Source: Tetrahymena thermophila SB210 (lineage: Eukaryota > Ciliophora > Oligohymenophorea > Hymenostomatida > Tetrahymenidae). From it: 64,000 nucleotides of DNA. A model generated the notes under the pieces. It saw only the letters and a list, made by a program, of their open reading frames with translations, was not told the origin of the DNA and did not search any database. Position 1 is the first letter of the stretch, and each line of letters starts with the position of its first letter. The translations under genes and the position numbers were made by a program. The stretch spans positions 84,140 through 148,139 of the forward strand of contig NW_002476440.1 of assembly GCF_000189635.1 (NCBI RefSeq), given 5' to 3'. Below, in pieces: positions 1-64,000 of the stretch.

Positions 1-1130
1 AAATGACAAATAAATATTAAATTTTGGAATAATTGAATATAATATGTTTGTTTTATAATATAATATTTTGAAAAAGTTTTTTTAACCTAAATTATAGATA
101 AATTTTATCATTATTTTTATATATGCCTTCTACAAGGAATTCTTATCACTAAAGTCTTGATTTATGTAGTTAGTGTTATAATATTAATCAACCATTTATT
201 ATTTTGAAAATATTTATTAATAGTGCTTTTTTTTTATTTACTTTTTGTCTGGTTTTTATTATTTGAATTAATTTTGTGTAAACTGAATGATTAAAATTGA
301 TTGGTGGAATCTTTCTCTTTTTCTATTTTTTTGAATTTGATATTTAGAAGGATTTTCGCTCTAAAATCAAAATTTAAAAGGGAAGAAGCTATTGAAATTT
401 TATTCTTTATATTTTCCTTTATTCATCTTACCTTTAAAAAATATAAAAAAAGTTTTTTAAATTTTGTAAAATATCACCACCCTCCAAGTAAAATACTTGA
501 AAAGGCAGAAAAAAATGGCGTAATAGGTTTTTTTTACCTATTGGCCCTAAAATGCTCCGATTGTATATTCTCTGGCATTTAGCTATATATGTTTTAAATG
601 CAAGTATTAAGATTAAATAATTAATTTTTAATTAATTTTTCTGTTATATCTCTTCTTAAGAGCAAATTTTTTGATAATTAATTATTATATTTTATTTGTT
701 CTTTTTACCCATTTATAATTAATAAAATTTCATAATTAACTATTCAATATTTTTGAAAAAAATAAATGATATAATAGATTAAATATTACACAGAATTAGA
801 AGAAGTAATTATTTATTTTTTTATTAATATCCTTTAAATTTATTTTAAATAAAAAAAAAGTTTTTAAACTCTTCACATTTATCTCATTAGGTGCTCCATA
901 TTAATCTCAAGTATATTTTATTAAGAAATATAATTTTTATTATTATTAATATTTTTATATATTTAACTTTCAATTTATTTAAACCAATAATTTTTCTTGT
1001 AGAAATTATCATCATTACTCATTGATTTTTATTAAAGCAAACATTTTTTAGCTACTTTAACTTAATTTTAATTTCAATTTTTAATTATTATTATTTTATA
1101 TTTTTTCTTCATTTTTTGCTATTGAAACTT
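1..1130. other. Non-coding stretch; 5' part resembles the 3' flank of an LRR gene
   Basis: I see no gene here. Bases 1-130 match the sequence that follows the LRR gene at about 8795-8935: both have a variant of AATATTAAATGTTTGAATAA, an AAAAGTTTTTTTAACYTAAA stretch, and then ATAGATAAA and a T-rich run. This suggests that another member of the LRR family ends just upstream of the window. A small hairpin lies at 522-542 (AATAGGT, T loop, ACCTATT). A truncated and apparently dead LRR unit sits at about 1110-1135, where the usual intron donor GTAAAAAC reads ATAAAAC. Confidence 0.5.
522..542. repeat. Perfect 7-bp hairpin with a T loop
   Basis: AATAGGT at 522-528 and ACCTATT at 536-542 are perfect inverted copies separated by seven T residues. 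The neighbouring 40 bases are unusually GC-rich for this window. No function is assigned. It could be the end of a small transcript, or chance. Confidence 0.35.
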
Positions 1131-1363
1131 ACGCTTAATAAAACAATTTATTTGTTTTGGATTGTAATATTTTAATTATAAAAGTTATTTTAAAACAATA
1201 AGGCTCTTTTAATTTATTTGATTTATTTTCCTTTTTCTTTTTTGTCTTTGTTTTTGTTGATTTAACTCATAATTTTATTTTCAACTTTTTGCTTTTAATA
1301 TTAATTAATCTTATTATCATATTCTTTCTTCATTTTTTCCTTCTAATTACTAATTTAATTATA

Positions 1364-1680
1364 CTGTAAGTTTTGAAAATTTTTAGGTTATTAATATTGA
1401 TTTAAAACTACCATAAAAATTTTAGGGGTTAATAAATTGACATTTTTAGGGTTAATCCAAAAAATTTTTTCCATTCAATTTACAATGAAAAGAATATTTT
1501 TTGATTAAAACTCTGTGAAAATTTCTTTAAATTCAATTAAATTCAACATTTTATTTTTCTTAAATTAACCCCTCCACCCCATTAAATTCAGTGAAAAAAA
1601 TGGGGGGTGAATACTTTTTTTTTAATTTTTCTTAATTTTGGGTCTAATATAATTTGGGGTGGATTAATGAGAACTTACAG
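1364..1680. mobile_element. MITE (TA target site, CTGTAAGTT termini) inside an LRR intron
   Basis: The 317-bp segment begins CTGTAAGTT and ends with its inverted complement AACTTACAG. It is flanked on both sides by the dinucleotide TA (1362-1363 and 1681-1682). Removing it restores the usual end of the LRR introns in this array, AATTATATATTTTTTCTTC. Inside are further inverted stretches, for example AGGGGTTAAT near 1422 and ATTAACCCCT near 1565, so the element can fold back. There is no open frame. A TA target and CTGT-like ends fit a non-autonomous Tc1/mariner relative. Confidence 0.8.
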
Positions 1681-1707
1681 TATATTTTTTCTTCAACATT
1701 TAATAAG

Positions 1708-4700
1708 AGACAGATAAATTGGCGATGAAGGTGCATCAGGCCTAGGTTCTGGTTTAGGAAATTGCATTAATCTCTCAAATTTAACACTTGATCTTGAGTA
1801 AAAACAGTTTATTTATTTTTGATTGTGATATTTTTAATTATAAAAATTAATTTAAAGCAACAAAGCTCTTTTTTCTTTTTCTTTTTATTGTGTTTTCTTT
1901 TTTTTCTGTTCTTTCTTTATTAATTTAACTCATCATTTTATTTTCAACTTTTCCTTTTATTATTAATTAATCTATCTGATTCTTTCATATTTTTTCTTCA
2001 TTTTTTCATTCTAATTTACTACTAAATTATGTATTTTTTCTTCAATATTTAAAAAGTGGCAATAAAATTGGTGCAATGGGTGTATCAGGCTTATGTTCTG
2101 CTTTAGCAAATTGCATTAATCTCTCAAATTTGACACTTGATCTTGGGTAAAAACAGTTTATTTGTTATTGATTGTGATATTTTTAATTATAAAAACTAAT
2201 TTAAAACAATAAATATCTTTTTTCTTTTTCTTTTTGTTTTGTTTTGTTTGCTTTTTTTTGTGTTCTTTCTTTGTTAATTTAACTCATAATTTTATTTTCA
2301 ACTTTTCTTTTTATTATTAATTAATCTACCTTATTATTACATATTTTTTCCTTCTAATTTACTATTTAATTATAATTTTTTTCTTCAATATTTAAAAAGG
2401 TTTAATAAAATTGGTGATGAAGGTATAACAGGCTTAGGTTCTGCTTTTGTAAAATGCATTAATCTCTCAAATTTTACACTTAAACTTAAGTAAAAACAGT
2501 TTATTTACTATTGGTTGTGATATTTTTAATTAGAAAAACTAATTTAAAACAATAAAGCTCTTTTTTCTTTTTCTTTTTATTGTGTTCTTTCTTTGTTAAT
2601 TTAACTCATAATTTTATTTTCAACTTTTCTTTTTATTATTAATTAATCTATCTTTTATTATTTCATATTTTTTCCTTCTAATTAACTATTTAATTATTAA
2701 TTTTTTACTCAATATTTAAAAAGTTCTAATTAAATTGGTGCAATGGGTGCATCAGGCTTAGGTTCTGCTTTTGCAAATTGCATTAATCTCTCAAACTTGA
2801 CTCTTAGACTTTAGTAATAACTGTTTATTTATTTTGGATTGTGATATTTTTAATAATAAAAACTAATTTAAAACAATAAATATCTTTTTTCTTTTCTTTT
2901 TATTGTGTTTTCTTTTTTTTCTGTTCTTTCTTTGTTAATTTAACTCGTAATTTTATTTTCAACTTTACTTTTTATTATTAATTAATCTATCTTATTATTT
3001 CATATTTTTTCCTTCTAATTTACTATTTAATTATAAATTTTTTACTCAATATTAAAAAAGGTTTAATAAAATTGGCGATGAAGGTACAACAGACTTAGGT
3101 TCTGGATTAGCAAAATGCATTAATCTCTCAAATTTGACACTTGATCTTGGGTAAAAATTATTTATTTATTTTGGATTGTGATATTTTTAATTATGAAAAC
3201 TAATTTAAAACAATATATATCTTTTTTTTGCTTGCTCTTTTTTGTGTTCTTTCTTTGTTAATTTAACTCATAATTTTATTTTAAACTTTTCTTTTTATTA
3301 TTAATTAATCTACCTTATTATTTCATATTTTTTCCTTCTAATTTACTATTTAATTATTAATTTTTTACTCAATATTAAAAAGTGGTAATGAAATTGGTGA
3401 TGAAGGTGCATCAGGCTTAGGTTCTGGTTTAGTAAAATGCATTAATCTCTCAAATTTGACACTTAACCTTGAGTAAAAATAATTTATTTATTTTTGATTA
3501 TAATATTTTTAATTATGAAAACTAATTTAAAACAATAAATATCTTTTTTCTTTTTCTTTTTATTTTGCTTGCTTTTTTTTGTTTTCTTTCTTTGTTAATT
3601 TAACTCATAATTTTATTTTCAACTTCTCATTTTATTATAAATTAATCTATCTTATTATTTCATATTTCTTCTTCATATTTTCCTTCTAATTAACTATTTA
3701 ATGATATATTTTTTCTTCAATATTTAATAAGTTAGAATTAAATTGGTGATGAAGGTGTATCAGGCTTAGGTTCTGGTTTAGTAAAATGCATTAATCTCTC
3801 AAATTTGACACTTAACCTTAAGTAAAAATAATTTATTTATTTTTGATTATGATATTTTTAATTATGAAAATTAATTTAAAACAATAAATATCTTTTTTCT
3901 TTTTATTTTGCTTGCTTTTTTTTTCTTTCTTTCTTTGTTAATTTAACTCATATCTTATTTTCAAATTTTCCTTTTAAAAATAATTAATTTATTTTGTTAT
4001 TTTAAATTTTTAAAATAATTTTTATTATTCTACTAAATATTTATTTCCTACTACACTACTACAGAAATAATTATCAGAGAATAGCAATATTTAAAAATAT
4101 ATTTTTTCTTCAACATTTAAAAAGAAAAAACTAAATTGGTGAAATGGGTCCATCAAGCTTATGTTCTGGATTAGCAAATTGCATTAATCTCTCAAATTTG
4201 ACTCTTGAACTTTAGTAAAAACTGATTATTTATTTTGGATTGTGATATTTTTAATGAAAAAACTAATTAAAAACAATAAAGCTCTTTTTACTTTTTCATT
4301 TTATTTTGCTTGCATTTTTTTGTTCATTTTTTATTAATTTAACTTATCATTTTATTTTCAACTTTTCCTTTTACTATTAATTAATCTATCTTATTACTTT
4401 ATATTTTTTGTTCATTTTTTCATTCTAATTAACTATTTAAATATATTTTCTCTTCAATACTTAAAAAGTGACAATTAAATTTGTGATGAAGGTGCATCAG
4501 GTTTAGGTTCTGCTTTAGTAAATTGCATTAATCTCTCAAATTTGACACTTGATCTTGAGTAAAAACAAACTGTTTATTTATTTTTGATAGTGATATTTTT
4601 TTTATAAAAACCAATTAAAAACAATAAAACTCTTTTTTCTTTTTCATTTTATATTGCTTGCTTTTTTTTGTTCTTTCTTTGTTAATTTAGCTCATCATTT

Positions 4701-7700
4701 TATTTTCAAATTTTCGTTTTAATATTAATTAATCTTACTATCATATTTTTTCTGCATTTTTTCCTTCTAATTCATTATTTTATTATATATTTTTTCTTCA
4801 ACATTTAAAAAGATTAAATTAAATTGGTGCAATGGGTGCATCAGGATTAGGCTCTGCTTTAGCAAAGTGCATTAATCTCTCAAACTTGACACTTAGTCTT
4901 GAGTAAAAAGAGTTTATTAATTTTTGATTGTAATATTTTTAATTATAAAAACTAATTTAAAAAAATAAAACTCTTTTTTCATTTTCTTTTTATTCTGCTT
5001 GCTTTTTTTTGTTAACTTTTTGTTAATTTATTAATTCATTATTTTATTTTCAACTTTTCCTTTTATTATTAATTATTCTTATTATTTCTTCATTTTTTCC
5101 TTTTAATTTACTGTTGAATAAATTTTTTCTTCATAAATAAAAAGTTAGAATGAAATTGGCAATGAAGGTGCATCTGGCTTAGGTTCTGGATTAGCAAATT
5201 GCATAAATATCTCAAATTTGAGGCTTAGAATTAGGTAAAAACAGTTTATTTAATTTGGATTTTGATATTTTTAGTTATAAAAACTAATTAAAAACAATGA
5301 AGCTCTTTTTTATCTTTCTTTTTATTGTGCAAGCTTTTTTTTTGTTCTTTCATTGTTAATTTAACTCATAATTTTATTTTCAATATTTTTTTCTTGTAGT
5401 TAGCTATTTAATTATAAATTTCTTCCTCAATATTAAAAAAGGTTGAATAAAATTGGTGTTAAAGGTGCATCAGGCTTAGGTTTTGGATTAGCAAAATGCA
5501 ATAATCTCTCAAATTTGATACTTGATCTTAGGTAAAAACAGTTTATTTATTTTTGATTGTGATATTTTGAATTATAAAAAGTAATTAAAAACAATAAATA
5601 AAGCTCTTTTTTCTTTTTGTTTTTATTGCTCATGCTTTTCTTTTGTTCTTTCTTTATGAATTTAACTCATTATTTTATTTCCAACTTTTGTTTTTATTAT
5701 TAATATTTTTTTCTTATAATTTACAATTTAATTATATATTTTTTCTTCAATATTTAAAAAGTCGTAATTTAATTGGTGGTGAAGGTGCATCAGGCTTAGG
5801 TTCTAGTTTAGGAAATTGCATTAATCTCTCAAATTTGATACTTGACCTCAAGTAAAAACAGTTTATTTATTTTTTATTGTTTTATTTTTAATTATAAAAA
5901 CTAATTTAAAACAAGAAGCTCTTTTTTTTTCTTTTTATCAGGCTCGCTTTTTTTTGTTCTTCCTATGTTAATTTAACTCATCATTTTAATTTCAACTTTT
6001 TTTTTATTATTAATTAATCTTATTATTTCATATTTCTCTTCATTTTTTCCTTCAAATTAACTAATTAATTATATATTTTTTCTTCAATATTTAAAAAGTG
6101 ACAATTAAATTGGTGATTAAGATACACCAGGCTTAGGTTCTGGTTTAGCAAATTGCGCTAATCTTTCAAATTTGACACTTTAACTTGAGTAAAAACAATT
6201 TATTTATTTTGGATTGTTCTATTTTTAATTATAAAAATTAATTTGAAATAATAAAGCTCTTTTTTCTTTTTCTGTTTATTGTGCTTGCTTTTTTTATGTA
6301 TTTATTTGTTAATTTAACTCCTCATTTTATTTTCGACTTTTCATTTTATTATTAATTAATCTATCTTATTATTTCATATTTTTTCCTTCTAATTTACTAT
6401 TTAATGATATATTTTTTCTTCAATATTTAAAAAGTAGTAATTTAATTGGTGATGAAGGCGCTTCAGGCTTAGGTTCTGGATTATCAAAGTGCATTAATCT
6501 CTAAAATTTTACACTTAGCCTTAGGTAAAAACAGTTTATTTATTTTAGATTGTGATATTTTAAATAATAATAATTAATTTAAAACAATGAAGCTCTTTTT
6601 TCTTTTTCTTTTTATTGCGCTTGCTTTTTCTTCTTTTTTTTTTGTTAACTTAACTCATCATTTTATTTTCAACTTTTCCTTTTACTATTAATTAACCTTA
6701 TTATTTCATATTTTTTCTTCATTTTTTCCTTCTAATTAATTATTTAAATTTTATCTTCAATATTTTAAAAGATATAATTAAATTGGTGCAATGGGTCCTT
6801 CAGGCTTAGGTTTTGGTTTAGGAAATTGCATTAATCTCTCAAATTTGACACTTAGACTTAAGTAAAAATAGTTTATTTATTTTGCATTGTGGTATTTTTA
6901 ATTATAAAAACTAATTAAAACACAATAAAGATATTTTTTCTTTTTCTTTTTATTGTGCTTACTTTTTTTTGTTTCTTTCTTCTTTTAACTCATCATTTTA
7001 TTTTGATCTTTTGCTTTTATTAGTAATTAATTAATCTCATTATTTCATATTTTTTCTCCAATATTTTAAAAGTTACAATTAAATTGGCGATGAAGGTGCA
7101 TCAGGCTTAGGTTCTAGTTTAGTAAATTGCATTAATCTCTCGAATTTGAAACTTGATCTTGAGTAAAAACTGTTTTTTTATTTTTGATTGTGATATTTTT
7201 AATTTTTAAAACTAATTAAAAACAATAAAGCACTTTTTTCTTTTTCTTTTTATTATGCTCGCCTTTTTTTTGTTCTTTCTTTGTTAATTAAACTCTCAAC
7301 TTTTTCCTCTTATTATTAATTAATCTATCTATCTTATTATTTCTTATTTTTCTTCATGTTTTCCTTCTAATTAACTATTTAAATATATCTTTTTTCTTCA
7401 ATATTTAAAAAGTTACAGTTATATTGGTGCAATTGGTGCATCAGGCTTAGGTTCTGGTTTAGGAAATTGCATTAATCTCTCAAATTTGACACTTCATCTT
7501 GAGTAAAAACAATTTATTAATTTTTGATTGTGATATTTTTAATTATAAAAACTAATTTAAATAATAAAGCTCTTTTTTCTTTTTCTTTTTATTGTGCTCA
7601 CTTTTTTTTTGTTCTTTCTTTGCTAATTTAACTCATTATTATATTTTCAACTTTTCTTTTTATTATTAATTAATCTATCTTAATATTTCATATTTTTTCC

Positions 7701-8774
7701 TTTTAATTTACTTTTTAATTATGTATTTTTTCTTCAATATTTAATAAGGTTAAATAAAATTGGTAATGAAGGGGTATCAAGCTTATGTTCTGGATTAGCA
7801 AATTGCATTAATCTCTCAAATTTGACTCTTAGACTTTAGTAATAACAGTTTATTTATTTTGGATTGTGATATTTTTAATTATAAAAACTAATTTAAAATA
7901 ATAAAGTTCTTTTTTCTTTTTCTTTTGCTTGCTTTTTTTTGCTCTTTCTTTGTTAATTTAACTCATCATTTTATTTTCACTCTTTAAATTTATTATTGAT
8001 TAATCTTATTATTTAATATACTTTTATTTCATTTTTTCGTTCTAATTAACTTTAGAATTATTTATTTTTTCTTAAACATTTAAAAAGTAACAATTAAATT
8101 GATGGCGAAGGTGCAGCAGGCTTAGGTTCTGGATTAGCAAATTGCATTAATCTCTCAAATTTGACACTTAGCATTTGGTAAAAACATTTTATTAGTTTTT
8201 GATTGTGATATTTTTAATTATAAAAACTAATTTAAAATCTTTTGCTTGCTTTTTTTTGTTCTTTCTTAGTTAATTTAATTAATCTTTTTTTTTTTAAATT
8301 TTACTTTTGTTATTTCATATTTTTCCATCTAATTAACTATTTAATTATATTTTTTTTCTTCAATTTTTAAAAAGTGGCAATAGAATTGGTGCAATTGGTG
8401 CATCAGGCTTAGGTTCTGGTTTAGCAAATTGCATTTATCTCAAAAATTTGACACTTGATTTAAGGTAAAAACAGTTTATTTGTTTTGGATATTGATATTT
8501 TTAACTATTCAAATGAATATAAAGCAAAAAAGTTGCTTGAATTTATTTGATAGCTTTTATTTGATTAATTTTTTTATCTTTTTTATTCCAGTAATGTGAT
8601 TTTGTTAATTAATTTAAGAAATAATTTTTAATTTAATAGTTTATTCTATTTGATATTTATTTAAAATTTACACAAATTTATTTTAAAAGATATACCTAAT
8701 TGAATGAATCATAAGTATTCAATTTAATAAACAAGTGCCATAAATCAAAAAGATTAGTTGTCTGTAAATTCTGA
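1708..8774 (+). CDS. LRR protein gene, one 30-residue repeat per exon (21 repeat exons plus terminal exon)
   Basis: This gene encodes a ribonuclease-inhibitor-like leucine-rich-repeat protein. Repeat exons, each exactly 90 nt: 1708-1797, 2057-2146, 2400-2489, 2724-2813, 3061-3150, 3383-3472, 3732-3821, 4125-4214, 4469-4558, 4813-4902, 5145-5234, 5442-5531, 5762-5851, 6099-6188, 6435-6524, 6772-6861, 7073-7162, 7413-7502, 7749-7838, 8088-8177, 8375-8464. Each gives one repeat of the type NQIGDEGASGLGSGLANC followed by INLSNLTLDL. Every exon starts and ends in the same phase, with a split codon (GA or GG, then T/A/G), so whole repeats can be added or lost without a frame change. None contains TGA. 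The terminal exon 8690-8774 encodes a short cap with CHKSKRLV and ends in TGA; the minus-strand LRR gene has the same cap. Introns are 197-303 nt and very alike. I cannot find the start codon or N-terminal exon; 1708 is only the first recognisable repeat. LRRs bind proteins, but the ligand and location are unknown. Confidence 0.85.
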
Positions 8775-11208
8775 TGATAATCAAGTGGCTAAAATAGGAT
8801 GAACAAATATTAAATGTTTGAATAATTGAATATTTTTTTTTTAATTTATTGGAAAAGTTTTTTTAACTTAAAATATAAATAGATAAATAAATAAATAGAT
8901 AGATAGATAACTTTTATTATTGTTTTTATATTTATAAGTATTATATTTTTGTAAGTCAATAAAGAATTTATTAAAAATAAAAAATTTAAAAATTAAATTT
9001 ACTTAAATAAATAAATTAATTGCTCTTAATCCAACTCTCAGATTTCTCCAAAAATGATCAAATCATTTGAAACTTTTAGTGTTATATAAATGCCAAGCTT
9101 TTTTTTGCCAGTTATATATTAATCTTAAATACTATCCTTCAATCATATTTCTATTTATTTTTTATTTATCTTGATTAATTAGATACCATGATTAAAAACT
9201 TGAAAAAGAATCAAATTTTCTTATTTCTGATTGTAAAAAGACTAAATAACTAAAAAAAATTTAAGAAAAAAATACTTTAATTAAAATACTTAATTAACGG
9301 GCATTTACAGTATTTCTTTTTTTTCAAATTTTTATGAAAGTTAGATATGCTTTAAAAATGACCATTGATTTGAAATATCTATTTTTTCATATCTTTATCA
9401 TCTTTTATATATATTAAATTTTATATTAACACAAATAAGTATTATTTATTTTAAAATCAGTTCAGTTAATTTTTTCAAAAATATTGTAAAATAATAAAAA
9501 TTAAATATTACTTGTATGGTACTGATTGATATATTTAAAATTAGTTATTATATAATTTAAGTAAAATGATAAAGCATATGCATAAATAAATTTATTAATT
9601 TAATATTTTTTGTTTTGTGATGTTTTATTTACTGATTGAGTTTAATTAAAAAGAAAATCTAACCAGTAAATAAAAAGAGCAAAATAATAATCTGATAACT
9701 TCTTATCCTAATTAATTTTGTTAGCTATTTTATTTAATTTTAAAGACCCAAATAAAACATAAGAAAAATATATAATAAAATATTTTTAATGTTTTTTAAG
9801 TAGTTTATTTCTTAATATAAAGATAAATTCTATGCTTTTATCCTAAGATAATTTAATATCCATTAATTATTTCCTACCTATAGTTTAAAAAATTAGATAA
9901 AGGTCTTAATTAAAAATTGTTTAATTTTTTAGAGTAAGAATCTAATAAATTTTGGTTGATTTGTAAAAAGCAAAAAATGTTTAAATTGAAATGGTTGATA
10001 TATTTAATTAGAATTCAAACAAAATCAAATTATATTATTTTAGATTTTTACATGATATGTATGTATGTATCACTTATCAAATAAGAAACAGCCTTTTATA
10101 AAAAAATATTTATATTATTCTGATAAGAAAAACATTAACTAAAAACTTTTGTTTGTGATCATATTAAATAATCAATACATAAATATATAAATTAAATATA
10201 TTTTAAAGCTTGATATTGCACTTATTCACATTAAAATATTTTTGATTTAGATTTTGTTTAATAAAAATTTAAAAATCAAATTAAAAATTCCTATAAATAT
10301 TAAATGAAAGTTTTTTGAACATAAAATTAAGGTAAAAATGAGAAATTTAGATTAAAAAATGTTTATTTATTGATTTAATTATCGAATTGACACCATATAA
10401 TTATTATTTATTAGCTAATTTTTTTGAGTTATTTATTATAAAGCTATACAAGTAAAAAAAATATAGTTTATAGTTAATGAAGCGACTGATAACTTACGCT
10501 ATTTGAAGTATAAGTATATTAACTTATTTTAAATTTCTAATCAATATTATTTTTAAATAATTAAGCAGTAAATAAATTGGCTGTTGTTGCTTTTGGGTAA
10601 TTTCTTATTATTTTTAGATAATAATTTTATTATTTTTTTATATTGAGAAAAGAGACGCTTAAAATTTAATTAAATGGCTAACTTTTTCAGTCTTGAATTT
10701 TACGATTTATAAATTTAAAAAGTATGATTGATCTTACTTAAAAATATAATGGATAATTAGAAAATAAAATATCGTCCTTTAGTATTTAAGACTGAAACGA
10801 TAATCAATCATATTTAGAAAAAAATATTATAAATTCAAAAATAGTCTAATTTAGTTTGTGTTTTAAAATAAAAAAAATTTTGTTTGCATTTAAATTTTGT
10901 AAAATTTAATTAACAAACAAATCAGGTTCTTTTTAATTATTTAACTCTTCAAAGGTTTTGTGTAAATTAAATAATAGTAGGCAGTGAACATTAATTATTT
11001 AAGTATATTGATGAAAATGTATATTTCATAATTTTTCAAATACGATGTAAATTATTGATATTAAATTTTGATTATAAATATTTTCAAGCCATATTTTGAT
11101 AGTGAATCAATCCTTCAAAAATTTTTGCACTTTAAAAAGGTGTAAAATAAAATTTATAAACGATTCATTAATCATCTAAGAATAAAAACAATAGATTAAA
11201 ACAAATAA
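8775..11208. other. Intergenic, no gene seen
   Basis: This is AT-rich spacer with stops in all frames and no coding signature on either strand. A short ATAG microsatellite lies near 8880-8910. The first ~150 bases are the 3' flank that resembles window positions 1-130. Confidence 0.6.
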
Positions 11209-11433
11209 ATGAAATTTTACCAACCTGAAGATTTTAGATTCCAAAATATGTTTCAACAGGTGATTGAACATAAAGGAAGATTAAGAAAAGAAGCTTTAAG
11301 AAAATATAAAAATCAAAAGCGTCGTGAAAAGGCCTTTGGAAAAATGTTATTCCAAACTAAATTTACTAGCTTGTTTTAGATTTAAATAATTACTGCTTTT
11401 AATAATTTACCTTTTAGCAAAAATTTCAGTTGA
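11209..11433 (+). CDS. Small basic ORF, weak resemblance to an importin-beta-binding segment
   Basis: The ATG at 11209 opens a 74-codon frame that ends in TGA at 11431-11433. The first 56 codons look coding: GC content is raised and a basic helix runs LRKEALRKYKNQKRREKAF, near residues 27-45. Arg/Lys-rich helices of this kind resemble the importin-beta-binding segment at the N-terminus of importin-alpha, but no armadillo repeats follow. Glutamine is written CAA or CAG up to codon 56, unlike the TAA/TAG-rich neighbours. TAG and TAA then appear in frame at codons 57 and 59, and the tail looks less coding. It may be a small gene, an orphaned first exon, or a fragment of an importin-alpha-like gene. 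The IBB reading is tentative. Confidence 0.4.
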
Positions 11434-11620
11434 GCTTAGTTAAAATGTATATCTAACTAATATATGCTTAATAATAGTGTTTAAATGTAAATAGTGGATG
11501 GTTGTGCGTGTGCGTTTTTTTTATATAATTCATCTAGTTTTAATAATATAAAAAGAAATTATAAACCTCTTAACTTAATTAATTAAATAGTAATTAAAAA
11601 ATTAGCTAAATCTAAAAAAA

Positions 11621-13592
11621 ATGAGCTAAGACAGTGCTAAAGAAAATAATGTTCAAAAATAAAATATTTCTCTTTGCAAAATGAAAAATACGAAAGAATT
11701 AACTAAAAACTATAGAGAAAATAATAAATTTTAAAGCATTTATAATACAACCAATGCCAAAAATACCTTATTCTCATCAAATAATTTTGAAAACTTCAAA
11801 TGCTTATCTCCTAAGCTTGATTAATTATTTAACTAGCAAAAAACCGATTTCTAAGAAGAGATCTAAGAAATAAATAAAGGCGCGTGCCTAAGCACTTATA
11901 AAGATTTCCATGGGAAGGGTAAAAATAAAAAATTAAAAGTGCTTTTGTAATTATTTTTCTTAAAAAAGAGGATTTAAATGCTGACATTCAAGATTATGAT
12001 TCTTAATAGACTATAAAGCCTATAAACAGCTTTATTGTGAAAAGCTTTTCATAAAATTTAGAAGATGGTCAGGACGATATAAATATCTAATCAATTTTTA
12101 CTTCTAATAATCCTGATTCACTCTAAATGAGAGGTAAGTAATTCAATAGTACCATGAATTTTAAGATTTCTTTTATCTAGTTAATAAACATTATGACATA
12201 TAAGTAAATTATTCTCAAATCTAAAAATCAGAAGCATCAACATCAACAGAGACATCTGTTAGTTAATCAAGTAATTAATTCATTAATAATTGATTTTATT
12301 GTAATTATATAAAAATATATAGAGAGCTTTTTTGGTGAAGATTAAGATGAAAGAGAAAACAGTTTAAAAATCTCAACTTAATAAAAAGTTGTGAAATATT
12401 AATTGAGTGGCCTAAAAAATTCTCTACATAAAACGGTTATCTTCTAAGATCTCCCCTAGAAATGTATGTTTTTTTTCATTTTAAAAAACAAATAAATAAA
12501 TAATATTTTTTTACTTACTTATGAAAATGAATTTATTTCATTTTTACTTTATTCATTAATATTTAATCAATAACAATTTTTTAAAATGATCAAATCTACT
12601 TTTTTAAAGAAGAAAATCTGATATATTTTTTATTAAAAAAGAATCTGCCAGCGCCAATTAATTTTTTTAAGATAGATCTAAAAAACCAAGTAAATCAATA
12701 TTGAAAAAATTTAGAACGTTTGAAATAAACTCAGGTAAAAAATTAATATAAGACTAAAATAAATTATCAAATTTTATTAGAATAATAAAGGGATGACTTA
12801 GATGTATTACAAGCATTCTAATCAAACATGGACTTTTGTAATATTAAAAAAGAAGAGTTTATCTAAAAATTAATTTAAAATGAAGCATATAAATCAAAAT
12901 ATTTTTTCAGTGAGTTTGCAACAAAAATCTATAACTCGGGGGAAAAGAAAAAAAAGATAATTTTCATGACGCATGATTCCTTTTATGTACTCTAAGATCT
13001 CTTTAGCTAAAATAAAATATAAAAATTTTATATTTCAGAAATTAATAAAATAAAAATTCATTCTGAATAAACAAATATATGCACTATTGTTCTAAAATAG
13101 AAGCTTAAGCTAAATTTATAAATTTTACACTTGAAAGAATTTCAACAATTCATTCAAAGCGTGTTTAAATGCTTCTTAAATTCGTCTATATTAATAATCT
13201 AATAAAAAAAGCAATAACTAATCGAAGAATATACCAAAATTAATGCAAATAATAATAAAAAATCATAAATAGAGTCGTTCTTGGATAGCTAAAAGAAAGA
13301 ATTTTACATAAATATTTAAATAATATCAAGTGTTAATTAATAAAAAGATTTTAAAATATTAGGATTACTTTAATTCCTTTCAAATAGTATTTGTATTACA
13401 GGATTAGAGAAATTTAAAGACTTAAATAGACTCTAATAAGTAGAGTTATTGCATAAAGACTTATAAAAAAGAAGCTTTCTCTTTAAATCATTAAGAAACG
13501 CAGACCAACAGTTTCTAATAAAACTATTAAATGATGAAGAGTTTCCATAATTTGTATAATAAATATAAAATGCAGTAAGCTAAGCTAAATGA
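11621..13592 (+). CDS. PH-like (TH1-like) double-module protein, family member A
   Basis: This is a multi-exon gene, read from the ATG at 11621 after an A-rich leader to the TGA at 13590-13592; about 540 residues as I place the introns. The first intron is 11919-11968, and others lie near 12135, 12272, 12463-12610 and 12735-12790. The N-terminal half is polar and Ser/Asn/Gln-rich, so probably disordered. It carries KTVIF (12430-12444), an RVxF-type match, and KSILK (SILK at 12695-12706). At about 12840-13160 comes a module with FFSE..TKI..SGEKKKKIIF and FYVL, then a strand pattern and a closing helix. This resembles the myosin-I tail TH1/PH fold. A second smaller module of strands plus a final helix (FLFKSL..FLIKLL) ends the protein. 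There is no catalytic motif. The fold suggests lipid or protein binding; the motifs suggest protein phosphatase 1 binding. Both are inferences. Paralogues are B, C, D and F. Confidence 0.8.
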
Positions 13593-14748
13593 ATGATAAA
13601 TACTATACACAAATAATGGTCATTATTATGACTATTATATAACTATTTTATCAAATAATTAAAAATAAATTTTAAAATTATATATACTAATCAATCCTCT
13701 TAGTTTTTATATTGTTTTCTTTCTTATTACTAAGTGTAAAATCACTATTCAATAAAATTCATAAATTAAAATATATATAAAGAGTATAAAAAGTGTTCAA
13801 ATACAATTTTCAATATTTTTTCAAAATTTTTAGGGCTTTTATGGAGAGCTAAAAGCTTTTTTTAAGAATAACTTATTACTATGACACCCTACATAAATTT
13901 CAACTTTAAAAATATTTAATAAGCACATGATTATAAATTAATCTACCTGATATGAATTTAAGATATCCTACAATCTCTTTAGAAGATAAACGACTACATA
14001 ATTCAGAAGTTCAAAAATCACACATTAAATTATTTCTATTTTAATTAATTCAAATTTTAACATTTAAGTAGAAAAAATAGGATATTTATATTAAATTAAA
14101 TTAATTAAAATTTAGATTGAGTTTTTTCATTTCGAAATTTACTATTCAATTTATTAAATAAATAAATAAATAAATAAATACAATCAGATGAAAGATAATT
14201 TTAACTTTTTTGTTTTTGAATTTTAAGTTTATATATGATAAAAAATAAATATAAATTAAATGAGCTTAACTCAAAATCTAATTTTGTAAGTTCAGCACAA
14301 TAAAATATTCCTTAAGCTAATAAAAAACTTCAATTTAATTCCAGCTAAATTTTTGAAATAAATAAATAATTAGTATGGATTATTCACATTTTAACTAATA
14401 AGTGATGGAATTTGCTCTATTTATTAATATTAACTTCCTATTAAAATGAATTCTTTAATTATTTTAATCCCAAATACCTTTTTTGAATAATTTATATAAA
14501 AAAACTCTTAGTTTTAATGTTTTAATTGTAAATATTAAATTTGTAGACAAATTTTATAATATAAAATATTTAATTATCAAATAGTAATTTTATTAATATT
14601 GATACTTTCAATTATAAAGAATATTCAAAGATTTATGTAATTTTATATCAAAATAATTAATTATATTTGAGAATAAAAAACATTTATAATTTTTAAATAA
14701 ATTTGATTTTGAGTAAGAAAGAAAGTATTAATAATAATTAAAAAAATT
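13593..14748. other. Intergenic, no gene seen
   Basis: AT-rich spacer between gene A and a tRNA gene. It holds an AAAT microsatellite at about 14154-14180 and nothing else I can support. Confidence 0.6.
14154..14180. repeat. (AAAT)n microsatellite
   Basis: About six uninterrupted copies of AAAT/AAATA lie in spacer DNA. This is typical low-complexity sequence for the window. Confidence 0.8.
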
Positions 14749-14820
14749 GGGGTCGTCCGAGAATCGAACCCGGGACCTCTCGTACCCTAAACGAGAATCA
14801 TGCCACTAGACCAACAACCC
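14749..14820 (-). tRNA. tRNA-Pro (AGG)
   Basis: The 72-nt minus-strand gene starts GGGTTGT and ends ACGACCC plus discriminator C, giving a 7-bp acceptor stem with one T-G pair. The anticodon arm is CTCGT, loop TTAGGGT, ACGAG, so the anticodon is AGG (proline). The T arm has GGTTCGATT. There is no intron and no encoded CCA. A T-run follows the gene, as expected for an RNA polymerase III terminator. It is identical to three other copies in the window and shares the upstream flank TTGATTAA. Confidence 0.97.
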
Positions 14821-14839
14821 TTAATCAATAGTATAAGCT

Positions 14840-14939
14840 NNNNNNNNNNNNNNNNNNNNNNNNNNNNNNNNNNNNNNNNNNNNNNNNNNNNNNNNNNNNN
14901 NNNNNNNNNNNNNNNNNNNNNNNNNNNNNNNNNNNNNNN
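14840..14939. other. Assembly gap of 100 N
   Basis: Exactly 100 N begin 20 bases upstream of the tRNA-Pro gene. A round 100 usually marks a gap of unknown true length. Repeated tRNA sequence nearby may explain why the assembly broke here. Confidence 0.95.
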
Positions 14940-17255
14940 TTTTTTATTTATTATTATATTCTGAAGTTATTAAAAATATATATTGAAATTTAATCTAATT
15001 TTTTTATAAATAATATCATAACAATATTAATAATTTAGATTTATATTTTTACTGCTTATTTCTGATATTCTTATCATTTTAATTTATAAGATTATCACTC
15101 ACTATTAAATTTTTTATAATTAATTTAATCAAATTTATTAAATTTGATTGCTTAATAAGCTTAATAATTAAGATAGATATATATATTAGAATTTTGCCAA
15201 CCACTAAAAATATTTTTAATTTATAATGAAAAAATTAAAAAATAAATTTTTATTTGTTTCAAAATAAATAAACTAAATTAATGTTTATCAAATCATTAAA
15301 AATTTTATTTTTGACACGCATTTACTAAAATAGCGAAAATATTAATATTTTTTATAAGTTAATTCTGAAATTTAATAATATATAAAGTTAATGAGCTACC
15401 CATATCAATATTTTTTTTGATAAAGAAACTAAATTTTAACTATATAAATAGGCTACTCAATTATTATGAATAAAAAACTTAAATCTAAAATATTTACTTT
15501 AATAAGGTATATTTATTTAATTAAAAATGAAAAACATTGATTGAACTAACCTGAGTAATTAATATTTAAATGATATTTGATAATTTTTTGTTTTTAAAAG
15601 CTGTACAGCAAGAATAAATTAAAGGAATAAATTAACTTATTTGATCCTAATAATTTGGTCATTTAACAATCAAATTAACTAACTAAATATTTATTTATGA
15701 AATAAATTACTTTTTAAAAGTTAAAAAATTTATATATTTTTTTTAAACAAATCAACCTTGAATATTAATTTGAGAGAATTCTTTGATTTTCTAAATTTAT
15801 GTAAATAAATTAAGAAATAAGCTATATTTAATTTAAAACTTCTCATAATTTTATCATTAATATTACTATCAAATTAATTTTTTTATTTCAAAAGTTGAAC
15901 AGCCAGCAAATATAAATTATAATAGCAACATTTGAATATTATGCGATCTTAATAAAATAATCGTTTAAAAATTAGACTTTAAATTGGTATTATTTTTACA
16001 TTTTAAATAAATAACTTGATGAGATTTAATTTTTAATTTTAATATAATAATAGTTTTTATTTTTTAAAAATTTGCAGATAAATTAAGAATATTGATAAAG
16101 TTAAATCTGAAAATAAAAGTAAAAATTAAAAATAGTTAACCAAATAATTAATAATCTCTAGTGATAATTTGATAATATTATTAAACTGTATTGTTAATTT
16201 TCTTTTTTTGATTTTCAAAAGTTGAACAGCAAAAATAGATAGTAAAAGAAAAAATTAATTGTTATATGATCTTAATTAATTAATCATTCAGCAATTTTAT
16301 TTAACAATAATTTGATTTTTATATCTTAAATTAATCATTTAATCAAATTTGATGATTTTAGTTAATTTAACATATAAAATAATTGACTTTTTACCTTTAC
16401 AAACAAAATAAATTTTATTTTTTAAGTTTTACTCCATATAAAAAATTAAAATTTGAATTGATTTTAAAAATCAGACTAATAAAACATTGTATTTTTTAAT
16501 ATTGTTAACTAATAAGATAAAATTGGGTAATTTTGTCTGAGCTTCATGCCATTATATCTGAAATATTAATATCAAACTTTTTATAATTTTCAAAAGTTGT
16601 ACAGCAAAATTATGAGAACAGATTAAAAATTTAGCTATTTTTTTATCATTATTTTAAGATTACTTGATACTGTCATTTCTATAATTATGGTGCTTTTAAA
16701 TAAGGTCCATTTTTGAAATAAGGTATATAAATAAATTTTGTGATACTCTATTTCTTGCAATGGTATCCATTAGGAAAAAGAAACTGAGGTTTTATGATAT
16801 TTAGAAATTGTTTAAATCTTAAAATAAAAATTGCAAATTTTCATTGCTGTCTTTTAATAATTCAGTAATTAAATCATTAGAATTGCACAAAGAATTTACA
16901 AAAGCACTATTAAAAATCAAAAATTAAATGATTGAATCCATATTATTTAATAATTTTTTTATAAATAATTACTGATACTAGCCAAACTTTATCAAAAATT
17001 AGAATTAATTGTATAATTTATTTGCGGATTGAATTCTAAATAATGGTTTAAAATACGTATTTATACTGAATAACAAATAATGTTAAATCAGTCTTTTTTA
17101 TATTTTTTTACACAAAAGAAAGTGTCATTTAGAACTTGGACATATGGGTTATTGATTCATTATCAATTTAAAAAAATAAAAGACTGTGCGAATTAATTAT
17201 TCACCTAAATAAATAGTAATTAGAAATAGACTAAATCTAAAGAGCGAATAATAAA
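14940..17255. other. Intergenic region with a degenerate four-copy repeat
   Basis: I see no gene. The stretch contains four spaced copies of a motif of the form TTTTCAAAAGTTGWACAGCA, listed separately, within longer weakly similar blocks of about 300-370 bp. Three of the blocks share a GATCTTAATTAATTAATC-like segment downstream of the motif. Confidence 0.5.
15592..16605 (+). repeat. Four degenerate repeats around an AAAGTTGWACAGC core
   Basis: The core occurs at 15592-15610 (TTTTAAAAGCTGTACAGCA), 15885-15904, 16213-16230 and 16588-16605, spaced about 293, 328 and 375 bp apart. The first copy contains the perfect palindrome GCTGTACAGC. Downstream of the cores there is partial similarity (a GATCTTAAT-like stretch then ATTTARCAAT). 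It reads as an old tandem array of a ~300-bp unit in which the core has stayed best conserved. No coding frame is visible. Confidence 0.55.
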
Positions 17256-19349
17256 ATGGAATAATATTTAACTAAATAAAATAAATATTAAAGTGAAAGC
17301 ATGCATTCCTGCTAGATAAATACTACAGAAGAATAAAAAAAAAGCTTTCCTGAAAGCAATTAGTATAAAAAATAATTATATATGATTAATTTATTCTAAC
17401 ATTATTATCTTAAAAAAGAATTCAATCTGATTATAAGGAAGGTTTCTAGTCTGTATCTCAAAAGCTTGATTCCATTTTTAACAGATTAGATACCGACTTA
17501 AATCAAAAAAGTGTACGCTTGCTAAAGAGCAGATATCGTCATCCTATTAATTCTTGCTAAGGTTCAAAAGTTATAGGTAAAGAAATAAATTTAAATAGTT
17601 TTACGCACTAATTAATAATTATCTAATACTATGCCAATCAATATATTAAATAATATATAAACATATATAACCTATAAACACAAACAAGAATATAATAAAA
17701 ACTTTTACATTCAATGTAGAAAATTAAAATAGATATACCTATAAGTTATTTGTGTTTAAAAATGGTGTCTAAAATTAACAAAAAGGTAATCATTTTAGTA
17801 GGCTTTTAAATACAAAAATTTTTTAATTAGCCTATAGGGCTTGTACTTTATAAGCAAGTTAGAAAATATATAAATCAGAATTAAAATAAAAGTAAGAAGG
17901 CTTTTTAATAGAATTATCTATAAATTAATCAAACAACAAACAACTAAATTCCATTTTTCTAATAAAAAAAATTTTTTTAAATAAAGAAAGTTGTCCTCTT
18001 AATGGTAATGGAGATGAAAGCGAAAATAGTTTTGTTAATTCCACTTATCAAAAAACTGATAAAAGTGAGCAGAGTAGCCAAAATAATTGTCAAAATAAGA
18101 AAGTTAGCTTCTGTAACTAAAACAGTATATTTTTTTATTAATATTTTTGATAAAATATTTTCTTGTTTCTTATTTAATATAAATATCAGTAATCTATCAT
18201 TTAATCATTAAATTTATGTGTAATAAATATTCCTGCAAAATATTTTTCAAACTAAAAAAGAAGCCACATTTAATAATAGCTACGAAAAGGATACAAAGGT
18301 ATAATTTTAAGGTAAATAAGAAGTAAATGACTCTAATTTAGGTAAATTTAGATTCTTTAATTTTAAATAATGACATACTAAAATGAATAGATACTTCTTA
18401 TGAATTTTCTTTTGATGAGGGCAAAAAAAAATGTAAATCAATTTTGAAAAGATCACAGACATACGAAATAAAGTCATGTAAAATATAAGAATAATAAAAT
18501 CGATTTGAAAATTAATTTATCTTCTTTTATAAAGAAAAAGCTGATGATGAAGATGATTATGGAACAAACTAACTTAAATTAGACTTTTGCGGAATAGAAA
18601 AAGAAAGAGTTGTTTAATACTTGCTTGATAATGAAACATGTAATTCAAAATGTGTTTAATAATATTTTTTCAGTGAGATGGTAACTAAAATATCGAGCTC
18701 TGGATAAACATCTGAGAGGATAATTTTCATCACCCGTAATTCCTTTTATGTGTTATAAGATATTTATAGTTATAAGCATATTTAAAAGTTTGAAATTTCT
18801 GAAATCAGCAAAATAATAATTTATTCACAATATAAAAATATATGCTCTATTGTTATAAGTAACCAGTTTTAATTAAATCTAAAAATCAACCATTTAGATC
18901 AATTTACATAATTCATTCTGACAATTTGTAAGGACATCTTAAAAGCGTCAATCCCTATAATCTATAATTAGAATTCTTTACAGCCTAATATTAATTAAAA
19001 TAATAACATTAAATCAAAAACTCAATCATCATTTTTCAATAACAAAACTAAAGAATTTTACATTTACATCTAGAAAATAACTAATAATATTTAGCATGAA
19101 GGCTCTTAAATGCTTGGCTTAATTTAGTTTATTTAGAATGGAATTTTTATAATGGGATTGGATAAATCTTAGGAATTAAATAGACTTACCTAGGTATAGC
19201 CCTTTTAAATAAACTAATAATAAACAAGCGTAATCTTTAAATCTATAAAAAACTAAGATCATCTGTTCCTTGTTAAACTAAAAGACAATTAAAATTTTTA
19301 AATATTTGTAAATCAGATTTAAAACATATGCCAGAGTTAAACTAACTGA
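17256..19349 (+). CDS. PH-like (TH1-like) double-module protein, family member B
   Basis: The gene is read from the ATG at 17256 to the TGA at 19347-19349. The first intron starts GTATAAAA near 17370 and ends AAAAAG near 17417. The N-terminal half is polar, and a coding exon around 18000-18130 carries NKKVSF (KKVSF at 18097-18111), an RVxF-type motif at the place where genes C and D have KRVTF. The next exon has KSILKRSQTYE (SILK at 18438-18449). The first PH-like module is at about 18660-18960 (FFSEMVTKISSSG, then RIIFITRNSFYVLQD). The second is at about 19060-19345 and ends with NQIQNICQSQTN. The order of parts is the same as in A, C and D, but sequence divergence is high, so B is an older paralogue. 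The function is not known directly; a scaffold or phosphatase-targeting role is inferred from the motifs. Confidence 0.8.
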
Positions 19350-21441
19350 CAAAAGCAAAAAAAATCAATTTTTATATTTGTAATTTCTTATATTCTCTTT
19401 AACATATTTCTTGTGTAATTTAAATGTAAAATTTCGAAAAAATAAAGTTATTATATTTGCTCTTTTCTAAATCAGCTTTAATTGGTGTATTTATTATCAC
19501 AAATTTTTATGTTGTAAAATTATTGATTATAAAATGGTAAAAACAAAAATTAAAAGAATAAAATTAATAAGAATAATTAATAATAATTTATATTTGCTTT
19601 TATTATTCGCTGGTCTAATTTCACCATTAGACAAAAAATTAGCTAGGATTTTTAATTAAGTAAATTTATAATTTTAATGGGGCAAGATAATAATGATAAT
19701 CTAAGGGATTAAAATCACCACCTTTTATATTTAATTGTTAAAATTTATTCAAGACTCTTTTTCAATCTAAAAAGTTTCTTAACTTACTTTACAAAGGTGA
19801 TCAATTTAGAAGTTTAGAGAAATCAGTGTTAATATATATTTTCATAGATCTTTTATATTTAAATGTAATTTGTTGAAGTAAACACAAACAAACAAATTAA
19901 TTACTATTAATTTTTTAACAACCTAGATTTTAAATTTAAAAAATCATATGTAACTAAATACTAGCATAATTAATATAAATATTTTTTGAATTAAATCTAA
20001 AAAATTAAGATTATTTTGATTTTTTATTAGCATGCTTAAAAATTATTAAACAATTACCATTCAATTTATTCGAAAATTTGGTTGCTACTTAATTTAGAGG
20101 ATAGATTCTTTATCTATCTTCTAGTATTACTGATAAAAGTCAATTTTTAAATATAATTTTTTAGCCATTTAAAATATTTGGAATAAAATTTATTTTATCA
20201 TAAATAATGACTAGTTATTATTATAATTTTATCTCTTAACCATCTAAATTATTTATTAAATTTTCTTTATAATAAATAGTTAATAGACCAGCTGTATTAG
20301 AATCATCATTATATATAATATGCTAAATATAAATTACTATTTTGTTAATTTTAAATTAAAATATAATCTAATATCAAAAATAAATTAAATAACTTTCTTC
20401 TTTCTTTTTACAGAATTTTGAAAATCTTTATTTCTTTTCAATAATTGAATAATTTTTATTAAGCATTTCTTACACTGATTTATCTATCTATCTCTTTCTT
20501 TCTAAAATTTCAACAAAAAGAATGTTGATATCAGAGAACATTTATGCAATAGCTATGAAAGTCTATAAATATAGTGTCAGAAAATTTTTCAAAAAGCTCT
20601 AATCCATTATATATTTTAACTTTTTGCTAATAAATAAATATTAAATACTAATTTTTTCAAAATTTTGTTATTTTTTTGTCCCAATTGTATATATTTATTT
20701 ACCGTAAATTCTAGATAATTAAGGACTTTTTTGAGTGGTATTTCAAAAAGGACTAAATTTTTACAAAAATTTTGATTTGAATTTGTCCTTAATTAATGAG
20801 AAACTATGGTATATAAATAATAATATGATTAGGTCTTTATTTTCAGATATATTAAATTTATTATTTTACAGAAAAAATAGTTCTACTTTTCTATAAATGA
20901 TTCATAAAAAAATTTAAGAAAGTCTTTATTAAAAATGTTGTCTATGATTTGTTTCATTCAGAATTTTTTCTCAAAAAATAATCTAAGTTTTATTAACACA
21001 ATTTATAAAATTTTATTAATTAAATATGTTAATAATATTTAAATTATAAACAAATTCATCTTAATATATAGTCAAAATATCAAAGAAAAATAATTTAAAA
21101 TTAAATTTCTTAAAGTTAAATAACTAAATTCATCATAAAAATTAATGAATTATTTAAATAAATTCTTTCCAATCATATTAATTTTACTCTCAAATAATAA
21201 TTAATAATATTAATAACACTTGATTTTATTTTTTAAATTTATGTTTTAACTTATCTAATTAATTAATGAAATAATATTAACACATAAAATAGAAATTAAA
21301 AAGCAATATTTATTTTTTGCTTAAAATAGAGGTCATTCACTATCATTTATATATTTAATTACCAGAATTTTATTTAAATTCAAATTTTAGAAAAATATTA
21401 AAATAATAGGTTTTTGAATAAAGATCAACATTAAAAAAATT
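19350..21441. other. Intergenic, holds a small MITE
   Basis: AT-rich spacer. The only structured piece I see is the 108-bp TA-flanked inverted-repeat element at 20702-20809. No coding signature appears on either strand. Confidence 0.6.
20702..20809. mobile_element. Small MITE-like element with ~27-bp imperfect terminal inverted repeats
   Basis: The left arm at 20700-20726 (TACCGTAAATTCT then TAATTAAGGAC) and the right arm at 20785-20811 read in reverse complement (TACCATAGTTTCT then TAATTAAGGAC) match at 21 of 27 positions. Each end is bordered by TA, which fits a TA target duplication. The 108-bp interior has no open frame. It looks like a non-autonomous DNA element of a different family from the one at 1364-1680. 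Confidence 0.7.
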
Positions 21442-21513
21442 GGGGTCGTCCGAGAATCGAACCCGGGACCTCTCGTACCCTAAACGAGAATCATGCCACT
21501 AGACCAACAACCC
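21442..21513 (-). tRNA. tRNA-Pro (AGG)
   Basis: This copy is identical over all 72 nt to the gene at 14749-14820, with anticodon AGG in loop TTAGGGT and no intron. The upstream flank TTGATTAA and the downstream T-run (polymerase III stop) are also kept. Confidence 0.97.
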
Positions 21514-22001
21514 TTAATCAACAGTTTAAGATCAATACAACTTTGTGTTTTTTCTTTTAAATTGAACAATATTATTTATTTCTTAAATTCACTATTTTTT
21601 TACCTCTTTCTATTTAAAAACATTTAGATAGGTTTTTAGAAGGTTGATTAGTATGTAATACATTTTTTTAGATGAAATCTTTATTTTTATTTTAAGTCGA
21701 TTGATTACTCTCATTAAAAGGATATTTATTATTTAAAAGCACAACTAAGAAAAACAAAGTCTATTTTATTATGTTTTTCTTTAACTTATTAGATTAATAA
21801 AAAGTTTGCGTTTAATCTATAAAAAATATTAAAAAATTAAAAATGATCTATAAAAATTGTAAAGATTATTTTTTCTTTAAAATTATCAATTTTATTTATT
21901 TAAAATAATAAAATTAAATATAATTTTTATAAAATGAAAAAAGAATATCTAAAAATAAATAATTGCCTTAATTATCAAATCAAAATTTAAAAAAAAAAAT
22001 T

Positions 22002-22073
22002 GGGGTCGTCCGAGAATCGAACCCGGGACCTCTCGTACCCTAAACGAGAATCATGCCACTAGACCAACAACCC
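22002..22073 (-). tRNA. tRNA-Pro (AGG)
   Basis: This is a third identical 72-nt copy, 488 bp from the previous one and in the same orientation. It has the same TTGATTAA upstream flank and a T-run downstream. The spacer between the two copies is not similar beyond short flanks, so this is not a simple recent tandem duplication. Confidence 0.97.
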
Positions 22074-24973
22074 TTAATCAAAAGTTTAGATTTGTTTATA
22101 ATTATTCTATTTAATTTTCTATTTATTTTATATGAAACTAATTAAAAATATATTTTAAAAAATCTAAAATATTTACAAGCAACAAAAAATAATTATTGTC
22201 ATGGATACATTTTTATTTTAATTTTTAAAAATCAATTCTTGCTAAATTTATTTATTACTTAACATTGGTTGATTATCTCATAATTTTTAAATAACATTTT
22301 TGAAATTAAACTTCTACTTTTCTTTCAAGCCTAGTTTAAATATATATGAAATAAATAGTCTTTAAAATGTTTATGTCTAATATTTTTAAAAACTAAAAAA
22401 AGAAATTTTTATTTATTTTACATTTAAAATAAAATAAACAAACATAATAACCAAATAACTATTACAAACATAACTTAACTTAATTTCTTTTAGTTAAAAG
22501 AATGATTTGACTCAAAAACTAGCATACAATTTTTTAAATTGAAGAATAATAAATTACTAAATCTAACATTATTTATCTATTTTATATTTAGATAATAAAG
22601 AGAATAAAATCTAAGAAATAAACAGGATATTTTATATAATAATAAATCTTTTAGAATTCTTTCAAAATACAATACTATAAATCCTCGCATTAGAATATCA
22701 ACCTCCTTCTTAAAATCATCAAAAGTATTTAATTATAAATTTATTAACACTCATATTTAAACGCAATAAATTTGCTACAGCTTTTTATATGATTACATTA
22801 TATTTTATTATAGGTTCTGTTGTTTATAATTGATGGATATTACATAAAAAAGCAACTAGTAGCTCTCCTCAAAGTAAAAATTAGATTTATGCAGAATCAA
22901 ATTCTTTCTTATTGATTCTTATCAGTATTTTTTAAATTTATTTATTTATTTTTAAGTTTTTTTTATTTATTTATTAACACTACTTAGTTTGATATTAAAA
23001 ATATACTTCAATATTCTATCTTTATTAAAATATTCAAAAAATTCTTATTAATTTATATTTTATATAATTATAGCCAATTCTCCTTTATTTTATCAATCTT
23101 AATTATTAATATATATAATCTAATTAATTTTAATCATATAATCTATTGCTGGTTAATAGCTATCTAATTTTTATATAAAAATACAGATAATAAATAAATA
23201 ATTAATATACAGTTCGTTTAATCACATTTCTCGTTGTGTAATTACTATTAATCATTAATTCCTCTTAGAAACAAATAGTAATAATTTAAATGTTTATGTA
23301 TTGCTATTTAAACTAAAAATGCATTATTTTATTTAAATTTTCAGTTTTATCAAAAATAACTTTTAAAATCTTTATTATTATTTTATACACTTTGCTTATT
23401 AAAAAAATATTAACAACTAAATTTAGCTTTTCCTACTAATTTTGCATATTCATAAAATTTTATTACAAGTAATTTTATGGAGTTGTTTGATAAAAGGTAG
23501 TTAGTTATTTATTAAATTTCAATGTGGATGCATTTATATTTTTTCACCAAAAAATCTGTGTTATTTTAGAAAATAATTTTAAATTTAAATATAAGAATTA
23601 CTAATATTCTTTATAAATACCATAATCTATCATATACTCCAAAAAAAATTTAATTGCTTAGATAATTGCATTTATACTTTTATTAGAGAAATCAAATTAT
23701 TTTATAAAATAAAAACAAAGTAAAAATTAAATGAGAAAATACAATAAATATTGATTGAAAATATCTAAAAACTTCTTTGTTTGAATATTTTAATAAATAA
23801 ATTAAATTAATAATACATTTTTCTAAAAATTAAGTGTCTTTTTTCATAAAAAAAATTATAATTGTTATTTGGTGTTGGCAGGCATTATTATTTATGAATT
23901 TATTCGATTAATCTATTAATAATAATCTAAGAAAAGAATTTAAATCCAGAGAAGTTAATTTCTTCTTAAATCAATAAAGCTCATTAAAGATATTGAAATT
24001 AGATATTTAATTATTTTGTTAATCAAAAAAGTTAAACCATATGAATCCACTGTTAAATATTTGTATAATTTTACACATAAATGCCATTCAAAAAGTAATA
24101 TTTTCTTATTATTAATAAAAAGCTTGTAATATTTAAAATAATATTTATTTTAAAGTTTATTTATCTAACAATAAATTGTTTCAGTATAAAAAAACGATTA
24201 TCTTGTAAAGATAAAAGAATAATTAATAATCAAACCTATTCAATACTGATGTCTTGAATTATTAAAGTTATGGACAGTATATTAAAATAAAACAAATACA
24301 TATAATGATTCTGATTTAAGCAACTCTCTGTTATTAATTAACTGAAGAATGCTAAATTAATATAATTTATTTTCTTAGATCAATAACTATATACTAAATA
24401 TATAATATTGATAATAGAGGTGGGAATAGAAACTAATTATTTTCTTACCAATTTTTAATATTTTGTTTATAAATTTAAAATACAAATTCTTAATCAATAA
24501 TTTAATTAATCGATTCCCACCTGATTTATTTAAAATTATATTTATGCAAAAATATTAATCAAGGAATTAGAAAAAACAAAAAAAACATTTTAATATATTT
24601 AGTTAAAGTTTATATTTTATTTTGAATACGTAAAATTCATTAAGGTATTTCTTCATTTAAGTTTTTCTATAGAATCAATTTAAAAATAGCAAAAGAGTAA
24701 ATAGTAAATAAATACGAAATCACTGAACTTATTTTTGTAAAACAATTACGTGATTGATATGTTTTTTTCCCTTATTTTTCAAGAAGAAATTAGATTTCGT
24801 CATCATCATTCGCATTTTTTAAACAAAATCAATTAATAAATTACTTTTTCAATCAATTTAAATTATGTAATATCCGCATTATGATTTATAATAGGAATGG
24901 AATATTTTTTAAATATTATAATCAAATTAAAATACAAAACTTAATATAATATAAATAATACTAGAAAAAATAA
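22074..24973. other. Intergenic; left arm of a ~5-kb duplicated block
   Basis: I see no gene. From about 22735 onward the sequence is matched by the stretch starting near 27880. For example TAATTGATGGATATTACATA and CAACTAGTA recur in the same order, as does the region before the genes. A conserved inverted repeat lies at 24418-24522. Confidence 0.65.
24418..24522. repeat. GC-rich inverted repeat, copy 1
   Basis: AGGTGGGAAT at 24418-24427 is a perfect inverted match to ATTCCCACCT at 24513-24522. The arms are far more GC-rich than the surrounding DNA. The same pair recurs upstream of gene D. It lies about 450 bp before the ATG of gene C. It could be a structured RNA, a regulatory palindrome or the ends of a small element. 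There is no TA or other clear target duplication. Confidence 0.6.
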
Positions 24974-27059
24974 ATGAGTCATAACTACAATTTGTAGACT
25001 AGCTTTTCGATAAGAAGTAGATTTTCAGATTAAAATAAGTAAAATATGTTTATATTTTCTTATTATTATAATTAAAAAATATAAAAGAACTTAAACCAAC
25101 TCATTGGATAGTATTTCACCAATAAACTAAACGCCACATCAGTTTTTCATGTAACTAGAAGCTGATTGTTAATAAAAAATATAATTAAAAAGTAATGAAA
25201 CTCTACTGAAATCTAACATATCTTCTGAAATAAGTAAAAGTTTCATATTACTTTCTAATACAAAACATTTATAATTATATAGATTACTCAAATACAGACA
25301 TACAAGAAGATAATACTCAAGAAACGGTATATCCTATAAATACCTTAAACACTAAAAGTTTTTCTCAATTCGCAGAGAATGAAGACAAAGATATCAAACT
25401 TGATATAAATTTTTTAAACACATCAATTCCATAATAGAAGCGTAAATGCTTTTTTATTTATAAAAAAAATTTACTTTATAATTATTAATATAAAGAGAAC
25501 TAAGATTAAAGTTTCTGCCTAAATCAGTAATAAAATAGATAAAGTAATGATTATTTTGAAGAAACATCCCAAATTTAATCTAGTAATTTATTTCATTTCA
25601 AATAAACAAATTTTTAAAAATAACACTATTGAAAATTAAGACACCTTTCTTAATGACACTGAATTCGAATTTGAGAGCTTAAAAAATTCATCTTATCAAA
25701 ATACTGAAAAAACTGAAGTGAGCAGCATTAAAAGCACTTCACAAAAAAGAGTGACTTTTAATGAGAAAATTGAACAAAGTACATTTTTTAATTAAAATCA
25801 TTTTCAAATTTATGAAATTTCAAGAATTTAATAGAAAAAAAGAAATATTTTTATAAATTTGATATTTTATGATAAAGAATACAGTTAATTAATTTGAGGA
25901 GAATATTCATTTTTTTTAATTTTAAAGAGGTTTTTTAGAAAGATGATATTAATGCGCTAGAGTAAAAGATTTAAATATTATTAAGAAAATATGACGTTGA
26001 AAACAGATAATTGGGTAAGTTTTTAACTTTTAAAATTATTTTTAAGTAATTTATTTAAATTAATTAGAATCTAACTATTTTTTTGGCTAAAGTCATGGTA
26101 AATAAACAAGAAAAACCATTTTGAAAGCATCTAAATCTTGGGAATAAACATCAGGTAAAAAATTATTAGTTAGTTTGTTAGTTAGTTTAAAAAATAATTA
26201 ATCATTAAAAAAAATATTAGAATATAATTAATCTGATTAATAATAATAATACGATTCTTTTGAAAGAACTCAATTTGATATGGATTTTTGCGAAATAATA
26301 AACGAAGAAATTATCTAGCAATTACTTTAAAGTGATAGTCCAAATAAAAATTAAAATTATTTTTTTAGTGAGTTAGTTACCAAAATATCTCGTTCTGGTG
26401 AGAAGAAAAAACGAATAATATTTTTTAATCAAAATTCCTTTTATGTTCTCAAAAACCTTAGTTCTCATAAAGGAATATAAAAATTCAATCATTCAGAAAT
26501 CAACAAAATAGTTGTGCACTCAAATAATACTAATTTTTGTTCTATTGTTGTGAGAAGCAAGTTTTAATTAACCTTAAAAATTAATCACTTTAATGAATTT
26601 ATCAAAACTATTGGAGATATATTCAAATATATATTAAAAACTAATTTGCCTATAACCTATAAATATAATAAATCCTCATGTGAGAAATCTGAAGATAACA
26701 TAATCGAGAACAGCTATGCCTCACAAAGCGATTAGCTTTCAATGAATTATCAAAGATAATTTTACATAACAATTAACAAAATAAATAATAATAAATATTT
26801 AGATGACTTACAAATATTAGGTTTATTATAAATCTTTGATATAGATATTTGTATAAGCAGTTTAGAGAAATGTGAAGGTTTAAATAGACTGCTTTAAGTA
26901 GATTTAATTGAGATAGATTTATAAAATAGAAGATTTTTTTTTAAATCTATTTAAAATTAAAATAATTTATTCCTAATAATGCTTTAAAATGACTTAGAGC
27001 TTACAATTTTTATAGATTAAATATAAAAGTTTTATAAAAAAAAAACATAAACTATCTGA
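24974..27059 (+). CDS. PH-like (TH1-like) double-module protein, family member C
   Basis: The gene is read from the ATG at 24974 (MSHNYNLQTSFSIRS) to the TGA at 27057-27059. The first intron opens GTAAAATATG near 25048 and closes AAAAG near 25088; further introns follow near 25241, 25448, 25830 and 26030. The disordered N-terminal half contains QKRVTFNE (KRVTF at 25745-25759), a textbook RVxF form, and KTILK (26115-26126), a near match to SILK. The first PH-like module, about 26360-26640, has FSELVTKIS, SGEKKRI and NSFYVLKNL, then CSIVV and a closing helix. The second module, about 26755-27055, ends with FIDQIQKFY. It is nearly the same as gene D. The cellular role is unknown; binding of a phosphatase and of membrane or protein partners is inferred. 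Confidence 0.82.
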
Positions 27060-29644
27060 TTGACACCTTAACTTATTTGCATGTATTTTTATTATTGTAT
27101 GCTTTCAATTAATCAATATGTATAATTCATTAATTTACTTTTTATTACGAGTTATTCTGATACAAAAAATTTGCAAAACATATATATGATTGTATGCAAA
27201 AGTTATCTTAATCTAATTTAATTAATTAGTTAATTTATAAATCAGGCTAGATAAATTTTATTTTTATATATTTTAAAATGGATCATAAATTAAGACATCC
27301 ATCAATACAATAAATATGATTGTCATAGTTAGTTATATATATATATTTAATTGGAGAATGTATTAAAACATTTTTTAAGTTAAAGTAGATATTATTGTAA
27401 ACTATTAATAAGAACTTATGAATATATAGGTAGGTAAAAACATGTATCACCAGTAATATTAATAATAAATAGGAATATACTAGTGTCAAGCAAATTATTA
27501 TTTAAATATAAAACACATATTAAATTATATACCTTAAATCCTCATAAATTCTCACCAGCATAAATTTTCACTATATTTTCTGAATTAATAATATACTAAG
27601 ATTTTCATAAATATTTTATCATGGATAGATTGAACTTGGGAACCTATTAATATATTAAATATTGTAATAATGTTTAAATAAATTATAACATATTATCAAT
27701 GTATATTATATTTATGTAAATAACTTCCATTCAACAACAAGCAAAATAAATAAATAAATATATTTTTATTTAATAAAATTAATCTTTTAGTAATAAAAAA
27801 AATTTTGCTAAAATCTGATTTTTCTCTAAAGAATTTTATTTATTTTAAAATGATATTGTATTTTGATAATAAATTATGTATTTATTAATACTAATATTTA
27901 ATCGCAATAAATAAACGAAGCTTTTTGTGTGATTACAATAAATTTTATTTTAGGTTGCTTATAATTGATGGATATTACATAAAAAAACAACTAGTAACTT
28001 ATCTCAAAGTAAAAATAAAATTTATCAGAATCAAGTTCTTTCTTATTGATTTTTGTTTACTATCGCTTTTAATATATATCACATCTATTATATTTTTGAT
28101 TATTTGATGTGCATTATTTTAATTTGCAAAAAGCTAAAAAAATAATGTTTTCGAATTATATTCTATCCTTCACTTAAAACGTTTTAACAATTTATTATGT
28201 TAAAAATACTAATAAGCATAATATTTAAAATATATTTGAAAAGTTCATCTTAATCTAAGTATGCAAAAAATTCTTACTATTTTGTATATGAAATTAAATT
28301 TTAGCTAATAAGTATTTATTTTATCAATCTTAATTATTAATATACATAATCTAATTAATTTTGGTCAGAAAATAAATTATTGGTAAGTAACTATAAAATT
28401 TTTAATTAAAAATATAGCTAATAAATAAATAGTTAATATAAAGTACATTTAATCCCATTTCTCGATTCATAATTACTATTAATCATTAATCGCTCTTTAG
28501 AAACAAAAACTAATTTAAATGTTTATGAATTCCATTTTGAACTAAATGATGTATTATGTCAATTATATTTTAAGTTATATCTAAAGTAACTTTTAAAATC
28601 TTTATTATTGCTTTATACTCTTTACATATTTAAAAAATTTGTATGACTAAATTTAATTTTTCTTACTAATTTTGTATATTCATAAAACATTATTACAAGT
28701 AGTTTTATGGAATAAAAGGTAGTTGTTCAATTTCAACGTGCATTTATTTTTTTTCACCAATAAATCTGTGTAATTTGAGAAAATAATATAAAATTAATAT
28801 TTATGCATTACTAATATACTATATAAATACCATAAACTATCACAAACTCCAAAAAAAAATATATATTTCCATCAAAAATAAATTTAAAAATATAGAGAAA
28901 TCATATTTTTTTATAACATAAAAATAAAGTAAAACTTTAAGAGAAAATACAGCAGATAGATATTGATTTAAAATTTCTAAAAACTTCTCAGTTTGAATAT
29001 TATAAAAATAAATTAAGTTGATAGATAATACATTTTTCTAAAAATTAAGTGTCTTTTTCATATAAAATTTTTATATTGGTTGATTCGTGTTGGTTGGTAC
29101 GCATTGTTATTTATGAATTTATTAGATTAAGTTATTTATAATTATCTAAGAAAAAAACTATAACTCGAAGTTAATTTCTTATAAAATAAATAAATAAAGT
29201 AAAGTACATCAAGGAAATTGAAATTAGAAATTTTAATTATTATGGTACTCAATAAACTTAAAAAATATTAATCAATTTTTAATTATTTGACACATAAATA
29301 TCATTAAAAAAGTAATATTTTCAAATTATTAGTAAAAAGCTTGTAATGTTTAAGATAAATTATTTTTTTTTAAAGTTTACTTATCTAATAATAAAAATCT
29401 TTTAGTACCACAAAACGATTATCTATTTTAAAGATAAAAGAAAAATTAAAAAACAAGCCTATTCAATACTGACACCTACCTTGAATCTTGAAAGTCATGG
29501 ACAGTATATTAAAATAAAACAAATAAATATAATGATTCTGATTTAATTCTCTCTGTTATTAGTTAATTATAGAATTTTAAATTATTACAATATATTTTCT
29601 TAAATAAATAAATAAACACTAAACATATATAAATTTGATAATAG

Positions 29645-29749
29645 AGGTGGGAAAAGAAACTAATTCTTTACTCACCAACTTTGAATATTTTATTTCTAAA
29701 TTTAAATTACAAATTCTTAATCTACTATTTAAAAAATCGATTCCCACCT
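29645..29749. repeat. GC-rich inverted repeat, copy 2
   Basis: AGGTGGGAA at 29645-29653 pairs with TTCCCACCT at 29741-29749. Both arms and the spacing are kept relative to 24418-24522, although the sequence between the arms has drifted. Confidence 0.6.
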
Positions 29750-29859
29750 GATTTATATAAAATTGTATAAAAGCAAAAATATTAATCAAGAAATTAGAAA
29801 AAACAAAAAAAACATTTTAATATATTTAGTCATAGGTTATATTTTATTTCGAATATGTA

Positions 29860-30210
29860 AAATATCTTAAGGTATTTCTTTATTTAAGTTTTATTTTTGA
29901 AATAATTCATTCAGTAAAATTAAAATATTGCAAACAACTAACGAGTTAATAGCAATTAAATGCGAAATCACTGTACTTACTTTAGTAAAAACTTAATCTG
30001 ATTAATTTTTATATATTATATGATTGATACCTATATAAAATATGTTAAGGCATTTCTTCATTTGGGTTTTATTTTTAAATAATTGATTCAGTAAAATTGA
30101 AATATAGCAAAGCAAAGAGCTAAAGAGTTAATAGCAATTAAATCTGAAATCACTGTACTTATTTTAGTAAAAACTTAATCTGATTAATTTTTATATATTA
30201 ATTATATCAT
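29860..30210. repeat. Local tandem duplication (~175-bp unit, two copies)
   Basis: Two successive units each hold TTAAGGYATTTCTT, a GTTTTATTTTT stretch, TTCAGTAAAATT, GAGTTAATAGCAATTAAAT and AAATCACTGTACTTA, in that order. Duplication copy 1 (around 24640-24760) has this unit only once, so the extra copy arose after the 5-kb duplication or was lost from copy 1. Confidence 0.7.
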
Positions 30211-30452
30211 TAATACGTTTTTCCCTTTATTTTTCAAGAAGAAATTAGATTATTGTCATCATCATTCACATTTTTAAACAAAATTCAATTAATAGTCAAT
30301 AATAACTTAATCAATAATGTACTATTCTTTCTATTAATTTAAAATATGTAATATCCATATTATGTTTTATATTAGGTTTGGAATGTTTTTTTAAAGGTTA
30401 TATATAATCAAATTATAATACAAAAATAATATAAAAAAACTTTAAAATAAAA

Positions 30453-32529
30453 ATGAGTCACAACTACAATTTGTAAACTATCTTTTCTAATAGAAGCATA
30501 TTTTCAGATAAAAATAAGTAAAAAATGTTTATATTCTTATTATTATAATTTAAATATTTTATAAAAGAACTTAAACCAACTCATTGGATAGTATTTCACC
30601 TATACCCTAAAGGACTCATCAGTTTTTCATGTAATCAGAAGCTGATTGTTAATCAAAATAATAATTAAAAAGTGATGAAACTCTACTGAAATCTAACATG
30701 TCTTCAGGAATAAGTAAAAAGTTTCATATTACTTTCTAATAAAAAACATTTATAATTATATAGATTACTCAAATACAGACATACAAGATGATAATACTCA
30801 AGAAACTGTATATCCTATTAATACCTTAAACGCTAAAAGTTTTTCTCAATTCTCAGAAAATGAAGACACGGATATCAAACTTGATATAAATTTTTTAAAC
30901 ATATCAATCCCATAATAGAAGTGTAAATTCTTTTTTATTTTTAATTAATAAAATTTACATAATAATTATGCATATAAAGAGAACTAAGATTCAAGTTTCT
31001 GCTTAAATCAGTAATAAAATAGATAAAGTAATGATTATTTTGAAGAAACATCCCAAATTTAATCTAGTAATTTATTTCATTTCAAATAAACAAATTGTTA
31101 AAAATAACACTATTGAAAATAAAGACACACTTCTTAATGATAATGAATCTGAATTTGAGAGCTTAAAAATTTCATCTTATCAAAATACTGAAAGAACTGA
31201 AGTCAGTAGCATTAAAAGCGCTTCACAAAAAAGAGTCACTTTTAACGAGCAAATTGAAAAAAGTAAATTTTTCAATTAAAATCATTTTCAAATTTATGAA
31301 ATTTCAAGAATTTAATAGATAAAAAAGAAATATTTTTATAAATTTGATATTTTAAGATTAAGTTTAATTAAATTGAGGAGAATATTCATTTTTTTTAATT
31401 CTAAAGAAGTTTTTTAGAAAGATGATATAAATGGGCTACAGTAAAAGATTTAAATATTATTAAGAAAATATGAAGTTGAAAACAGATAATTGGGTAAGTT
31501 TTTCTTTTAAAATTCTTTTTAAGTAATTTATTTAAATTAATTAGAATCTAATTATTTGTTTGGCTAAAGTCATGGTAAATAAACAAGAAAAACCATTTTG
31601 AAAGCATCTAAATCTTGGGAATAAACATCAGGTAAAAAATTATTATTTAGTTAGTTTTTTAAAAAAATAATTAATCATTAAAAAAAATATTAGAATATAA
31701 TTAATCAGATGAATAATCATATGATTCATTTGAAACAATCCAATTTGATATGGATTTTTGCTAAATAATAAACGAAGAAATTATATAGCAATTACTTTAA
31801 AGTGATAGTCCAAATAAAAATTAAAATTATTTTTTTAGCGAATTAGTTACCAAAATATCTCGTTCTGGTGAGAAGAAAAAACGAATAATATTTTTTAATC
31901 ATAATTCCTTTTATATTCTCAAAAACCTTAGTTCTCATAAAGGAATATATAAATTCAATCTTTCAGAAATCAACAGAATAATTGTACACTCAAATAATAC
32001 TAATTTTTGTTCTATTGTTGTGAGAAGCAAGTTTTAATTAACCTTGAAAATTAATCACTTTAATGAATTTATCAAAACTATTGGAGATATATTCAAATAT
32101 ATATTAAAAACTAACTTGCCTATAATCTATAAATAAAATAAATCCTTATGTGAGAAATCTGAAGATAACATATTCGAGAACAGCTATGCCTCACAAAGTG
32201 ATTAGCTTTCAATGAATTATCAAAGATAATTTTATATATCAATTAACAAAATAAATAATAATAAATATTTAGATGACTTACAAATATTAGGTTTATTATA
32301 AATCTTTGATATAGATATTTGTATAAGCAGTTTAGAGAAATGTGAAGGTTTAAATAGACTGCTTTAAGTAGATTTAGTTGAGATAGATTTATAAAATAGA
32401 AGATTTTTTTTTAAATCTATTTAAAATTAAAATAATTTATTCCTAATAATGCTTTAAAATGACTTAGAGCTTACAATTTTTATAGATTAAATATAAAAGT
32501 TTTATAAAAAAAAAACATAAACTATCTGA
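30453..32529 (+). CDS. PH-like (TH1-like) double-module protein, family member D
   Basis: The gene is read from the ATG at 30453 to the TGA at 32527-32529 with the same exon plan as gene C. The exon around 31031-31279 encodes ESEFESLKISSYQ, then SASQKRVTFNEQIEK (KRVTF at 31229-31243). KTILK follows at 31592-31603. The first PH-like module lies at about 31830-32110 (FSELVTKIS, GEKKKRIIFFN, FYILKNL). The second lies at about 32225-32525. Differences from gene C are mostly small, with no broken frame that I can see, so both copies look usable. It sits in copy 2 of the tandem duplication. The function is inferred as for gene C. Confidence 0.82.
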
Positions 32530-33199
32530 TTGATACTTTAACTTATTTGCATGTATTTTTATTATTGTATGCTTTCAATTAATCAATATGTATAATTCAT
32601 TAATTTAATTTTTATAACAAGTTATTCTGATACAAAAAATTTGCAAAACAAACATATGGTTGTATGAAAAAGTTATCTTAATCTAATTTAATTAATTTAC
32701 AAATCAGGCTAGATAAATTTTGTTTTTATATATTTTAAAATGCATCATAAATTAAGACATCCATCAATACAATAAATATGATTGTCTTAGTTTGTTATAG
32801 ATAATTAATTGGAGAATGTATTAAAAAATTTTTTAAGTTAAAGTAGAAATTATTGTAAAATATTAATAAGAAATTATGAATATATAGGTAGGCAAAAACA
32901 TCTATCACGAATGATATTATTAATTAATATAGGATTCTTTAGGTAAAATATATTGGTTGATTTTAGAGGAATTACTTTATTTATTTAAATAAATTAAAAT
33001 CTTAAATTTTATTTTGTTTGATAAACTATTTATTAACTTACCAAAATATTATATTTACAAATATAAAAGTAAATAAATACTCTATCTATTTATTATGTTA
33101 GGTTAATTTATCTGAACAGATTATTAAAACATAAAACATATTATATTTAAGTATTCAAATAAATTTTTATTTTTTTGTTATTTTACCGCTTTTTTATCA
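32530..33199. other. Intergenic between gene D and the minus-strand LRR gene
   Basis: The left part ends the duplicated block. The rest is AT-rich spacer between convergent genes. No coding signature is seen. Confidence 0.6.
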
Positions 33200-36100
33200 T
33201 CAATATTTTATTTTTAAGGTAACTAATCTTTTTGATTTATGACACTTTACTTTCAATTTTTATGATTTATTTATTTAGTTGAACCTTTTAATATAAATTA
33301 GCTTAAATACAAAAATTAAATAAAATATTATATTTTAAATAAATAAATATAACAAAATAAGAAAAATAAAAATAAATTAAAAGAATTAGTTATATTGTTT
33401 ATTCAAAAATATCATAATCCAAAACAAATAAGCTGCTTTTACTAAAGACCTAGAGTTAAATTTGAGAGATTAGTGCACCTTCTTAAACCAAAACCTAAGT
33501 CTGATACACCTTAATCACCAATTTAATTCTACCTTTTTAAATATTGAAGAAAAAATATAATGTAGATGTGTCAATTAGAAGAAAAAAATGAAGAAAAAAA
33601 ATATGAAATAATAATAAATTAATTAACTAATTAAGAATAAAAGAAAAAGTTGAAAATAAAAAAATGAGTTAAATTAAAAAACAATCAAAGTAATTAATAA
33701 ATAAAAATCAAATGAAAAGTCATAAATAAATAAATAAATTAATTAAAAGATTAGCTTATATTATTTTAAATTTATTTTTATATTCAAAAATATAGCTATC
33801 CAAAACAAATAAACTGCTTTTACTAAAGATCAAGTACCAAATTTGAGAGATTAGTGCATTTTCTTAAACCAGAACCTAAGGCTGATGCACCTTCATCGCC
33901 AATTTAATTCTACCTTTAAATATTGAAGAAAAAAAATATAGTTAATGTGTTAGTTTGAAGGAAAAATTCAAGAAATAATATGTAATAATAAGAAATTAAT
34001 TAATTTATTAATAATAAAACAAAAGTTGAAAATGAAAAAATGAGTTAAATTAACAAACAAAAAAATACCAGGAGAATAAAAAAACAAAATAAATCAAATG
34101 GAAAGCTCATAAAGAAATAAATAAGTTAAAGGATTTATTTAAATTGTTTTCAATTATTTTTTATTTTCAAAAATATCACAATCTAAAACAAATAAACTGT
34201 TTTACCTTAGATCAAGTGTCAAATTTGAGAGATTAGTGCACTTTTCTAAGCCAATAAGTAAACCTGATGTACCTTCATCACCAATTTAATTTAGCCTTTT
34301 TAAATATTATGAAAAAATTTAATTTAATTTGATAGTTAGAAGTTAAAAATGAATAAAAAATATGAAATAATTAATAAGATCAAATGTTTAATAAGAAAAA
34401 CTGAGTTAAATTAACAATTAAACAATGAAATAAGTAAAAAAAAACAGAAGCAGAATAGTAAATAATTAAAAAATAAAACGAAAAACTCATAAATACATAA
34501 ATTAAAAGAGCTAGTTTTATTGTTTTAAATTCATTTTTATAATCTAAAATATCACACACAATCCTAAACAAATAAACTATTTTTACTAAAGTTTAAGTGT
34601 CAAATTTGAGAGATTAGTGCACTTTTATAAACCAGAACCTAAGCCTGATGCACTTTCATCACCAATTTAGCTTTCCCTTTTTAAATATTAAAGAAAAAAA
34701 ATTAAGTTAATTTGTTAGTTAGAAGAAAAAAATGAAGAAAAAATAAGAAATAATAAGAAATGAATTAATTTATTAACAATAAAACAAAAATTGAAAATTA
34801 AAAAATAAGTTAAATTTTCAAACAAACAAATAAAAAAAACACCATCAGAATAAAAAAAGAAAATAAATCAAATGGAAAGCTCATAAAGAAATAAATAAAT
34901 TAAAATATTTATTTATATTGTTTTCAATTATTTTTTATTTTCTAAAATATCATAATCCAAAAAAAATAAATTGTTTTACCTTAGATCAAGTGTCAAATTT
35001 GAGAGATTAGAGCACTTTCCTAAACCAGAACCTAAGCTTGATGCACCTAAAACATCAATTTAATTCGACCTTTTTAAATATATTGAAAAAAAAATAAAGA
35101 GTTAATTTGTTAATTAAAATGAAACAATGTAGAAATAATATGAAATAATAAGAATTGAATTAATTTACTAATTAATATTAAAGATGAAATTGTAAATGAA
35201 AGAATGAGTTTAATTAAAAAACAAAGATTTAAAATCAGTATAAAAAAAGAAAAATAAATAAAATACAAAGCTAACAAATAAAATTAAAAGAGTTAGTTAT
35301 AATGTTTTAAATTCTTTTTTATATTCAAAAATATCAGACACAATCCAAAACATATAAACTATTTTTACCATAGTAAAAGTGTCAAATTTGAGAGATTAGT
35401 GCATTTTTCTAAACAAAAAACTAAGTCTGATATACCTTCATCACCAATTTAATTCTAGCTTTTTAAATATTGAAGAAGAAAAAATAATAATTTATTTTTT
35501 TAGTTATTTAGAAGGAAAAAATCAAGAAATAATATGAAAATAATAAGAAATGAATTAATTTTAAATTCATTTTTATATTCAAAAATATCACACAAAATCC
35601 AAAACAAATGAACTGTTTTACCTAAGATCAAGTGTCAAATTTGAGAGATTAGAGCACTCTACTAAACCAAAACCTAAGTCTAATGCACCTTCATCATCAA
35701 TTTAATTAGACCTATTTAAATATATTAAAGAAAAATTAAAGAGTTAATCTGTTAATTAAAAAGAAATAATATGAAATAATAGGAAATGAATTAATTTACT
35801 AATTAATAATATAAGCAAAAGTTGAAAATTAAAAAATGAATTAAAAACAATCAAAGTAAAATAAATAAAGAAATAAATAAAAAACAGGAAGAATTAAAAA
35901 AAGAAAAATAAATAAAATAAAAAGCAAATAAATAAATTAAAAGAGTCAGTTATAATGTTTTAAATTCTTTTTTATATTCAAAAATATCACACACAATCCA
36001 AAGCAAATAAACTATTTTTACCATAGTAAAAGTGTCAAATTTGAGAGATTAGTGCACTTTTCTAAACAAGAAACTAAGCCTGATACACCTTCATCACCAA

Positions 36101-39100
36101 TTTAATTCTACCTTTTTAAATATTGTAGAAAAAATATAATTTATTTTGTTAGATAGAAAGAAAAAATGAAGTAATAATATGAAATAATAAGATATGAATT
36201 AATTTTAAATTCACTTTTATATTCAAAAATATCTCAACTCAAAACAAATAAACTGTTTTTACCATAGATCAAGTGTCAATTTTGAGAGATTAGTGCATTT
36301 TCCTAAACCTGAACCTAAGTCTGATGCACCTTCACAGCCAATTTAATTTCGCCTTTTTAAATATTGAGAAAAAATATAAAGTTAATTAATTTGTTTGAAC
36401 AAAAAAATGAAGAAAAAATATGAAATAATAAGAAATTAATTAATTTATTAATAATAAAGCAAACGTTGTAAATTAAAAAAATGAGTTAAATTAGCAAACA
36501 AGCAAAGAAATAAATAAATATAAAAAACACATAAGCAGGATAAATAAAAAAAAATAACTTAAATGAAAAACAAAAAATAAATGAATTAAAAGATTTAAAT
36601 TTATTGTTTTAAATTCTTTTTTATATTCAATAATATCACAATTCAAGACAAATAAACTGTTTTTACCTTAGATCAAGTGTCAAATTTTAGAGATTAGTGC
36701 ACTTTCCTAAACCAGAACCTAAGCTTGATGCACCAATTATGCCAATTTAATTCTACCTTTTTAAATATTGAAGAAAAAATATAAATTTAATTTGTTAGTT
36801 AAAAGGAAAAAATGAAGAAAAAATATTAAATAATATGAAACTAATTAATAATAAAAGAAAAAATTTAAATGAAAAAATGAACTAAAGATTAAGTGTCAAA
36901 TTTGAGAGATTAGTGCACATTTCTAAACCAGAACTTAAACTTTATACACCTTAATCACCAATTGAATTTCCCCTTTTTATATTTTGAAGAGAAAAAAAAA
37001 GAAGCTAAATTCTTAGTTATAAGGAAAAAATGAAGAAATAAAAAGAAATTAATTAATGAATAATATCAGCAAAAGTTGAAAATGAAAAAATGAGTTAAAT
37101 TAGCAAACAAACAAACAAACAAAAAAATAAATAAATAAAACACAAACAGAATAAAAAAAGAAAAATAAATCAGATGAATAGCTCATAAAGAAATAAATAA
37201 ATTAAAAGACTTATTTATGTTGCTTTAAATTCATTTTATATTCAAAAATAATATCACAATCAAAAACGAATTAACTGTTTTTACCATAGTTAAAGTGTTA
37301 AATTTGTGAGATTAGTGCACTTTCCTAAACCAGTACTTAAACCCGAAGTACCAATTTCACCAATTTAATTTCCCCTTTTTAAATTTTGAAGAAAAAGATA
37401 TAAAGTTAATTTGCTAGTTAGAAGGAAAAAACGAATAAATAATATGAAATTATAAGAAATGAATTAGTTAACTAATTAATAATAAAAGTAAAAGTTGAAA
37501 TGGAAAAATGAGTTAAATTAAGAAACAAACAGAGAAATAAATAAATAAAACACAAGCAAAATAAAAAAATAAAAAAATAAATCAAATGATAAGCTCATAA
37601 ATAAATTAAAAGAGTTATTGATAATTATTGTTTTAAATTCATTTTTATATTCAAAAATATCACAATCCAAAACAAATAGAATGTTTTTACGTTATATCAA
37701 GTGTCAAATTTTAGAGATTAGGGCACTTTCCTAAGCCAAAACCTAAGCCTGATGCACCAATTGGACCAATTTGATTTGACCTTTTTAAATATTGAACAAA
37801 AAATAATTTGTTAATTTTTTAGTTATTAATAAAAAATGAAGAAAAAATATTAAATAATAATAAATAAATAAAAAAATTAATAAAAAAATCAAAAGTTGAA
37901 AATGAAAAAATGAATTAAATTAACAAGCAAACAAATAAATAAATATAAAAAATAAGGAGAATATAAAAAAATAAAGGAAATGAAAAAATCATAAATAAGC
38001 TAAAAGAGTTAGCTATATTGTTTTAAATTCTTTTTTTAATTGAAAAAATATCATAACCAAAAACAAATTAACTGATTTACATCAAATTGAGAGTTAAATT
38101 TGAGAGATTAGTGCACTTTTCTAAACCAGAACCTAAGCTTGATGCACCAATTTCATCAATCAAATTCTGCCTTTTTAAATATTGAAGAAAAAATAATAGT
38201 TAATTTTTTAGTAATAATGAAAAAATGAACAAAAAATATGAAATAATAAGAAAATAATTACAGTTAGCGAACTGAAAAATTAAACAATAATTTTTTAAGA
38301 ACAATAATAAACTTTTATTTAAATATATATATGTTATCAATTTATATGCTAAGAAGCTAGTAATAATTTGATAAATTGTTTTACTATGAAATTCTATCTC
38401 TAACTGTTAAATCATAAAAACTTTAAAATTCAATTAGTCAAAAATAAAAGAAATTTTGATTAAAAAAATAATGAGAAAATAAAGAGAATTAGTTGAGATT
38501 TCAGATGACAAGAGAAGAGGGAATAAAAGCTCTCTTTGATGCAGAAATCACAAAATATAATTAAATATAGTATAGAATAAAAGATAAATATTAAATTTCT
38601 AAGGTAACAGTTTATAGGATCATCAAGAAAATAAAAAATGGAGAGCTACTTTTGAAAAAGAAAAGGAAAGATCATGCATGAAGTGAGTTAGATGAATAAA
38701 TATAAATTGAGGATAATAAAATTTCATACGAGAGTCATAGTATTGTGACTCTAAAACTATTAAAAATAGGGTGTTACACAAAATATCTAAATAAAAGTGG
38801 CTAAAATAATAAAATATTGAAATTTTTGATCTCTTTAACACAAGTCCGCCTATTTTAGAAAAACAAAGCAATATTAAGAAAAAGATTTGGGAGATTTCAC
38901 AAAAATGATGATATTGAGTGGGTTATTTTTGATAATGAAAGTAAGTTTTAAACTTATAGTCATTCAAAAAATCATATTACTTAATAAATTATGTTCTGAA
39001 AACTTAATCTTTTTTGTGAAGCATTCTTTTAAAGTAAATACTTGGATAGCTATTGCACTACTTGGTAAATCACAAATCCATCAATTTAAGGAGAATATCA

Positions 39101-41019
39101 ATGGTGAAAAATATAAATAAATACACAAGCAGTACTTAATTCCCTTAGCTATGAAAACTTCAGAGGTTAGACAGCCAATCTCTATTAAGACAATAACCCG
39201 AAAGATAAAAAAAGGATACAATTAACAATTTAAAATATGAATTGGTTAGAATAGCTGACTGACCCTCAAACTCTTCAGACCTTAATCCTATATTAGGGCA
39301 TTATTAAGAAGGAACTTAAAAAAGTTAATCCAAAAACAGAATCAGAACTAATTTCATAAATCATGAAATCTTGGAGGATTTTATAATAACATAAAATTGA
39401 TAAACTAATAAATTCTTGGAAGAAAAGATCTGAACTACTTATTTAAAATAAGGGATATAAAATCTAATACTGATTTATTTAATTTAGTTTTTGTTTAATG
39501 TTATGTTTTATTTTTAAATATATTAAATTTTTCATATTAGTTTCAAATATCAATTCGCTAACTGTATTTAATCATAATAAAAGCAAATGCTAGAAATGAA
39601 AAAATTAGTTAAATTAACAAATAAATAAATGAAGAAAAAAAAAACAAGCACAATAAAAAAAGAAAAACAAATTAAATAAAAAGTTTATAAAGAAATAAAT
39701 TAAAAGAGTTAGTTAGTTATATTGTTTTAAATTCAATTTTATATTTAAAAATATCACAATCCAAAACAAATAAACTGTTTTTACTTAAGATCTAGTGTCA
39801 AATTTGAGAGATTAGTGCATTTTCCTAAACTAGAACCTAATATTGATAAACCTTCATCACCAATTTAATTTGTCCTTTTTAAATAATCAAGAAAAAATAT
39901 ATTTTTAATTAATTTGTTAGTTAGAAGGAAAAAATATGAAATAACTAATTAATAATAAAAACAATGGAAAAATGAGTCAAATTAACAAAAAAACAAATAA
40001 ATAAATAAAATAAAAAACAAAAGTTAGTTTATATTGTTTTAAATTCATTTTTATTTTCAAAAAAATCACAATTCTAAACAAATAAATTGTTTTTACTAAA
40101 GATTAAGTGTCAAAATTGAGAGATTAGTGCACTTTTCTAAACCTTAACCTAAGCCTGATAAACCTTCATCACCAATTGAATTTCCCCTTTTTAAATATTC
40201 AAGAAAAAATATAAACCTAATTTGCTAATTATAAGGAAGAAATAAATGAAGCAAAAATATGAAATAATAAGAAATTAATTAATCTATCAATAGTAAAAGC
40301 AAAAGTTGATAATGAAAAAATGAGTTAAGTTAACAAACAAACAAACAAATAAATAAATAAAATATAAGCAGAATAAAAAAAGAAAATAATCAAATGAAAA
40401 GCTCATAAAGAAAGAAATAAATAAATAAAAAAAGTTATTTATTTTGATTTAAATTCATTTTTGTTTTCAAAAATATCACAATCCAAAACTAATAAGCTGT
40501 TTTTACTAAAGATTAAGCGTCAAATTTAAGAGATTAGTGCACTTTTCTAAACAAGAAACTAAGCCTTAAGCACCTTCATCTCCTATTTAATTTCCCCTTT
40601 TTAAATATTTAAGAAAAAATATATAGTTAATTTATTAATTATAAGGAAAAATGAAGCAAAAATATTAAACTATTTGAAATAATAAGAAATGAATTGATCA
40701 ATCAAAAGTAATAGCAAAAATTTAAAATGAAAAAAGGAGTTAAATTAGCAAACAAAAAAATAAATAAATAAAAAATCACAAGTAGAATAAAAAAAGAAAA
40801 ATAAATCAAATGAAAAGTTCATAAAGAAATAAATAAATTAAAAGAGTTAGTTAGTTAGTTATTTATATTGCTTTAAATTAATTTTTATTTCAAAAATACC
40901 ACAATCCAAAACAAATAAACTGATTTTACTTCAGATCAAGTGTCAAATTTGAGAGATTAGTGCACTTTCCTAAACCATTACCTAAGCCTGATGCAGCTTC
41001 ATCATTAATTTAATTTCGC
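33200..41019 (-). CDS. Second LRR gene, one 30-residue repeat per exon (18 repeat exons plus terminal exon)
   Basis: Minus-strand repeat exons, each 90 nt: 40930-41019, 40507-40596, 40097-40186, 39785-39874, 38081-38170, 37691-37780, 37285-37374, 36883-36972, 36667-36756, 36263-36352, 36022-36111, 35622-35711, 35369-35458, 34980-35069, 34587-34676, 34206-34295, 33824-33913, 33443-33532. The terminal exon is 33200-33284 (85 nt, the same length as in the plus-strand gene) and encodes CHKSKRLVTLKIKY then TGA. Repeats read NQIGDEG..GLGSGL.KCTNLSNLTLDL. They have CTNLS where the plus-strand gene has CINLS, so each array has its own consensus. Introns are mostly 290-333 nt; those at 35459-35621, 36112-36262 and 36757-36882 have internal deletions. 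One intron holds a Tc1/mariner element. The first exon and start codon are not recognisable above 41019. The role is presumably protein binding; the partner is unknown. Confidence 0.84.
36757..36882 (-). other. Shortened LRR intron
   Basis: This intron is 126 nt against about 300 in its neighbours. The missing part is the conserved donor-side half: the donor GT is directly followed by TCATTTTTTCATTTAAA. GT and AG ends remain, so splicing should still work. Confidence 0.6.
38261..39564 (+). mobile_element. Tc1/mariner DNA transposon, decayed, inside an LRR intron
   Basis: The element is 1304 bp. It begins CAGTTAGCGAA and ends with the inverted copy TTCGCTAACTG, and is flanked by TA on both sides (38259-38260 and 39565-39566). 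These are the target and termini expected for Tc1/mariner. The interior, on the plus strand, holds a transposase remnant from about 38471. It has a helix-turn-helix part (SKVTVYRIIKKIKNG), the catalytic-core block VIFDNESKF (usually SDES), KVNTWIAIALLGKSQ, a KDNNPKD block, and NWLE before a DLNPI-like stretch. The frame changes several times and in-frame TGA occurs, so it is inactive. The flanks on either side rejoin into a normal LRR intron once it is removed. Confidence 0.88.
38500..39470 (+). pseudogene. Tc1/mariner transposase remnant
   Basis: The frame around 38510-38990 encodes the DNA-binding part and the first DDE block. A second frame (38887-39120 in part) gives the VNTWIAIALLGKS and INGEKYK segments, and the block with KDNNPKD and NWLEQLTD lies near 39190-39280. 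At least one TGA (after KKRKDHA, near 38680) and two or more frame changes break it. It opposes the host LRR gene in strand. Confidence 0.75.
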
Positions 41020-41571
41020 CTTTTTAAATATTGAAGAGAAATATATAGTTAATTTGATAGTTAGTTAGTAGGAAAAAATGAATAAAAAATATAAATATAA
41101 AAAATAAAAAGTTAATATTCATATTAAAAATCAAATTAAAATAATTAATAAAAAATAAAATTGAATGAATATGAATGAAAATTTAATTTTAAATAAAAAA
41201 GTAAATCATATCAAAATTAAATAAATAAAACATTAATAAACCAAATATACCAATAACATTTATTCAGATCAATATGCAGAACCTAAAACGATTAAAATGA
41301 AGAGCTTAAAAACTTTTGTTATTAATAAAAATAAATTGAATTATTATTAATTAATAAAAAGTAAATTTACTTGTTCTAAATTGTTAAAATATTTTTTATA
41401 TTATATCATTTATTTTTTTTTCTTAAAAGATATCGAATAGCAATTTATGGAGATTTAATTAATTATAAGTATATTAATAAATTAATTAACTATTATATCA
41501 AATTAATTTAGACAAAAGGAATAAATAAATTTTAATAATTATCAAATACAAATTTAAAAATTTTATTTTAG
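41020..41571. other. Spacer between the LRR array and PH-like pseudogene E
   Basis: The first ~70 bases are the acceptor-side half of one more LRR intron. The similarity then stops abruptly near 41090 in AT-rich unique DNA, so the 5' part of the LRR gene is missing, diverged, or not recognisable here. No coding signature is seen. Confidence 0.5.
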
Positions 41572-42600
41572 ATGGAGAAATCCCAAAAAAGTTTAAAGTT
41601 AATGTAGCATGAATCAATTATTAAATCTTAATATTTTTATTAAAATTTTCTACTTATAAAAATAGTAAAAATCAAATGGTATATTGATTAAATTCTATTA
41701 ATTAATTTCTTTAATATTGATAAAATAATATATTATATTTTTATGTTTTAGTTGAGGTGAATTTTAAAAGATATATTTATATAATTTTAACTTTTTTTTT
41801 GCTTGAAATTAGAATCTATACTGAGTATTTATGAAGATATAAAAATTGAATAAAGCGTGAAGCTTTTAAAAAACTTAATAGAGCAGTTTAATACTCCTCT
41901 TAATATAAAAATATGTACCAGCCTATCAAAAATTGAAATAAGGGAATTTTACAATAGAAAATAAAAGACAAAAACGATCAAATCACTAAAAATATTTTTT
42001 AAAAAATAGATAATCAAAATAGTAAGATTTCAATCAAATATATGAATTAACTTCAAGTATAAATATTAAAATATATTTAAGAATGATAATTTTTATATTA
42101 ATAATTTAGTAAAAAATAACGAAATTTAGGTCTATGATTAAGAGTAATTTGAAGCAAATTAATGATAATGTATCAATTTATATACAATAAAAGAGTAAAA
42201 ACTGATTAATAATTTACTTTTAAGTGAAATTTATGATTCAAACTACTTAAAATAATATTTTTTTCATTGAATTAATAACAAAAATATCTTGTTATGGAGA
42301 GAAGAAATAAAGGAATATATTGATCACATATAATTCATTTTATTTTCTAAAAAGCTTTTACAGCTAAAGATGTATATAACAGTTTGATATAAAGTAAAGA
42401 AATTGCATATTACTCCATTCAAATGATTCTAAAATATGTTCAATTGTAGTGAGAAATGTATTTAAATTAAATTTGAGAATTAATTATATTAAAGAATAAG
42501 CAGGAAACACTAGAAAGCATTCTTAAATGTGTATTAAAAATTAATTTCAAATAGAAATAAAATTGTAAATGAGATATTTAAAATTGACTATATAAATACT
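41572..42600 (+). pseudogene. Decayed PH-like family member E
   Basis: A possible first exon starts with the ATG at 41572 (MEKSQKSLKLMQHES) and has a donor near 41663. The clear match is at about 42260-42540: FFIELITKISCYGEKKQR, then NSFYFLKSF, then LHSNDSKICSIVVRN and LNLRINYIKE. This is the first PH-like module of genes A-D. After this a one-base frame change is needed to continue the closing helix (ETLESILKCVL). The second module is not recognisable, and the middle exons have in-frame TGA or are missing. It is best read as a host pseudogene or a badly degraded copy. Confidence 0.65.
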
Positions 42601-44284
42601 ATTAATTAAATAAAAAATAAATAGGATTAGAGGTATAAATAATTTTTCAATAGAATATTTGAAGTTGATTTAAAAAATCAGCTTCACAAAAAAAGAATTT
42701 TCTTTATTGTCTTTATCAATAAAATATTTTTATGATAAATATATATCTTTAAAATGAATATAAATTTTCTTATCAATATTAAATTAAAAATTATTATCAT
42801 AAAAAAACTTAAATAATATTTAAATACTACAATTTAATTAATTTAAAATATATAGTATTTAAATATTCAATTAGTTAAGAATTTATGAATAATCCATCCT
42901 CTCCTAAAAATTATAAGATAAAAATTAAATAATAGAGTTTTTATTTAGCGAGGGAGGGGTTTTATTATTTTGATGCGTGCGTTTTTTCAAACAAGTTAAA
43001 AATTTCAATTTAATTTTGTTATCAATAAGCATTTCCACTATTAACAAAATAAATTGACTTTTATTTATATATTTTAAATAAAATATATGAATTCGAAAAA
43101 ATTTTAGAAATAAAATATTTTTGAGTTTATTTTTAGTTGATATATTAAATGGATAAATGATATTTAAAAAAATGGCGAATAAATTTATTTAATGATTAAT
43201 TTTAATAAATCAAATTTAGTTTTTTACATATAATGGAGTAAATTGATAAAAGTAATTAAGAATGATCTTGAAAAAGGAAAGCATTTAGAAATTTTATTGT
43301 TATATAGATTAATAACTAATAAAAATTAATTAATTTGTTGTGTATGCTATTAGTTTGATTTTGTATGTATTAAAAAGTATGATCATCTTTGAATCTGTAA
43401 GTAATTAATCCATTTTTAATTTTGAAATAATATTCAGTAATCATCATTAGGCAAGTAGGTTACCCGCAATAAATGAGTGTATTTGGAAGTTACTTATATT
43501 TTGTAAATACATTATGTCTTCTCTTTTTTTATAAATTTTTAGGTTAGAATAATATGTAATTTTACAAGAAATTAAAAATGGTATTTTAGATTATGAATCA
43601 GAAATAAATAAATATAAAAATTGCTTATAATTTGTAATTGTTTTTTTGTATATGTTTGTATCTATATAAAAACAAATTTTGTGAGATGATAAGTCATATT
43701 TTTTATTCAAAATAGTATAGTATACTTTTGAAATTTTAGTAAAGGTTATCAATTAATCAAATAAGTTAACTACATTTCAGAAAATAATTAAGGATAAAGT
43801 AAAATAGGGAATCAGAATAAATTTTTGATTGAATGTTAGCTTTTAATTATTTATTTTTATTAGAAAAAGGTTTTTTATACCAGCGGCTAAAATCAAAAGA
43901 TGATTCAGTGATTAAAATAACTATAACTAATTAAAAAATAAATGTTTGAATTTCTAACAATATATTTCTTGAGTAAGAATAGAAGATAAATTGTAGATTA
44001 TAAGTACATAAATTAAGCAAGGTTTTTAGTTTTTTTTTTATTCCTTAGTTTGTGATAATTAAATAATAATAATAATTTAAAAACTAATCAATTTCTTGCT
44101 AAAATAATAAGTAAGGATAAAGAGAAAAATTAGTTTCCAAGAAAAATACTATTTAAAAAAGAGGAAACATTACCTGTGAATCTTAATAACATATAATAAG
44201 ATATTATGCATCAAATTCAGACAAAGTAAACATAATTTGTAATATATTTTTTGGAAAAAATAAAATTATACTATTAGATAATAA
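42601..44284. other. Intergenic, no gene seen
   Basis: AT-rich spacer between E and F. A short GC-richer patch (GAGGGAGGGGTTTT, then GATGCGTGCG) lies near 42950-42980. No frame or RNA gene is supported. Confidence 0.55.
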
Positions 44285-45883
44285 ATGGGATCTTTAGACA
44301 GTGTTTAAATTCAATCTAGAGAAAAAGTTTAATCACTCGAACAACATAATACCTATTTCATAATAAATAATATTCAATAACGTACTTTATAACAAAGATG
44401 TTCTAAACCTTTAAATATCTCTTCAGGTAAAATAAAAAACTTTAACAATATATTTTTTTGACATTTTCAAATTGAAATATTTTAATAGATGATTTGAATA
44501 CAGATGTAGAAGATAATGATGATTAATAAAAAATTAATTTTATAAATAACTTTACTGTTCAAGGTTTTTTTCTTCACACTGAAGATTAATATTAAAATTT
44601 AGAATGTCCTAAAAACTCCAATCAGCTATAAAAATGTTTGTCATTAAGTAAATTTTTATAAAATATCTTGAAGATATTTAAATATTTTTATCTATTTAAG
44701 CAAGCTAAGATTCATCTTCTAATAACAGCTAGACTTTAGATTTAAAAAGCGATGACTCTGTATTCAATAAATAAGATGACTTTTTTGCATAAGGCAGCTA
44801 TTAAGATTAAACCAGTAAATTTAATTTTGTTTAATTAATTTGATTTTATTGAACCACCATAAAATATAGAATAGGTTCTTTCTTTTTTTGATGATATTAA
44901 AAACGATGACGACTAATAAATTAACATATAAAATTCATGTATTGAAAAATCTTAATAAGTAGTAAATAAATCTAAGTTCTACGAAAGTCAAAAGCAAAAC
45001 TTCTGTCAATGTAAAATTTAAAAAAAATAAAATAAATATATTAATAATTTAGAATAAAATAAAATTAGAAATGAATGAACAAGTAGACAATCCTTAAATA
45101 AATTTCTTTAATATGGACTTCTATGAAATTTATAATAAATATCTTGTTCAGCTTTTGCTTAAAAGTGAGTCCAATCAGTTAATATCTGAATAATAATATT
45201 TTTATAGTGAGCTTGTGATTAAAATATCTAGTAATGGGAAAAAAAAATAAAGAATATTATTCATTACATAGAATTATTTATATGTCTTAAAAACACTTAA
45301 GAGTTATAGAGGTGTCAAAAAATATGATATTAAATAAATCAACAAGATAACATTCCATCATAAGTGTTAAAACATTTGTTCTATTTTTGTTAATGATATC
45401 CTTAAAATAAATTTGAAAATAAATTATATCAGCGAATTTAAAGAGTTTTTACAAAATATTTTTAAATTATTACCTAAAACTAAGCAATTAATAGATTAAA
45501 GTTAAAATAGATTTAATAGCAATGTAGATTAAATTAAACCTACTAATCAAAATAATCCATAAAAATTAGAATAATTTTTATCAAATTAGCAAAATTCGTA
45601 TTATATCTTAATAGGAAAAGTAGGCAATAGTGATTTGAGTGTCTAACCTGAAATATAAGGATTACTGTAAATATTTGGTAATAGTATTTGTATAGCTGCA
45701 CTAGATATTTGCTAAGATTTAAATCGACTTACATAAGTTTAGCTATTATAAATAAATTAATAAAACAGGCACTTTGTCTTTTAATCTTTAAAGAATTAAG
45801 ATAATCTTTATAAAATAAAATTATAAAATAATGATGATTATCCAAATTTTATAAAATCTTTATAAAATTGTTATAATCAATGA
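44285..45883 (+). CDS. PH-like (TH1-like) double-module protein, family member F
   Basis: The gene is read from the ATG at 44285 (MGSLDSVQIQSRE) to the TGA at 45881-45883. Exon 1 is 44285-44426 and exon 2 is 44489-44647; further introns start GTAAATTT near 44822 and GTAAAATT near 45011. The N-terminal half is acidic and Asp/Asn/Gln-rich (DDLNTDVEDNDDQQ). The first PH-like module, about 45200-45470, has FYSELVIKISSNGKKKQRIL and LYVLKTL, then ICSIFV and LKINYISEF. The second, about 45595-45880, has YYILIGKVGN and SICIAALD..QDLNRLTQVQLL. It ends in NFIKSLQNCYNQ. I do not find the RVxF and SILK motifs present in A-D, so F may have lost them or belong to another branch. Confidence 0.8.
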
Positions 45884-46471
45884 TTAATAATACCTGTTAT
45901 TTATATTGTTGTCAATTTTATATTTTTATAAATGTTTCAATTTATTAAATTTTCAAATAAACACTTTTTAATTTTTAAAAATGAATTTGAGTGGATTTTC
46001 TGTAAATGATTGATTGCTTGAACTAAGGAAATTCATTTTGATGACGTCTTCATATTCTTCAATTTTAATGCATTAACAACTTTTAGTATAATTTAGTTAT
46101 TTATATTTATTTATTTTCTTAAAATTCTACTTATACATTAATTTTTCTTATTTTAATTAGTGTAAACTCTAATATATTTCATATTCTAATTTTTAAAATA
46201 TTAACAAAAATTTTTTTAATTTATTTTAATTTTATTTGCTAAATAAATAAATAAACATTTTAGATATTGAATTTTTTAGAGTGTATATATATAGTGAAGA
46301 TCTTATATTGATGCACATAGCATATATAAAAATATAAAAAGAATATTATCATAAATATAATTAACAACAAAGTATTATTATAGTCATTCAAAGATTATAT
46401 GGCTCTATGTTACCATTTAAAATATCTTAATCCTATTTTAATAAAATAAAAATAAATATTATTTCTATAAT
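45884..46471. other. Spacer between convergent genes F and G
   Basis: AT-rich sequence between the two TGA codons, without coding signature. It probably holds both 3' UTRs. Confidence 0.6.
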
Positions 46472-49400
46472 TCAATAAGATACTGAACATATTGGGCTTT
46501 ATAATGAAAATTAGCCTGTAAGAGTCACTTTATATTTTTCAACTTTTAGACGCTTTATATTATTCTTAAATATAAATTTATGCACTTTAAGCCATAAGCT
46601 ACTTACTCTTTATACAGAAACTGACTAATTTTTGAATAGCTTGCATTTAAAAAATAATTTTGATATTTTTGTCTAATAGATATTTTTTCTAGAACTTGTA
46701 ATTCTCAAGTAAAGAATGATAAGTTTTGTTAGACCTATTAAATTTAAGATCATTAAAATTAAAGAAATTGATACATTCGTAGCTTCGTTATTAGTAAATT
46801 AAATTATGCACCAGAATAAAAGAGATAATATTATAATTTATTAAAGGAAGATTTCTAACTTTTATAGATATCTTTTTTAGAAAGGTTTAATAGTGGTTAC
46901 CATTTGCAAATAAACAAAGCAAACACCTTATATTAGCAATAATTTAATTATCAAAGAAATGTTTATGTTTAAGATAATCATGATTAAGCATTTTTAAAGC
47001 ATTTTGATTACTTCCCAGTAATAGCACTTTGTTTAATAACCTTATTGAAGAAAATAAAATGAAAGTAGGTAGCTGATTTTTTAGTTAGATTTCTTTTTTT
47101 AAGCTGTTTGCATTACTTTAAATAGAATATAAGGTATTAAAAAGCACCAAACCACTGTCAAAGGATATATTAAACCAATTAATAAAATTAAATAGTTTTC
47201 TACCCAGCATTCTTACATATAATCATTTTGCATATAATAATTTGATCCTATTTTCTAGCAAAAGCATAGAGAGATAAATAATTTTGCTATTGAAGAGTAA
47301 TAAAATAGATAAATGAAAATTAAATAAAATGATTTTCTGTGAAACTTTCTTTAGAATTTGTCTACAAATTACCTAGAAAATATTAGTAAAATTGTAATAG
47401 TAAAAATTATAAACAGTTAAAGTAATAATCTATTCAGCCAAAGCATTGGTAAAATTGAATTTTTAAAAAGACAATCAAAACTAGAGAATGTTAAACTAGC
47501 AGGATCGCCTCCAACTTATACAATAGAATTCAGAGCAAATGGTAATTACTAACTTAGATTGATTGATGAGCAAAATATTTAAAGGTAATGAAAAAGAATT
47601 TTAATGATTGTTCCTAAATCTTATTCTAAATATATTGTTTTATTTATAAACAATATTTGCATCTTATTCAAATACAATAACTTAAGAAAAAGAACTTTTT
47701 TAGCTACTTAATTTTTGAGATTGTAATAGAGATACGTTCCATAAAACGCAGTGAGGAAAATAGTGAAAACATATACAAACGCTATTTCTTGACATTATAC
47801 ACATCTATCTCCATTTAAAGCATATTAAGCATTCCAATACTATCCTTTGTAATCACAAGAATCACATAAAGGACCTATATATCCTTTTATGCAACCATTT
47901 ATTTGAATTTTGTTTGTTTCACTGCATCCATTTTTTAAGCAAGAATAGATTTCGTCTGTTGTATTTGACTCTCTCCAATAATTATCTTTTAAAATTAAAC
48001 GGTCTTTATAGCAGTTTGAAGTATATTATTGAGGGCATTTTAAGCACTGTAGGCTATCTATATTTTTTTCATCTGAGTATGGATCAGTTAGAGAGTAAGT
48101 TCCTGGCTAACATTCGTAGCACCTAAATTTATATAAATATATTCAATATAATCAAATAAAGGAATTTAATGAATAAAATTTACTATATGAATCCTTAATT
48201 TCTTTATCTTATCTCTCCTATTTTGCATCTCCTAAAATCTAATTCTAAATCAAGTACAAGAATTTTGTTAGATATTTATGAGACTAATTTTAACTAATAA
48301 ATAGAGTTATTGCTATATCCTGCTGTAATATTTAACTTAAATAAATTTAGTTCTTAAATATATTCCAACTTATTTCCTTGCACAATAACTAAATCTTTTT
48401 AGTCAGGTAATGTTTAAATTTGTATCTAATAACTCTATATTTCCTATAATATACTATCTGATAAATGATCGACATCACTATTGATATCTAGAGATATCAT
48501 TCTGTTTTCTTGATCGATAAATTGCACATAGAGAGGATTTTTTGTGTAGTTTCCACTTTAGAAATTTTCGATTTTGATATAATTATTATATTATTTTTTT
48601 TTTAAATCGTAGCTTAGAAGTTTTACAGGAAAAGAACCAATATTGTTTCCATAAAATCGCCCTTTTCATTTATAAATTTAAATTAAACTAAAAAAAAAAT
48701 TATTATTAATAATTACCAGTGTTGTTAAACAATTTAGTATTTAGATCAACAAACAAAGATTAATCTTGATTATAGTAAATTCCTCCACCGATTATAGCTG
48801 TGTTTCCAATTATTTAAGATTAATTTATTATTAAATTACTATTTTCTGAACATATCGCTCCACCTCTTTCTTTTAATGATAGGTTATTTTAAAAAATTGA
48901 TTCCAAAAGTGTTAAACTTGATTGATTAACATAAATCGCTCCTCCTGAAAAATCAAGAGCTTTGTTTGTAATAAAAGTAGAATTATAAACAGATGAAGTA
49001 CTAATCTGTAATAAAAATATGGCTCCACCAAAGCCAAAGCTAGTATTATTCAAAAATAAAGAATTATTAAGGACAAATTTTGAAATAATTTATAAGTTTG
49101 CTACACTATGAATGTCTAAGCTTGATATCATATTATTGCTAAAAATATTTTGATTTCTAATGAATTAACTAGAAATTATAGACACTTAGGTTACTTACTT
49201 AAGCAATAAGATAGTTGAAAATGCTATAGTAGATATGTCACTAAATTTAACATTTTGAATTTCTAAATTTTATCCTAATTAGCAGTTAACAGTAGTTGAA
49301 GAGCTAAGGTATTAAATTTTTTAAAAACTTGAATTAGAAATTGAAAAATTAAAGAAATTTTCTTATTGAATCATATGACTATTTAATGTTAAGTTTTATG

Positions 49401-52400
49401 CAGTAAGATTTTTTATAATAGATAATTAGTTCATTAAATATATTAGAGGTAATTAGTTAGATGAATTGATATTTTCTATTTTAATACCTATAATTTAAAT
49501 ACTGTTACTATTTTAAATTGTATTAGTTCCTATGCTTGATTGTCTTAAACTAAGTAGCTAAATTGAAGAGCAATTTTTAAATTATAAATCGTTTATGAAA
49601 GCTTAATTTATTCCATTCATATCAATTTAACTCAAGCCAATATTTGATTAAGTCTAAAGCTATCTTGCCTTTGATAATTATTAATAAGAATTCAGTATAT
49701 TTAGTTAATTTAATATTAAAGTATCAACTAATGAAAAAAACATCAAGCTAGGACTTTATGTTTTATTTGTTGAAATGTTTGTTAAACTAATTTGAAATCC
49801 GTAGTTAAATTGTAAGATAGGAAAACTGACTGTGTTATTATAAAATAAATTATTAGAAGATGAAAGCTAATTTTATAATTAAAAGTTGATAAATTATCCT
49901 TAGAATTAGACAAAGCCTATCTCAATTTAATGATAGAATTCTGTTTGTGTAATTTTAATTGTTTAAACTCTTAGAAAAATAAAAAGGTAAATTTGTTATT
50001 AGTTTTATTTGCCTTATGAATTGATATTTTAATATTAATAAATATCATTTAAGCTAATATCTGAGCAGTAAGATGAGTTTATAAATCCTGATTATAGTTA
50101 ATTTTATTATATTTTAACATTTTCAAATATTACTTATTATATATTTGTGATTTGCATAAAACCAAAACTGAATTTAGATTCTTAAATAGTTAAATTTCTA
50201 ATAACTAGAATTTGTATGTTATCAAATGAAAATAGAGGGTTTGATGAATTAAAAGTAACATTTCTTAATAAAATATTATTCAATGTGATTTGAGTAATAT
50301 TTTAAAATTAAAAATTAGCAGAGATGCTTTAATTTATTATGTTTATTTCATTCAATATGAGTTAATTATATGAATGCATTATTACTTAACTTTGTTACTT
50401 ATTAAAGCAAATTGAAATATTAGATAGCTAAAAATTTATCAGCTACTTGAATTAGTTCATGTCAATCACTTGTTAATCAGTTAAGTTAAATAGTAGCTAT
50501 AAACTACCTATTTTTATGTTTTTGAAAGAACTAGAAATAAATTCTGAAGAATTGATAATGAGTGGACTACTATTTTATGAACTATTATCTGTATATATTT
50601 CAATTAAATCTGTACTTTTAAAAGTTATCACAACTGGGAATTTATAGCTTTTTATATAACAAATTAAATTAGCACACAAAAAAAATATGAAATTTACATT
50701 ATTTAGTTTGGACTATAGTATATTTAGTATCTGAGAATTTTGTTATTTAGAGGAATTTAAAGCTATTATATTTCATGCTAAATTATTTAATAATTTAATA
50801 ATTTATATTTATCTTTTAAAATAATTAATTTTACCTTATAGTTATCAGATGTATCTTTAATATATACTTAGACTTAATTGTAATCTTGGTCATAAGGCAG
50901 ATTTTAGTTGAATATCTTTGATTAATAAACAATTTAAACTTAGAACAAGTTAAATTATGAAATCCCATAGATGTTTAAAAGAATTGAATTATTAATAAAG
51001 CTTGCTTCAAACTTATAAAGTTATGGATTTTATAAATTAGTTAAAGATTTTATTTTATAAATAAATTTCTATGCTATTTCATAGTAATCTAGCTAATTAG
51101 AAGAAATAGTCACTTAAAATATATTATAGTTGAGATAACTTATATCTGTAATAGTTTAATTTGAGCTAACTAAATGTTTTAGGTTGGAAATAAATGTTAT
51201 ATTTTAATCAAAAATCTATGCTACAAAAGGGCAGATAAAATAAAAGAAATTATTTTCTACTTTTATTTTAGTATTATTTGAACAAGGCTTAGCAAATTAT
51301 TTAATAAAGATTATTTCAGAATTTGAGTTTAGATCTTTTGTTTTGATTTCTTTTATTTTCCAAAATTAAACTATGACATTTTAATTTTGTTACTAAGTCA
51401 TAAGATAGATGCTATTTGTATTATTAATGAATTATTCATTAAAAATGTTATTTATCTAATATAATCCATTAAATTAGTATTAATAAAATATGTATGAATT
51501 ATCAGTTTCATTAAATTTGAAAACAATAATTTTAGTATTTATTTAATTCACTAAGATATTCATCACTAAATAATCTTACATTTTTATATCAACTATATTT
51601 CCCTATTTTCATATTTAATAATAAAATTATCAAAAACAAATTAAATTAAAAATATAAAATTATTATTTTTAATAATTAATTTTTATTTGTGAAATAGTTG
51701 AATATAATTTAAAAAAAAAAATGATTACATCTGGAATTTATAGTGACAATACTTATGATTATTTTTAATCATAAACTATTACAGAATTGACGTTATTAGC
51801 TTATTATTCAAATGCTATTAATCTTTTATTAATTATTACTATTTATTTTATTTCGTTAGTAATAAATGATAAGCTTATAAACTACTATGAAGGTGGATAA
51901 AATATATAAATAGCTTAAGTTGTATCTTAATAAAGAAGAGTAGAAAATTAATTAGATATGATTATATTTTGAACAGAGATATTAAAACCATCAACATTAT
52001 TAAGATTAATTTATCCAATAACTTTTTAAGTAGTATAATCAATGAGAAAATAATCAAAGTAGCCTATGCAAACAATTAAATTATAATTTAAAAATTAAAC
52101 AATTTAGTAATTATAAATGGTGCTTGTGCTAATTTAATTATTTAGTAAAATACCTTATTAGAAAGTTTGCTCTTAGCTATCGAAAATAGAAATATAATTT
52201 ATGTTATTATTTAATATAGCTATCTGTTTTTAGTTTTCGCCCAATAGTGCATACCAATTATAAGTTGAAAGCATAAAATAATGCGGTTAATAAAAGAAAT
52301 AATTAATATCAAGCATATAAACTTAACCAAATTACTCAAATAGGAGTGTAGATAAATGTTAATTATACAAATAATATCCAGCAGGAACGTAAGCATTATA

Positions 52401-55400
52401 ATTTTAAACCTAAAACTGCTGGATTACCATTTATCCTGTGTATGAAATTACATATCCAATAAAATTTTTTATTGTTGTTGTAGTTGATTTTTAGTTATTT
52501 ATTATTGTTAAAATACCTAATTCGGAATCTATGTATATTGTTAAATTAGTTAAATCTACACTTGCTTAAAATATATTCAGGTTATTATTATTAAGTGAGA
52601 ACAAAATAACTTGATTCTGGTACTTAAATATTTCAATCTATATTTTTTATAAAATATTATTAGTATATTAATTCGTTATGCCAAAAAAATAAAAACAAAG
52701 GCTATATTTTTTATTGAAGCTGATAAAATTATTTTGTTATTTTAAAAAGAAATTTAAAATTGATTTAAATTTTTTAAATATCAATCATATAAATAAAAAT
52801 AAATTTAGTTTTAAAATTTAGGTTTAAGCATTTTGAGTTTTAAATAATCGATAATAATTAATTTTTGTTTATGATAATTAATTTTGGATTTTTATTAATA
52901 TTTAAGTTTAAAAAATTACCTAATTTTTTTAGTCACTTCCTATGTAAATGTAGTTACTATTAAAAGTAACTGAATAAATCTAGTTAAATGTTTCGATTTA
53001 TAAAATTAAAAGCGAATTGCTTAACTAAATGCACAGTAATCCAAGAACTTGATATAGGCTTGCATTTTTATATATGCTATTAAGTATTAGCTTATTTAAT
53101 AAAATAAGCTATTTATTTTGTTCATCAAAACTATACTTATTTATTTAATTTTACATGAATATTATCAATAATTCGTTGTAGAAGACAATATTTTAAACTA
53201 CTAAATTCTGTTAAATAATAATCTATCCAACATTGTTAAATATAGTCAACTAATTCTAAGAAGTTGAGATGAAATAATAATTATTTTTAAAATTATATAG
53301 CGAAGAGATATTATATCCTTGTAAAGAATTTCCTAAGTTAGTTTATTAGACTAAATTTTTATCAATGATAATTTAATTTTGATGCAAATAATCATAAGCT
53401 ATAATAAATATTTAGTCTTTTCTTTACAAAACTTAATGTTAGCTTATATAGTTAAGAGATATATTCTTATTTGTTTAAAAATCTTTGATTGTTAAAGGAT
53501 TAATACCACCATTAGAAAAAAGATAAAATAAGTATATATCAGTATTTTCAATATTATCAAAATATGTTTCTTATTCATAATTACCTAAATAAAAACATTA
53601 ATTTTAATAAATTAATTAATTATTTATTTATTGAAAAAAAATAAATTACTTTGGAACGCTCTCAAATTTCCATCTTTGATTGAAACAATTTGCAATTATT
53701 CATTTTAAGATACAGCTAGAACTTTAACTAGAGGGTATTAATTATATTTTTGAGAATATAGGTATGAGAAGAATAAATTTTAATTTATTGTATAATTTAA
53801 TCGGTAGCTGAGTACTTCATATTGTGGGTATGTTAAAAATAAAAAATCTTATTAGAAATAAATAATATTGCCAATTTATTTATTAATATATTCTGCTTAG
53901 TTTTTTTAAGTATCAAGTAAAACTGTGTTATATTTATCCTAATTTATTTTTAGAATATAAAATTTTGGTAAAGAATAAATACTTAATTTTGTTTAATGTT
54001 ACATTCTAAAATCTAACTAGCAAGTACTTGTTTGAACCTGTAATTTCTTCTATAGAATTAATGTTATCTTCAAAAGATATTAAGGTATATTAAATACTTT
54101 GACTCGACATATCCATGTAATAAAGATTCTATCCATCAACATAAATTATAAATGTAGAAACATTTTAATTGAATTAGGTTTCTTGCAATCTGTATACTTG
54201 ATTCGTATTATAATTTTAACTGTTTAAAAATATTTTGAAAAGATAAAGCTATGATGATGATTATCCAGGTTATAATTAAGGCTATATAACTAAAACATTG
54301 ATGTTGCTAAAATAACTGAAATTTTTATTAGCCAAATTGATTATATTATATTAAGTATTACTATTTATACTAAATATAAAAAATTAAGTTTATGCTCTCA
54401 AAATTAAAGTGTTTGAATCAACTATTTATAACCAATCATGTAGAAAGTTTTTAAAAGGTATTATTGGACTACAACTATAAGAGAACACAGCAAAACCATT
54501 TAAATAACTTTAAACTATTATACTAGAACCTATCTAAACTTATATACGTTAGTTCGTTTGAAACTAAAGGTTGCAGGTTTCTTAATTAGTAGAAGTAATG
54601 GTTAAAACTTATAATGATTCTTAATCTTGAGTCATACTTATTATAATTAAAGAACTAGTTTAGATAAATATATTCTAAATCTTTCCTAAGACAAATTAAT
54701 TGATAAATATAAATGTAAACAGATCTACTTAAAATATGGTATTACCTAAGAAAATCATTAAATATTTATCAAAAACCAAGGTTTAATCTATTTAAAAGCC
54801 AAAATCCATTGAATAAAATATTTGTTAGTCATTTAAAAAGGTAATTATTTCAAACTAAGTATCATACTCTATTATTAGTTTTTTTATATTGATATTGTCG
54901 CTAGAATAGATCATATATTTCACTATTTATTTTTGTAAATTAAGTTAAGTATCACCTGAAATAAATGGTTAGAATTAATAAATTTAGCCTTATTATTAGT
55001 TGTAATTAACTTTTTAAACATCATTTCCTGAGCTAAATAGAATAGAATTATTATTATAAAATAATAAATTTGGCTATATTGATAAAGGTAGAAAGTAAGC
55101 TTAATATTAATTGACAAAAGGCATCAAATTNNNNNNNNNNNNNNNNNNNNNNNNNNNNNNNNNNNNNNNNNNNNNNNNNNNNNNNNNNNNNNNNNNNNNN
55201 NNNNNNNNNNNNNNNNNNNNNNNNNNNNNNCACTAAATGGAATTTATTAATTTAGCTTAATTAATTAAATAGATTAAAATTAAATATTTCTTTTTAAAGT
55301 ATAAAATTAAAAAATACGTCTCCAATAGTGTATTCAAAAATATTTTATGAGTCTGTATTTTACTTTATATTGTAGATCTAAATGTATTGAGTCTAATTAT

Positions 55401-56625
55401 TTTTGTTTACCTACAAAAATGATATAAAACTCCAAGAAATATTAGACTAAATTTTAAAATAGCTCTGTTGTTAATTTAATGTAATTTAAGATTTATTTTA
55501 AGTAAGTAAATTAATTAAATAGATATTTTAATTGGACTCTACAAGTATCAAAATATTATTATTTTCCATTAAAACAGCAATTACTATTTATTAGTCAAAT
55601 TATAGTTAATTTGTTTAAGAATTTGCAAATTATGTAATCATTAGATTATTATTAATTATCATTATGGAGTATTAAGAATTGAAAAGAATAATATCAACTA
55701 TTTGATTATTCTGGTAAATTAATTATTTCTAGTAAGTGATTAAATCTATGGACCAAATAGAAGATATCATATATTAAATTTGATTAGATTAAGATAATTA
55801 GATTTGAGAAATTAAACACATTAATCTTGAATTTTATTAATCAATTTTTGTGTAATTAATAGGACCTTGCATATCTATCATATTTAAACACTCCATATTT
55901 GAAAGATCGTAAAATAGGAAATATTAATTTGATGTAGCAAGAATCTAATAAAAAAAATGATTTTAGTAAAATAATTATAAAAAATATATTTACAATATTT
56001 CTATTCGCGATATTAACTATTTGCAAATTAACTATTTATTCATTCATTTTCTATCGATATGACGAATATTAAAAGTCTACTTTTGTCAAAATTGTACCAA
56101 TATTATGCTAATTGTCATTTTCTCTCATGCTTTAAGACAATAAATAGTTATCTAAAGAACACATTTTTGTAGTTGCATCAAACTCACCATTGTATTAAGA
56201 GCATAAAAGATTAATACATACATTTTATTCATTTAGACTATATCCCTCATTGCACGAAACACATTTTCCAAAATAATCGAATTTTTTGCAATTTTTATCA
56301 AACGGATAGTTACATTACATGGTTAATTCATCTTAAAATTGGTCTTAGGCGCAATTCGACAAGCATTAACCTATTGAATTCTTGTAACAAAACTTAATAA
56401 AAGGTTTTTTTCTTAATTTTTTACTATATAAAATCCAATCTAGCATTATAAGCATTTATCAATTTAATTGCATAAACTACAATTTTAAGGGCATTTGAAA
56501 CATGTATCATCCATACTTTAAAAGAAAGTATTTTAGAAAGAGCATTATTGCAAAATCTACTAAGTTTTAACTTAAAAAAGTTAACTAAAGAAAAGTATCA
56601 GAAAATATAAAATCCTTTCTTTCAT
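46472..56625 (-). CDS. Giant Cys-rich / beta-helix transmembrane protein
   Basis: This minus-strand gene runs from the ATG at 56625 to the TGA at 46472-46474. It opens with a clear signal peptide (MKERILYFLILFFSQLF), then a furin-like Cys-rich part at about 56540-56110 (CFKCPQNCSLC, KCLQCQIGFY, CVSCNEGYSLN). A very long Asn/Ile/Ser/Tyr-rich region of short strands follows to about 49200. Beta-helix repeats at 49150-48700 have GGAIF, GGAIY, GGAIC and GGGIY spaced by about 30 residues. A conserved strand-rich segment follows (GSFPVKLLSYD, NPLYVQFIDQ). A second Cys-rich block at 48120-47780 ends in GPLCDSCDYKGQYW. Membrane segments begin at IAFVYVFTIFLTAFYG, with others near 47400 and 46800. An intron lies near 48120-48190 and another near 48690. 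Giant proteins of this plan are common in Tetrahymena, probably on the cell surface or in the secretory system; the ligand is unknown. The gap at 55131-55230 lies inside it, so part of the coding sequence is missing. Confidence 0.85.
55131..55230. other. Assembly gap of 100 N inside gene G
   Basis: Exactly 100 N mark a gap of unknown true size within the coding region of the minus-strand giant gene. Confidence 0.95.
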
Positions 56626-57638
56626 TTAAACTATTTGTCTTAATTTATATATCTGTAAAATTATGAAATAACTATAAAGATTCTAAATTGATGATTACAA
56701 AATTAATTGTTCTTTATATCTAAAAATACAAAAATCTAAGAAGGATAGTAATCTTTAAAAATAATTTAATTTTCTTCACCTCTTTCTTAAAATTCCTCTA
56801 AAATCTTATTTGATATAAATTGTAACAAAAAATTTAAGATATTCATTAGTTTAAAGATGATAGAAAAATTTCATTCATAGTTTTTTATCTTTTAAATATA
56901 TCTCAATATGAAATAAATTTAAGAGCATTAATCAATTAGTTTGTAAATTTATTTTGAGTGTTATTCAATCTATATTTACTTTTAAAATATTTATTTATTG
57001 TTTGTTTTATTTAAAGATAGTAAAATTTTATATTTTGTTATAATTAAACGCTGTTTAAAAATATAATTTAATTTTTTTTTTTAATTTATACAATATACAT
57101 TTTATCATTTAAAAAACTAATCAAATAAAAATAAAATGGGTAGGTTAAATTTGCCAAACTTATAAAAAAAATTATAAAATATAAATGTAAAATATTGTTA
57201 GTCTGTATATAAAAAAATAAAATTTTTAGCTTATAATTGAAATAAATAAATTCAAAAGTAATTAAAGTAGAATTAAAAATAAATTAATAAATATAATTGT
57301 TTAAATTATTTGAACTATTTTTTGATAGATAAATAATGTAAATAACTAAATTTATTTTAAGAGATGTGCTAAGCTCATAAATTATTTTATTTTCAATATT
57401 ATTATTTTAAACACATTGTACTTTCAATAATTAGATATTATTTAAATAACTTTAAAATTAATTTGTTTGATTAAAATCTTAAATAAAATAATATTTTTTT
57501 ATTTTGATGAAATAAATATCAATTAATTTCTAATTTATTTTAATTTTTTTCAAATTTTAAATTCAACAAGTTAATAATTAAAAATTTATTAATAAAATTA
57601 AATAGAAAGATTTCATTAATTATATATCTATTGATTAA
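56626..57638. other. Intergenic upstream of gene G, no gene seen
   Basis: AT-rich spacer that should contain the gene G promoter. No recognisable element is seen. Confidence 0.55.
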
Positions 57639-57710
57639 GGGTTGTTGGTCTAGTGGCATGATTCTCGTTTAGGGTACGAGAGGTCCCGGGTTCGATTCTC
57701 GGACGACCCC
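57639..57710 (+). tRNA. tRNA-Pro (AGG)
   Basis: This is the fourth identical 72-nt copy, here on the plus strand, with anticodon AGG in loop TTAGGGT. The upstream flank TTGATTAA and the downstream AATTTTTTT (polymerase III stop) are kept. It lies between the divergent genes G and H. Confidence 0.97.
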
Positions 57711-58370
57711 AATTTTTTTAAACAAAAAAATGACATTTAATTATAAAATAAGCAAACAATAAAAGTTATTAAATGATGAAAAATAATTTTATCTAATTTT
57801 ATTTTTTTTCTTTTTATTTAAATTTTTGTAATAATTTTAATGCTAAAAATGTAAGATTTAAAAAAATTGAATTATTTTTAAATACTTATGAATAAAAAAT
57901 ATTATGAGTAAGTAAATCAATAACTTTTTTCATAAATAATTTACTAAAATAGATTATTATCAATAGAAGTATCAAGTTTAAATGTTTTTATCTACATTAT
58001 AACTTTTTTCATAAAAGTTTTATTGAATAAATAATTTATAAATAAGGTTTTTTTTTGAAATTCTTGTTAAAAGCAGAAATACTATGAAAAATAAAATAAT
58101 AGTTTTTTAAATGTAGTAAATTTGTTATCAAAAAAGTTTAGCAATTAACATTTAATCAAAGATATTATTAAAATATTAAATATATGAAAATAAAATTTTT
58201 TAATTATTATTAACATATAAATACTCTAATTTATCAAATTATTTTTAAGATAGTTCTTTAGTATCAGCCATAAAACTTTTTCTAAATTGTTTATAATATT
58301 CACTTTCTAGATAGAAATGCAATTTATAAAAACTGTTTAAAATTAGAAATAAGTTATATCTTTAATTTAT

Positions 58371-58410
<40 letters not shown>
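58371..58410. repeat. (ATAG)n microsatellite
   Basis: Ten uninterrupted copies of ATAG/GATA in spacer DNA. Confidence 0.95.
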
Positions 58411-58689
58411 GCAATCTAATTGAAAGTTAAAATATAAAAAATAATATATTTACTAAATACACTTGTTTAAAAAATAAAAATGCATATGTTAAAATTTGAA
58501 TTAAAGTGAATAAATTTTTTAATACACGAGTAAGGTAATTTATATTGAGCTAATTTATCAAAATTTTTGATGATAATCTATCTATTTATTCCTTTTTCTT
58601 ACTCTTTTTAGAATTAAGTATATTTTGAAATGAGCTAATTGAGCATACATTCTTTATTAACTTTTTCCCAAGCTTTATTAATCAAATAT

Positions 58690-59060
58690 CTTGTATAAAT
58701 ATTATATTTAGTTAAAGAATATCTTTGTTATTTTTTTTCTTAAAAAATTTTGTTACTATAAAACAATTTTTGAATTTTTTTTTTTTGGTTTTTTATACTC
58801 TTTTCCTATTTTATCTTTAAACAATTATCCTTCATATTTTCTGAGATATTAATTTCATCAATTTTAAGTGTTGAGTATTATGCTTGTTTTTTAATTTTAA
58901 AGAATTTCTATAATTAATAATTAGTTAGAGAATATCTTTGATGTCTCTTTGTCATCAAAAATTTTGTTAATAAAAATATTTTTGAATGTCTTTATTTATT
59001 TTTAGACTCCTTTCCCAAATCTTTTATTTTAAAGCATTATTCTTCATTTAATATGAGATC
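58690..59060 (+). repeat. Degenerate direct repeat upstream of gene H
   Basis: Two copies, about 230 bp apart, share in order a TTAGTTARAGAATATCTTTG stretch, AAAATTTTGTTA, TTTTTGAATKT, a CTCYTTTCC stretch, and TTATCYTTCAT or TTATTCTTCAT. No frame is seen. It reads as an old local duplication in the spacer. Confidence 0.5.
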
Positions 59061-59440
59061 TATGTTGATTATTAAGAAAGTGTAAAGTATCGCTATAGAT
59101 TATTATTATAATACATACATACACTCGCTTTCTAATTTAATGACTATTAATTAATTTTGAAAATATTTATGAATGAAAAATTTTAGAGTTTTTTATAAAA
59201 TATCTTGAAATAAATAATTAATTTTAATTGTTTATTTGAGGATAATTAATTGAAAAAATTAGCTAATTATAAATGAATTTTATTATTAGATTTTAAAAGA
59301 AGAAAGTGTAAATTTTTAAAGAGTTGATTTGTCTTTATTTCTTTGGAAAAAAAATTTTAAAGATTAAAAAAATTGATAAAAAATTAATTAAAAAAAAATA
59401 GATTCTGAAAAGAAAAGTAAGAGAATAAGAATAGTCAAAT

Positions 59441-62400
59441 ATGATTTTCCTTTTTTATTTAATTTTACTATTAAAATTATTTAAAATAATCATTTCTTAT
59501 TGTTAAGATCATAATAACAATTTAGGGTCTATTTTAACTATAGATTTTAACAAAAATTATTATTAAACTATGATTAATTAAGATTAAAATATTGGAATCA
59601 TTTATTTTCTGTAATCAGGTAAGTATACAAAAGTATACTGTTTTGATTACCAATAAACCATACCAAGTAAAAAAAATTATTTTATTTCTTTAACTATTCT
59701 AAATTGTTTCAATTTTTAAAAAGGCTCTATATTGATTGACAGTAGTAAAGATAATGTAACATCTAGTAGATTAGATTGTTTTGAAGATAGTTAATAGTAG
59801 ATGGTCTTTTTAGGTGATAAATATAATTGCTATGATAAATTTAGAAGTTGTCAAAATGATAATAAATGTGTTTAATGCAGATGGGGGTATTGTAAATAAT
59901 AAAAAGAAGATAACACAGTTTGCAAAGATATGAATGTATTAGATTAGTGTATAGGCTATGATTAGAATAACAAATGCGTTATTAATGAATAAGCAACTAT
60001 TTCTTCGTCTTTCTCTTGTTGGACTTAATCAAATAATACTTGCATAGAAACAATTTGTTAAAATAATGCAGGATGTTCTTCATTTTGTAAATATATACCT
60101 GCTTTTTAATATATAGTGGTAAAAATATTTTAAATACTTACTACTTTATCTTTATTTTAATTAATTACTTATTATTAATTTACTTCATGATATATGGATT
60201 TACTATCAATTTAAATTAAATATAGGGAAAATTAACCAACTCAGTCTGCTACAGTAAAACAGATTTATTTATTCCTTATGAAATAAAGGGATGCATAGGC
60301 ACATATTGTAAATTAATTTAAAGTGAAATTCCTTTATCAAATGCATGCATAAGCATGAATGACTTAGTAAACTAATATAGCATCATCGGATTTGATCAAT
60401 ATCAATTATGCATTTAAATGAATAGTAATAATAACTAGGCAAAAAAGTAATAAATTAAAACTATCCATCCATCCATCCTTTTATTTCTCATCTTAATATA
60501 TGAAATACAAAAACACCATTTATTTATTATTTTAAAAAATAAAATATTTTTATTCCTTTCTTATTAATTTATTTGATTAATATTTTATTTTAATAAATTG
60601 TTTAAATTTTACAGAATCGATTGTAATATTGATAGATTATTTATTCTTTATAAAAACCATACTTATTATTATTATTATTTTTAAGTCTTCAAATAATAAA
60701 ATGGCTATTTTTTTTTATTAACATGCATGAACAGATGTAGATTCAATTATTGTATAATTATTGCTGGTGAATAGATTTCTTGCGTACTTTTAGATCATTT
60801 TATTTCAACACAAGCAGCCAAATAGGCTGACACTCATTATTGTTAATCATTAGATTAGTAGGATAATAATTCTATGAATTGCTCTCCCACTCTATGCTTA
60901 GATAAAGATACTCGAAACTGCGTACCTTTAAAAGATAATGATGGATATAGAGGAAGGCAAGTTGTTACTGATTTTTGCATGGATAAAGTAGATGATCCTA
61001 ATGATTATGGCTTAATAGAGTGCGTAGATGACTATTGTATTTCTAAGAATGAATGTGTAAGCTTTTTAAGTGACTAAAATATAATAGGCAAAAACTCTGC
61101 TTAGATGTGTGTTTTCAGTTAGAATCTTTATGTGTAAAATTGTCAACCAAACCCACTTAATCTTTAAATGATAAGTTGCAATTATCAATCTTTGGAAATT
61201 TGTTTAAATAACAATTATTGCTACTTTTTAAATGGACTTATAAATACGAATAGATTGGCTAGAGCAGATGGTACCTGTTCCTTAACTTTTATATTTAATA
61301 TGTATGGGTCAGATAACAAAGGAAGCTGCATTTTTCAAGGATAAATTTTAGCTTAAAAATGTTCAAACGGATACTGCATAAACTAAAATGCATGTATTTA
61401 GTTTGATGGAAATTATATTGGTAGAGACAAAAATTACAATTGCCTTTAATAAAACTAAGATGGAGTTGCTGTGTAATGCTAAATAGGGTAACTCATTAAA
61501 AATTAAAAAATTGATACTAAATTTAATAATTTATTTGAAAAATTTAATAGATACTGCTTAAAGAGAAGCACGTAAAATAAGAACATTTTCTGTGTAAAAA
61601 TTGATATAATTAATGATGTTGCAGGTTAATTACACATTATTAGATTAATATCTTTTTGATTTACATTCTTTTTAATAATATCTACATATATTTTTGATTA
61701 ATTCATCACCAAAATGAATTTTATTAATTTAATTACATCTTTATTAATAAGAGAAAATAATATCAACCACTTATTAAATTACATATTTTAATTATAGGAG
61801 TATAAATAAACAGTTAAAACTGTATTCTTACATAAGATGCAAGTAAAATATAGGCAGTAATAAATATTATTTTTTCCATGCGTAATATATATATTAATAT
61901 ATTTTATTGATTAAAAAGTCTGATTGTTCTGTAGGTTTTTATTGCTTAAATTCACAAGGTTTTTGTTAAATCCTCTAAAGTAGTGGTTGCTCTGGAATAA
62001 ATTAACAATGCGTAGATATGAAATCAAGACCTTTTGATTGTTATGCATGTTAACCTGATAGTTGCTTGCTTTATGGACCTCCTGGATTATGCATTTAAAT
62101 TTCAATCTAAAATTCACTTTGCTAAAGTTTTACTGGTAATTAATTAATTAATATCTTTTATATTTTAACTTTACAATTGAATTTTTTTTTTGGCTTACTA
62201 CTCTATTAAAATCAAATCATTTATTATCTAAATTTTAATTTAACCCTATTTAATAAATTAAAATATTTTTTTAAGTATTGATCTTAAAAATTAAAAATTT
62301 AAGCAGGGTAAGCAAATAAATTAATTAAAAAAATATTTCAATACTTTAAATAATTAATTAAAGATATAAAATATTATTATTTATACTAACTATTTAGGAA

Positions 62401-64000
62401 GATGTGAGTATTCGTTGTCAAGAAATTGTAATTATTGTCCTGATTTAACTTGTAAAGATCCAATAACAAGTAAAATTACAAGCTATTTTTATATATTGCT
62501 AATAAAATGATTTAATAAAAAAGAGAGATGCACACCAATGACAAGCATGAAATTAAAGTCTAATTAATGTTTAGTCTTAGAAAGATCAGATATACCTTGT
62601 AAAATTTAAGATATGAATGATTATTTATAAAAAAAGTTATTAGACAATTAATATTAAATCTAATGCGCTGACTCATATAGTAGATGTGCTAAAATTGTTA
62701 ATAGTTTCTGCTCATCCTGTCCTGTTAGCTATATATAACCAGGAAATGGAATCTGCTATAGTTTGCTTTAATAATAATAACTTGTATAATCAGGAAATAT
62801 AATTTTTTTAGATTAATTAAATTTGCAATATATTAATCAAAGTGTTGGAGTTTAGGACTAATTAAAATGCCCTTCGAAGTAAGCTATATATAATAGTTTT
62901 AATCTTTATATTTCTATTTATATCCTATTTTTATTTATTAATTTATTAATTAATTTAAATTAGTTGCTTTTCTTGCTTCTCTTAGAAAATATGTACAAAG
63001 TGTTTATTTGGTTATAGCTTGTTAGAAATAAGTAAAAGGGAAATTATTTGCATTTCAACAGATGCTAATAAAATGATATAGCTTTCATCAGATTATGACG
63101 AGAATTTAATTTACCTAACAAACAATCTTTTTTACTAATGCACACAAACAGGGCTTTATTACGGGCAAAAGTAAATGCTCTTCTATTAAATATTTTATAA
63201 GCTAATATTTAATTAATTTTTAAAAGGGTATTACCTAAATCTCTTGTATATGACTTTCCTCTTTCATAGCAATAAGTAGAATAATATGACTAAATATAAT
63301 ATAGAATACAATATGACTAAAAAGGTATAATAAACTGTTAACAATTGATACAATATGAAATAAACACTAGTGGAGTTCATATTACTACTGAATATATACC
63401 CTAAAAAGGTTTTTTCTTACAGTTTTCTCAATAAAATGTTTAAATCAGCAAATAAATTACATACAGAGAAAACAATAGCTGTAAATTTCATTAGATAAAA
63501 GTTTCCTTTTGTAATTAATTTATATACTTAAAAAGGTCAAAGCTCTTGCACTTCTTGCTTCTTCAACTAAGCAAATAATCAAAATGTTTGCATGAAATGC
63601 AATGCTGGATATACTCTTCGTTATGATGGTATTTGTGTTAAATGCCCTTAAAATTGCTTAAAATGTATTTTTGGAGGATTTTATGCTGGAAATAGTGTAG
63701 TTTGGAGTGACATATAAAATATTTATACAAATGATTTTATGAGTAAATTGACAAGTGAGGAATACACATTGAAGTGCACTATCTGTGCTCAAGGTTTTAC
63801 AGTAAATTAAGTCTATGATACTTGTGTTAGTTGTGGCTATTAATGTATAAACTGCTATACAGGTAATTCAAAATAAAGCATTTATTTTCTCTTTATTTAA
63901 AAATTTAAATATTTTTAATTGTTTTATTAATAGGTTTTCCAAATTATAATCACAATGCAGCATTAAATTTTGATTAAAAATTCTTTAAAAATGTAAATCT
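59441..64000 (+). CDS. Large Cys-rich secreted or surface protein, 5' part (runs off the window)
   Basis: The ATG at 59441 opens a signal peptide (MIFLFYLILLLKLFKIIISY). This start fits better than the in-frame ATG at 59570, which lacks one. Exons as I read them: 59441-59618, 59724-60118, 60226-60446, 60735-61624, 61798-61856, 61919-62135, then several more from about 62398 to the window edge. Donors and acceptors keep the frame, and no TGA falls inside. The protein is packed with Cys in CxxC-type spacing (CVQCRWGYC, CSSFCKY, CYACQPDSC, CMKCNAGY, CVKCPQNCLKC, CVSCGYQCINC), as in furin-like or growth-factor-receptor Cys-rich repeats. No membrane segment is reached yet. The gene is divergent from gene G, which has a similar N-terminal Cys-rich part. 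A role in adhesion, sensing or the secretory pathway is possible but not shown by the sequence. Confidence 0.85.

Follow-up and report, generated by a model that had tools for sequence, protein, structure and literature searches.

The specificity of protein phosphatase 1 (PP1) stems from its partner proteins, and the locus considered here raises the question of whether a tandem family of ciliate genes encodes such partners. A preliminary description of the window, a stretch of 64,000 nucleotides of Tetrahymena thermophila DNA, had proposed four of its genes, A to D, as candidate PP1 partners, each carrying an RVxF-type and then a SILK-type motif ahead of two PH-like modules. We asked how far the motifs, the family as a whole, the tail and the PP1 of the same genome bear this proposal out.

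Motif pairs and gene models in the window

With TAA and TAG read as glutamine, all eight motif positions described for A to D translate to the residues claimed for them. On the forward strand, gene A has KTVIF at 12430..12444, close to the end of its exon (..SLHKTVIFQDLPQK), and SILK at 12695..12706 (..KKPSKSILKKFRTFEINS), while gene B has KKVSF at 18097..18111 and SILK at 18438..18449 (..KKKCKSILKRSQTYEIKS); translation, exon models and profiles agree on these four. Translation and profiles likewise place KRVTF at 25745..25759 and TILK at 26115..26126 (..KQTRKTILKASKSWEQTS) in gene C, and KRVTF at 31229..31243 and TILK at 31592..31603 in gene D. The strict pattern [GS]IL[KR] is matched by A and B and not by the TILK of C and D. 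In the spliced models, RVxF and SILK are separated by 24 residues in A, 47 in B and 51 in both C and D.

Gene models were obtained by splice dynamic programming with the motifs as anchors, and an unanchored run served for comparison. When the motifs are forced, RVxF and SILK of each pair fall on separate exons of one gene, 5' of the first tail module; without forcing, the RVxF motif is retained in all four genes and the SILK exon in A and B only. Predicted gene A (11621..13592, +; anchored model) comprises exons 11681-11918, or 11621-11918 from an in-frame upstream ATG, 11969-12133, 12181-12270, 12323-12463, 12642-12734 and 12781-13592. In predicted gene B (17256..19349, +; anchored model) the RVxF motif lies in exon 17912-18124 and the SILK motif and tail in 18391-19349, a stretch that may span an unspliced intron; the 5' exons of B are the least certain. 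The better-supported part of gene C (25283..27059, +; anchored and unanchored models) has exons 25283-25441, 25584-25778, 25928-26014, 26068-26154 and 26221-27059, of which boundaries 26154 and 26221 were set by hand from the sequence and by analogy to D, the anchored model reading through there. The corresponding part of gene D (30764..32529, +; anchored model) has exons 30764-31027, 31068-31262, 31407-31493, 31545-31631 and 31694-32529; the first of these may include an intron, its counterpart in C being shorter. C and D are recent duplicates and were therefore counted as a single case. Compared with the tails, the N-terminal halves of A to D, m26, m49 and m56 have a more polar, less hydrophobic composition.

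A profile search further identified a third conserved island (SNTDIQEDNTQETVYPINTLNTKSFSQ) in exon 25283..25441 (+) of C, with counterpart exons starting near 11968 in A, 30763 in D and 44488 in a further gene, E. The original gene list had omitted two family copies in the same window, neither with a recognisable motif pair. Gene E is a predicted paralog with a tail exon at about 45053..45883 (+; profiles and splice model), in which both motif exons are unrecognisable and the exon-2 island near 44488 is retained; F, found by profiles, is a partial tail at 42254..42502 (+). Near E, F and a fragment at 46.9 kb there are further regex matches in other reading frames, which were left uncounted for want of a clear frame or exon phase. 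Rfam (at the gathering threshold) and tRNA scans returned four tRNA-Pro genes and nothing else.

A family across the genome and the conservation of its motifs

The related tail is encoded at 27 places in the 101-Mb assembly. At 16 of these, two islands lie upstream, first one with [V/I]-x-F and then one with [S/T/P]-[I/T]-L-K; 12 of the 16 genes are located beyond the window and had no part in the preliminary description. The absence of the motifs from further homologues, which the preliminary description had named as evidence against itself, is thus not what the genome-wide test returned; conservation is nevertheless partial, since no pair is recognisable at the other 11 places (E, F, the C110 fragment at 46.9 kb, five on C60, two on C178 and one on C377).

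In alignment rows anchored on the motifs, V/I and F of the first motif and L and K of the second are present in all 16 pair-bearing members. The RVxF pattern [RK]x(0,1)[VI]{P}[FW] is matched by 14, including A to D, the basic residue being absent from m32 and m49; strict [GS]IL[KR] is matched by ten, and the six deviants read TILK (C and D), PILK (m23 and m53) or STLK (m35 and m38). In the 13 genes whose RVxF and SILK exons are both detected by profiles, the RVxF exon comes first, and the same order holds in three C369 genes, whose RVxF was chosen by regex and position. Spacing ranges from 22 to 79 residues in 14 models; C91, whose model was cut within RVTF, was left out, as was m23, whose 95 residues probably reflect a model that reads through an intron. 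Both islands occur in two tail clades that are 38-43% identical. A SILK-exon profile made without C369 sequences recovered two C369 genes (E 4e-05 and 0.009) and reached the third only at E 1.0; the RVxF-exon profile found none of the three.

Several candidates were set aside. RVxF-like strings in C60b and C60c, KIVTF with PILK in C60a and KQKIDF in C178a were not counted, their frame or exon phase being unclear. The search near other TH1 genes took in C78, C216 and C377, with C430, C288, C342 and C341 outside it; the motif-island profiles had no match in about 2.1 kb upstream of each of C78 and C216, or in L046 around C377. An RVxF-exon profile match in L052 (E 0.02), the top such match, was taken as chance, and KSILKLIDPDEK, read by eye at the start of the TH1 match of L052, was not counted.

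The claim that both motifs are conserved amid diverged surroundings is borne out by column identities. Among pairwise comparisons of six author-chosen representative RVxF exons (A, B, C, C91, m23 and m56), K, V and F are identical in 45/45 cases, the two variable motif columns in 12/30 and other columns in 157/465 (34%). For eight SILK exons (the same six with C369a and C369c), the KSILK columns are identical in 127/140 cases, against 60/331 (18%) for other columns. Motif residues rank with the most strongly conserved positions in their exons. Between C and D, dN/dS is 0.067/0.226 in the RVxF exon and 0.026/0.082 in the tail, and the SILK exon differs by a single change of each kind, which is not enough to judge. 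In the N-terminal region of the recent m32/m38/m49 trio, where changes are few, dN/dS exceeds 1 or is undefined, and docking may therefore be relaxing there.

The tail and the PP1 of the same genome

The first tail module, located in C at 26358..26660 (+; Pfam Myosin_TH1, E 2.7e-05, below the cut-off) with counterparts in A, B, D and E, resembles Myosin_TH1 (PF06017) in 10/10 scanned members at E up to 1 (best 1.7e-10). The tails of A, B, C and E score 13-26 bits and that of D 27.2 bits in the genome scan, under the curated cut-off of 31.1 bits; one C60 place and both C178 places pass it. By sequence, the best PDB match of the first module (E 0.0094, 34 residues of a glycosyltransferase entry) was taken as chance. 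Of the two PH-like modules originally described, only the first is borne out, by its TH1 resemblance. A PH-like second module is not supported: a PDB search to E 5 yielded nothing for it, its profile does not resemble that of the first module, and its Pfam matches are single-member only (best PH_SLA1, E 0.038 in 1/7). On reading the modelled N-terminal halves by eye we noticed no myosin motor, though gene starts are uncertain. The family resembles myosin I tails in its first module and departs from them in the sub-threshold scores of A, B, C and E and in an extra C-terminal module that has no clear relatives.

Two genes of PP1 type are present in the genome, on C332 and C405; the former was compared over three stretches and the latter was read without alignment. 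Applying to the C332 gene what we take to be the RVxF-groove residues and PP1 numbering, we find E54/E56, D242, E287 and later groove residues unchanged relative to PP1-alpha entries. Residues D166, E167 and I169 are unchanged relative to PP1-2 entry 8a8f. The acidic-patch list used in these comparisons is that given in PMC10066265. N86 was seen by eye only.

Candidate PP1-targeting subunits and competing explanations

Taken together, these findings partly support the proposal of candidate PP1 partners: the 12 further pair-bearing genes and a PP1 with retained docking residues speak for it, and the 11 of 27 tails without the pair against it. We put the probability at roughly 0.6 that A to D are members of a ciliate family whose proteins serve as regulatory subunits, target PP1 and carry a TH1-like anchor. 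Two PP1-type tags ahead of a tail resembling membrane- or actin-binding domains make these proteins good candidates for holding PP1 at specific cellular sites. The polar, probably disordered N-terminal half would hook the catalytic subunit through RVxF; the SILK-type motif, a few tens of residues downstream, would provide a secondary contact; and the tail, by its TH1 (PH-like) first module, would anchor the complex at membrane or actin. Kinases may switch docking off at the Ser/Thr found at x of RVxF, or at that in R/K-x-x-[S/T]-[F/L/Y/W]-[E/D], often present after SILK. PP1 binding, the joint action of the two motifs, membrane anchoring and phospho-control are all matters that we infer from sequence. 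More tentatively, these would be PP1 holoenzyme subunits in which RVxF and SILK of reversed polarity, joined to a motor-less TH1 tail, put PP1 at membrane or cortical sites, with tandem paralogs directed to different places and some copies having shed the docking module.

In Inhibitor-2 and KNL1, SILK precedes RVxF, and to our knowledge neither these proteins nor Inhibitor-3 or Spc105 possess a TH1-like domain. Inhibitor-2, Inhibitor-3 and Spc105/KNL1 pair SILK with RVxF and use both PP1 pockets (PMC10066265, PMC13065327), as the family may, with Inhibitor-3 differing in its order, SILK before RVxF (PMC10066265). The SILK of Spc105 is described as no more than auxiliary (PMC13065327), a point against a full role for the second motif in the family. 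An N-terminal SILK is stated as a rule in PMC3792071, and the family runs opposite: RVxF lies 5' of SILK in the 16 pair-bearing members, three of them as picked by position. For A to D the preliminary description had already called the order the reverse of the common one. It is not, however, unprecedented, because Rif1 of multicellular organisms is described as carrying both motifs in one C-terminal region, RVxF then SILK (PMC3410773). Rif1 is a HEAT-repeat chromatin protein, whereas the family motifs precede a TH1-like tail. Ki-67 and RepoMan (RVSF and RVTF) share the RVTF-type motif (PMC5005033) but have phi-phi and KiR elements in addition. Among the matches listed in a literature search of titles and abstract openings, with subscription papers mostly outside it, there was neither a ciliate PP1-targeting family nor a TH1 tail combined with docking motifs for PP1.

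It could be argued that RVxF alone docks PP1 and that the second island is a SILK lookalike, for instance a site of 14-3-3 or basophilic-kinase type preceded by basic residues. Conservation does extend beyond SILK, to T/S, then an aromatic residue or L, then E/D, and STLK and PILK variants retain a similar downstream part; the island may therefore serve more than PP1. Moreover, the SILK of LAP1B, C-terminal to RVxF, is argued from its order to be non-functional (PMC3792071), and the non-canonical SILK of Inhibitor-3 contributes almost no affinity (PMC10066265). Nevertheless, KSILK is the strongest part of the island (127/140 identities, against 68/168 in the next six columns), m49 retains SILK though its downstream part is altered (GFQRLD), and metazoan Rif1 shares the order (PMC3410773), so that we consider this explanation rather unlikely.

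That the PP1 likeness is fortuitous, and that both islands instead serve other partners by docking or phosphorylation (as kinase substrates, 14-3-3 sites or membrane-binding basic patches), seems to us improbable. K-R-V-T-F and R-S-Q-T-F do match a basophilic-kinase consensus, and an RVxF regex match alone arises in 22-54% of shuffled N-terminal halves. A reported chance occurrence of the short consensus in about 25% of proteins (PMC4794898) likewise counts against the PP1 reading. The ordered pair is another matter: RVxF then [GST]IL[KR] within 10-110 residues appears in 0.2-1.4% of shuffles per protein (16 modelled halves, 4000 shuffles each), against 10/16 real sequences, which, being related, are not independent outcomes. 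Both islands also recur in two clades, and x of RVxF varies (T, S, I or Q; gene A has I, C369b has Q) with V/I and F held constant, a pattern more to be expected of docking than of a simple phosphorylation site. That the N-terminal regions are largely decaying in a birth-and-death tandem array, with motif likeness reflecting recent shared descent only, is very improbable. Signs of decay in the array are present in fragment F, in a copy with a broken frame at C110:28.4-29.7 kb and in the early TGA of m35, and C and D are recent duplicates; yet the islands persist across representatives whose other columns have fallen to 34% and 18% identity, and dN is below dS in the RVxF exon of C and D.

If A to D and their relatives are indeed PP1-targeting subunits, the same docking pair set before diverging tails in a tandem family would offer a natural series for studying the effect of motif order and spacing on the docking of PP1. 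The family may likewise provide a route to understanding how ciliates target phosphatases inside the cell.

Distribution and conservation of the motif pair

Genes A, B, C and D of the window each encode an RVxF-type motif ([V/I]-x-F) followed by a SILK-type motif ([S/T/P]-[I/T]-L-K), in separate predicted exons upstream of a tail comprising a TH1/PH-like first module and a second C-terminal module. The preliminary description proposed that this pair docks protein phosphatase 1 (PP1), and translation confirmed the residues assigned to all eight motif coordinates. Six-frame searches of the assembly (101 Mb, 445 contigs) with the tail of C revealed at least 26 places, and a more distant tail revealed at least 27, including those 26. 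Fifteen lie at 23.7-130 kb on C110, the contig on which the window occupies G000:C110:84140-148139, five on C60, three on C369, two on C178 and one each on C91 and C377; the window itself holds A, B, C, D, a further copy E and a fragment, F.

The DNA of the window is AT-rich, at 15-24% G+C per 2-kb step, and the frames of its tail exons stay open only if TAA and TAG encode glutamine, as in ciliates. C and D represent a recent segmental duplication, and just downstream of D (33315-36000) are tandem repeat units with a spacing of mostly ~380-395 bases. Runs of exactly 100 N at 14840-14939 and 55131-55230 are probably assembly gaps. Four tRNA-Pro(AGG) genes, all with the same covariance score, lie at 14749-14820, 21442-21513 and 22002-22073 on the minus strand and at 57639-57710 on the plus strand; the first three fall within copies of a 101-nt unit with 94-98% identity to the first copy.

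The claim that the motifs are conserved held for part of the wider family. Both islands occur in 12 more tail-bearing genes, namely eight on C110 (m23, m26, m32, m35, m38, m49, m53 and m56), one on C91 and three on C369, and no recognisable pair was found at 11 of the 27 tail places (E, F, a C110 fragment at 46.9 kb, five on C60, two on C178 and that on C377). All 16 pair-bearing genes possess V/I and F, with 14 satisfying the RVxF regular expression, and the strict form [GS]IL[KR] is present in 10, the others having TILK (C, D), PILK (m23, m53) or STLK (m35, m38). Outside the window, at G000:C110:28.4-29.7 kb, lies a family copy with an RVxF-like KEITF, an SVLK and a tail split over two frames which, judged by its sequence, is a decaying member of the array.

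Splice models were built from tail codon usage and GT-AG introns, in one run blind to the motifs and in a second with both motifs forced. The motif-blind run placed the RVxF motif near an exon end in A, B, C, D, m26, m32, m38, m49, m53 and m56, and within a longer exon in m23. The SILK exon was recovered in six genes (A, B, m26, m32, m49 and, as PILK, m23) and missed in C, D, m38, m53 and m56; for m35, which has an early TGA, this run predicted neither motif exon. Paralogs are alike in exon ends near the motifs; the 5' ends of the models are uncertain, and the m38 model extends into an assembly gap.

The motifs served as anchors for ungapped blocks, which itself accounts for part of the excess in conservation. 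The most constrained columns of these blocks were K, V and F in the RVxF exon, and K, S, I, L and K, plus downstream [K/R], T/S, aromatic or L, and E/D, in the SILK exon. Pairwise identity among six RVxF-exon representatives was 45/45 at K/V/F, 12/30 at the two variable motif columns and 157/465 elsewhere; for eight SILK-exon representatives it was 127/140 at KSILK, 68/168 over the next six columns and 60/331 in the remainder. Bias is lower in profile searches, here of ~410,000 residues. With m32 and m35 withheld from its construction, the RVxF-exon profile recovered both (E ~2e-18) and no C369 gene. A SILK-exon profile from which C369, m35 and the C110 copy at 29 kb were withheld recovered m35 (7e-07), that copy (1e-05), C369a (4e-05) and C369c (0.009), with C369b at chance level (E 1.0). 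The best non-family matches among these residues reached E 0.013 for the RVxF exon and 0.1 for the SILK exon. On this sequence evidence, we consider the finding of a conserved motif pair to be sound.

Evolution of the pair and a third island

A tree comprising 25 tails (all 27 except F and the 46.9-kb fragment), with C377 and C178b as the root, unites the pair-bearing C110 and C91 genes in one clade (support 0.90). The C369 genes group together (0.68) within another clade (0.97) that also contains the genes of C60 and C178a, none of which has a recognisable pair; E lies outside both. The tail of C369a shares 38-43% identity with the pair-bearing C110/C91 tails. The pair is probably older than the split between these clades and was probably lost later; that it was gained twice is less likely.

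Between C and D, dN/dS values were 0.067/0.226 for the RVxF exon, 0.041/0.183 for exon 2, 0.046/0.063 for the exon between the motifs and 0.026/0.082 for the tail, the SILK exon having one synonymous and one nonsynonymous change. Among the m genes, ratios were 0.21-0.33 for tails (six pairs) and 0.33-0.79 for the N-terminal region (seven pairs). Three N-terminal pairs within the recent trio m32, m38 and m49 (G000:C110:30.8-50.5 kb) gave ratios above 1 (1.34, 1.46) or undefined, on few changes (13-14 nonsynonymous). The same genes carry weak motifs, the basic RVxF residue being lost in m32 and m49 and the SILK motif being STLK in m38, which together suggests relaxation in this sub-array.

The exon preceding the RVxF exon contains a third conserved island, around D-I-x-(E/D)-x-T-x-E-T-I-x-x-I-N-[S/T]-[F/L] (..ADIxDxxTxETINSINSxxIKSF..). 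Profile searches located it or its exon in C (25283-25441), A (from ~11968), D (from ~30763), eight C110 paralogs (m35 among them weakly, E 3e-05) and C91, and not in B, C369, C60 or C178. E retains it (from ~44488; E 1e-04) although it has no recognisable PP1 pair.

Tail modules and a candidate PP1 partner

Of the two PH-like modules described previously, the first matches Myosin_TH1 and the second has no clear relative. With E values of 1 or lower (best 1.7e-10), Myosin_TH1 matched the first module in all ten members scanned; Carm_PH did so in two of ten (best 0.0028). For Myosin_TH1, the tails of A, B, C and E score below the Pfam cut-off. TH1 tails bind membrane and actin (actin- and lipid-binding in the Pfam description). 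Extracts from PMC3942036 report 12 class XIV myosins for T. thermophila and mention no ciliate TH1 myosin. Further TH1-domain places occur on C78, C216, C430, C377, C288, C342, C341 and C178, and the motif-exon profiles gave nothing convincing near those on C78, C216 and C377.

The STPPase_N profile matched two genes, on C332 and C405. Over a 96-residue stretch, the C332 protein matched PP1 entries at E ~1e-60 versus ~1e-34 for PP2A entries; the C405 gene is PP1-like on reading by eye. The C332 protein retains E54, E56, D242, E287 and later RVxF-groove residues relative to PP1-alpha entries, as well as D166, E167 and I169 when compared with PP1-2 entry 8a8f alone. The groove residues and PP1 numbering are those that we take to apply. 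The acidic-patch residues follow extracts from PMC10066265.

The x of RVxF varies (T, S, I, Q) and V/I and F are kept, which favors docking over a simple phosphosite. The most likely mechanism is that RVxF would anchor PP1, SILK would provide an additional contact, and the complex would be anchored through the TH1 module. In the portion of PMC13065327 concerning Spc105, SILK is auxiliary and RVxF primary. Precedents for the motif order differ: Rif1 of multicellular organisms has the same RVxF-SILK order as this family (excerpt of PMC3410773), whereas for LAP1B this order was counted against its SILK match (excerpt of PMC3792071). It is, from sequence, plausible to consider the family as candidate PP1-targeting (regulatory) subunits.
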